Origin: Acidimicrobiaceae bacterium
GTDB lineage: Bacteria; Actinomycetota; Acidimicrobiia; Acidimicrobiales; RAAP-2
Length of the DNA: 55,132 nucleotides
Direction of reading: 5' to 3'
Assembly (NCBI GenBank): GCA_027315005.1
Contig: DAHUZT010000064.1
Location: forward strand, 1-55,132
Part shown: positions 1 through 55,132 of the stretch, piece by piece
Position numbering within the stretch: the stretch's first letter is position 1
Layout: the number at the start of each line of letters is the position of its first letter
Program-made: the position numbers and the translations under genes
Notes under the pieces: generated by a model
Told to the model about the DNA's origin: nothing
Databases searched by the model: none
What the model saw: the letters and a program-made list of their open reading frames with translations, nothing else

Positions 1-689
1 GCCACCCGCCAACCCCGGGCCCGTGCGGCGTCGTCCACCAGGGTGTCGAGGGTGGAGACGATGTCCCTAGCCCGCCCGCCCCTCACGGCGAAGTCGGCCA
101 ACCGCCGGGTGGACGGCAGCACCCGCTCGCCCAACAGCGCGCCCACCACCTGTTGACGCACGCCGACCGGGAGGTCACGATCTCCGAGTGCCCCACGGAG
201 GCGGCGATCGGACTCGACCGTGCGTGCGAAACGGAACAGTTGGTCCTCGATCTCCTCGATCTCCTCCACGGTCACCGTCTCGAACACTGCGGCTGCGTAG
301 CCCGACACACGGTTGCGCGAACCGAGACGGCCGAGCACTTCCTCCTCGGGTTCGGGGCGCGTACGATCACCGGAGGCCGACGCCGCGGCGTGCAGCCGGG
401 CGGCCAACCATCGGAACGATGCGGTGAGCTCGGAAGCGGCGACCACGTTCACCGACTGGTGCACGAGCCTCCTGACCTCGGAGCGAACCCGGGACTCGAG
501 CAACCGGTCGAGCACCGCTCGCCGGGAGGCGACTGGAACCGAACCGTCGTTCATGGCCAATAGCAGGTCGCGGTTCCCTTCGAGCAGCTCGGCGACGGCC
601 AGCATCTCGTCGCCGGTCCCGAGCAGGGACCCAGGAGTGCCGAGCGCCTCCTCCATCGCCACCAGGTAGCCCTGGAGGGCAGGGATCAC
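1..689 (-). CDS. atpH: F1Fo ATP synthase delta subunit (3' end beyond window)
   Basis: Delta subunit of the F1Fo ATP synthase, part of the peripheral stalk that ties F1 to the b subunits. The reverse strand is open from a GTG start to the window edge (about 229 codons). The GTG overlaps the atpF stop as GTGA, so translation is probably coupled. The protein is mostly helical and polar (MIPALQGYLVAMEEALGTPG at the N terminus) and carries the delta/OSCP-like pattern of a helical bundle followed by a stretch around RRLADFAVRGGRARDIV. It is already longer than the roughly 180-residue E. coli protein, and actinobacterial delta subunits are usually near 270 residues, so only a short C-terminal piece is missing. 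Identity rests mainly on its place after atpF and on this length. Confidence 0.88.
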   Translation of the reverse strand, partial: MIPALQGYLVAMEEALGTPGSLLGTGDEMLAVAELLEGNRDLLLAMNDGSVPVASRRAVLDRLLESRVRSEVRRLVHQSVNVVAASELTASFRWLAARLHAAASASGDRTRPEPEEEVLGRLGSRNRVSGYAAAVFETVTVEEIEEIEDQLFRFARTVESDRRLRGALGDRDLPVGVRQQVVGALLGERVLPSTRRLADFAVRGGRARDIVSTLDTLVDDAARARGWRV

Positions 690-1249
690 CGGCTGCCACC
701 GCTGTTCGACGCCCGACCCGACCCGGCACCGGCAGGGGTCCCCTCGGTCTCGGCCCGCACTGCGGCGATCGCCTCGTCGATCAGATCGCGGTGGTCGGAC
801 GCCTGGATCTCACGCCCGAGCACCCTCTCGGCGGCGGCCAGAACGATCTCTCCGACCTTGGTGGTGACCTCCTCCACCGCGGCCTGGCGGGCGATGGTCA
901 CCTCGGCGTCAGCGGCCTGCACGATCCGGTCGTACTCGGCCTGGGCCCGGGTCTGGGCGGCGGTCACCGTCTGGTCGGCGGTGGTGCTGGCCTGTTCGAC
1001 GATGTGACGTGCCTGGGCCCGGGCCGCCTCGAGCAGCGTCCGGCGCTCGGCGTCGGCCTCCTCGGCGTCGGACTTGGCCCGGTCGGCCGCCTCGAGCTCG
1101 CCGCGGATCTGATCCTGGCGCTCGGTCAGCTCCCTGTTGAGCGGCGGCACGACGTACTTGGCGATGAAGCCCACCACCAGGAGGAACGCCAACAGCACCA
1201 CGATGAACGTTCCGTTGGGGACGAGGAAGTTACTGGTGGCATACAGCAT
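686..1249 (-). CDS. atpF: F1Fo ATP synthase b subunit
   Basis: Peripheral-stalk b subunit. From the chosen ATG the protein has 187 residues: one N-terminal membrane helix (about 9-31, FIVVLLAFLLVVGFIAKYVV) followed by a long charged coiled coil rich in Ala, Glu and Arg, then a Gly/Ser-rich tail. I chose this ATG because AAAGGA lies 8 nt upstream; a second ATG nine bases earlier would sit directly on that site. Its stop overlaps the atpH start. It follows atpE by about 60 nt in the same operon. Unlike the mycobacterial arrangement, b and delta are not fused. Confidence 0.95.
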   Translation of the reverse strand: MLYATSNFLVPNGTFIVVLLAFLLVVGFIAKYVVPPLNRELTERQDQIRGELEAADRAKSDAEEADAERRTLLEAARAQARHIVEQASTTADQTVTAAQTRAQAEYDRIVQAADAEVTIARQAAVEEVTTKVGEIVLAAAERVLGREIQASDHRDLIDEAIAAVRAETEGTPAGAGSGRASNSGGSR

Positions 1250-1307
1250 GGTTGTCATCCTTTGCGGGCCGGTCGGTCGGGCACCGGTCGGCGGCGTTCG
1301 GTGCGGG

Positions 1308-1568
1308 CTACTTGCCCAGGGAGAAGACGAAGAGGGCGGCGAAGACCAGGTTGATGAAGTAGGTGGCCTCACACAGCCCGACGGTGAGGAACATGATGGT
1401 CATCAGGCGACCCTGCGCCTCGGGCTGCCGGGCGATACCGGCGATGGTCTGGCTACCGGCGAGCCCGTCGCCGATGGATGCACCCACGGCACCGCCGCCG
1501 AGCGCGAGGCCGGCACCGACCATGGCTCCTGCCAGCTTGACCGCCTCGGGCGTAGTGGTTACTGACAT
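1308..1568 (-). CDS. atpE: F1Fo ATP synthase c subunit
   Basis: Proteolipid c subunit that forms the rotor ring in the membrane. It has 86 residues and two transmembrane hairpin helices. The first has a glycine-rich [21 protein letters not shown] face, the polar loop reads [10 protein letters not shown], and the second helix carries the ion-binding carboxylate Glu67 in [12 protein letters not shown] clear AAAGGAG ribosome binding site lies 8 nt before the ATG. No Na+-binding Gln/Ser/Thr set is evident, so proton coupling is the default inference. It sits between atpB and atpF as in most actinobacterial operons. Confidence 0.97.
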
Positions 1569-1639
1569 TGGTACGTCTCCTTTGTGGGTTGGTCGATGAG
1601 ATCGGGCGGGTTGAAGTGATCAATCGTGGCGGCCGGGCA

Positions 1640-2431
1640 CTAGTGCGCACCGTCGGTGGCCATGGCCATGTCGAAGTAGATGATGGTGAGCAGGGCGAAG
1701 ATGAAAGCCTGGATGGCACCGATGGCCATGTCGAACACTTTCCACACGACGGTGAAGGGGACCGAGAGCAGGCCTCCGACCGGAACCGGACCGAGCTTCC
1801 AGATCACCAGCGAAGCGAGCAGGGACAGCATCAGACCGCCTGCGAAGAGGTTCCCGAAGAGCCGGAGGCTTAGGGTCACCGGCTTGACCAGCTCCTCCAC
1901 CGCGTTCATGAACAGATTGATCGGGAACAGCTTGGCCGGGAAGGGCTGGGCGAAGTAGTGCCTGAAGTAGCCACGCACTCCCCGGGTCCGCACCGAGGAC
2001 ACGTGGACCAGAACGATGACCGACAGGGCCATGGCGAAGGGGAGGTTCACGTCGCTGGTCGGAGCGGGCAGCCACTCGAGCTTGGCTCCGATGCTCAATA
2101 CCTCGAAGAGGTTGCACACGAAGATGAAGACGAAGAGGGTGAGGGCCAAGGGGACGATGGCGGCCCCTCGGGGCCCGATGGACTCCTCCACCTGCTTCTT
2201 GATCGCTCCGATGGCCATCTCCCACACCAACTGGAACTTGCCGGGCACCCCGCTGGTCGCCTGGGCCCGGAGGATCAGCCCGAGGATGATCACGATCGCG
2301 GCGGCGATCATCGTGGCCCAGACGATGTCCAGGTCGAACTTGATCCCGAACAGCGTTCGCTGGACGCGGTCCCCCACCGAGATGTTGATGGCGATGAGCC
2401 TGTTGGCGAGGATGGGCAGGCCGGGGATCAC
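1640..2431 (-). CDS. atpB: F1Fo ATP synthase a subunit
   Basis: Membrane a subunit that forms the proton half-channels against the c ring. The 263-residue protein has five to six hydrophobic segments, and the essential arginine is visible as Arg190 in PVTLSLRLFGNLFAGG, equivalent to E. coli Arg210. The start is GTG, five bases after the stop of the upstream AtpI-like gene, which implies translational coupling. The region around residues 118-130 (LEWLPAPTSDVNLPFAMAL) matches the conserved loop that precedes the core helices. Confidence 0.96.
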   Translation of the reverse strand: MIPGLPILANRLIAINISVGDRVQRTLFGIKFDLDIVWATMIAAAIVIILGLILRAQATSGVPGKFQLVWEMAIGAIKKQVEESIGPRGAAIVPLALTLFVFIFVCNLFEVLSIGAKLEWLPAPTSDVNLPFAMALSVIVLVHVSSVRTRGVRGYFRHYFAQPFPAKLFPINLFMNAVEELVKPVTLSLRLFGNLFAGGLMLSLLASLVIWKLGPVPVGGLLSVPFTVVWKVFDMAIGAIQAFIFALLTIIYFDMAMATDGAH

Positions 2432-2436
2432 CGCGA

Positions 2437-2934
2437 TCAGGCCTCTCGATCCGGATCCTCGGAGGGCCGAGGGGTGAGCGGGAGCGGTCCCGGGGCGTTG
2501 TCGTCCACCACGTTGGCGTTGATCACGTCGTCGACCGAGGTCATCGGTCCTGCGCCGGCCATCGACCGGGCCACGTTGGCGAGCATGATGACCTGGAAGG
2601 CGGCCAACCCCCCGAGCACGCCGAACCCGAGCTGGTGCGAGAGGAGCATGAGGCCGAAGACCACGACGGTGATGAGCGACAGGCGCCCGACGGTGTTGAG
2701 CGCCAGCGGTCTGCGCTTGTTCGCCGCGCCACTGGCGCTCACCCGGGCCACGGAGCCACCGATCATCCGGAAGTTCATGATGCCGAGCCCGATACCGACA
2801 CAGGCGCCCACTCCGACCAGCAGCACCCCGAAGGAGAGGCAGGCCACGAAGGCTGCCACCCCGACGATGAGGGCGGTCGTCGTGGTACGGCGGGCCACGT
2901 CGGGAAGGCTCGGTAGGGAGAAGTGGGCGAACAT
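2437..2934 (-). CDS. AtpI-like small membrane protein of the atp operon
   Basis: A 165-residue protein with four predicted membrane helices and a hydrophilic, Pro/Asp-rich C-terminal tail of about 45 residues. Position directly upstream of atpB and topology match the ATP synthase subunit I group, proposed to help c-ring assembly or Mg2+ uptake. Residues such as GLGIMNFRMIGGSVARVSASG in the second hairpin are typical of the actinobacterial version found between wecA and atpB. A GGAG-type ribosome binding site precedes the ATG. Sequence similarity within this family is weak, so the assignment leans on context. Confidence 0.75.
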   Translation of the reverse strand: MFAHFSLPSLPDVARRTTTTALIVGVAAFVACLSFGVLLVGVGACVGIGLGIMNFRMIGGSVARVSASGAANKRRPLALNTVGRLSLITVVVFGLMLLSHQLGFGVLGGLAAFQVIMLANVARSMAGAGPMTSVDDVINANVVDDNAPGPLPLTPRPSEDPDREA

Positions 2935-3025
2935 GTCCGTAGCTACTCCGTCTCCGCCGGGAGGTTGGCCGGGAGGGTGGAAGGTGCCGCGCCCGAACGG
3001 GGCCCGAGGCTCGGTCGCGGTGGGC

Positions 3026-3286
3026 TCAGAGATACCGGCGGACCTGGGTGATGGTCATCATCACGGCGGTGAGGACGCCGAGGGCCAGACCGATCACCGT
3101 GAAGACGGGCAAGGTGCCGACCCACCGATCGAGCAGGTAACCGAGGGCCCCACCCACGGCGACCGCCGCCGCCGCCGACAGCCCGAGGGTGAGCAGGGCG
3201 GTGGCAGGCCGGAAGCCCCCCAGGTCCGCCCGCTTCCGCGGCTCCGAACCCTCGGATGGACGGGATGGAGGATCGCCTGCTTCCAT
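3026..3286 (-). CDS. AtpZ/AtpI-type ATP synthase-associated protein
   Basis: An 86-residue protein with a charged N-terminal stretch and two membrane helices (about 28-48 and 58-80). The GGALGYLLDRWVGTLPVFTV segment is characteristic of the AtpZ/AtpI small proteins that accompany F-type ATP synthase operons. It precedes the four-helix AtpI-like protein, so the operon carries two different accessory membrane proteins. No convincing Shine-Dalgarno motif is seen before the ATG. It could be the first gene of the atp operon proper, since about 200 nt without a gene separate it from wecA. Confidence 0.7.
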   Translation of the reverse strand: MEAGDPPSRPSEGSEPRKRADLGGFRPATALLTLGLSAAAAVAVGGALGYLLDRWVGTLPVFTVIGLALGVLTAVMMTITQVRRYL

Positions 3287-3488
3287 GTTCGGGCCGTGAC
3301 GGGTCAGGGTGTGTGGTGCGTCGGTGCTTCACGAAATTGTTCCTGGGATTACGCAGAGATCCGGCCGCCGGCGCCGATCGGCTTACCGCCCGGTGTGAAA
3401 TTCCTCGACGAAGCGGGGAAGCTGCACATCACGGCCCGCATCATCGCACGTTCCGACCCACGGCGGCAAAACGCCGGAAACACGGCGT

Positions 3489-4904
3489 TCACCGATCGGG
3501 AGCGGACAGACTCGGAGCCGAGGCCCCCTTCTCCACCGTCCTGACCCGCTGAGGTCCGAGCACCTGGTCGTCGACGGTCGGCTCCGGTGACCGGAGGTCG
3601 GACCGGACGGAGGGCCCCCCCGCCGGCACCCGCCCCACCGATGGCGCCGTATCCACGCGCGCCTCCTCCCGTTCGCTGTGGGCTTGCTCTGTGCTCTCGG
3701 GACCTTCGAGCGGGGTTTCTCCACCTTCGGCTTCCTGGCCGGCTTCGCGTTCGTATCCGGCTTCGTGTTCGTATGGCTCGGGGGCAGGCTGCCGCCGCAA
3801 CGACGGATGGAACAGGGTGTACAGGACCACACCCAACGCCAGGGCGCCGAAGGGGATGAAGGCGTTCACGCTCGAGACGTACAGCGGGAAGAGGATGAAG
3901 CCCGAGAGCAGCGCCGTCCAGGCCCAGAGGATGAGCACGCTGCGCCGGTGCCCGTGGCCGAGACGCAAGAGCCGATGGTGCAGGTGGTTCTTGTCCGCGG
4001 TGGCGAATCCCGTCCGGTTGGCCGTCCGGCGGACGAAGGCGAAGGCCATGTCGAGAATGGGAACACCGAGGATGAAGAAGGGGATGAACAGCGGAGCGAA
4101 GAAGAAGTAGGTGTCCCCGCTCTGGCCGGCGACCCCGCCCACCGTGCCCGCTGCCCGACCTCCGATCAGCATGGTCGAGGCGGACATGAGCAGGCCGAGC
4201 AGGAGGGCACCGGCGTCCCCCATGAAGATCCTGGCCGGATGGAAGTTGTGAGGGAGGAATCCGAGGCAGACCCCGCAAGTGATGACCGCGATGAGCGGGC
4301 CGATGTTGTCGGTCGGGAGGTTCCCCAGGTACTGCAGGTGCAGCCCGTAGACCGCGAGCGCACCCGAAGCGATGGCGACCACCCCAGCGGCGAGGCCGTC
4401 CAGGCCGTCGATGAGGTTGACCGCGTTGGTGATGGCGATCACCCACAGGGCGGTGAGCAGGGGGGTCCATTCGGGCGACAGCTGGACCAGCCCGGCCAGG
4501 GGCACCTTGAACTGGAACCAGGTGACGCCCATGAAATAGAGGACGGTGGCCGCCAGCACCTGGCCCGCCATCTTGGCCGGGGCCGACATGTCCCGGTAGT
4601 CGTCGATCACACCGACCACGAAGATGGCGGCCGCCCCGAGCACCAGTCCGAGCGGTTCCGACGAACCTCGGAACAAGGACGACATCGCAGGAACCGAGGC
4701 GGCAAGCGCCCAGGCCACCAGTATTGCGACGAACATCGCCGCGCCACCGGTGGCCGGGGTGACCCGCTGATGCACCTTGCGCTGCTCGTCGGGCTGGGCC
4801 ACGTACCCGAGCTCGAACCCGAGCCTTCGGGCCGGGAAGGTGAGCAGCCACGCGGAGGCGATCGACACCACCAGCACCACCACGTACCAGTTGAGAGGGA
4901 TCAT
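3489..4904 (-). CDS. wecA: UDP-GlcNAc:undecaprenyl-phosphate GlcNAc-1-phosphate transferase
   Basis: Polytopic membrane enzyme that moves a sugar-1-phosphate (normally GlcNAc-1-P) onto undecaprenyl or decaprenyl phosphate, the first step of arabinogalactan linker or surface-polysaccharide synthesis. Family signatures are all present: Asp101-Asp102 in GVIDDYRD, NLIDGLDG at 163-170, FMGDAG around 227-232, and the KNHLHHRL box at 305-312 that distinguishes WecA/TagO from MraY. About eleven hydrophobic segments occupy residues 1-375. The last 95-100 residues are an unusual hydrophilic, Glu/Pro-rich tail probably in the cytoplasm. The start gives MIPLNWYV; a longer upstream reading is out of character. 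It lies between glyA and the atp genes as in mycobacteria. Confidence 0.92.
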   Translation of the reverse strand: MIPLNWYVVVLVVSIASAWLLTFPARRLGFELGYVAQPDEQRKVHQRVTPATGGAAMFVAILVAWALAASVPAMSSLFRGSSEPLGLVLGAAAIFVVGVIDDYRDMSAPAKMAGQVLAATVLYFMGVTWFQFKVPLAGLVQLSPEWTPLLTALWVIAITNAVNLIDGLDGLAAGVVAIASGALAVYGLHLQYLGNLPTDNIGPLIAVITCGVCLGFLPHNFHPARIFMGDAGALLLGLLMSASTMLIGGRAAGTVGGVAGQSGDTYFFFAPLFIPFFILGVPILDMAFAFVRRTANRTGFATADKNHLHHRLLRLGHGHRRSVLILWAWTALLSGFILFPLYVSSVNAFIPFGALALGVVLYTLFHPSLRRQPAPEPYEHEAGYEREAGQEAEGGETPLEGPESTEQAHSEREEARVDTAPSVGRVPAGGPSVRSDLRSPEPTVDDQVLGPQRVRTVEKGASAPSLSAPDR

Positions 4905-4947
4905 GGTGCGCCCTGCCCACCCATCGCCTCTGCGGCAACCCCCGTGG

Positions 4948-6249
4948 TCACGTCCCGGCCAGTTCCGGGTACGGGGGGAAGGCCCCGCACAGCTCGCCCA
5001 CCTCGCTTCTGACCCTGTCGAGGGCGCCGGCGTCCCCACGACGTCGCAGGGCCCGACCGATGAGACCGCCGACGAGCCGCATCTGGTCGGTCCCCATGCC
5101 GGCAGTGGTCTCGGCGGCCGAACCCAGGCGGAGACCCGAGGTGACGAACGGAGGACGCGGATCGTCGGGGATGGTGTTGCGGTTGCAGGTGATGCCGGCC
5201 AGGTCGAGGACCTCCTGGGCCACCTTGCCGGTCAGCTCGTCATCGAAGGTCCGCAGGTCGAGAAGGACCTGGTGGTTCTCGGTCCCACCGGACACCAGCC
5301 GGAACCCTTCGGCGGCGAGAGCGTCCCCGAGGGCGCCGGCGTTGGCCACGACCTGTTCGGCGTAGCGCCGGAACCTCGGCGTCGACGCCTCTGCGAAGGC
5401 CACGGCCTTGGCTGCCACCACGTGTTCGAGAGGCCCGCCCTGCAGGCCCGGGAAGACGGCACCGTCGATGACTCTGGCCAGGTCGGCACCGGTCAGGATG
5501 GCGCCTCCGCGCGGCCCACGAAGCGTCTTGTGGGTGGTGAGGGTGACCACGTCGGCCACGCCGACCGGCGAGGGGTGGACACCCCCGGCGATCAACCCGG
5601 CCGGGTGGGCGGCATCGAAGAGGAACCGCGCTCCGACCGAGTCGGCGATCTCCCGGAAGGGCATCGGATCGATGATGCGGGCGTAGGCCGTCGATCCGGC
5701 CACGATCAGCTTGGGGCGCTCGCGCCGGGCGAGGTCCGCCACCTGGTCGAAGTCGATGATCTCCCCGGGCTTGTCCGGGTCGTCCGTGGGGGGGGACACC
5801 CCGTAGGACACGAACCTCCAGATCGACGAGGTGATGCTCGCCGGCGATCCGTGGGTCAGATGGCCGCCATGGTCGAGTCGCATGGCAAGGATGGTGTCCC
5901 CCGGATCGAGGAGCGCCTGGTAGACGGCCAAGTTGGCGTTGGCTCCGGCATGGGGCTGGACGTTGGCGTGCTCGGCTCCGAACAGGCCACAGGCACGTCG
6001 GCGGGCCAGGTCCTCCACCTCGTCGATCACCTGGTTTCCCCCGTAGTAGCGGCGACCGGGATAGCCCTCGGCGTACTTGTTGGTGAGGACCGAGCCCGAG
6101 GCGGCCAGCACGGCCGTCGAGGTGAAGTTCTCGGAGGCGATGAGCTGGAGCGTCGTCGACTGGCGTGCGGCCTCCTCGCCGAGCAACCGAGCGACCTCCG
6201 GGTCGTCGGCCAGCCATCGGTCGAACGGCGAGGCGGACGGGCTGCTCAT
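4948..6249 (-). CDS. glyA: Serine hydroxymethyltransferase
   Basis: PLP enzyme that interconverts serine and glycine while loading a one-carbon unit onto tetrahydrofolate. The 433-residue length is normal. Visible signatures are IASENFTS near the N terminus, the substrate loop [27 protein letters not shown] around 211-223 with the PLP-pyridine Asp, and the Schiff-base Lys241 in [15 protein letters not shown] strong GGAGGAGGT site lies just before the ATG. The start overlaps the rpiB stop as ATGA, so the two are coupled. It may supply glycine and one-carbon units alongside the serine genes further right. Confidence 0.96.
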
Positions 6250-6752
6250 GGGACCTCCTCCTCCGATGTGCGGTTCAGACTTCCTGCCGGGGTGGCCCGG
6301 GTGACGGCGGTGGGCGATTCGATGCCGGTGATCTCCTCGACCCGGCGCTGGTGTCGACCGCCTTCGAACCCGGTGGTGAAGAAGGTGTCGATCGCATCGA
6401 TGGCCTCGGCCGGACCGGTCGTCCTCCCACCAAGGCACGCTACGTTGGCGTCGTTGTGACGGCGTGCGAACGACGCCGTGGTCACGTCGTGGACGAGTGC
6501 GGCTCGGATGCCCTCCACCTTGTTGGCGGCGATGCTGATGCCGATTCCCGTCCCGCAGACACAGACTCCCCCGTCAGCCCGGCCGGTGGCCACGGCCCGC
6601 CCCACGGCCTCCCCGTACCTCGGGTAGTCGACGGGGACGTCTGACGTGTCGGTACCGAGGTCCACGACGTCGTGACCGGCGCCGACGAGGTGGCGGGCCA
6701 CCGTCGCCTTCAGGTCGAACCCAGCGTGATCCGATCCGACGGCGATCCGCAT
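6246..6752 (-). CDS. rpiB: Ribose-5-phosphate isomerase B
   Basis: Isomerase of the pentose phosphate pathway (ribose-5-P to ribulose-5-P), LacAB/RpiB fold. At 168 residues it has [15 protein letters not shown] at the start, the catalytic Cys66 in [15 protein letters not shown], and His99 in ARRHNDANV, matching E. coli numbering. The last ~25 residues are a polar extension. The ATG is preceded by TACACT with a 6-nt gap, which suggests leaderless transcription starting at the start codon itself. The stop overlaps glyA. Confidence 0.95.
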
Positions 6753-6764
6753 GCCCCGAGTGTA
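6753..6764 (-). promoter_or_regulatory. Leaderless-type -10 element for rpiB-glyA
   Basis: On the reverse strand TACACT is followed by six bases (CGGGGC) and then the rpiB ATG. A -10 hexamer of TANNNT form 6-7 nt before the start codon is the usual layout of leaderless actinobacterial mRNAs. No Shine-Dalgarno motif is present, which fits. The -35 side was not identifiable. Confidence 0.6.
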
Positions 6765-6794
6765 CCGACGTAACCGGCTTCCGAGGGCCCCCGG

Positions 6795-6800
6795 TAGGCT
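6795..6800 (+). promoter_or_regulatory. -10 element for the thiolase-like gene
   Basis: TAGGCT lies 11 nt before the ATG of the thiolase-like gene. With initiation 6-8 nt downstream, the 5' leader would be only a few bases. It faces away from the rpiB element, so the 59-bp gap holds two divergent promoters. Confidence 0.45.
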
Positions 6801-6811
6801 CGGGCCTCCCC

Positions 6812-8416
6812 ATGCGAACCGAGCCAACCACGCCGGTCATCGTCGGGGTCGGCCAGGTGGTCGCCCGCCCGCACGGAGCAGGGGCGCGACCCTGGGGCGA
6901 GCGGCCGGAGCCGGTCGACCTCATGACGGCCGCCGTCGAAACCGCGGCCGAGGACTGTGACGGCGCCCGTGCGGGCGGCTCGGCCCCGGTCGGACGCCGG
7001 CTGCTCGAGCGGGCCACATCGATCCGGGCCATCAATCCGTTGAGCTGGGAGTATGCCAACCCGGCGGCGGTCGTCGCCGAGCGGCTGGATCTCGACACCG
7101 CGGAGCTGATCGTGGCGACCCGGGGTGGGAACCAGCCCCAGAGCCTCGTGAACGCCACGGCCCTCGCCATCGGCCGGGGCGAGCTTGCCTCCGCTGTCAT
7201 CGTGGGGGCCGATTGCGGCTACACCCAGGCGGCGGCCCGACGCCATCAGGCCCGGCCGGTCATGCCCTGGACCGTGCAGGGGACAGACGTCCCGCCGGCG
7301 GTGCCGTTCGGGTCCGAGCGCCGGGGAACGACCGAGGCCGAAGAAGCTCGTGGGCTGGACCTGCCGATCCACGTCTACCCGCTGTTCGAGCACGCCATCC
7401 GTGCGGCATCGGGGCGGGCGCCGGAGGACCACCGGTGGGCGGTCGCCTCGCTGTGGGCCCGGTTCTCCGAGGTGGCCGAGCGCAATCCCCACGCCTGGAT
7501 CCGTCGGCGCTCGACCCCCGAGGAGCTGCTGACGGTGTCCGAGGGGAACCGGATGATCGCTCCGCCCTACACCAAGCGCCTCTGTGCCGACGACCAGGTC
7601 GACCAGGGAGCCGCTCTGCTCATCTGCTCGCTCGAGGAGGCCCGCGCCGCCGGGGTCGACGAGGACCGACTCGTCTTCCCTCTGGCCGGCGCAGATGCCG
7701 ACGACCACTGGTTCCTCTCTCATCGTGCCGACTTCCGATCATCGCCCGCGATCCGCATGGCGGGCACCTCCCTGTCCGCCTCGACCGGGATCGTCCTCGA
7801 CGACGTCGCCCATCTCGATCTGTACTCGTGCTTCCCGTCCGCCGTCGAGATCGCAGCCGCCGAGCTCGGCCTCCCCATCGACGATTCCTCGCGCCCGCTC
7901 ACCGTCACCGGTGGCATGACCTTCTCCGGGGGACCGGGCAGCAACTACGGCACTCACGCCATCGCCTCGATGGTCGACACGCTGCGGACCCGTCCGGGCT
8001 CACTCGGTCTGGTGAACGGGGTCGGCTGGCACCTGTCGCGACATTCGGTCGGCCTCTACGGCACTCGACCGCTCGTCGGGAGGCCTCCGGCCGATGCCCC
8101 CCCGGAGGCGCCTGCCGGGACGAGGTGCGAGGCCGCGGGGGGATTCCGATGGAGCGATCCGCAGACAGCAGTGGGCAAGCTCCCCCAACAGTCGCCGGAC
8201 GCCGACGCTCACGGCGAGGTCTCCGTCGAGACCTACTCGGTCTCCTACGATCGCACCGGACGGCCGGACCGGGCCGTCGTGGCCTGTCGCACGCCCGAGG
8301 GCCGCCGAGCATGGGCCAACGTCGACGATCCGGATCAGCTGGCCGTGCTCGTGGCAGAGGAGGCCTGTGGACGGCTCGGCATCCTCGACACCGCTGGCAC
8401 GGTCGATCTGGCCTGA
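6812..8416 (+). CDS. Thiolase-like protein (type 1), probably without thiolase nucleophile
   Basis: A 534-residue protein of the thiolase superfamily. The N-terminal half has VIVGVGQVV and a long thiolase domain; the C-terminal half carries LDLYSCFPSAVEIAAAELG (about 336-352) and TVTGGMTFSGGPGSNYGTHA (364-382), which correspond to the second catalytic-loop regions. Where active thiolases have the nucleophilic Cys in a V-C-G-S-G type loop, this protein reads ATRGGNQPQSLVN (102-114) with no Cys. This is typical of mycobacterial type-1 thiolase-like proteins, which also have an extra C-terminal OB-like domain, here about residues 410-534. CoA-ester binding is likely and the reaction unknown. It is often annotated acetyl-CoA acetyltransferase, but I would not assert that activity. 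Confidence 0.85.
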   Translation: MRTEPTTPVIVGVGQVVARPHGAGARPWGERPEPVDLMTAAVETAAEDCDGARAGGSAPVGRRLLERATSIRAINPLSWEYANPAAVVAERLDLDTAELIVATRGGNQPQSLVNATALAIGRGELASAVIVGADCGYTQAAARRHQARPVMPWTVQGTDVPPAVPFGSERRGTTEAEEARGLDLPIHVYPLFEHAIRAASGRAPEDHRWAVASLWARFSEVAERNPHAWIRRRSTPEELLTVSEGNRMIAPPYTKRLCADDQVDQGAALLICSLEEARAAGVDEDRLVFPLAGADADDHWFLSHRADFRSSPAIRMAGTSLSASTGIVLDDVAHLDLYSCFPSAVEIAAAELGLPIDDSSRPLTVTGGMTFSGGPGSNYGTHAIASMVDTLRTRPGSLGLVNGVGWHLSRHSVGLYGTRPLVGRPPADAPPEAPAGTRCEAAGGFRWSDPQTAVGKLPQQSPDADAHGEVSVETYSVSYDRTGRPDRAVVACRTPEGRRAWANVDDPDQLAVLVAEEACGRLGILDTAGTVDLA

Positions 8417-8430
8417 ACGCGCTCGACGGC

Positions 8431-9570
8431 TCAGGTCAACGACGTCGGAGCCGCGAGGGACGGTGGGGTCTTCGGGTCCCGGTAGCGGACCTTGAAAGCG
8501 GCGTAGGCGAACGGGCCGGCCAGCAGGGGAAGCCAGTACGAGGCCAGACGGTAGGCCAGGGTGGCCAGCACCGCCTCGACACCGGTCAGACCGGCCAGCA
8601 CCAGGAAACCCGAGAGGCTGGCCTCGACGATGCCGAGACCGCCCGGGGTGATGGGCACGAGGCCGATGACTCCAGCCACGGCATAGGCCAGCAGGATCAA
8701 CGACGGGTCCGGGTGGGCGCCGACCGCCCGGGTCGAGAAGAGCAAACAGAGGAAGTCGAGGGCCAGTCGGCCGGCGGACAGCAAGGTGGCCTGCCACCAC
8801 TGCTGTCCGAGCACGCTCCGGATCAGATCGCGCTGTTCGACGAGGCGCTCGGATAGTCCATGCAGTGGTTCGCGCTTGCGCAGGAGCCTGTTCCGGACCC
8901 GTTGCGCGGTCTTGCCCGCCCAGCGCAGCGGGGCATCGGCCGCCATCACCCAGGCGCTCAGGCCGAGAAACAGGACGAAGCCGCTGGCGCCGATCACGGC
9001 GGCGTCCACGAGTCCGGAGTTGACCGGGGCGCCGAACAACACCGCGGGGAGCACGAAGACCGGGAGGGCGAGCAGTCCGCCGATGCCGAGGAACGAGAAG
9101 GCGGTCAGCCCGCCGACGGCCTCGGTCGGGTCCATCCCGCTCACCGCCAGCATCCGAAACTGCACGGCGGCACCGGCGGCGGCCCCGCCGGGGACGATCA
9201 GGGAGATCGAGTTTCCGGCCAGCTGAGCCGTCACCACCGAGAACCATGCCTTGGTCCGGAGCGCGATCCGCTGGAGTGAGAACGTGCAGGCGAAATGGGC
9301 TATCTCGGCCAACAGGGCCGGAATGAACCAGAGCAGGTTGAGGGTGACCAGCCGCGGAAACGAGTGGAAGACGGCGATCAGCTCGGGGAGCACCAGGTAC
9401 AGGACCAGGCCGGTGAGCACCACCACGATGGAGCGCTTGACCACCGCTTTCCAGGGGAACGGCTCCGACTGGTGCTGGTGGAACTGCTTCTCGAACGAAC
9501 CCGCCTTGGGCTCGGGCCCGGCCGGACCTGGATCGCTCACCGAATCGGGACCGGTCGGGTCGAATGCCAT
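8431..9570 (-). CDS. UPF0104/LPG-synthase transmembrane-domain protein (putative lipid flippase)
   Basis: An integral membrane protein of 379 residues with about eight helices after a 40-residue polar N terminus. It carries LIVPGGAAAGAAVQFRML (around residues 124-141) and IGLVPITPGGLGIVEASLSG near residue 315, the two proline-glycine motifs shared by the MprF flippase domain and the YbhN/UPF0104 family. By family, it may flip or translocate a lipid or glycolipid. It lacks the soluble aminoacyl-transferase domain of MprF. It converges with the thiolase-like gene with a 14-bp gap and lies 15 nt downstream of the serine hydrolase, so those two are probably cotranscribed. Confidence 0.82.
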   Translation of the reverse strand: MAFDPTGPDSVSDPGPAGPEPKAGSFEKQFHQHQSEPFPWKAVVKRSIVVVLTGLVLYLVLPELIAVFHSFPRLVTLNLLWFIPALLAEIAHFACTFSLQRIALRTKAWFSVVTAQLAGNSISLIVPGGAAAGAAVQFRMLAVSGMDPTEAVGGLTAFSFLGIGGLLALPVFVLPAVLFGAPVNSGLVDAAVIGASGFVLFLGLSAWVMAADAPLRWAGKTAQRVRNRLLRKREPLHGLSERLVEQRDLIRSVLGQQWWQATLLSAGRLALDFLCLLFSTRAVGAHPDPSLILLAYAVAGVIGLVPITPGGLGIVEASLSGFLVLAGLTGVEAVLATLAYRLASYWLPLLAGPFAYAAFKVRYRDPKTPPSLAAPTSLT

Positions 9571-9585
9571 CGTCGCCGCGCCCGG

Positions 9586-10713
9586 TCAGCCCTGGATGGC
9601 CGCCGCCGCGGCGAGCGCGATGTTCGCCCCACGCAGATCCCCCTGGAGCCCAGCCTCCATCCGGTTCATGACATAGCAGACCGTGAGGTCCGTCTCCTGG
9701 TCCATCAGGATCAACGACCCGCCGTAGCCACCCCAGAAGCAGGCGCGGTCTCCGATAGGCATCACCTCGGTGCTCAGCCCGTATCCCATGCCGAATCGGG
9801 CGGGCATGCCGAGCACCAGGTCCATGCCGTCGGACTGCTGCTCGAAGATCACATCACAGCCGGCCTCCGACACGAGCCGCGTCCCGCGCGCCGCTCCCCG
9901 ACCGGCGACGAGGGACTGGATCAGGGCCACCGACCGGGCGTTTCCGTAGCCGTTGGCCGCCGGGATCTCGGCACGACGCCACCACTCGTGACGGGGCATG
10001 GTGGCGTCGATTGGGGGGTTGGAAAGTGTCCGGACCGCGAACTGGGGAAGGTCGAGGGCCGAGAAGTCGACCGGCGGCGGAGGGATCACGATCGAGACCC
10101 TGGCGTCCTCGGAAGCAGGGAGCCCGATGAAGAAGTCAGCCCCGAGCGGGCCGGCCACCTCCTCGGCGAACCACGACCCGACAGAGACCCCGGTGATGCG
10201 CCGTACGACCTCTCCGATGAGGTATCCCTGGGTCACCGCGTGATAGCCCGACGCGGTACCGGGCTCCCACCAGGGCTCCTGGGCGGCCAGCATCGATGTG
10301 CACCGTTCCCAGTCGGCAAGGCCCTCCGGCTCGAGGTGTTCGGTCCAGCCCGACAGGCCGGCGGTGTGGCTCATCAGGTGGCGGACCTCGATCCGGTGCT
10401 TGCCGCCGGCGGCGAATTCCGGCCAGTAGGCAGTGACCGGGCGATGGAAATCGAGCTCGCCGCGATCGGCCAGCATCAAGGTGCAGAGGACCGTCATCGT
10501 CTTGGTCGTCGACCAGACGTTGGTCAGGGTGTTCTCCTCCCAGGGTGCCGATCGGGCTTCGTCGACATACCCTCCCCACACGTCGACGACCGGTTCGCCC
10601 CGCCAGAAGACGGCCACTGACGCTCCGATGTCACCTCCGGCGTCGAGACTGTCGGACAGCGTCGCAACGACCCCGGCGAACCGCTCGTCCCAGCTCCCTG
10701 CGATGTCAGCCAC
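9586..10713 (-). CDS. Serine hydrolase, class C beta-lactamase/EstB family
   Basis: A 375-residue cytoplasmic esterase or beta-lactamase-fold protein. The nucleophile motif is Ser68-Thr-Thr-Lys71 in NVWSTTKTMTV, and the catalytic Tyr157 is in GYHAVTQGYLIGE (Y-x-A rather than Y-x-N, as in esterases of the EstB type). A Gly-rich C-terminal FWGGYGGSLILMD takes the place of the KTG box. No signal peptide is seen, so antibiotic hydrolysis is unlikely. The chosen GTG has AGGAGGG 6 nt upstream; a TTG one codon earlier is possible. The substrate is not predictable. Confidence 0.88.
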   Translation of the reverse strand: MADIAGSWDERFAGVVATLSDSLDAGGDIGASVAVFWRGEPVVDVWGGYVDEARSAPWEENTLTNVWSTTKTMTVLCTLMLADRGELDFHRPVTAYWPEFAAGGKHRIEVRHLMSHTAGLSGWTEHLEPEGLADWERCTSMLAAQEPWWEPGTASGYHAVTQGYLIGEVVRRITGVSVGSWFAEEVAGPLGADFFIGLPASEDARVSIVIPPPPVDFSALDLPQFAVRTLSNPPIDATMPRHEWWRRAEIPAANGYGNARSVALIQSLVAGRGAARGTRLVSEAGCDVIFEQQSDGMDLVLGMPARFGMGYGLSTEVMPIGDRACFWGGYGGSLILMDQETDLTVCYVMNRMEAGLQGDLRGANIALAAAAAIQG

Positions 10714-10932
10714 CAACCGCCCTCCTGTCGACCTGTTTCAGGGAACGATCATTCCACGACCGGCGTCCGATCGGCATCTCCGTGTGGATCGGAGTCGCCG
10801 GACGTCGCCGGCGGGTGCTCGGAGCAGGTTGCACGGTGGCTCCGCCGGGGAGTCCAGTCGGCCGAGGGGTACACCAGCCGTCGACCGCCGACCCCGTCCC
10901 CGGTCAGGTGCGGGCCTCGATCCCCCGACCCG

Positions 10933-12246
10933 TCACCTGATGGTCACGGTCGATTGCCCGTCATTGTTCCCGAGGGGCCCGACGACGGGTGAATCGTTGA
11001 GGGTCAGGTGCCCCCCGGCAGTGACCGACCAGGCCGGTCCGGTCGGAGCCCGGAACGCTGGCAGCCGGCCGATGGCCACATGGGAGAAGGTCAGCGACCC
11101 CGGACCCCTGACGGTGATGCCCGCGGGAGGCATCCCGTGGTCCGCGTTGGGGAGGAACACCGAGCCACCGTTGAAGGTCACCGCCGCACCAGACAGGGCG
11201 GCTTCGCCCATGAGGGTGACGTGGCGGTCACATCGACAGTCATTGAACCTGATCGGGCCCTGGAGCGCCTCGATCAACCTGATCCCCTTGGTTGTCTCGG
11301 GATGGTTGACGGTGATGAACCCGGAGCCGACCCCGTTGAGGTCGCTCTCGAAGTCCCACCCGTCCTCGGCCGCCGAACGGACGTGCACGTAGTCGAAGGT
11401 CGAGTGGACGGCATCGGCGATGGTCATCCCCTCCCTACCCGCATGGGTGACGGTCAGACCGTTCACCAACAGATCCGAGGTCGGAGCGTCGTCCTTGGGA
11501 AAATTGGCGGACACCGTCATGCCGTCGCCATAGGTGTCGTTGGTGGCGACGTTCCTGATCACCACGTGACTACTCGAGAGCACGTCCAAACCGGCCTGTC
11601 CGACCAGATGACGGTGAAAGGTCCCGGTGACATTGGGTCCGTCGAGGACGACGTTCTCGACGGTCACGTGGCTGGCGTCCTTGATCCTGATGATGGGCAT
11701 GACCGGCACGCCGCTCTCCTTTGCGGCGACCGGATCGACGAAGACGCCTCCATCGATGGTGACCGGTCTGGTGATGAGGATCCCCGAGGTGAGGTAGCAG
11801 CCCGATCCGTGGAACACCCCACCCGGGGGCAACGCGGCAATCGTGGGTGCAGGGTCCGGCTTGCAGGACATCGCTGCACTCGACGACGACGCCTGGAGGC
11901 TGGCCCGAAAGGCCATCGGAGGAGTCCCGGTGGGGACGGTCGACCGACCGGCGCCGGCCACGCCGACGTTGCTGGTCGGGGGTGTGCTGGTCGGGGGTGT
12001 GCTCACTACCGATGCCGACGACACGGTCGAGTTGCCGACCGGATGCCGCGGGTGGTGGACACGGGCTCCTGTCCCGGCGGCGAACGCAGGCCCCTCCATG
12101 AGCACGAAGAGGGCGAGAACGACTCCGATGACGAGAGATGCCGATCCGCGGGGCCGGGCGAACCGAACTCTCCCGACCGTCTCACTGCCCTTCCCTGCAC
12201 GTTGGTGCCGCGCAACATGGGACGCCGCATCTTGGTACGTTCGCAT
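10933..12246 (-). CDS. Secreted right-handed beta-helix protein
   Basis: A 437-residue exported protein. A basic N-terminal region leads into a hydrophobic signal segment (about 36-57, SLVIGVVLALFVLMEGPAFAAG), then a Pro/Thr/Ser-rich linker. From about residue 120 come repeating units such as ITRPVTIDGGVFVD, ASHVTVENVVLDG, SSHVVIRNVATND and VNGLTVTHAGREGM. Short strands spaced by turns like this are the hallmark of parallel beta-helix (pectate-lyase/PbH1) proteins. No catalytic set is recognisable, and polysaccharide binding or cell-wall association is a guess. AGGAGGG lies 4 nt before the ATG, which fixes this long N terminus. About 215 nt without a gene follow before the serine hydrolase. 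Confidence 0.8.
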   Translation of the reverse strand: MRTYQDAASHVARHQRAGKGSETVGRVRFARPRGSASLVIGVVLALFVLMEGPAFAAGTGARVHHPRHPVGNSTVSSASVVSTPPTSTPPTSNVGVAGAGRSTVPTGTPPMAFRASLQASSSSAAMSCKPDPAPTIAALPPGGVFHGSGCYLTSGILITRPVTIDGGVFVDPVAAKESGVPVMPIIRIKDASHVTVENVVLDGPNVTGTFHRHLVGQAGLDVLSSSHVVIRNVATNDTYGDGMTVSANFPKDDAPTSDLLVNGLTVTHAGREGMTIADAVHSTFDYVHVRSAAEDGWDFESDLNGVGSGFITVNHPETTKGIRLIEALQGPIRFNDCRCDRHVTLMGEAALSGAAVTFNGGSVFLPNADHGMPPAGITVRGPGSLTFSHVAIGRLPAFRAPTGPAWSVTAGGHLTLNDSPVVGPLGNNDGQSTVTIR

Positions 12247-12585
12247 TGACCCTCCTCACCCACGAGCGGCGGGAGTGTCGTATCAGCGTGCTCCGACAGA
12301 CAGGCGCATCCGATTCGGCAACCCGGCCAGCTCGTGGAGCCCCGTGGTTTTGCGTCCCCCCCTCGCGGAGGGTTTGCCCTTTTCGTCCGTGCGTTCCGAA
12401 CCGTTCGGAACCGCAACCCAGCGTACGTTCTCCACCGCGCACTCCACAAGACCCGATGGCGGTGGCACACCGGGACCGGTCTCGATGCCGGAGCGGCGAC
12501 CCGTCGAGCTCGACGTCGAAACGGTCACCTCCAGGCCCTCCGAACGTTGAAGGACAGCCATCCCGAGCCGGTAACCTTGGTGGCC
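12247..12585 (+). other. Divergent intergenic region before greA
   Basis: About 340 bp separate the beta-helix gene from the greA start; I see no gene in it. TAACCT at 12572-12577 lies 8 nt before the chosen greA GTG and could serve as a -10 element for a nearly leaderless greA-leuC-leuD mRNA. The minus-strand promoter of the beta-helix gene must also lie here but was not recognised. Confidence 0.4.
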
Positions 12586-13071
12586 GTGAGCGCAGACTCC
12601 AACGAGCAGCTGACCCGCGACACCTACGAGCGCCTTCTGGCCGAGCTCGAGGATCTCACCACCCGGGGACGGGTGGAGATCGCCGCGGCCATCGAGGCGG
12701 CACGCGCCCTCGGGGACCTCTCCGAAAACGGCGACTACCACGCTGCCAAGGACGCCCAAGGCAAGATGGAGGCCCGGATCCGTACACTCCAGCGCCTGGT
12801 GAAGACCGCCACCATTGTCGATCGGAACCAGACCTCGGGTGGGGTCGTCGCCGCCGGCACGGCGGTCACCCTGCGCTATGCCGGCGACGCGGAGCATGAG
12901 ACGGCGACCTACTTCGTGGGATCGATCGAAGAGCGCCAAGGCGATCTCACCGTGGTGTCACCGGGTTCCCCCTTGGGTCAGGCCTTGCTGGGCCATGGGG
13001 CCGGCGAGCGGGTCGAGTACTCGGCGCCGGGGGGCGCGCTCGAGGTGTACATCGTCGGTGTCGAAGGGTGA
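12586..13071 (+). CDS. greA: Transcription elongation factor GreA
   Basis: GreA binds the RNA polymerase secondary channel and stimulates cleavage of backtracked transcripts. From the GTG start the protein has 161 residues, the normal length. It has an N-terminal coiled coil with the acidic tip seen as [21 protein letters not shown] (about 44-64), and a C-terminal FKBP-like domain beginning near TVSLRY-type sequence ([10 protein letters not shown]). The frame is open much further upstream, but that part is not protein-like. No strong Shine-Dalgarno motif exists and TAACCT lies 8 nt upstream, so leaderless expression is likely. The stop overlaps the leuC GTG as GTGA. Confidence 0.93.
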
Positions 13072-14507
13072 GCCCGATGCCGACATCCGCCGAACAGCCC
13101 CGAGGGCCCCGGACCCTGGCCGACAAAGTCTGGGAGTCGCACGTCGTACACGAGGGAGTGGAGGGAGAGCCCGACATCCTCTTCATCGATCTCCACCTGG
13201 TCCACGAGGTCACCTCACCGCAGGCGTTCGACGGACTGAGAGCAGCTGGCAGGCCGGTCCACCGGCCCGATCTGACCATCGCCACGGCCGACCACAACGT
13301 GCCGACCTCCGATATCGACAAGCCGGTGGCCGATCCCGTCTCGGCCAAGCAGCTCGAGGTCCTGGCGGCCAACTGCGCCGAATTCGGCCTCACCTGTTAC
13401 CCGATGGGCCATCCCGACCAGGGGATCGTCCATATCATCGGGCCGGAACAAGGACTCACCCAACCAGGCATGACCATTGTCTGCGGTGACAGCCATACGT
13501 CCACGCATGGAGCATTCGGCGCGCTCGCTTTCGGCATCGGCACGAGCGAAGTCGAACACGTCCTCGCCACCCAGACCCTCCCCCAACAGCGGCCCTCGAC
13601 CATGGCGGTCACGGTGAACGGCTGCCTGCCGGCCGGGGTCACTGCCAAGGACCTGGTCCTCGCCATCATCGGCAGGATCGGGACCGGAGGCGGTGCCGGT
13701 CACATCATCGAGTACCGGGGGGCGGTGATCTCCGGCCTGTCGATGGAGGCGCGGATGACCGTCTGCAACATGTCCATCGAAGCCGGTGCCCGAGCCGGAA
13801 TGATCGCTCCGGACGACACCACGTTCGCCTACCTGGAGAGCAGGGATCGTGCCCCGAAGGGAGCCGTCTGGGAGCAGGCGCTCGATCGGTGGCGTACCCT
13901 CGTGACCGAGGACGGCGCGGCCTTCGAATCCGAGGTCACCCTCGACGCTGACGACCTCGCCCCGCACGTGACCTGGGGCACCAATCCCGGCCAGGTGGCC
14001 AGAATCGACGGCGTCGTGCCCGATCCGGACACCTTCGGCGGGACGGCCGAGCGGGAGGCGGCGGCAAGGTCCCTCGAGTACATGGGCCTGCAGGCCGGGA
14101 TGCGTCTCAGGGACATCACCGTCGACACCGTGTTCATCGGTTCGTGCACCAACGGACGGATCGAGGACTTGAGGGCGGCGGCCGACGTCCTCAGGGGGCG
14201 GCGGATCAGCAGCGGAATCCGCGCGCTCGTCGTGCCGGGATCGCACCGGGTGAAAGCCCAGGCGGAAGCCGAGGGTCTGGACGCAGTGTTCAGCTCCGCC
14301 GGGTTCGACTGGCGCGAGCCCGGCTGTTCGATGTGCTTGGCCATGAACCCCGACAAGCTGGCACCCGGAGAGCGAGCCGCATCGACGTCGAACCGGAACT
14401 TCGAAGGGCGCCAGGGTCGGGGCGGCCGCACCCACCTGGTGTCACCGGCGGTGGCGGCTGCCACAGCGGTCGCCGGTCACATCTCAACCCCCGAGGACCT
14501 CGACTGA
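13068..14507 (+). CDS. leuC: 3-isopropylmalate dehydratase large subunit
   Basis: Aconitase-family subunit that, with LeuD, isomerises 2-isopropylmalate to 3-isopropylmalate in leucine synthesis. The 479-residue protein shows the 4Fe-4S ligands Cys360 (FIGSCTNGR), Cys420 and Cys423 ([11 protein letters not shown]), plus [15 protein letters not shown] around 138-152 and the ATADHNVPT box. It starts with a GTG overlapping the greA stop, with an ATG three codons later as an alternative. It is fused in operon to leuD by a one-base overlap. Coupling to greA is unusual but the frames are clean. Confidence 0.96.
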
Positions 14508-15100
14508 TGCGCGCCACCCAACTGATCGCCGGCCGGGGGGTGCCGCTCGACCGTTCCGACATCGACACCGACCAGATCATCCCGTCGGACTGGCTCAAAC
14601 GAGTGGAACGAACCGGTTTCGGAGCCGGGCTCTTCTCCGAGTGGCGGGACGATCGGACCTTCGTCCTCAATCGCGAAGAGTACGCCGGCGCAACCATCCT
14701 CGTTGCGGGGCCCAATTTCGGCACGGGTTCCTCGCGTGAACACGCCGTATGGGCCCTGCAGGACTATGGATTCGAGGCGGTAGTCTCACCCAGATTCGGC
14801 GACATCTTCCGCAGCAACTGCACCAAGACCGGCCTGGTCCCCGTACAGGTGGCAGCCGACGTCGGAAGGCGCTTGCTCGACGTCATCTCCGAGGAGCCCG
14901 CCATCGAGATCACCATCGATGTGGCACGGCGAACGATCGAGGTTCCGGCGGCCCGCATCGAGGCCGACTTTCCACTCGACGACTTCACCCGGACCCGGCT
15001 GCTCAACGGCTGGGACGACATCGACCTGACCCTTCGTTACGAGGAAGAGATCGTCACCTACGAGGCGAAACGTCCAGCTTGGATGCCAACCACCTGCTGA
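14507..15100 (+). CDS. leuD: 3-isopropylmalate dehydratase small subunit
   Basis: Swivel-domain partner of LeuC. The 197-residue length is normal. Diagnostic motifs are DIDTDQIIPSDWLK near the N terminus, GPNFGTGSSREHAVWAL (about 67-83), and FRSNCTKTGLVPV. The ATG shares its A with the leuC TGA (TGATG), giving tight coupling. It is the last gene of the greA-leuC-leuD unit; no terminator was recognised downstream. Confidence 0.96.
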   Translation: MRATQLIAGRGVPLDRSDIDTDQIIPSDWLKRVERTGFGAGLFSEWRDDRTFVLNREEYAGATILVAGPNFGTGSSREHAVWALQDYGFEAVVSPRFGDIFRSNCTKTGLVPVQVAADVGRRLLDVISEEPAIEITIDVARRTIEVPAARIEADFPLDDFTRTRLLNGWDDIDLTLRYEEEIVTYEAKRPAWMPTTC

Positions 15101-15710
15101 GACCGGTCATCCGCTGAGGGGCCGGGGCGCCCGAGCAATCGCGAACTCAGCGGCGTGCGATCGCGGCAACGAGGGTGCGCATGGGGACCGCCCGTGCGGG
15201 CCCTTGCGTGCCTACCGGGTCCCCGGCGCCGGCTACCACGAGGGGCAGGGGGGCAACCGACGTCGGAGGACCCGGTAGATGGAGAGCCACGGGACCGCTC
15301 GATATCCCCGCGACTGCGATCATTCCGCTCCTCGTGGGCCGAGGAACGGGGAAGCTTCCGCTGAGCGCCGCGCCACGCTCGTCAACGCTAGCCCACCTCG
15401 CCATCGGGAACGCGCATGGTATCCCCCGGTCGGTGCTGTGTCGGTTGCACGGGGCCCGGCGATGCCCGGTCGACCATCGGCTGGATCTGCCATCGCATGA
15501 GTGGTCTCCCCCAGGTTCCGCCCGGTTCCCGGCCGCCGAGTGATCGGCAATCGTCGGCACCCGCCGCCTCACTACCGGTGGCCCACCGGATCTCACCGGT
15601 CAGGGCCCCGACGATGCTACGCCCTTCCTCCAAGAGGAGCAACGGTCCGGCCTACCACCCGACAGCGGAGCGTCGAGGCAGCCGGCACCGGTCGACCTCG
15701 ACCGACCCGG
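15101..15710. other. Intergenic region after leuD
   Basis: About 610 bp. Several open frames of 70-150 codons exist on both strands, but they overlap each other, lack ribosome binding sites and look compositional. One minus-strand frame ending at 15147 has a hydrophobic stretch (MIAVAGISSGPVALHLPGPP) and might be a decayed gene. I cannot support any gene here. Confidence 0.35.
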
Positions 15711-15722
15711 TAGGCTCGTCCC
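15711..15722 (+). promoter_or_regulatory. Leaderless-type -10 element
   Basis: TAGGCT followed by six bases (CGTCCC) and a GTG start. Spacing is the same as at rpiB and ilvD, supporting leaderless transcription of the small membrane-protein gene that follows. Confidence 0.5.
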
Positions 15723-15932
15723 GTGGCCCGTCGTACGCGCAGCCGGATGGTCGGTTTGGTCGTCATCGCCGGCGGGGTGGTACTGCTCCGGCAGTTTCGG
15801 CCCCGTTCCGACCGCGCCTCCAACCCCCCGGTGATCGCAAATGACACCTGGCCCCCGGTTCCACTCAATCCGAGCAGGACCCCCCTGCGCGGCGGAGGCA
15901 GCCGGCCGGAGCGCCAGGACGTGGAGCTGTAG
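15723..15932 (+). CDS. Small single-pass membrane protein, unknown
   Basis: A 69-residue protein starting at GTG: basic N terminus (MARRTRSRM), one hydrophobic helix (about 9-22, MVGLVVIAGGVVLL), then a polar tail containing NDTWPPVPLNPS. The positive-inside rule predicts the N terminus in the cytoplasm. The appropriately spaced -10 hexamer is the main reason to think it is real. I do not recognise the family. Confidence 0.5.
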   Translation: MARRTRSRMVGLVVIAGGVVLLRQFRPRSDRASNPPVIANDTWPPVPLNPSRTPLRGGGSRPERQDVEL

Positions 15933-16002
15933 CACCGAAGCGAAGGGCCAAGCGACCGTGTGGATCTCGGTGTGTGGTCGGCCGGCCTCGACGACCCCCC
16001 AG

Positions 16003-17568
16003 TCACGACTCGACGGTATGCACGTCACTGATGCCGTCGGAGTTCCGGAGGCGTTCGAGGGCCTGGTCGGGGACCCGCTGGTCGGTGGAGAGCACCATCA
16101 GCGCCGTGTGCCCGGTGGATGAGGGCCCGACAGCCATCGAGGAGATCGAGACCTGAGCCTCGCCCACAATGGTTCCCACCACCCCGATCATCCCGGCACG
16201 GTCGTCGTTCCGAACCACCACCATGTGCGGAGCTGGTGGTACTTCGACGGTGTGGTCGTCCATCATGACCAGGCGAGCCTCGCTACGCGGTCCGGCGAGT
16301 GTCCCGGCCACCGCGTGTCCGCTGTTCCGGAGGGTGATCAGGTTGACGAAATCATGCGCCGTCACCGTGGAGGTCTCGCGCACCTCGAGACCACACTCGG
16401 CGGCCAGCTGGGGCGCGTTGACGTAGCTCACCGGCTCGGTGGTCCCGGCGCCGAACACGCCTTTCAGCACGCACAGGGTGAGGATGCCGGTGCCTGCGCC
16501 GGCCAGACCGCCTTGGTACTCGATCTCCAGGCGATCGGGTAGGCCATCGTTGAGGCACGAAAGGATGCGGCCCAGCTGCTCGGCCAGGGTCATGAACGGG
16601 CGGACGGTCTCGGAGACATCGGTGGCCGCCACATTGACGGCAAAGGGAACGAAATCTCCGTTCAGTGCGAGGATCACCTGCTCGGCGATGGTCACTCCCG
16701 CTTTGTCCTGGGCTTCGGTCGTTGACGCCCCGAGATGCGGGGTGACGATGACCGAGGGGAGCTCGAACAGCGGAGACTCGGTGGCGGGCTCCTTGGCGAA
16801 CACGTCGAGGCCGGCACCTTGCAGACGTCCCGACCGGATCGCGTCGGCGAGCGCTTCCTCGTCCACGATGCCGCCGCGAGCCGTGTTGACGATGCGCAAT
16901 CCGGGTTTGGATTTGGCCAGCAGGTCCTTGCCGATCAATCCGAGCGTCTCAGCGTTCTTCGGCAGGTGCACGGTGACGAAGTCGGAGATCGCCATCAAGT
17001 CGTCGAGCCCCATCAGCTCGACACCCATGTGCCGGGCCCGATCCGAAGAGATGAACGGGTCGTAGGCGACCAGTCGCATGCCGAAGGCCAGTGCCCGTTG
17101 GGCCACCAGAGCCCCAACCCGACCCAGGCCGACGATTCCGAGGGTCTTCCCGTGCAGTTCGACGCCTTCCCACTTGGTGCGCTCCCACTTGCCGGCCACC
17201 AGTGCGGCGTGGGCCTGAGGCACGTTGCGGGCCTGGGCCAGTAGCAGGGCGAGAGCCTGCTCGGCGGCGGAGAGGATGTTCGACTGCGGGGCGTTGACCA
17301 CCATCACGCCGCGTGCCGTCGCCGCTTCCACGTCGACATTGTCGAGACCGATACCCGCCCGGCCGACGACGATCAGATCCTCCCCGGCCGCAATCACCTC
17401 GGCGGTGACGGTGGTGGCGGAACGGATGATGAGGGCCTGGGCTCCGGCGACAGCGTGGACCAGCTCATCGGGTGACAACCCGAGCTGGACATCGACCTCA
17501 TGGCCGGCTTCGGCCAGAAGGTCCAGACCGGCTTGCGCCAACTTCTCGGTGACGAGGACCCTGGCCAT
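16003..17568 (-). CDS. serA: D-3-phosphoglycerate dehydrogenase
   Basis: First step of serine biosynthesis (3-phosphoglycerate to 3-phosphohydroxypyruvate, NAD+). The 521-residue form is the long actinobacterial type. The catalytic domain carries the NAD motif GIVGLGRVGALVA (144-156), Arg231 (NTARGGIVDE), Glu260 (VFAKEP) and His278 (TPHLGAST). An intervening ASB domain covers about 300-445, and a C-terminal ACT domain (about 450-521, HMVVVRNDDRAGMIGVVGTI) is the probable serine-feedback site. GAAAGGAAG precedes the ATG. It lies 13 nt downstream of the aminotransferase gene, with which it is probably cotranscribed, and serC is divergent nearby. Confidence 0.96.
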   Translation of the reverse strand: MARVLVTEKLAQAGLDLLAEAGHEVDVQLGLSPDELVHAVAGAQALIIRSATTVTAEVIAAGEDLIVVGRAGIGLDNVDVEAATARGVMVVNAPQSNILSAAEQALALLLAQARNVPQAHAALVAGKWERTKWEGVELHGKTLGIVGLGRVGALVAQRALAFGMRLVAYDPFISSDRARHMGVELMGLDDLMAISDFVTVHLPKNAETLGLIGKDLLAKSKPGLRIVNTARGGIVDEEALADAIRSGRLQGAGLDVFAKEPATESPLFELPSVIVTPHLGASTTEAQDKAGVTIAEQVILALNGDFVPFAVNVAATDVSETVRPFMTLAEQLGRILSCLNDGLPDRLEIEYQGGLAGAGTGILTLCVLKGVFGAGTTEPVSYVNAPQLAAECGLEVRETSTVTAHDFVNLITLRNSGHAVAGTLAGPRSEARLVMMDDHTVEVPPAPHMVVVRNDDRAGMIGVVGTIVGEAQVSISSMAVGPSSTGHTALMVLSTDQRVPDQALERLRNSDGISDVHTVES

Positions 17569-17581
17569 GGACTTCCTTTCC

Positions 17582-18778
17582 CTATCCGAACAGTTTGGCG
17601 AGACGCGACATGCCCTCGACCAGATGATCATCCCCCAGGGCATAGGACATGCGGAAGTACCCCGGCGCACCGAACGCTTCGCCGGGCACCACCGCCACCT
17701 TGGCCTCGTCGATGGCCAGCTCCGCCAGCTCGGCACTGGTGGAGGGTCGTCGCCCGCGGAACTCGCGTCCGAGAAGGCCCGACACCGACGGAAACACGTA
17801 GAAGGCACCTTCGGGCTCGAGACAGTCCACCCCGACGATCTCATTGAGCATCGACGTGATGGTCTGTCGACGGCGGTCGAAGGCGGCGCGCATCTCCCCC
17901 ACGGCTCGGAGATCCCCCTCGACGGCGGCCAGAGCCGCCCGCTGGGAGATGTTGGCCACGTTAGAGGTCTCGTGTGACTGGAGATTGGATGCAGCGGCGA
18001 TCACGTCGGCCGGCCCGATCATCCAGCCAACACGCCAGCCGGTCATGGCGTACGTCTTCGCCACGCCGTTCACCACGACGCACCGGTCGGCAATGTCCGG
18101 CACCACCACCGGCATCGAGCAGTGCTCGGCCAAACCGTACACCAGGTGCTCGTAGATCTCGTCTGCCACCACCCACAGCCCCCGGCGCGCCGCCCACCGG
18201 CCGATCAGCTCGATGTCCCGACGGGGGTAGACCGCACCCGTCGGATTGGACGGCGAGACGAAGAGCAGCACCTTGGTACGGTGGGTCAACGCCTGGTCCA
18301 GCTGCTCGACCGTGGTCCGGAACCCACTCTCGACCCCGGTCGGCACGGCCACCGGAACCCCGCCGGCGAGCCGGATGGCTTCGGGATAGCTCGTCCAGTA
18401 CGGAGCGGGGACCAGCACCTCGTCGCCGGGGTCGCACAGCGTGGCGAAGGTGTTGGCGATGGCGTGCTTGCCACCATTGGTCACGAGCACCTGCGAAGCG
18501 GACACGCGGAGACCCGAGTCGCGCAGCGTCTTGGCGGCGATCGCCTCCTTGAGCTCGGGTAGACCAGACGTCGGTGTGTACTTGTGGTTCCTCGGATCGC
18601 GGCAAGCAGCCTCCGCGGCCGCCACGATGTGCTCGGGCGTCGGAAAGTCAGGCTCGCCGGCGCCGAATCCGATCACATCCTCCCCCTCCGCCCGCAGGGC
18701 CTTCGCCCGAGCATCGACGGCCAGGGTTGCCGACGGCGAGACGGCACCCACCCGGGAGGAGATCCGAGTCGCGGTCAC
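17582..18778 (-). CDS. aspC: Aspartate/aromatic aminotransferase, class I (AspC-like)
   Basis: PLP-dependent class I aminotransferase, probably aspartate-oxaloacetate. From the GTG start it has 398 residues. It shows [13 protein letters not shown], the [14 protein letters not shown] loop, [10 protein letters not shown] (binding the PLP phosphate side), [11 protein letters not shown], and the Schiff-base lysine Lys241 in [17 protein letters not shown]; a C-terminal FRMSYA carries the substrate-carboxylate Arg. The upstream frame stays open to an ATG inside serC, but the conserved domain starts just after this GTG. Substrate specificity is by family only. It sits between serA and divergent serC. 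Confidence 0.9.
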
Positions 18779-18858
18779 GGGACCCGTGCCGAGGGGTCGT
18801 CCGAGCGGCGTGCCACGTGCATTCCCGCCCGGCTTTGGGTGAATCTCGGCATGGTGCC

Positions 18859-20016
18859 ATGATTCCATACGTGACGGACATCCCTGACATCGACATCCCC
18901 TCCCATATGCTCCCCGGGGACGGACGCTTCGGGTCCGGTCCCTCGAAGGTGCGGCCCGTAGCCGTCGAGGCGCTAGCTCGAGCCGCCGGCGGTTATCTCG
19001 GCACCAGCCACCGGCAGAGGACGGTCAAGTCGGTCGTGGAGAAGGTGCGCCGGGGATGGACCGAGCTGTTCGGATTGCCTGACGGCTACGAAGTGGTGTT
19101 GGGCAACGGTGGGACGACCTGCTTCTGGGACGCGGCGACGTTCTGCCTCATCGAGCACCGGAGCCAGCACCTGAGCTTCGGTGAGTTCTCGTCCAAGTTT
19201 GCGGCAGCAGCCGTCGCCGCGCCACACCTCTGCGAACCGGAGATCGTGAGCTCGGAAGTGGGCACCCACCCGACCGCCACCGCAAGGGAGGGTATCGACC
19301 TCTACGCCCTGACCCACAACGAGACGTCGACCGGCGTCATGATGCCGATCCGGCGACCGGAGGGAGCGGCGTTGCCCTCCGACGGAGGAGGCCTGGTGGC
19401 GGTGGACGCCACCTCCGGCGCCGGGGGCCTGCCGGTCGATCCCACCCAGTTCGACGCCTACTACTTCGCCCCCCAGAAGTGCTTCGCTTCCGACGGTGGG
19501 TTGTGGCTCGCCCTCCTCTCCCCGTCCGCCCAGGAGCGGATCGCCAGGATCGGCGCCTCGGACCGGTGGGTACCTGCGTTCCTCGACCTGTCGATCGCCC
19601 TCGAGAATTCGAAGCTGGACCAGACCTACAACACCCCTGCACTGGCCACCCTCTTCCTCCTCGACGACCAGCTCTCGTGGTTCAACGAAAACGGCGGCCT
19701 GCCCTTCTCCACCGGTCGTTGCGACCGGTCGGCCGAGATCCTGTACACCTGGGCGGAGGGCTCGGACTTCGCCACCCCGTTCGTGCGGAGGGAGCAAGAC
19801 CGTAGCCACGTCGTGGGGACCATCGATCTCGATGCATCGGTCGATGCCGCGACGGTCGCCGGGGTGCTGCGGGCGCATGGAATCGTCGACACCGAGCCGT
19901 ACCGGAAGCTGGGTCGCAATCAGCTGCGGATCGCCATGTTCCCCGCGGTCGAGCCCGACGACGTGGCCGCCCTGTGTGCCTGCATCAACCACGTGGTCGG
20001 GGCCCTGGCCTCCTGA
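18859..20016 (+). CDS. serC: Phosphoserine aminotransferase (mycobacterial type)
   Basis: Second step of serine synthesis (3-phosphohydroxypyruvate to phosphoserine); also used in pyridoxal-phosphate synthesis in some bacteria. The 385-residue protein has the [19 protein letters not shown] opening that marks the actinobacterial SerC group, [26 protein letters not shown], and the PLP Lys207 in [14 protein letters not shown]. The ATG lacks a clear ribosome binding site; a GTG 12 nt downstream (giving [12 protein letters not shown]) is an equally plausible start and may be leaderless. It is divergent from the aminotransferase gene across about 80 bp and converges with ilvC. Confidence 0.94.
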
Positions 20017-20087
20017 AGCACCATCTTTCGACCCGATCGACATTCCGCCGGTCGGTGATCCCTGCATGCGGCTTCGGCCGGTCGCCA

Positions 20088-21113
20088 TCAGCCTCCTGAG
20101 ACGTCCTGGATCTTCTGTTTGCCCGCGGTGACGAAGGGCATCATCGACCGCAGCTCTGCTCCGACCGTCTCGATGGGGTGATCCAAACCGGCCTGTCGCA
20201 GGTCGGTGAACCTGGTGCGACCGCTGGCGTTCTCGGCGACCCACTCCTCGGCGAAGGATCCGTCACGGATCTCCTCCAGGATCCGACCCATTTCGCGGCG
20301 CACCGCCTGGTTGATCACCCGGGGACCTCGGGTCAGGTCGCCGTATTCGGCCGTGTCCGAGATCGAGAAGCGCATGCCGCTGATCCCCTGCTCGTACATG
20401 AGGTCGACGATCAGCTTGAGCTCGTGGAGGCATTCGAAGTACGCCGACTCCGGCTGGTAGCCGGCTCCCACCAAGGTCTCGTAGCCGGCCTGCACCAGGG
20501 CGGTCAGACCACCGCAGAGGACCACCTGCTCGCCGAAGAGATCGGTCTCGGTCTCCTCGGCAAAGGTGGTGTCGAGCACACCCGCTCGAGTCGCCCCGAT
20601 GGCATGGGCGTAGGACAGGGCCAGCTCGTGAGCCTTGCCCGACGGATCGGCAGCCACGGCGACCAGTGACGGGACACCTCCACCCTCGGTGTAGGTGCGG
20701 CGGACCAGGTGACCGGGCCCCTTGGGGGCGACCATGGCCACGTCCACCTCGGATGGCGGTTGGATCAGCCCGAACCGGATGTTGAACCCGTGGGCGAAGA
20801 GGATCGCATCGCCCGGGTTCAGGTGGGGAGCGATCTCCTCCTCGTACACCGCGGCCTGCTCGGTGTCGGGCAGGAGGATCATGACGACATCGGCCTCGGA
20901 GGTGGCTTCGGCGACCGAACGGACCCGGAGCCCGGCTTCCTCCGCCTTGTTCCGTGACTCCGAGCCATTTCGCAGGCCGACCCGTACGTCGACACCGCTC
21001 TCGGCCAGGTTGAGCGCGTGAGCGTGCCCCTGGGACCCGTAGCCGATGATCGCCACCTTGCGGTTCCCGATCAGGCTCGGGTCGGCGTCCTTCTCGTAGT
21101 ACAGCGTGGCCAT
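20088..21113 (-). CDS. ilvC: Ketol-acid reductoisomerase
   Basis: NADPH-dependent isomeroreductase, second common step of valine and isoleucine synthesis. The 341-residue class I enzyme has [36 protein letters not shown], and the Mg2+ ligands in [14 protein letters not shown] and [18 protein letters not shown]. The ATG lies 5 nt after the ilvN stop, with a GCAGG site inside the ilvN end. It is last in the ilvBNC unit and faces serC tail to tail across about 70 bp. Confidence 0.97.
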
Positions 21114-21118
21114 CGCGT

Positions 21119-21688
21119 TCAACCTGCCCTTTCCGTGTCCTGCCCGAAGGCGTTTCGTCCGTCGCCGGCCTGGCCGCCATGCGCGGACCGGTCCAGCTTA
21201 GGCAGCGCCACCCGGCCGGTCCGCTGGAGGTCCACGATGCCATAGGTTCGGATCAGGTCCTCGAAGTCGTCGAGCTTCACCGGCGCTCCTTCGAGGGCAA
21301 CGGTCAGCCGATCGTGGCCCACGTCAACGATCTTGCCCTCGAACACCCCGACCAGCTGGATGATCTGACCCCGGGAACCCTGAGCGGCTTCGACGGTGGC
21401 CATCAACAGCTCCCGCTCTCGGGCCGAGGACGGATCGAGCTCGGTGATCGACACCACCGGAACCAGCTTGTCCAGCTGCTTGATGATCTGGTCGAGTGGG
21501 ACCGACTCGACGTCCACCACGATGGTGATCCGGCTGAATCGTTCGTCGTCGGACGGGGCGACAGCCAGGCTGAAGATGTTGAAGCCGCGCCGTGAGAACA
21601 GCCCGGCCACCCTGGCCAGCACCCCGGCTTTGTTCTCCACCAGGACGGTCAACGTGTGATGGCGCTTGTCGGCGCCGTACACGCTCAT
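21119..21688 (-). CDS. ilvN: Acetolactate synthase small (regulatory) subunit
   Basis: Regulatory subunit that confers valine feedback inhibition on IlvB. It has 189 residues with an N-terminal ACT domain ([20 protein letters not shown], about 10-29, then [15 protein letters not shown]) and the ALS C-terminal domain (about 85-165). The final 25 residues are a polar extension. The ATG overlaps the ilvB stop as ATGA, ensuring stoichiometric translation. Confidence 0.96.
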
Positions 21689-23508
21689 CGAACCCCTCCC
21701 CCGTGGAGCGAGGGGTCCACCACGATGTTGTCGTTGGAGTCTCCGGCGGCCACCATCGGATAGACCTTCTCTGCGGCATCGGTCCGGAAGTCGATGACCA
21801 CCGGGCGGTCGTCGATGTCGTTGGCCTTGTCGATGACCGAAGCCACCTCCTCGGCGGACTCCACCCGCAAGCCCACGCACCCCATGGCCTCGGCCCATCC
21901 CACGTAGTCGGGAAGATCGGGCGAGAGGTACACCTCGGAGTAGCGCTCGTCATAGAACATCTCCTGCCATTGACGCACCATGCCCAGGTAGGCGTTGTTG
22001 AGGATGGCGATCTTGACCGGGATGCGCTCGGAGCTGGCGGTGACCAGCTCCTGGGCGGTCATCTGGAAGCAGCCGTCTCCGTCGACCGCCCACACCATCC
22101 GATCTGGCCGACCCACCTTGGCCCCGATCGCGGCGGGCACGGCGAAGCCCATTGTGCCCAGACCTCCCGAGTTGACCCAGGTGTAGGGGTGGTCGAACCG
22201 CCACCACTGCGAAGCGAACATCTGGTGCTGGCCCACTCCGGAAGCCACGATGGTGTCTTCAGGGGAGGCCTCGCGCAGGGTCTCGAGCACGAACTGGGGC
22301 TTGAGCGCCCCCACCCCCGGCTGCTGGTCGTAGACGAGGGGATAGCGCCGCTGCCACTCGCTGAGCTGGCTGCGCCACGGGACGAGCTGCCGACGCGGGT
22401 ACGCGGAGGCCATGGTGCCCGGCGCTGCCGATCCGCCCGGCGCTGCGTCGCTCGGTGCACCGCCGCGTGCGACCCGGGTGGCGTCGCTATGGGCCAATCC
22501 CAGGTCCGACAGGGCTTGGAGCAGCCCGTCGATGACCAGGCGGCAGTCACCGCTGATGGCCACGTCGGCCCGACGCACCTTGTTGAGCTCTGCAGGATCG
22601 ATGTCCACGTGGATGATCTTGGCCTCAGGGGCAAAGGCGTCCAATCTGCCGGTCACCCGGTCGTCGAAGCGACTGCCGAGGGCACACAAGAGATCTGAGC
22701 GCTGCATGGCGGTGACCGCCGTGTAGTTGCCGTGCATGCCGGGCATGCCCAGGCACAGTGGATGTGAATCGGGGAAGGAGCCCCGGGCCATCAGGGTGGT
22801 GACAACAGGGATGCCCGTCCTCTCGGCCAGCTCCAGAAGCGAATCGGAGGCACGGGACTTCAGGATTCCTCCCCCGGCGTAGAGCAGCGGGCGGGTCGCG
22901 TGGAGCAGGAGCTCGGCCGCCTGACGCACGAGCTGCGGGTCGCCCACGCTCACGGGGTGGTACCCCGGCAGATCGAGATCCGAGGGGTCTGGCCAGTACC
23001 AGTCCATGGCGGCATTGGCGACGTCCTTGGGGATGTCGATGAGGACCGGGCCAGGCCGTCCGGTGGTCGCCACATGAAAGGCCTCGGCCACCACCCGTGG
23101 GATGTCCCTCACGTCGGTGATCAACCAATTGTGTTTGGTGATCCCCATGGTGATACCGGTGATATCGCTCTCTTGGAATGCGTCGGTCCCGATGGACGAG
23201 GTCGCGACCTGGCCGGTCACCACCACCAGGGGGATCGAGTCCATGTAGGCGTCGGCCAGCGGGGTGACCACGTTGGTCGCCCCTGGGCCGCTCGTGACCA
23301 TGGCCACACCGGGACGCCCGGTCACCTGGGCATACCCTTCGGCCATATGACCGGCGCCCTGTTCATGGCGCACCAGGATGTGCCGGATCGAGGAATCGAT
23401 GATCGGGTCGTACACCGGAAGGATCGCTCCTCCGGGCAGGCCGAACATCACCTCCACCTGCTCCATCTCCAAGCTCTTGATCAGTGCCTGTGCTCCGGTG
23501 AGTTGCAT
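21685..23508 (-). CDS. ilvB: Acetolactate synthase large (catalytic) subunit
   Basis: ThDP- and FAD-dependent enzyme forming acetolactate and acetohydroxybutyrate. The 607-residue protein has the catalytic Glu49 in [15 protein letters not shown], the FAD/quinone-binding middle domain, and the ThDP/Mg motif [15 protein letters not shown] ending in [12 protein letters not shown] somewhat Ala/Gly/Pro-rich insert (about 345-375, between middle and C-terminal domains) is longer than usual. GGGAG lies 8 nt upstream of the ATG. Expression is expected to be controlled by the attenuator immediately upstream. Confidence 0.97.
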
Positions 23509-23522
23509 CGGTTGCTCCCTTG

Positions 23523-23591
23523 TCGGCTGGGGTTGTGTGGCGTGGTCGGCTGGGGTCGTGTGGCGTGGTCGGCTGGGCTCGTGTGGCGTGG
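23523..23591. repeat. Three 23-bp tandem repeats in the ilvB leader
   Basis: Three near-perfect 23-bp copies (differing at one or two positions; core GTGTGGCGTGGTCGGCTG on plus), followed by a partial copy TCGGCC. They lie between the attenuator terminator and the ilvB ribosome binding site, so they are transcribed into the leader of the read-through mRNA only. As RNA on the minus strand the units are C/A-rich and probably unstructured. Confidence 0.9.
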
Positions 23592-23635
23592 TCGGCCCGT
23601 TCGGTCCGGTCCGGCACTACCGGGACCCGTGCCGG

Positions 23636-23667
23636 GAAACGAAAACGACCTCCCGTCGGGGAGGTCG
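23636..23667 (-). terminator. Intrinsic terminator of the ilvB attenuator
   Basis: On the minus strand CGACCTCCC, loop CGAC, GGGAGGTCG form a perfect 9-bp stem with a 4-nt loop, followed directly by TTTTCGTTT. It lies 34 nt downstream of the leader-peptide stop and about 125 nt before ilvB, so it fits the attenuator role. I could not assign the competing antiterminator stem with confidence. Confidence 0.85.
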
Positions 23668-23700
23668 GTCGGGCGCACACGGCGAGGGGCGTCGCGCGCG

Positions 23701-23751
23701 CTACAAGATGCGTACCTGGGTGACGAGGACGGACACGCTGGAAGATGCCAC
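23701..23751 (-). CDS. ilvB leader peptide (attenuation sensor)
   Basis: A 16-codon ORF starting at GTG and ending at TAG reads MASSSVSVLVTQVRIL. Seven of the last eleven residues are Val, Leu or Ile, the end products of the pathway it precedes, as in classical ilv attenuators. The GTG lies six bases after the -10 hexamer, so the mRNA is probably leaderless and begins with the start codon. Ribosome stalling at these codons when charged tRNAs are scarce should prevent formation of the downstream terminator. Leader-peptide attenuation of ilvB is known in other actinobacteria; this particular peptide I do not recognise. Confidence 0.85.
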   Translation of the reverse strand: MASSSVSVLVTQVRIL

Positions 23752-23757
23752 GGGCCC

Positions 23758-23787
23758 ATTGTGCCACGTTCTATCCGACGGAAACAA
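23758..23787 (-). promoter_or_regulatory. Promoter of the ilvB attenuator transcript
   Basis: TTGTTT as -35 and CACAAT as -10, separated by 18 bp, on the minus strand between the ilvD stop and the leader peptide. The -35 ends about a dozen bases after the ilvD coding region. Expected initiation is at the leader-peptide GTG. Confidence 0.7.
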
Positions 23788-23798
23788 GCGCCCCGGTC

Positions 23799-25514
23799 TC
23801 AGGGTTCGGTCACCGCACCGCGTTCGGCCCCGGTCACCAGACGGGCGTACTTTGCCAGTGCGCCGGTCGTGTACCGGGGGCTGGGATGCTTGAGCTGTCT
23901 GCGCCGACGATCGAGCTCGGCCTCGTCCACCCGGAGATCGATGGTGTGGCCGATCACGTCGACCTCGATGCGGTCTCCATCGGCGACCAGGGCGATCGGT
24001 CCACCGTCGACCGCCTCGGGCGCCACGTGCCCGATACAGAATCCGTGGGTACCACCCGAGAACCGGCCGTCGGTCACGAGGGCGCAGTCTCCACCCCGGC
24101 CCGCCCCCTTCATGGCACCGGTGACAGCCAACATCTCCCGCATGCCCGGGCCGCCCTTCGGTCCCTCGTAACGGATGACCACCACCGTGCCCGGTTCGAT
24201 GGCTCCGGCCAGGATCGCCTCCATGGCCCGCTCCTCACCGTCGAACACCCGAGCCCTCCCAGCGAATTTCAGCTGATCGATGCCGGCCACCTTCACCACG
24301 GCGCCAGAAGGTGCGAGCGAGCCGGTGAGCACGACGATCCCGCCCTCTTTGTGGATGGGCTTTCCCACCTCGTGCACCACGTCGCCGTCGGGAGCCGGCA
24401 CCTCCATCGCCGCCAGGTTGTCAGCCACCGTCCGACCGGTCACGGTGAGACAGTCGCCGTGTAGCAAGCCCGAGTCGAGCAGCTCCTTCATCACCACGGG
24501 GACACCGCCTATCCGGTCCAGGTCGGACATGTGGTACTTCCCATGGGGCTTGGTGTCGGCCAGGTGGGGAACCCTCGTGGCGATCCTGTTGAAGTCCTCG
24601 AGGTCGAGGTCCACCCGCGCCTCGTGGGCGATGGCCAGGAGATGGAGGACTGCGTTGGTCGACCCACCGAGGGCGTTGGTGACCGCGATGGCGTTCTCGA
24701 ATGCCTGCTTGGTCAGGATATGACGGGGCCGGACACCGTTTCGAAGGAGCTCGACGACGGCCCGGCCCGACTCGAAGGAGCAATCGTCCCGGCGGCGGTC
24801 GACGGCGGGAGGGGAAGCGCTGCCGGGCAGGGCCATACCGAGGGCCTCGGCAACCGAGGCCATGGTGTTGGCTGTGAACATACCGGCACACGAACCTTCC
24901 GTCGGGCAGGCGTTGTGCTCGATCAGGCTGAGTTCTTCGTCGCTGAGGGCGTCCACCGCGTGGGCGCCCACCGCCTCGAACACCGAGGTGATGTCGAGGG
25001 CCCGGTCGCGTAGCCGACCAGGCAGGATCGATCCGGCGTAGACGAACACTGTCGGAAGATTGAGGCGGGCTGCCGCCATCAACATCCCCGGAAGCGACTT
25101 GTCGCATCCGGCGAGCGTGACCAGTCCGTCGAACCGCTCCGCGTGCATCATCGTCTCGACCGAATCGGCGATGATCTCGCGGCTCACCAGGGATGCCCGC
25201 ATTCCCTCGTGACCCATCGAGATCCCGTCGGACACGGCGATCGTGACGAATTCGAGAGGAAAGCCACCGGCTCTCCGGACCCCGTCCTTCGCCCTCTGGG
25301 CCAGACGGGCGAGGGGCAGGTTGCACGGGGTGACCTCGTTCCACGAGGAGGCCACACCGATCTGTGGCTTGTCCCAGTCGTCGTCGGTCATGCCCACTGC
25401 CCGCAGCATGGCCCTGGCCGGGGCACGAGTCGGACCGTCGGTCACCTCGGTGCTTCGTGGCTTGATGCCGATCAGTGGTTCCTCGGCTGCATCGGTGTGG
25501 GTGGTCTCGGACAT
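23799..25514 (-). CDS. ilvD: Dihydroxy-acid dehydratase
   Basis: Iron-sulfur dehydratase, third common step of valine and isoleucine synthesis. The 571-residue protein has the cluster ligands Cys64 ([11 protein letters not shown]), Cys137 ([10 protein letters not shown]) and Cys209 ([16 protein letters not shown]), plus [19 protein letters not shown] near the C terminus; three Cys indicate the 2Fe-2S type. The frame continues far upstream, but the ATG chosen is six bases after TACGAT and begins the recognisable protein, so transcription is probably leaderless. It precedes ilvB on the same strand but has its own promoter and is separated from it by the attenuator promoter. Confidence 0.96.
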
Positions 25515-25526
25515 CGCCGTATCGTA
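25515..25526 (-). promoter_or_regulatory. Leaderless-type -10 element for ilvD
   Basis: TACGAT, six bases (ACGGCG), then the ilvD ATG on the minus strand. No Shine-Dalgarno motif is present. The gap to the divergent dehalogenase gene is about 280 bp and also contains TACGGT and ATATATGAC near 25630-25648, possible plus-strand promoter elements. Confidence 0.6.
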
Positions 25527-25793
25527 CGACTCCACAAGAGCGCTGACCCACGGCACCGGGTGATCCGGTGACGAACGGCCTCCACGGACCCGGTCGCCCG
25601 ACCCTCGGCGCCCGGTCGGGCACCCTGCTACGGTGACCGCATATATGACAGGTAGGGTGCCAATAGATCGGTGACCGGTCTGCGTCCGAGGCTTCTCGGT
25701 CACCTGACCTGCATGACCCGATGGCGCAGGTGGCGGCGCGGCCGAGCACCGCTGCGAGCGGGCAGAACGGCGAGCAGAACGAGAGGTGACCCA

Positions 25794-26702
25794 ATGGATG
25801 TGCTCCGGACTCCCGATGAGCGGTTCGCGAACTTGCCCGACTTCCCCTTCGCACCGCACTATGCCGACGTGGCGGACCAGGAGGGCGGCACACTGCGCGT
25901 CCACTATCTGGACGAGGGACCCGCCGAGGGCCCGGTCGTCCTGCTGCTCCACGGCGAGCCCTCGTGGAGCTTTCTCTACCGTCACATGATCCCGGTCCTG
26001 GTCGGGGACGGATTGAGGGCGATCGCGCCCGACCTGGTCGGCTTCGGTCGATCGGACAAGCCGACGCCTCGAGCCGAGTACACCTTCGCCCGGCACGTCG
26101 AGTGGATGCGGTCCTTGCTGTTCGAACGACTCGAGCTGTCCGGTGTGACACTCGTCTGCCAGGACTGGGGCGGCCTCATCGGGTTGCGCCTGGTGGCCGA
26201 GCACGGTGAACGGTTCGCCCGGGTGGTGGCGGCCAACACGTACCTGCCGACCGGGGACTCCCCTCCAGGTGAGGCATTCATGACCTGGCTCCGCTTCTCG
26301 CAGGAAGTCGAGTCCTTCCCCACTGGCGTGATCGTCAACTCAGGTTGCGTGACCGACCTGAGCAACGCGGTGATCGCCGCCTACGACGCCCCCTTTCCCG
26401 ACCAGCGCTACACCGAAGGAGCCCGGCAGTTCCCGACGTTGGTGCCCATCTCACCGGACGACCCGGCGGCGGCGGCGAACCGCCGGGCGTGGAACGCGCT
26501 GGCGGCATTCGACAAGCCGTTCCTCACCGCGTTCAGCGACCAGGACCCGATCACCGCCGGCTCCGATGCCCGCCTGAAACGCCGGATCCCGGGGGCCGCC
26601 GGACAGCCCCACACCACGATCACCGGCGCAGGGCATTTCCTCCAGGAGGACAAGGGCCGCGAACTGGCCCAAGTGGTCGTCGACTTCGTCCGGAGCACCT
26701 GA
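25794..26702 (+). CDS. Haloalkane dehalogenase (HLD-I type alpha/beta hydrolase)
   Basis: Alpha/beta hydrolase that cleaves carbon-halogen bonds in haloalkanes. Signature residues match the DhlA/HLD-I group: [12 protein letters not shown] (oxyanion side, Glu55), nucleophile Asp124 followed by halide-binding Trp125 in [11 protein letters not shown], catalytic acid in FSDQDPIT (Asp249 or Asp251), and His281 in GAGHFLQED. The 302-residue length is normal. GAGAGGTG lies 6-7 nt before the ATG, which rejects the longer open frame. Natural substrate unknown; such genes are frequent in mycobacteria and aquatic actinobacteria. It is followed after 44 nt by a DUF2237 gene on the same strand. Confidence 0.88.
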
Positions 26703-26746
26703 GCCCTCCTTCCGTTCAGAGCCCGATCCGGAAGGACCCCGATGGG

Positions 26747-27154
26747 ATGGGCGATACTGATGTGGTGGATCGGAACGTGCTCGGAGAAGCGCTCGAGGCG
26801 TGCAGCGACGACCCGGTGACCGGGTTCTTCCGGGACGGCTGCTGCAACACCGGACCCGAGGACCTGGGGAGTCATACCATCTGCGCGGTGGTCACAGCCG
26901 AATTCCTGGCCCATCAGCGCTCGATCGGTAATGACCTGGTGACTCCGGTACCTGAGTACCGGTTCCCCGGCCTCACTCCCGGAGACCGCTGGTGCGTCAC
27001 TGCCTTCAACTGGCTTCGGGCACATCGGGACGGTGCCGCCTGCTACGTCGTGCTGGCCTCCACCCACGAACGAGCCCTCGACATCGTGCCCCTCGACATC
27101 TTGCGCGAGCACGCAGTGGACATCCCGGCCGGGCCCGAAGGCCTCGACGGGTGA
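26747..27154 (+). CDS. DUF2237 family protein
   Basis: A 135-residue soluble protein with the strongly conserved DUF2237 core: NVLGEALEACSDDPVTGFFRDGCCNTGPED (in part), LGSHTICAVVTAEFLAHQR, FPGLTPGDRWCVTAFNW and ALDIVPLDILREHAVD. Several Cys occur, including a Cys-Cys pair in DGCCNTG. AAGGA lies about 10 nt before the ATG. Function of the family is unknown to me. It converges with the ParA-type gene, leaving five bases between stops. Confidence 0.85.
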   Translation: MGDTDVVDRNVLGEALEACSDDPVTGFFRDGCCNTGPEDLGSHTICAVVTAEFLAHQRSIGNDLVTPVPEYRFPGLTPGDRWCVTAFNWLRAHRDGAACYVVLASTHERALDIVPLDILREHAVDIPAGPEGLDG

Positions 27155-27159
27155 TTCGA

Positions 27160-27741
27160 TCAGCGGGCCCGGCGCCGGAGCGCCTTCCTCAGCACGTCGG
27201 CGTAGAGGCTCAGCCCCTCACGATAGAGCCGGCTTTCGGGTCCCGAGGCGATACCGACCCGTTCGGGGATGATCCCCCAGATCGGCACCTTGGCCTGGGA
27301 CCACCATTGGACGGTCTCGTCCAGATCGTTGGTACCCAACCGTGCCGCCGTGATGACCAGGCCGCGGGGCGTGGCGCTTCCGAGCATTTCGAGCGTTGCG
27401 TCCACCCGGGTGAACTCGACCCCGCCGGCGCGGGTGGGTATGACCACGGCGTCAGCCCGATCCAGTGCCCCCCGCACGATCCGCTCGTCTCCCGGCGGCG
27501 TGTCCACCACCACCAGCCCGTCGCCAACCATGTTCCGGGCGACCGTGCGTTCCGAGGGGGCTTCGACCAGGTCCACCCCCGCGACCGGCCGAGCTTCGAA
27601 CCATTCGGCCGACGAGGCCTGGCGGTCGGCATCGACGAGGGTCACCGGTTCCCAGCCTCGCTCGGCTCCGGCAGCAGCCAGGTACATGGCGGTGGTCGTC
27701 TTTCCCACTCCACCCTTGACGTTACTGACCACGATGTTCAC
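27160..27741 (-). CDS. Small ParA/MinD-type P-loop ATPase, orphan
   Basis: A 193-residue ParA-superfamily ATPase. The deviant Walker A is NVKGGVGKTTTAMYLA with the signature Lys9 and Lys14; Walker A' is TLVDADRQASSAEWF and Walker B is GLVVVDTPPGD. It has no N-terminal helix-turn-helix, so it belongs with the short chromosomal or McdA-like/orphan ParAs. No ParB-like or cargo gene lies beside it, so its cargo is unknown. The start is GTG with a GGGGGACAG stretch just upstream. Confidence 0.88.
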   Translation of the reverse strand: MNIVVSNVKGGVGKTTTAMYLAAAGAERGWEPVTLVDADRQASSAEWFEARPVAGVDLVEAPSERTVARNMVGDGLVVVDTPPGDERIVRGALDRADAVVIPTRAGGVEFTRVDATLEMLGSATPRGLVITAARLGTNDLDETVQWWSQAKVPIWGIIPERVGIASGPESRLYREGLSLYADVLRKALRRRAR

Positions 27742-27903
27742 GTCTGTCCCCCACGATCCGGTGCCGGTGCCCGTGCCGGCGCGAGCTGTGCCCCGATGAC
27801 GTTAGCTTTTCGCCGCGCTGCGATCACCTGGCACGGTTGCGTGAGCCCGGCGCGGTTCGGTGAGCCTGGCACCGACCACGGTGGACCTGATCGGATGATC
27901 CGC

Positions 27904-29253
27904 CTATCCGATGGTGAGCGACAGGGTTGCCCAGGCACTCTGGGCGCTGCTCACCGAGCCGAAGGTCGGCTTCGAGGTCACCGCCACGGTGAAGATGGAC
28001 GTACCGGCGACCGTGGGTGTGCCCTTGATCACGCCCGCCTTGGTCAGCTCGAGTCCGGCGGGCAACGAGCCCTCGACCACGCTCCAGGCGTACGGCGCCT
28101 GCCCGCCCGAAGAGGCGAGCCCGGCCGCGTACCGGGTGCCGACGGTACCGGCGGGAAGTGTCGAGGTGGAAACCGCCAGGTTGAAGGGCAGGGAGTCACC
28201 GGCCAGGGCTGGGATCGCCTGGTAGGTCGCGAGCAGGTTGGGTCCGTTCGCACCCGGGTAGGTGAAGGCCCCGAGACCACTGCCCGCCGTCAGCTGGAAG
28301 GAGGCGAGGGCAGTCACCGGGCTCACGCCGTTCTTGCTGAAGTCCAGGGTCGGCGATTTCCCCATGGCCAGAATCGCCTGGATCACGAGAGCCGTCGAAT
28401 CAGGGTCGGTCGTACCGGGTGAACCGGCAGTGTTGGGTTCGTAGCCCCAGCCGCCGTTGCTGTCCTGCGAATGGTGCAGGAACCGGACGGCATTGGTCTC
28501 GACCGTGCCCCCCAGGACACCTTGGGCCGCCAGCCCCTCGATGGCGAGGGCCGTCGCGTTGGTATCCGGACCCTGGAAGGAGGCCGGAGACCCACTGCAC
28601 GGATTGAGGGAGTTGTCCGGAGTCGTCCAACCTCCATCCGAACATTGCTGCTTCGTGAGCCAGGACTCTGCACTGGTCACGACCGACGATGAGGTGACGC
28701 CGACGGCAGCAAGGGCGGCGAGGGCCAGACCCTGGGTGTAGTTCCCGACCGAGTAGTCGCTGAGCTGCAGCTCGGTGCCGAACAGACCGGCGTCGGAACC
28801 ACTCGTCTGCTGGGTGTTCTCGAGACGCGCCGCCAGCAGGGCCAGGTCGCCGGCCGGAAGGCCGAGGGCGTGGGCGTCGAGCATGATCAGGGCCAGCTGA
28901 CCAGGACCGTCGGCTCCGTCGACGGTCACGTAGTTCTCGAAATTGAAGGCGAGGAAGTAGAGCCCCACCCTCGCCTGGTGGAGATCGCCGGCGCTGGCCA
29001 GGGCTAGAACGGCGTTGGCGGTCGCCGAGAGGTCGGGCTGGCTCAGATCGGAGGCAAGCGGGATGTACGGTTCCGATCCGAACTGTCCGGCCAACCAGGT
29101 GGAGGCTTGTTCGGCCGCGGAAATTTGCGGCAGGGACGTGGACGACGTCGAGGTGACGGTGGAGGCGGTTGCAGAGGCCGGCGGGGACGCGACGGCCGTC
29201 AGCAGCAGGCTGGCTCCGATGCAGGCTGCCGCCAGGAGGCGTTTGATGGACAT
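27904..29253 (-). CDS. Secreted alpha/alpha-toroid protein with C-terminal Ig-like domain
   Basis: A 449-residue exported protein. The signal peptide is MSIKRLLAAACIGASLLLTA with cleavage probably after PPASATA. The region about 45-340 has prenyltransferase/squalene-cyclase-type repeats: ADGPGQLALIMLDAHALG, LTKQQCSDGGWTTPDNSL, and LHHSQDSNGGWGYEPNTAG followed by DSTALVIQAILAMG. The Q-x3-G-G-W pattern predicts an alpha/alpha barrel. The last about 110 residues look like a putative-Ig (He_PIG) domain (LPAGLELTKAGVIKGTPTVAG). It lacks the DxDD or Zn ligands of cyclases and prenyltransferases, so binding rather than catalysis is likely, similar to intrinsic-factor/transcobalamin-like folds. GAGGA precedes the ATG. 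Confidence 0.82.
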   Translation of the reverse strand: MSIKRLLAAACIGASLLLTAVASPPASATASTVTSTSSTSLPQISAAEQASTWLAGQFGSEPYIPLASDLSQPDLSATANAVLALASAGDLHQARVGLYFLAFNFENYVTVDGADGPGQLALIMLDAHALGLPAGDLALLAARLENTQQTSGSDAGLFGTELQLSDYSVGNYTQGLALAALAAVGVTSSSVVTSAESWLTKQQCSDGGWTTPDNSLNPCSGSPASFQGPDTNATALAIEGLAAQGVLGGTVETNAVRFLHHSQDSNGGWGYEPNTAGSPGTTDPDSTALVIQAILAMGKSPTLDFSKNGVSPVTALASFQLTAGSGLGAFTYPGANGPNLLATYQAIPALAGDSLPFNLAVSTSTLPAGTVGTRYAAGLASSGGQAPYAWSVVEGSLPAGLELTKAGVIKGTPTVAGTSIFTVAVTSKPTFGSVSSAQSAWATLSLTIG

Positions 29254-29526
29254 GGGTCGATCCTCGTTTCCGGGCTGGACCCGGAGACGCCGACACCCTG
29301 GGTGCACGACCTACCGAGTCCGGCCGCGCTTCTCGGCGGGTACGGACTCAACTGATCGGCGGATCGGTATCCCGGCTCGTGGCACCGGGCATACCGTGCA
29401 CCCAGTGTCACCTACGGTTGCGGACCAGCGCCGGACTTCGACCGGCTTCCCCGAGCCACCTGCCTGTTGACCAGAGCACGCTACCAGAGCACCGTCGAGC
29501 CTGCCCGGCCGCGTGTCAACCAGGCT
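29254..29526. other. Gap between the toroid gene and the phospholipase gene
   Basis: Together with the adjoining 16-bp repeats this gap is about 310 bp. It should contain the minus-strand promoter of the toroid gene. I see no gene in it. Confidence 0.3.
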
Positions 29527-29574
29527 CTGTCCTCAGGTGGGACTGTCGTCAGGTGGGGCTGTCCTCAGGTGGGG
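29527..29574. repeat. Three 16-bp tandem repeats at the phospholipase 3' end
   Basis: Three copies of CTGTCCTCAGGTGGGG (one or two substitutions each). The first copy encountered by the phospholipase gene contains its TGA stop, and the other two lie just after it, each offering another TGA in the same register minus frame shift of 16. The array may reflect slippage at the gene end. Confidence 0.85.
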
Positions 29575-31136
29575 CTCGGAGTCCGCCGAACCGTCCCGAG
29601 CTCCTGGGTGGGCATGACCTGGGGATCGGGCATCGGGTAGGGAGGCTGACCGGAGTCGATCTCCAACAGGTCGGACTGCTGGCAGCCGAGCGAGTCGACG
29701 TAGGCAACCGTGTCACCCGAAGTCGTCGGCAGCACCGGGGTGGACGGGTCCGGGCTCCCCAACCGCAGCGTCGACATGAGGGTGCCGACGGTCTTGCGCC
29801 GCCACTCGGAGATGTTGGGGGCGGTGACACCGAAGCGCTCCTCCAGGAAGCGGAGCTGTGAGGTGTGATCGAAGGTCTCCGACGACACGTAGCCACCACG
29901 GCTGAACGGAGAGACCACGATCATCGGTACCCGGAAGCCGAGACCGAGCGGACCGGCCAGACCTTGGGCGTCCGAGGGAAGCGGGGTGGTCGTGACGTAC
30001 TCGCCCAGTGTGCCCGGAGGGGCGACCGGTGGTGGCACGTGGTCGAAGAACCCGTCGTTCTCGTCGTACATGACGAACAAGACCGTCTTCGACCAGGTCC
30101 GCTCATCGGCAGTGAGCGTCCGCAGGACCTGGTCGATGAACCAAGCCCCGAGGGCGGGTGGGGCCGGAGGGTGTTCGTCGTAGCCGAGCGGAGGAACGAT
30201 CCACGAGACACTGGGTAGGGTGCCAGCCCGCACGTCATGGGTGAAGGTGGCGGGGAATGTGGGATCGAACGCCTTCTGGTAGAGGGCGGAACGGGGGTTC
30301 GAGTACTGGGAGAAGTACGGCAAGATGGCATCGGACACCAGAAGGACGCCATCGAAGCCGGCCCGGTAGGTGCTACCCGGAGGGGTGTAGACCTTCCAGG
30401 AGATGCCGGCATCCTCCAAGACCTCCGGCATGGTCGTCCAGTTGACGCTGAACCGGGCGTCGGGAGACCCCGAGGTGATCAGCACCGGCCCTCCGTGGCC
30501 GCCGGCCGGGTCGATCGTCCCGGACATCGACATCAGGCGGTTCGGATGGGTCGGACCGAGGATGGAGCAGTGGTACCCGTCGCACAGGGTGAAGGCGTCG
30601 GCCAGTGCATAGTGGTAAGGAAGGTCGGCCCGTCCGTAGTAGCCCATGGTGAGCAGCCCGTTGACGGGCCCTTCGTAGCTCGCGGCTGTGTGGGTGGCCA
30701 CGAATGAGTCCATCGCCCCATGGTTGCGGCACAGGTGCTGGGGAAGCCAGTTGTGGGTGAGATCGTGGGTGCACTCGGCCTGCCGGGTCGTGATGTCGAG
30801 ATGGAACGGGAGCTGGCGCCCGACCGGGCCGCGACTGGTGTTGGAGGGGTCCGGCTGTGAGAACGCTCCGAGGCTGCCCGGGGGATGGTCATCGAAGCCG
30901 CGCACGCCGCGGTAGGTGCCGAAGTAGTGGTCGAACGACCGGTTCTCCATCATCAGGAACACCACATGCTCCACTGCGCCCAGGTCCGATCCGGCCGGGG
31001 CCGTCCGTGCCGCCTTGTCGATCGCGGTGGGTGAACCGCACGCCGCGGCCAGCACCCCGGCCCCTGCCGCCATCGCTGCTCCAAGAAACACCCTGCGGTC
31101 GAAGACCGGAGAAACCGATCGCGCGCTCATTGGCAT
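29565..31136 (-). CDS. Tat-exported lipoprotein of the phospholipase C/acid phosphatase (AcpA) family
   Basis: A 523-residue phosphoesterase. The N terminus DRRVFLGAAMAAGAGVLAAACG has the twin arginines (14-15) of a Tat signal and a lipobox with Cys33, so it is likely exported folded and lipid-anchored. The catalytic start of the family is visible as FLMMENRSFDHYFGTYRGVRG (in two pieces around residues 60-80), followed by THDLTHNW and, later, YDENDGFFDHVPPP and GFRVPMIVVSPFSRGG, the metal-binding boxes of bacterial phosphatidylcholine-type PLC and AcpA. Mycobacterial PLCs act on host or environmental phospholipids; the substrate here is unproven. It is divergent from the MutS-like operon. Confidence 0.88.
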   Translation of the reverse strand: MPMSARSVSPVFDRRVFLGAAMAAGAGVLAAACGSPTAIDKAARTAPAGSDLGAVEHVVFLMMENRSFDHYFGTYRGVRGFDDHPPGSLGAFSQPDPSNTSRGPVGRQLPFHLDITTRQAECTHDLTHNWLPQHLCRNHGAMDSFVATHTAASYEGPVNGLLTMGYYGRADLPYHYALADAFTLCDGYHCSILGPTHPNRLMSMSGTIDPAGGHGGPVLITSGSPDARFSVNWTTMPEVLEDAGISWKVYTPPGSTYRAGFDGVLLVSDAILPYFSQYSNPRSALYQKAFDPTFPATFTHDVRAGTLPSVSWIVPPLGYDEHPPAPPALGAWFIDQVLRTLTADERTWSKTVLFVMYDENDGFFDHVPPPVAPPGTLGEYVTTTPLPSDAQGLAGPLGLGFRVPMIVVSPFSRGGYVSSETFDHTSQLRFLEERFGVTAPNISEWRRKTVGTLMSTLRLGSPDPSTPVLPTTSGDTVAYVDSLGCQQSDLLEIDSGQPPYPMPDPQVMPTQELGTVRRTPSPT

Positions 31137-31402
31137 GGACGACCCCCTTGTCGCACCGAGCGTGGCTCACATCGAGCTCCAGTGCAAGGATCGCACCCGC
31201 TCCGGAGGCATGGCCCCGGACGACCATGGGAACAGCCGCGGTTGACCGCGCCCCGTCATCGGTGCGGTATCCGTCCGGAAGGCAGTGCGGTAGCATCGTT
31301 ACCGGCGATGGGGCTCGCCCGAACCGCCGATCAGTGGGTTCGCACCACGGTGGGCTAATGGCTCCTGGAAATTGCGCGTCAGCGATTGACAGGAGGATCA
31401 CC
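31137..31402. other. Divergent region between phospholipase and MutS-like operon
   Basis: About 270 bp with no supported gene. TAGCAT near 31292 and a CTAATG-containing stretch near 31357 could be plus-strand -10 elements, but neither is convincing. Confidence 0.3.
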
Positions 31403-31513
31403 ATGTCCGCGAAGTGGGCCCCCGGCCGCAAGGGCGTCGATCGGCCGAGCAGATCCGCGTCGGGTCGATTCGTCATGTGTCGTCACCGGTTCACTTCGGT
31501 CCGGACGACATGA
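31403..31513 (+). CDS. Short upstream ORF coupled to the MutS-like operon
   Basis: A 36-residue, strongly basic peptide (begins MSAKWAPGRKGVDRPS, ends FTSVRTT) with the best ribosome binding site of the region, AGGAGG six bases before its ATG. Its TGA overlaps the ATG of the first MutS-like gene as ATGA, while that gene has no ribosome binding site of its own. I therefore read it as a translational coupler or regulatory leader ORF. It could also mean the true MutS-like protein starts elsewhere. No homologue is recognised. Confidence 0.55.
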   Translation: MSAKWAPGRKGVDRPSRSASGRFVMCRHRFTSVRTT

Positions 31514-33201
31514 CGAGTGCCCTCATCAGTCGTCCCGATGGACAAGCCGGACCCGGTCGACCCGATGGAGAGGTTGCGGTCGCCGGATCGGGTCAAGGGG
31601 GCCGGAGCCGGGTGGCCCCACCTCCGTCGATCGAGCTCTCGGGGGAGGAGGACGGTGATTCTCGTCCGGCGCCGCACAGCATTCTCTTCTCGAGGCCCGA
31701 GGACCGAGTCAGTGCCAGTGCAGCTTCCGAGCCGGCGTACTTCGGTTATCTCAACCTCGATCGGGTCATCGAATCGATGACCAACAATCATGACGAGTAC
31801 GACCTTCGACCCTTCTTCTACACGCGGCTCGGGGATTGCGACGCCGTCCACTACCGCCACGAGGTCCTGCAGGACCTGGAGAACCGGGTGGTCCTCGATG
31901 CAATCAGGGCCTTCACCCGAGCCATGCGCTCGGTGAGAGACAAGCTGAAACGGGCAAGCAACACCTCCTACGAGATCGAGCGACAGGGTTGGCTCGTCGG
32001 AGCGGTCGACGAATACACCGTCGGGGTCACGTCACTGGCCCGTGGCCTTGCATCAGCCGAAGTGCGCTCGCGGGGTCTTCGCGCCTTCACCACCTACCTC
32101 ACCGGCTATCTCTCTTCGACGGCCTTCGCATCATTGATCGAGGAGTCCGAGGCTCTCGGAGCCGAGCTACAGCGGGTGCGCTACTGCCTACTGATCAGAG
32201 GCGGCAAGGTCACGGTAAGGAACTACGAGTCACAGCCTGACTACAGCGCGGAAGTGCTGGAGGTGTTCGAGCGGTTCAAGCAGGACGCACCACAGGACTA
32301 CCGTGTCGGCTTCTCCGATCATCTGGACATGGACCACGTCGAAGCCCAGATTGTCGATCGGGTGGCGCGACTGTTTCCTGATGTCTTCGCGTCGCTGAAG
32401 TCGTTTTGCGACCGTCACGCCGAGTTTTTCGACGTGCAGATCCGCGAGTTCGACCGGGAGGTCCATCTCTACGTCGCCTGTCTCGAGTACATCGCCAACA
32501 TGCACTCCTCCGGATTGCAATTCTGCTATCCCGAAGTTTCGAGCACTTCGAAAGCGATCGCCGCCCGCGATACGTTCGACCTGGGGCTGGCCGCCAAGCT
32601 CGTCTCCCAGGGAAACACCGTGGTCTGCAACGACTTCCACCTGGACGGACCCGAGCGTGTGCTCGTCATCTCGGGGCCCAACCAGGGGGGCAAGACGACC
32701 CTGGCGCGAACGTTCGGTCAGCTCCACCATTTGGCTGCGATCGGATGCCCGGTACCCGGAAGCAGTGCCCGGCTCTTCCTCTTCGACCAGATGTTCACTC
32801 ATTTCGGCTCCGAGGAGGAGCTGGCCAACTTGAGCGGGAAGTTGGAAGAGGATCTGGTGAGACTCCGGGGCGCTCTCAGAGCGGCCACTCACCGAAGCAT
32901 CATCATTATGAACGAGATCTTCGCCTCGACGACACTCCAGGACGCCCTGGGATTGGGCACACGGGTGTTGAACACGATCACCGACCTGGACCTGCTCGGA
33001 GTCTACGTCACGTTCGTCGACGAGCTCGCCTCTCTGAACGAGTCGACGGTCTCCATGGTGAGCACCATCGTCCCCGACAACCCGGCGCTGCGGACCTACA
33101 AGGTGGTCCGAAAGCCGGCAGACGGCCTCGCCTACGCCGCCGCGATTGCGGAGAAGTACGGCCTCACCTATGACCGGCTGAAGGAACGGATCGTGCCATG
33201 A
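31510..33201 (+). CDS. MutS-like ATPase A (core and ATPase domains only)
   Basis: A 563-residue protein with a variable, low-complexity N terminus (1-70), a long helical clamp/lever-like region (about 80-350), and a MutS domain V. The Walker A is GPNQGGKTTLARTFGQ (from about 389), the MutS-type loop is FTHFGSEEELANLSGKLEEDL, and Walker B reads IIIMNEIFASTTLQ, with Asn468-Glu469 in place of the Asp-Glu normal in MutS. The mismatch-reading domain I (with its Phe-x-Glu) is absent. The His after the signature, present in partner B, is replaced (VYVTFVDELA). It overlaps the next gene as ATGA, so the pair probably forms a heterodimer. Role in DNA repair is not implied; related ATPase-only MutS homologues are functionally obscure. 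Confidence 0.82.
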   Translation: MTSALISRPDGQAGPGRPDGEVAVAGSGQGGRSRVAPPPSIELSGEEDGDSRPAPHSILFSRPEDRVSASAASEPAYFGYLNLDRVIESMTNNHDEYDLRPFFYTRLGDCDAVHYRHEVLQDLENRVVLDAIRAFTRAMRSVRDKLKRASNTSYEIERQGWLVGAVDEYTVGVTSLARGLASAEVRSRGLRAFTTYLTGYLSSTAFASLIEESEALGAELQRVRYCLLIRGGKVTVRNYESQPDYSAEVLEVFERFKQDAPQDYRVGFSDHLDMDHVEAQIVDRVARLFPDVFASLKSFCDRHAEFFDVQIREFDREVHLYVACLEYIANMHSSGLQFCYPEVSSTSKAIAARDTFDLGLAAKLVSQGNTVVCNDFHLDGPERVLVISGPNQGGKTTLARTFGQLHHLAAIGCPVPGSSARLFLFDQMFTHFGSEEELANLSGKLEEDLVRLRGALRAATHRSIIIMNEIFASTTLQDALGLGTRVLNTITDLDLLGVYVTFVDELASLNESTVSMVSTIVPDNPALRTYKVVRKPADGLAYAAAIAEKYGLTYDRLKERIVP

Positions 33202-34739
33202 AGGCTCACCTCCTGTTCAAGGAGCGGGATTTCGAAGAATCGAGCTCGTTCCGGGTTGACGAAGGACCCGTGCAGGACCTGGAACTGCAGACCCTGCTCG
33301 AAGCGATGGCCGAAGGCGACAAATTCCTCTTTGATACGGCCGGCAAGGTTCTGCTGTCGGGTCTGGACGACCCCGAAGCGATCGAGTTTCGCCAGGCGAT
33401 CCTGCGGGACTGCATCGACCATCCCGACACCGTGAGAGCCCTGTACGACGTGACGCAGGCGGCGTTCGAAGGAAAGCGGTACTTCTTCGGATTCCCATCG
33501 CATCACCCATCGGGAATTCTGAGCCACGCAGTACAGTCGCTCGAACTGTACTTCGAGCAGCTCAAGCACTTGCGACGTATCGCAGATGAGCACGCCGACG
33601 AATTCCAGTCAGAAGGATTCACAGCGCTCATGGAGATGCTGGTTAGGGAACTCGATGATGACTACTTCCGCGTCATCGACTCTCACCTGAGGCAGCTCAG
33701 GTTTCGCGGTGGCCTTCTCTTGAGCGCCGAACTCGGCGTCGCCAACAAGGGAACGGCATACGTGCTGCGTTCCCTGAGCTCACGCAACAGGGGATGGAAG
33801 GCTCGCGTAGGAATCGGTACAGGGCCTTCCTACTCGTTCGAACTGCATCCGAGGGACGAAGCGGGAGCCCGGGCACTCTCGAAGGTCCGAGACCGAGGTA
33901 TCAACCTCGTGGCCAACGCGCTCGCGCAGTCGATGGAGCATGTCCAGAGCTTCTTCGCCATGCTTCGGTTCGAGCTGGCGTTCTACGTGAGCTGCGTCAA
34001 TGTGCACGATCGGCTCACCACCAAGGGTGAGCCGACCTGCATGCCCACCGCCCTGCCTTGCAGCCCACCCGGTCTGTTCGCACGCGACCTCCTGGATGTC
34101 TGCTTGACGCTCACCGTGAACGATCGAGTGGTGGGTAACGACCTCGATACTGAAGGAAAGGCGCTGGTCATGATCACCGGCGCCAACTCGGGAGGGAAGT
34201 CCACGTTCCTTCGCAGCGTCGGTCTCGCACAGTTGATGATGCAGTGCGGCATGTTCGTGGCGGCTACCACCTTCCGAGGAAGCGTCTCCGCAGGCCTCTT
34301 CACCCACTTCATCAGGAAGGAGGACTCGACCATGGTCAGCGGGAAGCTCGACGAGGAGCTGAGCAGGATGAGCGCCATCGCGGACTCGATCACCCCACAC
34401 TGCATGGTGCTCTTCAACGAGTCCTTCTCCGCGACCAACGAACGCGAGGGATCCGAGATCGCCCGGCAGACGATCTGTGCACTTGTCGATTCCGACATCA
34501 GGGTGTTCTTCGTGACCCATCTGTTCGATCTCGCGGAGAGCCTCCGGTTCCGTGCGCTCGAATCAACCCAGTTCCTACGTGCGGAAAGAGACCCCGATGG
34601 CAACCGAAGCTTCAAAGTGGTGCCAGGCGATCCCCTTCCCACCGGATACGGAGACGACCTCTACCGAAGGCTGTTCCAATCTGATGGCCGCACGATGACG
34701 CCGATCGGCTCGGTCAGAGACCCGCCACTTCCTCGATGA
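33198..34739 (+). CDS. MutS-like ATPase B (core and ATPase domains only)
   Basis: A 513-residue partner of the preceding protein, sharing only the overall plan. The helical region spans about 50-290. The ATPase domain has Walker A GANSGGKSTFLRSVGLAQ (328-345), FTHFIRKEDSTMVSGKLDEEL, Walker B HCMVLFNESFSATN with Asn407-Glu408, and the MutS-type His in FFVTHLFDLAE (Thr440-His441). As in partner A, the mismatch-binding domain is missing and Walker B Asp is Asn. Heterodimer formation, as in MutSbeta or MutS4/5, is inference from the ATGA coupling and divergence of the two sequences. Its last 26 bp overlap the end of the convergent GTPase gene. Confidence 0.83.
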   Translation: MKAHLLFKERDFEESSSFRVDEGPVQDLELQTLLEAMAEGDKFLFDTAGKVLLSGLDDPEAIEFRQAILRDCIDHPDTVRALYDVTQAAFEGKRYFFGFPSHHPSGILSHAVQSLELYFEQLKHLRRIADEHADEFQSEGFTALMEMLVRELDDDYFRVIDSHLRQLRFRGGLLLSAELGVANKGTAYVLRSLSSRNRGWKARVGIGTGPSYSFELHPRDEAGARALSKVRDRGINLVANALAQSMEHVQSFFAMLRFELAFYVSCVNVHDRLTTKGEPTCMPTALPCSPPGLFARDLLDVCLTLTVNDRVVGNDLDTEGKALVMITGANSGGKSTFLRSVGLAQLMMQCGMFVAATTFRGSVSAGLFTHFIRKEDSTMVSGKLDEELSRMSAIADSITPHCMVLFNESFSATNEREGSEIARQTICALVDSDIRVFFVTHLFDLAESLRFRALESTQFLRAERDPDGNRSFKVVPGDPLPTGYGDDLYRRLFQSDGRTMTPIGSVRDPPLPR

Positions 34740-36429
34740 TCTCCTTCGAGTCGTCCATGAACCGCCTGCGCTCCTCCCTGAGGTCCACGGCGAGATCGAC
34801 AGCCTCCTTGGCACGTGACGCTGCCGCGGAAATGGAGATCTGCACCTCCTCGAATTCCAGGACCCGTTCGCGAACGAAGGTCCCCTCGGCCGACCTCAGG
34901 CGCTCGGTCAGATCGTAACGGGCCCTGCCCGCGTGCTTGTCGAACTCTTCGACCAACTTTCGTTGCGCTCGCTGCAGACCTCTCCGCCTGACCAGGGCGG
35001 GGGGTAGTGCGATCCGGGCGATTCTACCGATCACAGCATTCGGCCCTTCCACATGGAGGAACAGATAGGAGAACCGTTGACGCTGGCCTGCGACTCCTGA
35101 GACATGCGGCGCAACCAGCTGCACGTCGAAGAGCCGGTCGGCTATCGCCCGAAGCTTCGCGACCCTGTTCTCGATCCGCTGGGCAAACCTCTCGGCAAGA
35201 TCGTTCCATTCATGCTCGGCATGTGATTGGGCCGCGCGCCACACCGGATCAAAGCCTTCGGTGACCAACTGCTCGATGCACTCACGCAATCCCGTGTCCA
35301 GGTGGCGGACCTGCAACTCGGAGGCCATCGCTGCGAGCCTCGGAGCCGCCGCCTGCGCCGCACGGGCTCCGCCTTCAGCCAGCTCACGCCCGATGGATGT
35401 CGACAGCTGACCGACCTCATGGTCGAGCACCATCCTGTCCTCGGCGAGCAACCGGTGACCCTCGATTGCAGCAGATCCGAAGCGATCAAGCCGGTCAGTG
35501 AGGGTTTGGAGATCCATGGCAAGTGCAGCCTCCTCGATCTGCAGGGACGTTGCGAGATCACCGGCGAGACGTCGGAGCTCACCGATCGCCGCCGATCTCC
35601 GGGCGCCATCGAGATCGCTTCGGACGAAGCGATCGAGGTGTTCCCGGAACGAGCGGAACTCCGAGGCGACCTCCGGCGACCGTCCCGGGAGCCGCTCCAG
35701 CGCCGCCTTCGCGCTCACGCAGTACGGCTCGATCGTCGTGCCGAAGATGCGAGAGACTTGTCCGGCTACGAATCGCCTGACCTGATCGAGGTCATGGCGA
35801 GAGAGATGATCCGCCTTGTTGATGACCAAGAACACCTGGGATTCTCGCTCGTGCAGTTGGCGGAGCAGTTCTCGTTCGCTTTCCGACAAAGGGCTGTCCG
35901 CGGACAGGACCACCACTGCGGCGTCTGAGTCGAGTAGAGCATCGTGAGCCGCCGCCGTGTTGTGCTCATGGATCGACGCCACCCCCGGTGTGTCCACCAA
36001 GACGAGACCGCCAACTCCAAATGATGTGTCGACACCGACTTCGACCCGACGCACGCCCAGATGATTGGACGGATTGCCTTCCTCGGTGGCGTACCTCTTG
36101 ATCGCTTCCGGCCCGATGGCGATCTCTCGACCGTCATCGAAGATCACAGCTACGTGTGGCGGACCGATGTGGACCTCGGTCGCGACCGAAGTGAGCGGAA
36201 GCGAGCCTGAGGGGAGTACGGATTTGCCGATCAATGCATTCACGAGTGTCGATTTCCCTCGCTTGAACTCACCCAGTACGGCGATGTGGAACCGTTGGGA
36301 CCTGATCCGTTCAGCCAACCGTTCGGCTCGCTCCGTCAGATGAGCGTCGCATCCCTCCAAGCCGGCAATGCGCCCCACCAACTGCCCGAGCTCTGCCCAT
36401 CGGAGAGCATCCCTTTCACCCCCGTTCAC
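34714..36429 (-). CDS. Dynamin-like GTPase
   Basis: A 571-residue GTPase. G1 is GEFKRGKSTLVNALIG (53-68), the switch region contains LPLTSVATEV, G3 is DTPG (146-149) and G4 is NKAD (204-207). Large size, the FKRGKST P-loop and a long helical tail (about 270-571) rich in Arg, Glu and Ala place it in the bacterial dynamin-like group. A stretch around 470-490 (IGRIARIALPPALVRRRG) is amphipathic or basic and might be a membrane paddle. The start is GTG; an AGGAAAC site lies upstream. It lies 70 nt downstream of enolase on the same strand and overlaps MutS-like B tail to tail. Bacterial dynamins act in membrane repair or phage defence in some species; the role here is unknown. Confidence 0.82.
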   Translation of the reverse strand: MNGGERDALRWAELGQLVGRIAGLEGCDAHLTERAERLAERIRSQRFHIAVLGEFKRGKSTLVNALIGKSVLPSGSLPLTSVATEVHIGPPHVAVIFDDGREIAIGPEAIKRYATEEGNPSNHLGVRRVEVGVDTSFGVGGLVLVDTPGVASIHEHNTAAAHDALLDSDAAVVVLSADSPLSESERELLRQLHERESQVFLVINKADHLSRHDLDQVRRFVAGQVSRIFGTTIEPYCVSAKAALERLPGRSPEVASEFRSFREHLDRFVRSDLDGARRSAAIGELRRLAGDLATSLQIEEAALAMDLQTLTDRLDRFGSAAIEGHRLLAEDRMVLDHEVGQLSTSIGRELAEGGARAAQAAAPRLAAMASELQVRHLDTGLRECIEQLVTEGFDPVWRAAQSHAEHEWNDLAERFAQRIENRVAKLRAIADRLFDVQLVAPHVSGVAGQRQRFSYLFLHVEGPNAVIGRIARIALPPALVRRRGLQRAQRKLVEEFDKHAGRARYDLTERLRSAEGTFVRERVLEFEEVQISISAAASRAKEAVDLAVDLREERRRFMDDSKEIIEEVAGL

Positions 36430-36499
36430 CGAATGGCCACCGTTTCCTCTCGCGATCGTCGACTACCTCAGAGATGACCGGGACAACCGTGGTCGTCTC

Positions 36500-37774
36500 T
36501 CATCGCCGCAGTGGGATGCCGAACTCGATGTCGGCCTCCTTGGCTTCAATGGCCAGCAACCGGTTGTACTTGACCACCCGTTCACCCCGTGCCGGGGCAC
36601 CGGACTTGAACTGCCCGCATCCGGTCGCGACGGCAAGATCGGCGATGAACGTGTCCGCAGTCTCACCTGATCGGTGCGACACCATGACACCGAAGCCGGC
36701 ATCCAGGCAGAGATCCACCGCTTCGAGTGTCTCGGTGACTGTTCCCACCTGGTTCGGCTTGATCAGGGCAGCTGTGCCGATACGGTGGTCGATCGCGTCG
36801 GCGATGATGGACGGATTGGTCACCAGGTTGTCGTCACCTACCAGCTGAAGGTGGGCTCCGAGGCGCTCGGTCAAAAGCATCCAACCTTCCCGGTCGTCCT
36901 CCCCCACGCCGTCCTCGACCGACGAGATGGGATAGCGGTCGACCAGGTACTGGATATGCTCGACGAGTTCGACCGAGTCGAACTGCGACCCGTTGACGAC
37001 GTAGTGACCGTCGGCCGAACGGAACTGGGAGGCCGCGAGGTCGAGCGCGATGGTCACTCCTCCCGTTCCCGTTTCGTAGCCGGCCTGTTCGATCGATTCG
37101 ACCAGCAGGTCCAGCACGTCCTCTGGAGCCTGCAGGGCAGGTGCGAAACCGCCCTCGTCACCGAGGGCAGTCGTAAAGCCCAACTTGTCGAGCCGGCCAC
37201 GCAATACCCCGTAGATCTCGGCACCTGCCCGGAGGGCTTCAGCAAAGTTCGGCGCGCCTAGAGGTGCGATCATGAACTCCTGAAAATCCAGTCGGTTCTT
37301 TGCGTGGACGCCACCATTCACCACGTTGAAGTACGGCACCGGCATCCGCAAGGAAGCACCCGGTCCGGCCAGCCACCGATAGAGGGGAACGCCCGCGTGA
37401 TCGGCGAGTGCCCGGGCAAAGGCCATCGACACCCCGACGATGGCGTTGGCACCGAGCCGAGCCTTGTCCTCAGTTCCGTCCAGCGAACGCAGGGACGAGT
37501 CGAGGTGGGCCTGCGACTCCCACATCTCCCCCACCAGCCGTGAGGCAATTTCTCCATTGACGGCCTCCACCACCGCCAACACACCGGCACCTCCGTAGCG
37601 GGACGGATCATCATCGCGACGCTCGACCGCCTCCTTGCTGCCCGTCGAGGCCCCCGACGGAACCGCAGCACGACCGGCGAAGGTTCCTGCGATCTCGACG
37701 TGAACCTCCAGAGTCGGTCTTCCCCTCGAATCGAGGATTTCGAGCGCCGATACGTTGGTGATCTCCAGGTTCAT
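36500..37774 (-). CDS. eno: Enolase
   Basis: Glycolytic enolase (2-phosphoglycerate to phosphoenolpyruvate). At 424 residues it has RAAVPSGASTGSKEAVE, the catalytic Glu pair in DFQEFMIAPLGA and LGDEGGFAPAL, metal ligands in IALDLAAS, SSVEDGVGEDD and LVGDDNLVTN, Lys in ALIKPNQVGTVTETLEA, and His in VMVSHRSGETADTFIADLAV. All active-site residues are kept. AAGGAA precedes the ATG. Its place downstream of a stress protein and a hydrogenase-like operon, not with gap-pgk-tpi or ftsB, is odd, so it may be a second, specialised copy; the rest of the genome is not visible to decide. Confidence 0.95.
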   Translation of the reverse strand: MNLEITNVSALEILDSRGRPTLEVHVEIAGTFAGRAAVPSGASTGSKEAVERRDDDPSRYGGAGVLAVVEAVNGEIASRLVGEMWESQAHLDSSLRSLDGTEDKARLGANAIVGVSMAFARALADHAGVPLYRWLAGPGASLRMPVPYFNVVNGGVHAKNRLDFQEFMIAPLGAPNFAEALRAGAEIYGVLRGRLDKLGFTTALGDEGGFAPALQAPEDVLDLLVESIEQAGYETGTGGVTIALDLAASQFRSADGHYVVNGSQFDSVELVEHIQYLVDRYPISSVEDGVGEDDREGWMLLTERLGAHLQLVGDDNLVTNPSIIADAIDHRIGTAALIKPNQVGTVTETLEAVDLCLDAGFGVMVSHRSGETADTFIADLAVATGCGQFKSGAPARGERVVKYNRLLAIEAKEADIEFGIPLRR

Positions 37775-37800
37775 GGCTGTTCCTTTTCATTCCTCGGCGT

Positions 37801-37950
37801 TCAGAGTGCCAGACCGACTACCACTCTGGCGGCTGGCCCGGCAATTCCGATCACCGCACGTGCCTCCACCCTGGCGGCAGCTTCGAGGCTCTGCCCATCC
37901 TCGACTGTCCTCACCGGTGGATCGACGGCTCCGTCGGTGACGACCAGCAT
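37801..37950 (-). CDS. Possible small protein between Usp and enolase
   Basis: A 49-codon frame (starts MLVVTDGAVDPPVRTVEDGQ) fills the gap between the stress-protein and enolase genes in the same direction. GAAGAAGA lies about 10 nt upstream of the ATG. The C-terminal half is hydrophobic and Ala/Val-rich. I do not recognise it, and it may be chance. Confidence 0.3.
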   Translation of the reverse strand: MLVVTDGAVDPPVRTVEDGQSLEAAARVEARAVIGIAGPAARVVVGLAL

Positions 37951-37966
37951 CAGGGAAACGTCTTCT

Positions 37967-38425
37967 TCACACCACCAGCACTGGACAAGGATGGCGGCGA
38001 AGGAGCTGCTCGAGGGAGCGGCCGATCCCACGATGGATCATCTGCTCACGTCCGTGCGCACCGACGACAACCAGGTCGAAACCGTGCACGTCTACATGTT
38101 CGGCGATCGCCTTGGCAGGATCGTCGGCGAACACGATATGGGTGGAGACCTCCCATCGGTTCTGAGCCGAGTTGGCCATCTCCGAGAGTCCCCGCGAGAG
38201 ATTCTCCCTTTCGGCCTCCTCTGCGCTCGCACGCTCCGCGGCGGTCTCGGCATGAGCCGGAGGGCGGATCACGAGCAGGGCGTGTACGTCACCACCGAGG
38301 TCTGCTGCCAGGGCGATGGCCACGCGCAGCGCACGTCGGGCCTCCGCCGAGCCGTCAAAACCCACGAGCAGTCGACGGAACACACCTCCCGGCCCCTCGA
38401 CTGTCCCGGCATGCTCGGGCACCAT
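37967..38425 (-). CDS. Universal stress protein, UspA family
   Basis: A 152-residue Usp-fold protein. It opens with FRRLLVGFDGSAEARRALRVA (one strand-loop-helix unit), and the ATP-loop candidate is VVVGAHGREQMIHRGIGRSLEQLL, close to G-x2-G-x9-G-S, with a C-terminal HPCPVLVV strand; it is therefore probably of the nucleotide-binding subgroup. AGAGGAG lies 6 nt before the ATG. It follows the last gene of the hydrogenase-like operon by 12 nt, so it is likely cotranscribed. Usp genes next to membrane redox operons are common in low-oxygen or starvation regulons. Confidence 0.9.
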   Translation of the reverse strand: MVPEHAGTVEGPGGVFRRLLVGFDGSAEARRALRVAIALAADLGGDVHALLVIRPPAHAETAAERASAEEAERENLSRGLSEMANSAQNRWEVSTHIVFADDPAKAIAEHVDVHGFDLVVVGAHGREQMIHRGIGRSLEQLLRRHPCPVLVV

Positions 38426-38437
38426 GTCAGGCTCCTC

Positions 38438-40462
38438 TCATCGAAGTGCTGCGGTCAGGGCCAGGGACGCCAGCAGTGCAACCAGCATGTATGCCACGTA
38501 GGCGTTCAGGTTCCCCGACTGCAGACGCTTGGCAGCACGGGCCACTCCGAGGGCTCCCACCCGAACGGGCCGGTAGATATAGGTCTCGATCGGCTCGACC
38601 ACTTGGGTGTGCACCTCGATGTGGCCCGCACGGTCCTGGGCGGCGTCGGGAGCCGATACGAAGTCGACCGCCCTTCTCGTCCCCAGGACGTTGCCGAGGA
38701 CGTGCCGTAATGGATTGGCGAAACCGAATGCCGAGTAACTCGATCGACCGCGCACCCCTGAGGTGGCCGAATGCCAAGACGGGACCCGTCGGATCCGAAG
38801 CAGACGGCCCCGAGACAAGATGAGCGCGCCGACGAACACCAAGCCAAAGGCCATCGGCATTGCCACCCACAACCAAGATGGTGACAGAATCGAGAACCCG
38901 CGGAACACCGGTTGCAGTACCCATGGTGACTTGAGGGCACGTTCGGTGATTCCTCGTGGTACGAGAGAATTCAGACCCCTGGCTATGTAGCGGAACTCCC
39001 ACGGGCTCACCGCTGCAAGCCCCAGACAGCCGATGGCAAGCAGGCTCATCCCTACCTTGCCGGACAACCCCGTTTCGGCTCGTCGCTCGACCTGGCCGGC
39101 AGGCTTCCCCAAGAAGGTCATGCCAAGCACCCGTAGGAACGCCAGCGCGGCCAGGCCGGTGGTCAGGGCCACCAGAGCACCCGCACCGGCCAGCGCCAGG
39201 CGAAGGGCCAGTCCTGGGACACGGAACTGCTGCATGAGCGCCTCGAGGATGAACCACTCTGACACGAACCCGATCGTCGGTGGGAGGCCGGCCAGGGTGA
39301 CCGCTCCGACACCGAAGGTGGCACCGCTCCATCGCAGCCGGCGCCCGATGCCCCGGAGGGCATCAAGGTCATCCGTTCCTACTGCGGCTTCGACGTTGGC
39401 CGACGCAACGAAGAGGGCCGACTTGGCAATAGCGTGGGCCACGGTCTGCAATGTGGCGGCCAGCAGCCCCACGGCGACCAGTGGTTCGGAATGGATGACC
39501 GTCCCGGTCAGTGCCACTCCATACGCGGTGACGATCAACCCCGAGTTCTCTATGCTCGAATAGGCGATGATCCGGTTCAATCGGGCCTGGACCCCGGCAA
39601 AGGTGATGCCAAGCAGCGCGGTGATGCCCCCGACCAGCAGCACTCCGATGACCAGCCATACCGGAGGCCGACCGAGCACACCGAGGAAGCGCCACAGGCC
39701 ATAGACCCCGACATTTGCTGCGATGCCGGCCATGGCCGCCCGGGCCGGCCCCGGTGCGGCCGGATAACCGACGGGGATCCACACCTGCAGGGGTACCAGC
39801 CCGACCTTCGCGCCGAACCCCACCACCACCAGCACCCAGGCCATGTCGTGCACAGCGCCCGGTCCAACCGCGTGCCAGCTGGCAATCGTCAGGCTTCCGG
39901 TCCGCCCCGCGAGGAGGAGGAACCCGAAGAGCAGTGCGGCCCCGCTCAGCTTGCCCATCCCGGCTGTCGCCCATGCCGCGCCGGCTTGTCGTTGATCGGA
40001 CCGGGTGACGGAGGTAAGTACATAGAAGGAAACCGTGAGCAATTCCCAGGAAAAGAGGAACAAGAATGCATCCGCCGCGGTCACTATGACGGCGGTCGAT
40101 GCCAGCAACAGGAGGTAGCCCGTGGCGATTCCTCGGCGATGGGGATGCCCATTGGACCGGCTCCACGATACGAAGCACGACGAGACGGCCACGGCAACGG
40201 AGAACAGCAGAGTCAGGAAGAGGCCGGACAGTGCATCGATGTGTAATCCACCGTGACCCACCCCGAACAGCATGCTCAGGTCAACGCTCACAGCGGTCGT
40301 GGTGGTCGCATGGAGACCGAGAACGACGAGGCACCCGCTGCCGACCAAGCCGAACAGGTAGGGAACGGGACGAATCAGCCGCGCGTCGATACCGAGGACC
40401 AGGTCGATGAGCGCTCCTGCGGCGAAACACGCCAGACCGGCGGCAAAGAGCGAACCGCTCAT
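38438..40462 (-). CDS. Hydrogenase-4/Mrp-type antiporter-like membrane subunit (HyfB/HycC-like)
   Basis: A 674-residue NuoL/MrpA-family membrane protein with about 15 helices. The proton-channel residues are present: Glu140 in FLFSWELLTVSFYVL and Lys219 in VGFGAKVGLVPLQVWIPVGYPAAPG. Other family marks are the IIAYSSIENSG segment, AHAIAKSALFVASANVE, and LAGLPPTIGFVSEW. The C-terminal ~100 residues form a partly hydrophilic tail with one last helix. It overlaps the small subunit stop as ATGA. This is the largest of the two antiporter-type subunits in the operon, so ion pumping is probably retained even though the redox centre is not. Confidence 0.9.
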   Translation of the reverse strand: MSGSLFAAGLACFAAGALIDLVLGIDARLIRPVPYLFGLVGSGCLVVLGLHATTTTAVSVDLSMLFGVGHGGLHIDALSGLFLTLLFSVAVAVSSCFVSWSRSNGHPHRRGIATGYLLLLASTAVIVTAADAFLFLFSWELLTVSFYVLTSVTRSDQRQAGAAWATAGMGKLSGAALLFGFLLLAGRTGSLTIASWHAVGPGAVHDMAWVLVVVGFGAKVGLVPLQVWIPVGYPAAPGPARAAMAGIAANVGVYGLWRFLGVLGRPPVWLVIGVLLVGGITALLGITFAGVQARLNRIIAYSSIENSGLIVTAYGVALTGTVIHSEPLVAVGLLAATLQTVAHAIAKSALFVASANVEAAVGTDDLDALRGIGRRLRWSGATFGVGAVTLAGLPPTIGFVSEWFILEALMQQFRVPGLALRLALAGAGALVALTTGLAALAFLRVLGMTFLGKPAGQVERRAETGLSGKVGMSLLAIGCLGLAAVSPWEFRYIARGLNSLVPRGITERALKSPWVLQPVFRGFSILSPSWLWVAMPMAFGLVFVGALILSRGRLLRIRRVPSWHSATSGVRGRSSYSAFGFANPLRHVLGNVLGTRRAVDFVSAPDAAQDRAGHIEVHTQVVEPIETYIYRPVRVGALGVARAAKRLQSGNLNAYVAYMLVALLASLALTAALR

Positions 40463-41328
40463 GGGGCTGCCTCGTGATGTCGGACGTTCGGGATGACCGG
40501 TCCATTTCCCGTGCGTCCCGCATCAGGGGCATCGCGACCCGATCGACCGCCGTCAGCCGGGGGCAGTAATCCGACGGCCACCAGTATTCCGTGGAGAATA
40601 CCGAAAGGGCTCGGCGGGGATCCGGGGACATGCACATCCACCGGAAGCGTTCGGCCGATCCCACCGCGCGTTGCGTACCCCTCACCGATGAGGCCCCCGC
40701 TGATGGCGTCTGCGCCGACCGCGATCACCACCTTGGGGACGGGCATCACATCGTAGGTTTCGCGCAACGGGCCCAGCATCCCGGCTGATCCCGCGCCGGT
40801 GACCAGCAACAGGTCGGCATGCTTGGGACTGGCGGTGAAGAAGACTCCGAGCCGCTGGACATCGTAGACCGGACTGAGCAATGCGGCGATCTCCCACTCT
40901 TCGGAACCATCCGATCCAGCGTCGACGTGCCGGATGTGCACGGATCGTCGTAAGGACTTCACCCGGCCGCCGAGCTCCTGGCGAGCCCGTTCGAGTGACT
41001 CACGATCCTCGTTGTCGGGAGGGACGACCAGCGCGCGTCGTGCGATTACCGACGTCTCGAAGTCGGATTGGAAGCGAAACACCTGAGGGTAGAGCTCCGT
41101 ACAGCGTCCGCACAGGATGCACCGACCTCTGTCGAGATCCGGACGACCTTCGAGCACCTTGATGGCACCGGTCGGGCAGGCCTGGGTCGCCGGTTCCAGG
41201 TTCACATCGTCAGCGACGTCACGGGCGACAGCGACAGACCCCCGGAATCCTGGCCCGTATCCGTCGGGATGCCGTGGGTACCGGGTAGTGACGATGCCAT
41301 TCCGCATACCTCTCGGAATCCAGGGCAT
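40459..41328 (-). CDS. Ferredoxin-NuoB/HycG-like fusion lacking all N2-cluster cysteines
   Basis: A 289-residue fusion. Residues 30-95 form a ferredoxin-like domain with Cys51 (ACPTGA) and Cys70, Cys73, Cys76 (CILCGRC), enough for one 4Fe-4S cluster; the partner motif has lost its cysteines and the usual fourth Cys is Tyr80. Residues 135-250 follow HycG/NuoB closely (YDVQRLGVFFTASPKHADLLLV; PVDVHVPGSPPSP), but the four cluster ligands are replaced: CxxC by Asp140 and Glu143, the third Cys by Asp207 and the fourth by Ser237. The N2-type proximal cluster therefore cannot be built. The C-terminal 35 residues are polar. It overlaps both neighbours, so it is an expressed operon member rather than a relic. 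Confidence 0.85.
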   Translation of the reverse strand: MPWIPRGMRNGIVTTRYPRHPDGYGPGFRGSVAVARDVADDVNLEPATQACPTGAIKVLEGRPDLDRGRCILCGRCTELYPQVFRFQSDFETSVIARRALVVPPDNEDRESLERARQELGGRVKSLRRSVHIRHVDAGSDGSEEWEIAALLSPVYDVQRLGVFFTASPKHADLLLVTGAGSAGMLGPLRETYDVMPVPKVVIAVGADAISGGLIGEGYATRGGIGRTLPVDVHVPGSPPSPFGILHGILVAVGLLPPADGGRSGRDAPDAGRTGNGPVIPNVRHHEAAP

Positions 41329-42824
41329 CAGCCGGCCACCCCGGCGATCGAGAGCCCGAAGCTCGCTTCGATGAAGGCGACGTCGGTGAGAACGTCCTTC
41401 GGGAAGGCCAAGGGAAAGAGGGCGAGGTTGTGGAACGAGGCCGATCGTGGCTTCACCCGAACCAGTCGCCCCTCGCTGAGTTCCACCAGGTAGAGCACCT
41501 CACCCTGGGGGGCTTCAGACCAACCGAGTTCCTCACCGCTGATCGGCTCCACCGGTGTGCTCCACATCGCTCGCTCTGGCTCGCTCAACTCTTCGAGCCC
41601 ATCGACGCACTGGCGAATGAGGTGGAACGAGCTCCAGATCTCGTCCACACGCACCCGTTGACGAGCAAGGGCGTCGCCGGCGTCTCTCTCCTCGAAGATC
41701 TGGTGGCCGAGGCGGCGATATCCGTCATAGGGACGTGCAACACGGACGTCGTTCGTCTGACCAGAGCCGCGACCGACCGGACCCAGTGATCCGTACCGGC
41801 TTGCGATGTCGGCAGGGACAACTCCCGTGCCCCTGAGTCGGTCAACGAAGGACGGCGTAGCCAGCAGCAACCGCATATCGGAGCGGAGGTCGGACTCCAA
41901 GGACCCCAGAACATCGAGGAGGGCACTGCTGCCCAGGCGGGGTGGCCCTGACGCTCCTCCTGGTATCACCACACCACGACCGAACCGGCTCCCGCACAGC
42001 TGGGCGCGCAACCGCTGGACACGTTCCTTGTGAAGTGTCAATCGTGCAAATGCGACCGCCTGACCCGCCCCTTCGGTGTGTCGGATCGTGGAGTCCAGGT
42101 GGTTTGCCACCCGTTCGAGCTCGGCGTGCAGCACCCGGAGCAAGCCTGCACGCAGCGGGACCTCAGTCCCCGCCATCCGCTCGATCGCTCCACAGTAGGC
42201 GATGGCATGAGCAACCGAGGCCACGCCTTCGCAACGCTCGGCCAGAAGGACCCCGTCGTCGACGGTCATTCCCTCGAAGCGAGCCTCGACTCCACGATGC
42301 TTGTAGAAGATTCGAGTACGGAGGTGTGGAATATCCTCACCCGGGGTCTCCACCAGGTACTCGACCGACTCGAACACTCCGGATCGAACCGGTCCGTACG
42401 GAATGGTGAACACTCCCTCGCCGCGCAGATGGATGTCGAGCGGAGTGTGATCGGGCTCGACCGGAGCGCGTACGTGGCCTGTGCCAGGCCGCGGTCGCTC
42501 CGCATCATCGGAGAACGGGAAGACCAGGGGGTCAGGCCGGGGATGGTCGACCGGCTCGAGGCCGAACAGGTCGCGTAGCTCTCGCTCGTACCACGAAGCC
42601 GACGGTATGCGCCGGGCGAGTGACGGGAATTCATGCGTTCCAGCAGGAAGAAGGACCCTCTGGGTGGTGAGCTTCTCCTTGTCGGCCATGACTGCCGTGA
42701 GCCGGACTCCGCCTTCACAGGCGGATCCGAACAATCCACAAAATCGCGCTCCGAGCCCAACACGTCGAGCAACTCCATCGACGAATGATCGGGTCATCGA
42801 GTCGTCGAACGCGCGTTCCGTCAT
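41328..42824 (-). CDS. HycE/NuoCD-like large subunit lacking both NiFe CxxC motifs
   Basis: A 498-residue fusion of a NuoC-like domain (about 1-120, ending in PSASWYERELRDLFGLEP) and a NuoD/NiFe large-subunit-like domain. The family is clear from FESVEYLVETPGEDIPHLRTRIFYKHRGVE (around 151-180, in two blocks) and RVLHAELERVANHL. Where HycE has E-R-V-C-G-I-C, this protein has Glu-Arg-Cys-Glu-Gly-Val-Ala (196-202), and the C-terminal D-P-C-x2-C is replaced by Gly-Leu-Ser-Ile-Ala-Gly near 490-495, at the very end. No NiFe site can form. The protein ends where hydrogenase precursors would carry the cleaved tail. The ATG overlaps the preceding gene, and the stop overlaps the small-subunit start as TGATG. 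Confidence 0.87.
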   Translation of the reverse strand: MTERAFDDSMTRSFVDGVARRVGLGARFCGLFGSACEGGVRLTAVMADKEKLTTQRVLLPAGTHEFPSLARRIPSASWYERELRDLFGLEPVDHPRPDPLVFPFSDDAERPRPGTGHVRAPVEPDHTPLDIHLRGEGVFTIPYGPVRSGVFESVEYLVETPGEDIPHLRTRIFYKHRGVEARFEGMTVDDGVLLAERCEGVASVAHAIAYCGAIERMAGTEVPLRAGLLRVLHAELERVANHLDSTIRHTEGAGQAVAFARLTLHKERVQRLRAQLCGSRFGRGVVIPGGASGPPRLGSSALLDVLGSLESDLRSDMRLLLATPSFVDRLRGTGVVPADIASRYGSLGPVGRGSGQTNDVRVARPYDGYRRLGHQIFEERDAGDALARQRVRVDEIWSSFHLIRQCVDGLEELSEPERAMWSTPVEPISGEELGWSEAPQGEVLYLVELSEGRLVRVKPRSASFHNLALFPLAFPKDVLTDVAFIEASFGLSIAGVAG

Positions 42825-44314
42825 CGTTTGGGAACTCCCAGCTCGCGGGCAGCATGATCGAGGAGTTGGCTCAGTTGTGACGGCAGGTGCACCCCGAGGA
42901 TGGCCAAGGCCACCAGCCCGATGACCATGGAGACCACGATCCAGGGGCTGACCTCGCCCTTGGAGAGCGGATGCGAGCCGGCGGACCCAGCCGGGAGAGC
43001 TGAAACATCGGGACTGAGCATGATCTGGGTCGTGGACCACGAGAGCCCGAAGAAGGCAACGGTGACGAGGACGACGAGCGCCGCTGCCACCGTGTCTCGT
43101 GAATCAGACAGGCCACCCGACACGATCAGGAACTCGCTGCGGAAGATCCCGAAAGGTGGCATTGCCGAAAGTGCCAGCACGGCTGCCACGAGCATCGGGC
43201 CACTCCAGGGCAGTGCGCCGATTCCACCACGGATCCGGCCCAGGTCCTTGGTCCCGAACTTGCGAACTACCGAACCGGCTCCGAAGAACGCAGTCCCTTT
43301 CGCCGCGGCGTGTGCGAGCACATGGAGGAGAACACCGACCACGGCGACGGGAGCACCGAAGGACATGCCGATGGCCAGGATCCCCATGTGCTCCACACTC
43401 GAATATGCGAGCAATCGTTTGAGATCCCGCTGGCTCAGCAGGTACAGCGCGGCCAGAAGGAGCGACGCGATGCCGAAGATGAGGAGGGTGTTGCGGGGGA
43501 ACGTGGGACCGATCGTGCGAACGGCGATCTGGAAATAGCGCAGGATGGCGTAGAAGCTGATAGCCAGAAGGGAACCTGAAAGGAGAGCCGAGATCGGGGT
43601 GGGCGCCTCGGAATGGGCGTCGGGTAACCAGGTGTGTACGGGGAAGAGCCCCATCTTGGTGCCGTAGCCGAGGACGGCAAGCACAAAGGCCAGGCGGACC
43701 ACGTCAGGAGAGAAGTGGGAAGCTCCGGAAAGAAGCTTTCCGTAGGACAGGTTGTAGGCCGAGCCGAATACGGTCGTCCCGGCGTAGTACATGATGATGG
43801 TGGCGAACAGGGCGATACCGAGACCGAGCGATGCGATGAGCACATACTTCCAAGAGGCCTCGGTAGCGCCGTCGGTGTCGTCGATAGCCACGAGCAGCGC
43901 CGATACGACTGTTGTGATCTCGATGGCCACCCACAGCAGAGCCAGGCCGTTGACGAGGGGCGCGGCAGCCATCGACCAGCAGAAGAGGTTGAGACCGGCG
44001 TAGAACCGGCGACCGTAACGCGTTCCTGCTTTGCCCTGACCGAGGTGCAGGTAGCCGGCGGCGAAGATGGCGGTGGTGGCGTAGAGAAAGGAGGTCGCCA
44101 CCAAGAAGACCATCGACAGCGAATCGATGCGCAGCAAGCTGCCCTCCCTCAGCTGTGCGTGGGTCACCACCTCTGGGATGAGAGTCAGGGCCAAGCCGAA
44201 CGTCACCACTCCGGAGATCACGGTGATCACCTTTGCAAGTCGCACAGGGGAGAAGAAGGTGATCACGGCGACCGCGAGCGGGAGCACGATGATGACCACG
44301 AGCAGTGCTGGCAC
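42821..44314 (-). CDS. HyfF/NuoN-like proton-translocating membrane subunit
   Basis: A 497-residue protein of the NuoL/M/N (Hyf F) family with about 14 helices. Conserved pump residues are visible: Glu132 in LLWVAIEITTVVSALLV, Lys220 and His227 in YGTKMGLFPVHTWLPDAHSEAPTP (in two blocks), and LLAYSSVEHMG further on. It starts at a GTG two bases after the preceding stop and overlaps the large subunit start as ATGA. With the HyfB-like gene this gives two antiporter-type modules. Confidence 0.9.
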   Translation of the reverse strand: MPALLVVIIVLPLAVAVITFFSPVRLAKVITVISGVVTFGLALTLIPEVVTHAQLREGSLLRIDSLSMVFLVATSFLYATTAIFAAGYLHLGQGKAGTRYGRRFYAGLNLFCWSMAAAPLVNGLALLWVAIEITTVVSALLVAIDDTDGATEASWKYVLIASLGLGIALFATIIMYYAGTTVFGSAYNLSYGKLLSGASHFSPDVVRLAFVLAVLGYGTKMGLFPVHTWLPDAHSEAPTPISALLSGSLLAISFYAILRYFQIAVRTIGPTFPRNTLLIFGIASLLLAALYLLSQRDLKRLLAYSSVEHMGILAIGMSFGAPVAVVGVLLHVLAHAAAKGTAFFGAGSVVRKFGTKDLGRIRGGIGALPWSGPMLVAAVLALSAMPPFGIFRSEFLIVSGGLSDSRDTVAAALVVLVTVAFFGLSWSTTQIMLSPDVSALPAGSAGSHPLSKGEVSPWIVVSMVIGLVALAILGVHLPSQLSQLLDHAARELGVPKR

Positions 44315-44316
44315 GT

Positions 44317-44985
44317 TCAGCCTTTCAGCCGATCGAGGTCTTCGGTCGACAAGGAATTCGCTCTGCCGTGGTGGACCCGCATGATGACACCGAAGACGAC
44401 CACTGCCACCAGGAGGTCGAACAAGAAAGCCACCTCGACGACCAGGGGAAGACCGGCGGCGACTACCAGGCTGGCTACCGACACGCCATTCTCGAGCGAG
44501 AAGAAGCCGATGGCCTGGGAGACGACATCGGCGCGCAGGATGATGAGTACGAACGCGACCAGGACGACGGCAGCGGCGATAGCAAGGGCGGAAGTGGGAA
44601 GTGCCACCGAATGAACGTGCAGCGAGCCCACGGCGAAGAAGGCGAATGCGGCGACGGCGATGGCAACGAGGACCATGCTGGCGACACCGAGGATCGAGCT
44701 TTCGGCGAGGTCGACGTCCGCATCGGGTAGCAGACGCATCACCAGGCCCGGGACGATTACCACCTTGAGCACGAACGTCAACAATGCAAGGACGTAGAGC
44801 TCATCGATATGACGGGATGTGGCAACGAATATGGCAAGCCCTGTGACCACCAGTGACTGAAATGCATAGAGACGGACCTGGGACCGCAGGAGAGGTGCTC
44901 GTAGCATGGCGAACTCGGTGAGCAGCACCAGAATGGCCATCACGTCGGCCACACCTGCGTCCGTGGAGGGAACGTTCAATGTCAT
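44317..44985 (-). CDS. HyfE/NuoK-like membrane subunit
   Basis: A 222-residue membrane protein with about seven helices in the arrangement of HyfE, an extended NuoK-like subunit of hydrogenase-4. The FFSLENGVSVASLVVAAGLPL segment (around residues 163-183) carries the conserved Glu of the NuoK/MrpC family in SLENG. The C-terminal tail is short and charged. It overlaps the HycD-like gene as ATGA and is followed by the HyfF-like gene after two bases. Confidence 0.85.
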   Translation of the reverse strand: MTLNVPSTDAGVADVMAILVLLTEFAMLRAPLLRSQVRLYAFQSLVVTGLAIFVATSRHIDELYVLALLTFVLKVVIVPGLVMRLLPDADVDLAESSILGVASMVLVAIAVAAFAFFAVGSLHVHSVALPTSALAIAAAVVLVAFVLIILRADVVSQAIGFFSLENGVSVASLVVAAGLPLVVEVAFLFDLLVAVVVFGVIMRVHHGRANSLSTEDLDRLKG

Positions 44986-45947
44986 CCACCTCCGGCATAG
45001 AAGACGAGAACGGCAAGTACAGCGAGCAAGAAGGCCGCGGCGATGAATTCGGTGATCTTGAACAGGCGAAGCTTGGAGAACAGGTTGTCGATGACGGCGA
45101 ACACGAGGCCGAGGAGCATCGCCTTGCCGAGCAGTGCAGGAATGGCCAACACCACATGTCCGAGGGAACCCGAAGCAGCCAATCCCCACGGAGCCACGAA
45201 GACGTTGATGAGGATTGTGTAGAGGATGAGCTGCTTCATCGCCGCACCCCACTTCAAGAGTGCGAGAGGTGATCCCGAATGCTCGAGTGTGCGGGCTTCA
45301 TCGATCATCCCGAACTCGAGCGTCCCCGAATGTGTCTCGACCGGAATGCGACCGGTGTCGACGAGGACCACGAGGAAGAATGCGATGGCGACCAGCACGT
45401 GGCCGGGTCGGACTATCTCTGAGGCGGACGAGCGGACGGTCGCCGACAGGGCATAGGGGAGGTCGGTGCTCGTGATCAGCGCAACGACGAAGACGACGAA
45501 AAGAATCGTGGGTTCGATGAGCGCACCGAAGGTCATGGCCCGACTCCCACCCATTTGGGCGTAGGGCGCTCCGGTTTCGGTCCCTGCGAGCGACACCGAG
45601 AAGCCTGCGAGAGCCAGGATGAACCCACCTCCCAGAATGTCCCCCATGTAACCCAGCGGCAGCCCATAGGTAGTGAGTACCGGGATGAGCATGGGCACGA
45701 TCAGGTAGCAACCGAAGGCCACCACCGGGCCAATCATGAACACCCAGCTGGACTGTTCGGGGACCACGGTCTCCTTGCAGAAGAGCTTGGCCAGGTCGTA
45801 GTAGGGCTGGAGAATCCGCGGCCCCCGTCGGCCCTGGAGCCTCCCCTCGACATGGGCGATGACACCGCTCACAAGGGGAGCGCCGGCCACGATCGTCAAG
45901 ACCTGCAGTGCCTGTACGCCTTCAGGCGGTATCCCACTGGGACCCAC
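44982..45947 (-). CDS. HycD/HyfC (NuoH-like) membrane subunit
   Basis: A 321-residue NuoH-family membrane subunit, the anchor of the hydrogenase-like arm. It shows GRRGPRILQPYYDLAKLFCKE (in part), DTGRIPVETHSGTLEFGMIDEAR and a C-terminal LRLFKITEFIAAAFLLAVLAV helix, all typical of HycD/HyfC and NuoH; the acidic residues in VETH and FGMIDEAR correspond to the E-channel. A GTG with GGAGG five bases upstream was taken as start; another GTG 12 nt earlier is possible. It is the first gene of the operon. Confidence 0.88.
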   Translation of the reverse strand: MGPSGIPPEGVQALQVLTIVAGAPLVSGVIAHVEGRLQGRRGPRILQPYYDLAKLFCKETVVPEQSSWVFMIGPVVAFGCYLIVPMLIPVLTTYGLPLGYMGDILGGGFILALAGFSVSLAGTETGAPYAQMGGSRAMTFGALIEPTILFVVFVVALITSTDLPYALSATVRSSASEIVRPGHVLVAIAFFLVVLVDTGRIPVETHSGTLEFGMIDEARTLEHSGSPLALLKWGAAMKQLILYTILINVFVAPWGLAASGSLGHVVLAIPALLGKAMLLGLVFAVIDNLFSKLRLFKITEFIAAAFLLAVLAVLVFYAGGG

Positions 45948-46396
45948 AGCGACCTCCACGGAACCGAATCCACGTAGAGGCCATCAGCCCATCAGGGCGG
46001 TTTGGGCTCCTGCCCCCCGGGGCTTCATCCGGGACGGAAGGCACGCTACCCGAAAATTGCTGGCGCGCATCGCATCCTTGCCGGTGGCTGCGACCTGTTA
46101 CCGATCGCGCCGCTGCGGACGGTGTCTTCCTCGTCCAGCTTCCTCGCGCGTCCGGTTAGCATGCGCTTGGCGATGAAGTTCGCTGAGGACGCCTACCGGG
46201 GCTGATGACTCCTGTGCACGAAAGTCTGGAGACAGGAGGTTCGCCGAGTGATCCGAATGCGAGGGGCCCGAATGCGAGGGGCCCGAATGCGAGTCCGCCG
46301 AGTGGTTCGGCGGCAGGTCCGTCAGACCGGGATGCTCCCCGTAGGGTACTGCCATGATCGGCATCGAGTCGGTACTGACGTGCACCCGTCGGGCCG
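45948..46396. other. Regulatory gap between hydrogenase-like operon and phosphatase
   Basis: About 450 bp. On the minus strand a possible short ORF of 28 codons (46070 down to 45984, AAGGA upstream) precedes the HycD-like gene, and TAGCGT at about 46052 might be a -10 element. On the plus strand TAGGGT at 46342-46347 points to a transcript starting near 46354, 43 nt before the phosphatase GTG. No supported gene. Confidence 0.35.
46253..46293. repeat. 15-bp tandem repeat (2.7 copies)
   Basis: Two identical copies of CCGAATGCGAGGGGC plus CCGAATGCGAG. Located in the gap between the two divergent genes, far from either start. Could be a protein-binding array or simple slippage. Confidence 0.9.
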
Positions 46397-47053
46397 GTGA
46401 CCCGCATCTACCTGGTCCGACACGGTCGGACCGCGTTGAACGCAGCGGGGGTGCTCCGGGGCCACCTTGACCCTGAGCTCGATGCAGTAGGGCTCAACCA
46501 GGCATCGGCGCTGGGTGAAGTGCTCGGTCGGCTCGAACTACGCCTGGTCGTCTCTAGTCCGTTGCAGCGGGCGGTCGAGACGGCCAGTGCGGTGGCCTGC
46601 CGGGCAGGCCTCGAGGTGGAAACCGATCGACGACTCATCGATCGCGACTACGGAGCCTGGGCAGGCCAACCTCGCGAATTGCTCATCACCCGATTCGGGT
46701 CCGTGAATGACGCACCCGGCGTTGAATCGGAAGATGTCGTGCTGATTCGAGCCATGGATGCTCTCGATGACGCACGCCGGCGGGCGACCGGTGGGGATGC
46801 CGTGGTGGTGAGCCACGATGCCGTGAACACCGTGCTACTGACCACCATCGACGAACGTTTGGGAGACAGCACGACGCTCGTCCAGGACACCGGCTGTTTC
46901 AACGTCCTCGAATATCGCGTTCACAGCTGGTCGGTGCTCAGTGTCAACAACGCACCGCCGGGCCACAACTCCCCCGGTCCCCTGGGAGGCGCGGACGAGT
47001 CATCATCACCACGCATCACGCAATCGAACCCGGAGGACTTCCGCCCCGGATGA
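46397..47053 (+). CDS. Histidine phosphatase (phosphoglycerate mutase-like)
   Basis: A 218-residue branch-1 histidine phosphatase. The catalytic motif is YLVRHGRTALN with the phosphohistidine His9, followed by LVVSSPLQRAVETA, the acid loop DYGAWAGQP and the second His in VVVSHDAVNTVLL. The final 40 residues are a Pro/Ser-rich polar tail. The frame closes immediately upstream of the GTG, so this is the only sensible start, though no ribosome binding site is clear. Substrate unknown; many such proteins act on sugar phosphates or cobalamin precursors. Confidence 0.88.
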   Translation: MTRIYLVRHGRTALNAAGVLRGHLDPELDAVGLNQASALGEVLGRLELRLVVSSPLQRAVETASAVACRAGLEVETDRRLIDRDYGAWAGQPRELLITRFGSVNDAPGVESEDVVLIRAMDALDDARRRATGGDAVVVSHDAVNTVLLTTIDERLGDSTTLVQDTGCFNVLEYRVHSWSVLSVNNAPPGHNSPGPLGGADESSSPRITQSNPEDFRPG

Positions 47054-47289
47054 CAAGGATCCAGCAAACCTCCTTGGCTAAGCGCTCGCTCTTCGCAAGG
47101 ATGCCGCTTTCCCCTGTCGTCTCCGCGAAGAGGAGAATACCTCGGTCCTGCCGGACGGGACACCCGGCGAGGCTCCGGTGACTGTGCGTCGAGAAGTTGC
47201 CGAAAGGAGGGCGCATTCCGACCGGAAGTGATGGTGTGCCGGCCGCATCATCGCGGCAACTCGAACATCCATAGAGCGCAGTACCCGGC

Positions 47290-48690
47290 TCAGTCCCAGA
47301 GTCGCCGCGTGGCCGGCATCCCGCTCAGACCCTCTGCCGAGGGTCTGATGCCGAGCACCTGATGGATCGACAGACCACCATCATCGAAGCCGTTGGCCGA
47401 CGCCGCCATGTATACATGCCAAATACGCGCCCTGCCCGCACCCACACAGTCGACGGCTTCGTTCCAGTGTGCCCGCAAATTCTCGACCCAGGTATGAAGT
47501 GTCTTCGAATAGTGTTCTCGCATCGACTCCACATCACGAACCTCGAATCCGGCCCGTTGCATTGCAAGCACGACCTCACCCACGTCGATCAGTTCACCGT
47601 CGGGGAAGACATATCGCCCCATGAAGCTGCGCCGGCCGATCTTCGATCCTCCGGGAGTGGAGATGGCGTGGTTGAGAAGGCGCCCTCCCGAATTGAGCAA
47701 CCCGTAAAGCATCTCGAAATACTCCGAGATACGCGAGGCTCCAACATGCTCGAACATCCCAATCGACGAGATAGCGTCGAAGCGTTCGTCGCAGAGCTCG
47801 CGATAATCGGCCAAGCGAATCTCCACTCGGTCAGCGACACCGGCTTCGACCACGCGTCGTCGAGCCAGAGTCACCTGCTCCTGGCTCAAGGTGATGCCAA
47901 CCACTCGGGCACCGTGTTGTAGGGCGGCGTGCAGGGCCATCGACCCCCACCCACACCCGACGTCAAGGAGTGTCGCGCCGGGTTGCCTGTCGAGGCCGAG
48001 CTTGCGACACACAAGTTCGTGCTTGGCCTTCTGCGCATCTTCGAGGCTGGACGAGTCGTCCACAAATCGGGCACACGAGTAGGTCATCGACGGACCGAGT
48101 ATCAGACGATAGAAGTCATTGCCCACGTCGTAGTGGTGCGAAATGGCACGAGCATCCTGGTTCATGGAGTGCGGGCGCCAGGACGGACGAACCTCTTCCA
48201 GGGGCGGATGGGGGGGACGATTCAGAAGGCCGAGCTGACGAACCGCTGCGGCGAGTTTGGGCAGCATCCGAACACCCAACCGACTGAGATCATGGGACGC
48301 CTCTTCGTGAAGGACTCGCAGAACGGAGAACGCGTCTCCTTCGATTTCGAGGTCCCCGGCCACAAAGGCCCGACCGACACCAAGCTCTCCTGGCGCCCAC
48401 GCGATCCTGCGTATCGCATTTTCGGAGACGACCCTGACAATCCCGGGCCCATCGGTCGGCCCAAGTGAGCTGCCATCCCAAAAAACGAAGCGTACCGGCA
48501 CTTCGGACCCGAACAAGAGGGTGACCAACGGTTGGAGGACTGACGCCACGTTGTCCTTGATCGCGACTGCAATACCCTGCTGGTGGTCAGCGGCACCCGT
48601 CGCCAGGTAAGACCCATCGCTCCCAGAAGTCGCTCTGTTGGCTCCAACGCCCTTTGCTCGCTCTGACGATGTTTCGGTACTGGTGCTCAT
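47290..48690 (-). CDS. cfa: Cyclopropane-fatty-acyl-phospholipid synthase
   Basis: SAM-dependent enzyme that methylenates unsaturated acyl chains of membrane phospholipids. The 466-residue length and an N-terminal lipid-binding domain (about 40-165) are as in bacterial Cfa. ISHHYDVGNDFYRLILGPSMTYSCARF is present (around 188-214), the SAM motif is ATLLDVGCGWGSMALHAA, and later motifs are GMFEHVGASRISEYFE and GRYVFPDGELIDVGEV. GGAGGGG lies 6 nt before the ATG. Like many Cfa genes it may be induced by stress or stationary phase; it converges with the phosphatase gene over about 235 bp without a recognisable terminator. Confidence 0.93.
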   Translation of the reverse strand: MSTSTETSSERAKGVGANRATSGSDGSYLATGAADHQQGIAVAIKDNVASVLQPLVTLLFGSEVPVRFVFWDGSSLGPTDGPGIVRVVSENAIRRIAWAPGELGVGRAFVAGDLEIEGDAFSVLRVLHEEASHDLSRLGVRMLPKLAAAVRQLGLLNRPPHPPLEEVRPSWRPHSMNQDARAISHHYDVGNDFYRLILGPSMTYSCARFVDDSSSLEDAQKAKHELVCRKLGLDRQPGATLLDVGCGWGSMALHAALQHGARVVGITLSQEQVTLARRRVVEAGVADRVEIRLADYRELCDERFDAISSIGMFEHVGASRISEYFEMLYGLLNSGGRLLNHAISTPGGSKIGRRSFMGRYVFPDGELIDVGEVVLAMQRAGFEVRDVESMREHYSKTLHTWVENLRAHWNEAVDCVGAGRARIWHVYMAASANGFDDGGLSIHQVLGIRPSAEGLSGMPATRRLWD

Positions 48691-49167
48691 TGGCTTCCCC
48701 TCCACTTGGGGTGCGGCGTCACCCCTGCGGTGATCGCCGGGTAGGAACCATCAGCTCGATAGGCACACTCGGCTGGCTTCGCCAGCTCCGGTGGGATCCA
48801 TATCCCATGGAGCTAAGACTAGCGAGCTGAGGCCATGATGCGTCGCAGACCGGACTCGTGAACGCGCCATCGCGACGGAGTCAGATTCGCCGCGGCCCAA
48901 GCCGGGCTGGAGCCGTTCCGCTCCGAACCAGAGGTACACCACACGGAGACGTTCGTGTGTCGCGATCCAAATCCTCTACGTTCTCGGGGACAGGAATCAT
49001 GACCGCAACCATCCCTCCTCGGGGCAGCCATGGAGTCATGGGGCGAGTACCGTCCGCTGGTCAACTCTCGAGCGGAGGGCGTCGAACCCTCGTTGATCTC
49101 GTGGTGTGGTCGGCACGACGATGAGCGCCACCAGATCGTCCGGTCGTCCGGTCGGGACACGATCGGG
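48691..49167. other. Gap upstream of cfa
   Basis: About 480 bp without a supported gene. It includes a perfect hairpin GCTGGCTTCGCCAGC (stem closed by a TTCG loop) at 48772-48786, with no T tract, so a terminator is uncertain. Frames on both strands are short or lack starts. Confidence 0.35.
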
Positions 49168-50640
49168 TCAGTCGATCCCCTCCCAAGCCGCCCGTGTCGA
49201 GGCAATCGGATCGTCGACCACCTGGGAGTCCATGTCGAAGACCATGGTCGCCCGCAAGGGTGGCTGGTAGTTCGGCCACCCGGGATCACCCCTACTCACG
49301 AAGCCCACCAGTGCCGAATGTACGGCGCGGGCCAGCACGGAAGGCGGACCCTCCCCGAGCACGTCCGTCACACCCTCCGCATCGAGGCAGTCGAACGCGA
49401 AGGGAAGATCGAGACAGTGAGCCGCCCCGAGCAGCCCGCCCATCGCCGGAGATGGCCAACGGAATTCGTAGAGATAGGTCGGAGCCGGACCCGCCGCCCG
49501 GGCCTCGGCCAAACGTACCGCGGGCATCCGAAAACTGTGATCGGTGAGGACCTGACCGAGTACCCACCCGAACGGGCGGTCCCCCCGCGTCTCCCTGTAG
49601 TGGGCGGACTGCTCCGACGAGAGCCCGATTCCGACCAGACTGGCCTCGAATTGCTCCTCGGTGACCCCGGAGATCAGCGAACCCATGATGTTCAGCTCTT
49701 CGGAGGTGCAGCCGGCCAGGACTGGGACCCGGGCGCCATGTCCGGCGGCGATCTCCGCGATGGGTGGTCCCGACAGGATCGACCCGTCCGGAGTCGGCCC
49801 GAATTCGAGAATGCCCCGCCGGAGACGTGCCGCCACTGCCGCCGGATCGATCGAGCTCATTGACGCAAGGCCACTGGTCGCCTGTTGAGCCTCGATGACC
49901 CGGTCCACCGGGATCTCCACGAACGCCTCGCGGGTGCGGCTGATGCCGAAATGGGTGGCGATCCGCTGGGCCACCTTCTCGGCGGCGTCGGCCGTCACCG
50001 TCATGTGCGCGGCACCACTCATCATGATCGCCTGGTGGAACAGCCCATCGGCACGTTCGGAGGCCAGCAGGGTGGCACAGGCAGCTCCGCCGGCCGACTG
50101 ACCGGCGACGGTCACCCGCGATGGATCACCTCCGAACCCACCGATGTTGTGCTGGACCCACTCGAGCGCCGCGATCCAATCGAGCGCCCCCCGGTTTGCA
50201 TCGGCACCGTCCAGCACCAGGAATCCCTCCACTCCCAGGCGATAGTTCACACTGACCACGACGACGCCATCGCGCGAGAACTGTTCGCCCAGGTACCAGG
50301 GGCTGGCGTTGCCTCCGGAGGTGAAGCCGCCGCCGTGGATCCAGACCAGTACCGGAAGCCGTGCATCCCCGATCTCGGGAGTGGTGATGTTCAGGTTCAG
50401 GAACTCGACACCGCCGATGACCGGCTCCGGTATCAATGTGAACCCGTGTGGGGGCTGTGGAGCCGTCGCTCCGTATGCGATCGCATCGCGGACGCCGTCC
50501 CACGGTTCGACCGGTACCGGACCCCTGAAGCGGCGTTCGCCAATCGGGGTTGACGCGAAGGGAACGCCCAAGAACACGTGTGAACCGTGAGAACCAAGCC
50601 TCCCACGGACACATCCGGCGGTCGTCATCACCTCAGCCAT
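49168..50640 (-). CDS. Carboxylesterase type B
   Basis: A 490-residue alpha/beta hydrolase of the type B carboxylesterase/lipase family. It has GGVEFLNLNITTPEI, the oxyanion loop WIHGGGFTSGGN (100-111), and the nucleophile Ser182 in VTVAGQSAGGAACATLL; the catalytic His is in GAAHCLDLPFAF. No signal peptide, so it is intracellular. The start overlaps the short-chain dehydrogenase stop by 8 nt, so they are coupled and may act on the same substrate, for example ester hydrolysis followed by alcohol or ketone oxidation (inference). Confidence 0.9.
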   Translation of the reverse strand: MAEVMTTAGCVRGRLGSHGSHVFLGVPFASTPIGERRFRGPVPVEPWDGVRDAIAYGATAPQPPHGFTLIPEPVIGGVEFLNLNITTPEIGDARLPVLVWIHGGGFTSGGNASPWYLGEQFSRDGVVVVSVNYRLGVEGFLVLDGADANRGALDWIAALEWVQHNIGGFGGDPSRVTVAGQSAGGAACATLLASERADGLFHQAIMMSGAAHMTVTADAAEKVAQRIATHFGISRTREAFVEIPVDRVIEAQQATSGLASMSSIDPAAVAARLRRGILEFGPTPDGSILSGPPIAEIAAGHGARVPVLAGCTSEELNIMGSLISGVTEEQFEASLVGIGLSSEQSAHYRETRGDRPFGWVLGQVLTDHSFRMPAVRLAEARAAGPAPTYLYEFRWPSPAMGGLLGAAHCLDLPFAFDCLDAEGVTDVLGEGPPSVLARAVHSALVGFVSRGDPGWPNYQPPLRATMVFDMDSQVVDDPIASTRAAWEGID

Positions 50641-51424
50641 GGCCGGCCCCGGTGATGTATTCGGCGGTGGCGGCCAAGAAGGCCTCGACGTCCCGGGCCT
50701 TCCGGGATGCGAGTGCGCCGAAATATGCCGGCACATACACCTGTCGCGAATCGGCGTCGAGCGCTTCGAAGACCCCGTCCACCAACGTCTCCACCGGTAT
50801 CATCGGGATGGCCGCCTTGACCGGATCGTTGTCGGGTTGATCGAGCAGTTCGGTATCGACCAACCCTGGGTAGACGGTGAGCACCCTGACGCCCGTCTGC
50901 CAGAGATCCACGGCCATGGCCTCACTGAACGTGGCCAGCGCCGCTTTCGACGCGTCATAGGCGGCCTCTCCGGGAGAGCTGAGCGTCGCCGCCACCGATG
51001 CCACGTTGACGATGAAGGCCCCGGACCTCTCGAGCAGGTGTGGGAGAAGGGCGAGGGTGAGCCGAACCGGACTCAGGAAATTGATCGCCATTACTGATTC
51101 CACGGTGTCGGGGGAGAGGGCGGTGACGTGCTGCCTCCGCGGTATTCCGGCATTGTTGACCAGCACGTCGACAGCCCCCAGCTCGTCGATGGCGGAGGCG
51201 GCCAGGCGATCGACGCCTTCGGGGTCGGCAAGGTCCACCACCCAGCGACACGATCCGGGAGAAAGCTCCCGAATGCGTTCGAGTACCTGGTCGAGTCGGT
51301 CTCGGCGGCGACCGCAGATTCCAACGGCAGCGCCCCGTCGGGCGAACTCCACGGCCAGCTCTGCTCCGATACCAGAAGACGACCCGGTCACCAGCACCCG
51401 TTTGCCGCTCCAGTCGATGACCAT
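50633..51424 (-). CDS. Short-chain dehydrogenase/reductase
   Basis: A 263-residue classical SDR. The nucleotide loop is VLVTGSSSGIGAEL (10-23), NNAG is at 90-93, and the catalytic triad is Ser143, Tyr156 and Lys160 in VASVAATLSSPGEAAYDASK (141-160). Arg residues after the second strand (GRRRDR) favour NADP(H). GAAGGAG lies 8 nt before the ATG. It precedes the esterase in an overlapping pair. Substrate unknown. Confidence 0.92.
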   Translation of the reverse strand: MVIDWSGKRVLVTGSSSGIGAELAVEFARRGAAVGICGRRRDRLDQVLERIRELSPGSCRWVVDLADPEGVDRLAASAIDELGAVDVLVNNAGIPRRQHVTALSPDTVESVMAINFLSPVRLTLALLPHLLERSGAFIVNVASVAATLSSPGEAAYDASKAALATFSEAMAVDLWQTGVRVLTVYPGLVDTELLDQPDNDPVKAAIPMIPVETLVDGVFEALDADSRQVYVPAYFGALASRKARDVEAFLAATAEYITGAGHG

Positions 51425-51535
51425 CGCCCACTCCTTCGAATCGTTCGATCGTCGCGAGGCTAGGGGTCTGGCCAAGACCGTCATTCAACCGTCAGCAGGG
51501 GTCGCTACCGTGTGAATGATGATCGGCGGTTTTAC

Positions 51536-51571
51536 AGCCATTTCACCCGGACCAGCCATTTCACCCGGACC
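51536..51571. repeat. Perfect 18-bp tandem duplication before the response-regulator start
   Basis: AGCCATTTCACCCGGACC occurs twice in direct succession and ends exactly at the response-regulator ATG. There is no ribosome binding site in it. It could be an operator with two direct half-sites, as OmpR/PhoB-type regulators use direct repeats, or a coding duplication if translation starts at the in-frame GTG at 51512 (it would add the six residues SHFTRT twice). Confidence 0.95.
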
Positions 51572-52240
51572 ATGAGGATCCTGGTGGCGGAGGACGATGA
51601 CGCACTCCGATCGGTGCTGAGCCGCGGGCTCACTGAAAACGGGTACGTGGTGGACACCGTCGAGGATGGCAATGCGGCTGCCTACTTGCTCCGCACCCAC
51701 GAATACGACGTCGCAGTCATCGACTGGCGAATGCCCAAGAAAGACGGTCTGGAGGTCATCGAAGGAGCACGGCGGGGGGGAATCCGTACCCCGGTCCTGA
51801 TGTTGACCGCACGGGACACTCCGGGAGATCGCATCACCGGGCTGAATGGTGGAGCGGATGACTACCAGGTGAAGCCATTCGACTTCGGTGAGCTCCTCGC
51901 CCGACTACGGGCCTTGCAACGGAGGCCTGCCTTACGGGCCGGACCATTGCTCGAGTGCGCCGATCTCCTGTTCGATCCATCGACCAGGATCATCACGGTC
52001 CGCGGAGCCCCGGTCGCACTGACCGGTACCGAGCTCGGGATCCTCGAAGTTCTGTTACGCCGGACACCTTCAGTGCTGACGCGACGGATGCTGGCCGAGC
52101 AGGTCTGGGAGAACGAGGCAGATGCGGTCGGTTCGAACACCATCGACGTCCATGTCGGTCGGCTCCGAACCAAGTTGGAGGGTAGTGAGGCCAGGATCGA
52201 AACCGTCCGCGGAACCGGCTATCGACTGGTCGGAACGTGA
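51572..52240 (+). CDS. OmpR/PhoB-family response regulator
   Basis: A 222-residue two-domain regulator. Receiver (1-115) with acidic pocket Glu7-Asp8-Asp9, phosphoacceptor Asp51 in AVIDWRMPKKDG, Thr79 and Lys101 in DYQVKPFDFGE. The winged-helix DNA-binding domain (about 130-222) has LTGTELGILEVLLRRTPSVL and TIDVHVGRLRTKL, ending in GTGYRLVGT. The chosen ATG starts at the receiver; a GTG 60 nt upstream is in frame. It is followed after 12 nt by its sensor kinase. Confidence 0.93.
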   Translation: MRILVAEDDDALRSVLSRGLTENGYVVDTVEDGNAAAYLLRTHEYDVAVIDWRMPKKDGLEVIEGARRGGIRTPVLMLTARDTPGDRITGLNGGADDYQVKPFDFGELLARLRALQRRPALRAGPLLECADLLFDPSTRIITVRGAPVALTGTELGILEVLLRRTPSVLTRRMLAEQVWENEADAVGSNTIDVHVGRLRTKLEGSEARIETVRGTGYRLVGT

Positions 52241-52252
52241 AACCACCGATCC

Positions 52253-53542
52253 GTGTTTGCTGAACGTTCCCACCGTCCGCATGCGGTGAGAGTCGCAATC
52301 GTCGCGACGGCCATCATCATGGCCGGGTATCTGATCGCGGCGATCACCTTGAACCTACTGGTGTCCCAGAGACTCACCTCGCAGGTCGACGCCCGCCTGT
52401 CCAGTGCACTGGCCGCCGCCGCCCTGCCGCCGCCCTCGTACTTCGGTGCCAAATCACCGATCAGCGACGCCGACATCGACATCGATGACGTCCCTACCTT
52501 CACGTGGAGGGTGACGAACACCGGAGTTGCGACGCCGCTCAGCACCCTGTCTCCCAAGCTCCCACATCACAGGTGGACCGCAGGTTCGACATCGATGAAC
52601 CTCGGGGGGACGTCATTCCAACTGAAGGCAGCAAGGTGGGGATCAGGCTGGTTGGTCGCAGGTGAGACCAGGGCACAGATCGAACGGGCCAACAGTGCTC
52701 TCCGGGGACCCGAGTTCCTGTTCGGAGCGGTTCTGATGATCGTTGCCTTCATCGGTTCACTGATCATCGGGCTGCGAGCATCAGCGCCTTTGGAGCTCAT
52801 TCACCGGCGCCAGGTGGCCTTCACGGCAGACGCCTCCCACGAGCTCAGGACCCCACTCAGTGTGATCGAAGCCGAAGTGGACCTCGCGCTCAGCAGACCC
52901 CGGTCCGAACAGGAGTACCGCCGCGTCCTCGAGAGGATCAGTGGCGAGGGGCTGCGCCTCCGGCATGTCGTCGGTGAGCTCCTGTGGTTGGCCAGAGTCG
53001 ATGACGAGCAGGCTGCCGGCTCCTCCGGCAAGGAGACGGACGTCGTTGTGGCGACCCGGAATTGCGCGGACAGGTTCCAATCGGTCGCGTTGGCTCGCGG
53101 AGTGGACCTCAGGGTCGAGCTTGACGACTCCGAACCGGCCCTGATCAGGGCCGATCCGGAATGGATCGACCGGCTGGTGGGTGTCCTTGTCGACAACGCC
53201 TGTAAATTCGCCGGCCGGGGTGGCGAGGCCTTGGTCCGGGTCCGCCACGGCGGTGGTCGCGTCGTCCTCGAAGTGGAGGATGACGGACCGGGGATCCCCG
53301 ACAGTGAACGAGCGCTCGTGTTCGATCGCTTCCACCGGAGTACCGATGAGCTCGGTGGGACCGGACTCGGACTTGCCATTGCCGACTCTGTGGTCAGGGC
53401 GTCCAATGGAACGTGGTCACTCGGCAACGCTCCGTCGGGAGGCGCCCACTTCGCCGTCTCCTGGAAGAAGGCCGTGCCTCGACGGACAGAGGTCCCGAGA
53501 CATCCGCCGATCGGATCGGAGCTCCATAGTCCGCCCGTCTGA
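52253..53542 (+). CDS. Membrane sensor histidine kinase
   Basis: A 429-residue sensor kinase. It has an N-terminal membrane helix (about 13-36), an extracytoplasmic domain of about 115 residues, a second helix (about 155-174) and no clear HAMP domain before the dimerisation helix. The phospho-acceptor is His196 in TADASHELRTPLSVIEAE. The ATPase domain shows the N box (VDNACKFA), DDGPGIPDSER and GGTGLGLAIADSVV. The start is GTG with no clear ribosome binding site. Paired with the upstream regulator; the signal is unknown. Confidence 0.92.
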   Translation: MFAERSHRPHAVRVAIVATAIIMAGYLIAAITLNLLVSQRLTSQVDARLSSALAAAALPPPSYFGAKSPISDADIDIDDVPTFTWRVTNTGVATPLSTLSPKLPHHRWTAGSTSMNLGGTSFQLKAARWGSGWLVAGETRAQIERANSALRGPEFLFGAVLMIVAFIGSLIIGLRASAPLELIHRRQVAFTADASHELRTPLSVIEAEVDLALSRPRSEQEYRRVLERISGEGLRLRHVVGELLWLARVDDEQAAGSSGKETDVVVATRNCADRFQSVALARGVDLRVELDDSEPALIRADPEWIDRLVGVLVDNACKFAGRGGEALVRVRHGGGRVVLEVEDDGPGIPDSERALVFDRFHRSTDELGGTGLGLAIADSVVRASNGTWSLGNAPSGGAHFAVSWKKAVPRRTEVPRHPPIGSELHSPPV

Positions 53543-53892
53543 TGAATACGCCATGGAACCGGTCTACGGTCGTGGTCCGGAATGTTGGGGCTTCACCCGC
53601 CCATCCTTCTGACATTCTTACGGATCACGGACGCGTCTTCACCGGACGTTCAGAATGGCCTTGTACGGTGGCTTACGTGCTGGACAACCCATCGGTGCTG
53701 GACAACCCGGTGAAAACTGCTGATCGGGAGATCATGTCGGTCCGGTACAGCGCCTCCGGCCTCGGCGCACAAGCGGCGCCCGATGGTGGCAGTGGGCTTC
53801 GGCCATGACCATCCATTCGGGTTGGTCCTTGGTATCTTGATCGTGCGGAGAGTCGCTCCCTTGATGAGGATCCACGCACGCAGTCATCGACT
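53543..53892. other. Gap after the sensor kinase
   Basis: About 350 bp. It contains GTGCTGGACAACCC twice, at 53677-53690 and 53695-53708, with an 18-bp offset. TATCTT near 53829 may be a -10 element for the gene that follows. A plus-strand frame of 88 codons spans the repeat but looks compositional. I support no gene here. Confidence 0.35.
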
Positions 53893-55107
53893 ATGAGCAC
53901 GCCCTACACCACACAGCGATCCGTGCCCGGCAGCCGTCGCGGGATCTCCCAAGAGCGACGGCGCCTCTACCGGCGTCGCCGGATCAAAGTCGCCATCGCG
54001 GCGGTGCTCGCTGTGGTCGTGCTCTCCTCAGGGATCTCCCTGGTCGGGGCCTTGACCAACCCGTCACTCGGCAGTTCCTTGCCCGCCCGCCTCGCCGAGT
54101 GGACCCGGAGCCATGGCGGGGCCAGCTGCGTCAACTGGGCGGAGAACGTCTGGTACAGCCATCACGCGCCGAAAGTCGGGGGGAAACCCCCGGCCGGCTC
54201 CATCCGCAAGGCCCACGCGCCGACCGTGGCCGTGACGACCGGTCCCCCCCATCTGCCACCACCTTCGCCGATCATCCCGTTCGCCAGCCCCCCGATCCCC
54301 GGGGAAGGCCAGTGGTCCCCGGCCGGCAGGCTGGTCGGGGGCATCCCGGCCATCTACGAGACGACCCTCCGTCCCGACGCTATCCACACCAGCTACGTGG
54401 TCGGTGTGGCCTGGATGGACACCAAGCTGCTCAAGGCCACGTTGTACTCGGGGAACCAGATCCCCGGGGGTGGTCCATACACCAACACGGCACCGATCCA
54501 GCCGTCTGCAGCAAGCTCACTCGTGTCCGCTTTCAATGCCGGGTTCCTCATGTCGGCAGCCAACGGGGGCTACTACACCGATGGGCAGATGATCATGCCC
54601 TTGCGTAGCGGCGCCGCCTCTTTCGTCGTGTACCGGAACGGTACGTCGACAGTCGGGGCATGGGGCAGCAACTTGACGATGACGCCGAACGTGGTCTCGG
54701 TGCGCCAGAACCTGGATCTGGTGGTCAACAACGGCCAACCAGTCCCTGGGCTCAACGCCAACGACACGACCCAATGGGGGGCGACACTCGGCGGTCAGAT
54801 CTACGTCTGGCGGTCGGGCCTCGGGGTCACCGCCAACGGTGCCCTCGTCTACGTCGGTGGCCCAGGGCTCAACATCACCGATCTCGCCAACCTGTTGGTC
54901 CGTGCCGGAGCGGTACGCGCCATGGAGCTCGACATCAACACCGACTGGGTGAACTACTCCACCTATAAGCCGTCCACACCAGGAGGCCTGGCCAGTCCGA
55001 GCAATGGTTCGGTGCTGGTGACCGGAATGACAGGAGGACCCGCACGGTACTTCCAGTCGTGGTGGCAGAGGGACTTCATCACCATGTCCTCGGCATATCC
55101 CGGCTGA
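53893..55107 (+). CDS. Membrane-anchored phosphodiester glycosidase-family (NAGPA/DUF2233) protein
   Basis: A 404-residue exported protein. A very basic N terminus (RRGISQERRRLYRRRRIK) precedes one membrane helix (about 31-53), then a Pro-rich linker (about 100-140) reaching into the cell wall or periplasm-like space. The C-terminal domain (about 145-395) has VSAFNAGFLMSAANGGYYTDG, DTTQWGATLGGQIYVWRSG and NLLVRAGAVRAMELDINTDW, which match the phosphodiester glycosidase family that uncovers sugar 1-phosphodiesters. In many bacteria such proteins are linked to exopolysaccharide or cell-wall glycan metabolism. The stop is 25 bp from the window end. Confidence 0.82.
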   Translation: MSTPYTTQRSVPGSRRGISQERRRLYRRRRIKVAIAAVLAVVVLSSGISLVGALTNPSLGSSLPARLAEWTRSHGGASCVNWAENVWYSHHAPKVGGKPPAGSIRKAHAPTVAVTTGPPHLPPPSPIIPFASPPIPGEGQWSPAGRLVGGIPAIYETTLRPDAIHTSYVVGVAWMDTKLLKATLYSGNQIPGGGPYTNTAPIQPSAASSLVSAFNAGFLMSAANGGYYTDGQMIMPLRSGAASFVVYRNGTSTVGAWGSNLTMTPNVVSVRQNLDLVVNNGQPVPGLNANDTTQWGATLGGQIYVWRSGLGVTANGALVYVGGPGLNITDLANLLVRAGAVRAMELDINTDWVNYSTYKPSTPGGLASPSNGSVLVTGMTGGPARYFQSWWQRDFITMSSAYPG

Positions 55108-55132
55108 GCCGTGCTGGTTGGCTTGAGCCGTG

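Follow-up and report, generated by a model that had tools for sequence, protein, structure and literature searches.

What does a membrane complex of the hydrogenase type do once the residues that would make it a hydrogenase have gone, and why are its genes preceded by a fluoride riboswitch? The six-gene operon described here, located in a 55,132 bp window (the whole stretch of DNA that was analysed), joins two open questions: the role of energy-converting-hydrogenase-related (Ehr) complexes after hydrogenase chemistry is lost, and the reason why 'formate hydrogenlyase' genes are under fluoride-riboswitch control. Fluoride-riboswitch-linked 'formate hydrogen lyase' genes were reportedly described in Baker 2012. 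The available parts of PMC11139923 and PMC8004769 mention such genes, with the same regulatory association as in the window and no mention of missing catalytic ligands, and the former interprets them as a shift to fermentation; the available part of PMC7266159, on the crcB motif, does not mention formate or hydrogen lyase. As an answer, we propose that the lineage is probably an ion translocator serving fluoride defence and not a hydrogenase.

A previous sequence-only reading had recognised an operon of six overlapping reading frames, and all six are confirmed on the minus strand at the positions in Table 1 and in the expected families (by Pfam and NCBIfam: NADHdh, hydrogenase-4 membrane subunit, Proton_antipo_M twice, Complex1_49kDa with 30kDa, and Oxidored_q6). 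The HyfE-like product gave no match in the Pfam scan. Translation of hycD begins either at a GTG at 45947, behind a GGAGG, or alternatively at a GTG at 45959. The order of the six genes is identical in 61 of 80 ortholog loci (judged by best hits), the remainder being incomplete or cross-assigned.

Table 1. The operon, the fluoride riboswitches and the neighbouring genes in the window, with the share of ortholog loci in which each neighbour recurs.
Feature	Position	Strand	Match	Ortholog loci
Fluoride riboswitch before MutS-like pair	31295..31374	+	RF01734, 40.4 bits, above gathering	
MutS-domain-V ATPase, first of pair	31414..33201	+	PF00488	25/80
MutS-domain-V ATPase, second of pair	33198..34739	+	PF00488	23/80
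Dynamin-family GTPase	34714..36429	-	PF00350	22/80; type-B Ehr 0/10
Enolase	36500..37774	-	PF00113/PF03952	9/80
Universal stress protein	37967..38425	-	PF00582	31/80
HyfB-like antiporter subunit	38438..40462	-	PF00361, E 1.4e-38	
HycF-HycG fusion	40459..41328	-	PF13370/PF13459 (N-terminal) and PF01058 (C-terminal NuoB/HycG domain)	
HycE-like large subunit, 30K and 49K domains, NiFe ligands replaced	41328..42824	-	Pfam	
HyfF-like antiporter subunit	42821..44314	-	PF00361, E 3.4e-49	
HyfE-like membrane subunit, 222 aa	44317..44985	-	NCBIfam hydrogenase 4 membrane subunit, 90.7 bits, under cut-off of 136	
HycD/NuoH-like membrane subunit	44982..45947	-	PF00146, E 2.8e-33	
Fluoride riboswitch directly 5' of hycD	45968..46039	-	RF01734, 26.6 bits, E 2.6e-5, under 34-bit gathering score	
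Fluoride riboswitch, divergent from that of hycD, before histidine-phosphatase gene	46160..46221	+	RF01734, 28.8 bits, E 5.1e-6, below gathering	
Histidine phosphatase family protein	46397..47053	+	PF00300	11/80
Cyclopropane-fatty-acid synthase family protein, tentative island member	47290..48705	-	PF02353	1/80

The hallmarks of a group 4 [NiFe] hydrogenase or formate hydrogenlyase (FHL), two NiFe-binding CxxC motifs and a proximal N2-type [4Fe-4S] cluster, are both missing. The replacements that had been read from the window alone (E199/A202 and S492/G495 for the CxxC pairs of the large subunit; D140, E143, D207 and S237 for the N2 ligands of the small subunit) are borne out by alignment: the NiFe motifs CGIC and CYSC of E. 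coli HycE correspond to EGVA and SIAG, and GCNGCE, GACGNSG and PGCPP of HycG to SDGSEE, GADAISG and PGSPP. Position 199 is Glu in 80 of 80 orthologs, and never more than one Cys occurs at the four NiFe positions among the 79 orthologs listed (single ones in L078, L110 and L140). At the four N2 positions no Cys was found in the 79 aligned orthologs, with gaps in 3 to 5 sequences per position. Position 140 is Asp in 76 (3 gaps) and position 207 Asp or Glu in 75 (4 gaps), and the other two are laxer, with Glu in 60, Asp in 14, Val in 1, Ala in 1 and 3 gaps at position 143, and Ser in 67, Ala in 5, Asn in 2 and 5 gaps at position 237. Since the replaced residues are conserved in about 80 orthologs, they reflect neither frameshift nor decay. 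A frameshift restoring Cys at the ligand positions had been named as what would overturn the earlier claim; the alignments restore none, and a frameshift or pseudogene is ruled out by the open frames (the large-subunit frames of the window's clade are free of stops among the matches listed) and the conserved residues. A hydrogenase with hidden cysteines is likewise ruled out by alignment with E. coli HycE, HyfG and HycG. Of the maturation genes hypABCDEF, proposed earlier as a check, hypD was searched and was not found in the genome itself (93% complete); it is absent from 18 of 19 genomes bearing the complex and present in one.

Not every metal site has been lost, since the HycF-HycG fusion retains one predicted N-terminal ferredoxin-type [4Fe-4S] site (C51, C70, C73 and C76). 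The sequence-only reading was thus right that the NiFe and N2 motifs are gone and overlooked this site in the same small-subunit gene. Each of its four residues is Cys in 78–79 of 79 orthologs, a near-invariance that suggests some redox or structural use and would count against a redox-silent complex. In L155, L156, L161 and L162 a ferredoxin with the C...CxxCxxC pattern has a gene of its own; in L160, which has a long branch in the tree and no riboswitch found in its genome, no ferredoxin domain was found.

The ion-moving parts are intact. The Glu and Lys residues that had been noted as kept in the two antiporter-like subunits are invariant, with E132 and K220 of HyfF, along with K339 and E394, conserved in 70 of 70 orthologs, and E140 and K219 of HyfB, along with K347 and E402, in 67 of 67. 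HycD residues E208, E215 and E226 are invariant in 65 orthologs. The loss of the ligands and the invariant Glu and Lys together support the earlier proposal of an Ehr-like complex predicted to lack hydrogenase chemistry and to keep its ion path.

That proposal was incomplete in overlooking the fluoride riboswitch before the operon and the fluoride-resistance neighbourhood. A genome-wide search found three fluoride riboswitches, all inside the window, and no others. The one in the hycD leader, recovered in this search too, lies about ten bases before the GGAGG and has one pseudoknot mismatch in a regular-expression test; both matches on the hycD side are sub-gathering with an imperfect pseudoknot. 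Among orthologs, a strict regular expression matched 35 of 65 leaders, in all of which the pseudoknot was complementary, and gave no match in one mononucleotide shuffle. As it caught only these, a covariance model was built, which matches 59 of 65 testable hycD leaders (47 at E≤0.01, the E-values being rough, with the seed alignment rough in the second stem and the first stem alone modelled). The Rfam model, applied to four ortholog loci at E≤0.1, located a hycD-leader aptamer in L064 (27.3 bits) and L068 (26.9 bits), both below gathering, and gave no match for it in L075 or L085. Two plasmid islands that contain all six genes, those of Mycobacterium branderi and Burkholderia multivorans, have the riboswitch at the complex with high scores above gathering. 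The RF01734 aptamer in its 5' leader places the operon in a predicted fluoride regulon.

The MutS-like pair, dynamin, universal stress protein, histidine phosphatase, enolase and CrcB are recurrent in ortholog loci and were found in 0 of 10 type-B Ehr loci (E≤1e-10). Enolase is a fluoride-sensitive enzyme common in fluoride operons, according to the available part of PMC11139923. The M. branderi island likewise has an annotated histidine phosphatase, and a cfa gene is present in the Burkholderia island as well. CrcB, the fluoride channel, was found in 5 of 18 genomes bearing the complex versus 70 of 82 others (Fisher p 3e-6, uncorrected for kinship), and, at a completeness of at least 90%, in 3 of 13 versus 55 of 61. 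Strict replacement of CrcB by the complex is weakened by a second sample of 50 bearers (overlapping the first, e.g. in L065 and G053), of which 22 have CrcB, including 10 of 10 actinomycetes with named genera or order.

In common with Ehr complexes, the window complex has antiporter-like membrane subunits, HycD and HyfE, and a group-4-like large subunit that lacks NiFe ligands. For the Ehr family a redox reaction coupled to ion transport is suspected but unproven. The actinobacterial type-B Ehr loci are nonetheless different: nine of ten have the order HycG-HyfB-HycD-HyfE-HyfF-HycE, which we take to match the Mycobacterium tuberculosis hyc cluster (L150 has a third order); their motif is of the NKSFNLSYAGNDL type, in place of the EASFGLSIAG type of the window; the N2 cysteines are kept in eight of ten (lost in L153 and L154), whereas the window complex has lost them; and the ferredoxin fusion of the window is absent from all except L150. 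The type-B loci form a separate tree group, and a fluoride riboswitch match at gathering was found in 0 of 8; on all these differences, the window complex is not simply a Mycobacterium-type hyc cluster. In the HycE tree the fluoride-type complexes form one group (SH-aLRT 93), and the members that keep all four N2 cysteines (L149, L151, L152, L161, L162 and L194 among them) fall outside an N2-less subclade (support 100), which suggests that N2 was lost within the fluoride lineage while the switch and the membrane arm stayed.

Mrp antiporters are not known to have a HycE/HycG arm. The window operon includes HycE and HycFG, so that the likeness to Mrp is one of working and not of membership, although E132/K220/K339/E394 and E140/K219/K347/E402 align with the key residues of NuoL/M/N. 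Without N2 ligands it is not a respiratory complex I either; a separate NuoD-like gene is carried on contig C8 of the same genome. The subunit families are common to E. coli formate hydrogenlyase and hydrogenases 3 and 4 (Hyc, Hyf), from which the window complex differs in its fused HycF and HycG, the absence of NiFe and the proximal cluster, one HycF cluster instead of two, and no hypD found. HyfB also retains the antiporter Lys (K219), whereas E. coli HycC no longer has it, with Leu208 in its place (available part of PMC9474812).

With the ligands lost, the ion-moving parts kept and a fluoride switch in front, the complex is probably an ion transporter for fluoride defence. We favour, with somewhat more confidence than doubt, a fluoride-induced, redox-silent, proton-coupled ion translocator of the complex I/group 4 hydrogenase superfamily, probably mislabelled as a hydrogenase. 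Fluoride, as a Mg-F complex, would be sensed by the leader riboswitch and raise expression of the six genes, as known riboswitches lead one to expect. The membrane arm (HycD, HyfE, HyfF and HyfB) keeps the charged residues predicted to carry ions, and with NiFe and N2 gone the old active site would be out of the electrons' reach. Since electrons could not arrive there, an Mrp-like proton-coupled antiporter driven by an ion gradient is most likely, in which the HycE/HycFG arm may serve as scaffold or gate, with a structural or sensing role for the single [4Fe-4S] cluster. The task would be to handle the H+ and F- load from HF entry, as the riboswitch, the island neighbours and the CrcB pattern suggest. 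If so, the annotations NADH dehydrogenase, hydrogenase and formate hydrogenlyase need correction for the clade, as does the fluoride-regulon reading, and the superfamily would have a natural example of a complex I membrane arm that runs without a redox chain.

Might the complex instead be a redox-driven pump, as is suspected of other Ehr complexes? Electrons would then pass from a donor to the [4Fe-4S] cluster and on to an acceptor near the HycF/HycG face, and this would drive H+ translocation. The near-invariant cluster cysteines, the separate ferredoxin genes and the N2 cysteines kept outside the N2-less subclade argue for such a pump, and the absence of N2 and NiFe ligands across the sampled subclade argues against, as does L160, for what a long-branched member can show. 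The proximal cluster of HycG is moreover a missing relay step, where the E. coli FHL relay has steps under 14 Å (PMC9474812). We consider this pump unlikely, and of the two ideas of the sequence-only reading the evidence favours ion conduction without redox chemistry over a new redox partner, with the fluoride-defence role now added. The published interpretation, of a hydrogenase or formate hydrogenlyase shifting metabolism to fermentation under fluoride (available part of PMC11139923), draws on homology to Hyc/Hyf; the replacement of all four NiFe and all four N2 cysteines, the hypD pattern and the failure of a Pfam scan of 14 window proteins to find a formate dehydrogenase speak against it for the window's clade, as judged from sequence, and make it highly improbable. 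A decaying hydrogenase relic, for which the lost catalytic ligands could be cited, is hardly credible given the open frames among the listed matches, the widely kept gene order, the invariant membrane-arm residues, the conservation of acidic residues in place of the N2 ligands, and the conserved riboswitch.

Within the favoured reading of a fluoride-induced ion translocator, a narrower version has an appreciable chance, though short of even, of being correct: the complex would be confined to H+ or cation homeostasis, by Na+/H+ or K+/H+ exchange, while F- exited elsewhere. The ion-path residues match those of cation/H+ antiporter-like subunits, and CrcB co-occurs in the bearers of the second sample described above; among the window's relatives, however, the complex tends to be found in genomes that lack CrcB, which is unexpected for a mere helper. 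A bolder and doubtful version makes the complex an exporter of F- that is coupled to H+ and can stand in for CrcB, the first member of the complex I superfamily to export an anion. The conserved acidic pocket that took the place of cluster N2 (D140, E144 and D207) would then be a Mg-F or metal sensor and, instead of electron transfer, would gate the membrane arm. CrcB, being passive, depends on an inside-negative membrane potential, and since this is often absent or reversed in acidophiles, an H+-coupled F- machine would be needed there. A CLC of the fluoride type may be the missing F- exporter in bearers: a CLC-family gene, which may include the fluoride type, is present in 19 of 19, and the sole CLC of the window's own genome has ClcA/ClcB models and solved ClcA chains as its nearest matches.

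The six overlapping open reading frames described in the sequence-only reading are present on the minus strand of the contig, which belongs to a 3.06 Mb genome (130 contigs, 93% complete), and their products have the expected Pfam families, with the exception of HyfE, which has none; NCBIfam agrees with these assignments, the matches shown all falling below the curated cut-offs. Alignment with E. coli HycE, HyfG and HycG also bears out the claimed loss of the NiFe and N2 ligands. Where the hydrogenases carry their CGIC and CYSC motifs, the large subunit reads EGVA and SIAG, and in the small subunit D140, E143, D207 and S237 replace the four N2 cysteines of HycG. Among 80 orthologs, taken from named records with near-copies kept, E199 is glutamate in all 80, S492 is serine in 74 (cysteine in two, proline in two, isoleucine in one and a gap in one), and G495 is glycine in 79 with a single gap; there is no cysteine at any N2 position in the 79 orthologs with a small subunit. 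D140, E144, E146 and D207 are invariant in a 19-sequence alignment, in which positions 143 and 237 are variable. The conservation of the replacement over the orthologs argues that it is fixed and selected, not noise. The suggested search for hyp maturation genes, run for hypD, gave a concordant result: hypD was not found in the window's own genome and is present in one of 19 bearers (genomes with an N2-less complex).

The small-subunit gene (289 aa) joins a HycF-type ferredoxin domain to HycG, and it retains four cysteines overlooked by the earlier reading: C51, from the first ferredoxin motif, and C70, C73 and C76, from the second, which together we take to form one [4Fe-4S] site. These are cysteine in 79, 79, 78 and 78 of 79 orthologs, respectively, both misses being gaps, and in the related loci L155, L156, L161 and L162 a ferredoxin with one site of this pattern is encoded by its own gene. 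E. coli formate hydrogenlyase (FHL) is described as having two HycF clusters and one HycG cluster leading to the NiFe site in steps of less than 14 Å (PMC9474812). The HycG step is absent in the window complex, so electrons are not expected at the old active site, which, judging from the ligands and the distance, should lie out of their reach.

In the membrane arm, the antiporter residues claimed to be kept (Glu132/Lys220 and Glu140/Lys219) are indeed invariant in 65 to 70 orthologs, as is the larger set to which they belong: HyfF E132, K220, K339 and E394 and HyfB E140, K219, K347 and E402 match key residues of NuoL/M/N, and HycD E208, E215 and E226 match those of NuoH, using what we take to be the E. 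coli key-residue numbering. The K265-type lysine of NuoM has no counterpart, the residues there being A251 and N250, and NuoH E157 and E216 are unmatched, falling on G145 and S211 in the alignment. E. coli HycC lacks the antiporter lysine (PMC9474812), whereas the window complex keeps it, and so the latter appears more suited to moving ions than a true FHL does.

The window contains three fluoride riboswitches, one of them directly upstream of the operon, and a whole-genome search with stricter filters returned exactly the same three. The 26.6- and 28.8-bit matches are both below the 34-bit gathering score. The aptamer match at hycD stops about 10 bases 5′ of the GGAGG preceding the hycD start, a spacing that would fit translational control.

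Riboswitches and associated genes in the window
Feature	Position	Strand	Basis
c-di-GMP-I-GGC riboswitch	12313-12387	-	71 bits
Cobalamin riboswitch match	29366-29451	-	33.9 bits
Fluoride riboswitch	31295-31374	+	Rfam, above gathering score
MutS-domain-V ATPase pair, under fluoride riboswitch	31414-34739	+	
Fluoride riboswitch, directly 5′ of hycD	45968-46039	-	Rfam permissive threshold, 26.6 bits
Fluoride riboswitch	46160-46221	+	Rfam permissive threshold, 28.8 bits

A covariance model built for this analysis from 16 aptamers, three of them from the window, was run on the 80 ortholog loci, of which 65 were testable (with a hycD no shorter than 250 aa and preceded by 150 bases or more); matches were counted if on the same strand, starting no more than 350 bases 5′ of hycD and overlapping its assumed start by no more than 30 bases. 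The hycD leader is matched in 59 of the 65 at E≤1 and in 47 at E≤0.01. Among the six misses, L066 and L067 are strongly matched some 0.8 kb upstream, L099 and L138 have a leader aptamer caught by a regular expression, and in L069 and L121 neither method finds one. The regular expression hits 35 of the 65, every hit having a complementary pseudoknot, and gives no hit in one shuffle. Applied to four ortholog loci at E≤0.1, the Rfam model finds a hycD-leader aptamer in L064 and L068, both below gathering, and none in L075 or L085; that of L075 is matched by the purpose-built model and the regular expression. A same-strand match lies 5′ of the complex in 14 of 19 bearers, the others being G035, G046 (operon cut by contig end), G060, G092 and G098 (no match in genome). 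The association extends to plasmid islands, with strong Rfam-model aptamers before a NUDIX gene and hycD in Mycobacterium branderi (40.9 bits) and at the complex in Burkholderia multivorans (54.9 bits). On an Alicyclobacillus plasmid a lone HycE-like large-subunit gene (L195:10001-11323) lies behind an aptamer of 47.4 bits, and the other subunits were not found in 21 kb, save for a short HycD-like fragment match. One genome (L155 and G195 contig C39) has seven fluoride riboswitch matches, six of which lie in a stretch of about 18 kb surrounding the complex, and carries a tandem pair of HyfB-like genes.

The same phylum has a second NiFe-less complex, type B, with the order HycG-HyfB-HycD-HyfE-HyfF-HycE, mostly intact N2 cysteines and no ferredoxin fusion (L150 has the type-B motif but another gene order and a fused ferredoxin). 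None of eight type-B loci has a fluoride riboswitch at gathering, and in 21 genomes with type-B-like complexes, some assigned by 34–38% identity alone, there is no fluoride match within 10 kb on the same contig, a reach limited by draft contigs; the closest one lies some 14 kb off (G006). The neighbors differ as well: the 80 ortholog loci, averaging 15.9 kb with many truncated versus 17.2 kb for type B, include MutS-like 1 in 25, MutS-like 2 in 23, dynamin in 22, USP in 31, His-phosphatase in 11, enolase in nine and CrcB in 16, and at E≤1e-10 none of these is present in ten type-B loci, among which L154 shows a weak USP match (24%). A pair of MutS-domain-V ATPases under a fluoride riboswitch turns up again in islands from different phyla, frequently alongside a dynamin-like GTPase.

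A quick maximum-likelihood tree was made from 66 large-subunit rows, in which three loci are present twice (L056/L157, L039/L150, L043/L153); the search was short, and L195, L160 and L002 are on long branches. It unites the complexes labelled fluoride-type (SH-aLRT 93, not starred) and sets type B apart as a group of its own (95), and the N2-less subclade to which the window belongs has support of 100. Within the fluoride-type group, no switch was found in the L160 genome or on the L161 contig, and L044 lay outside the search. Members outside the N2-less subclade retain four N2 cysteines (L149, L151, L152, L161, L162 and L194), three (L044) or an altered set (L155, L156), so NiFe loss probably came first and N2 loss later, within a lineage already tied to fluoride. 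The type-B loci L153 and L154 lost N2 cysteines independently (HycG-like motifs STNAC, GDDAID and PGDPP) and are without a fluoride riboswitch.

Among the window's relatives the complex often occurs without the fluoride channel CrcB. In 100 genomes (its own and 99 relatives), CrcB occurs in 5 of 18 bearers versus 70 of 82 others (Fisher p 3.1e-6, kinship uncorrected), and in 3 of 13 versus 55 of 61 at completeness of at least 90%; G095, with another fluoride-type complex and CrcB, was placed among the others. The window's own genus (its single bearer without CrcB, 11 of 13 others with it) and genus g8 (three bearers without, one other with) fit this pattern, and genus g3 goes against it. The complex is not an obligatory CrcB substitute: when 50 of the 80 named bearers were taken as a second sample, sharing some genomes with the first, CrcB was present in 22, comprising all ten actinomycetes with a genus or order name (4.7–10.7 Mb; eight are isolates, two MAGs) and 12 of the remaining 40. 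CLC-family genes are present in 19 of 19 bearers, and the sole CLC of the window's genome resembles ClcA/ClcB.

We conclude from these comparisons that the feature is real and conserved, and that the window complex is Ehr-like and a member of the fluoride regulon. The working model with the best support has the complex serving fluoride defence as an ion translocator that is proton-coupled and redox-silent, and the same evidence would fit a cation/H+ or an F-/H+ version. Ehr complexes without the residues coordinating Ni and Fe have been described, with redox-coupled ion transport suspected (PMC6349859), and an association of fluoride riboswitches with formate hydrogen lyase is mentioned in PMC8004769; no published statement that fluoride-linked complexes lack catalytic ligands was found in literature covered mostly at title level, with few subscription papers within reach.

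In another actinobacterial group, the HycE-like genes of L056, L059, L060 and L061 (the first two recur as the longer stretches L157 and L158) keep a C-terminal CYAC, and the first motif is altered, to CAAC in three of the four and CGAD in L061; these motifs could possibly represent a partial NiFe or other metal site.
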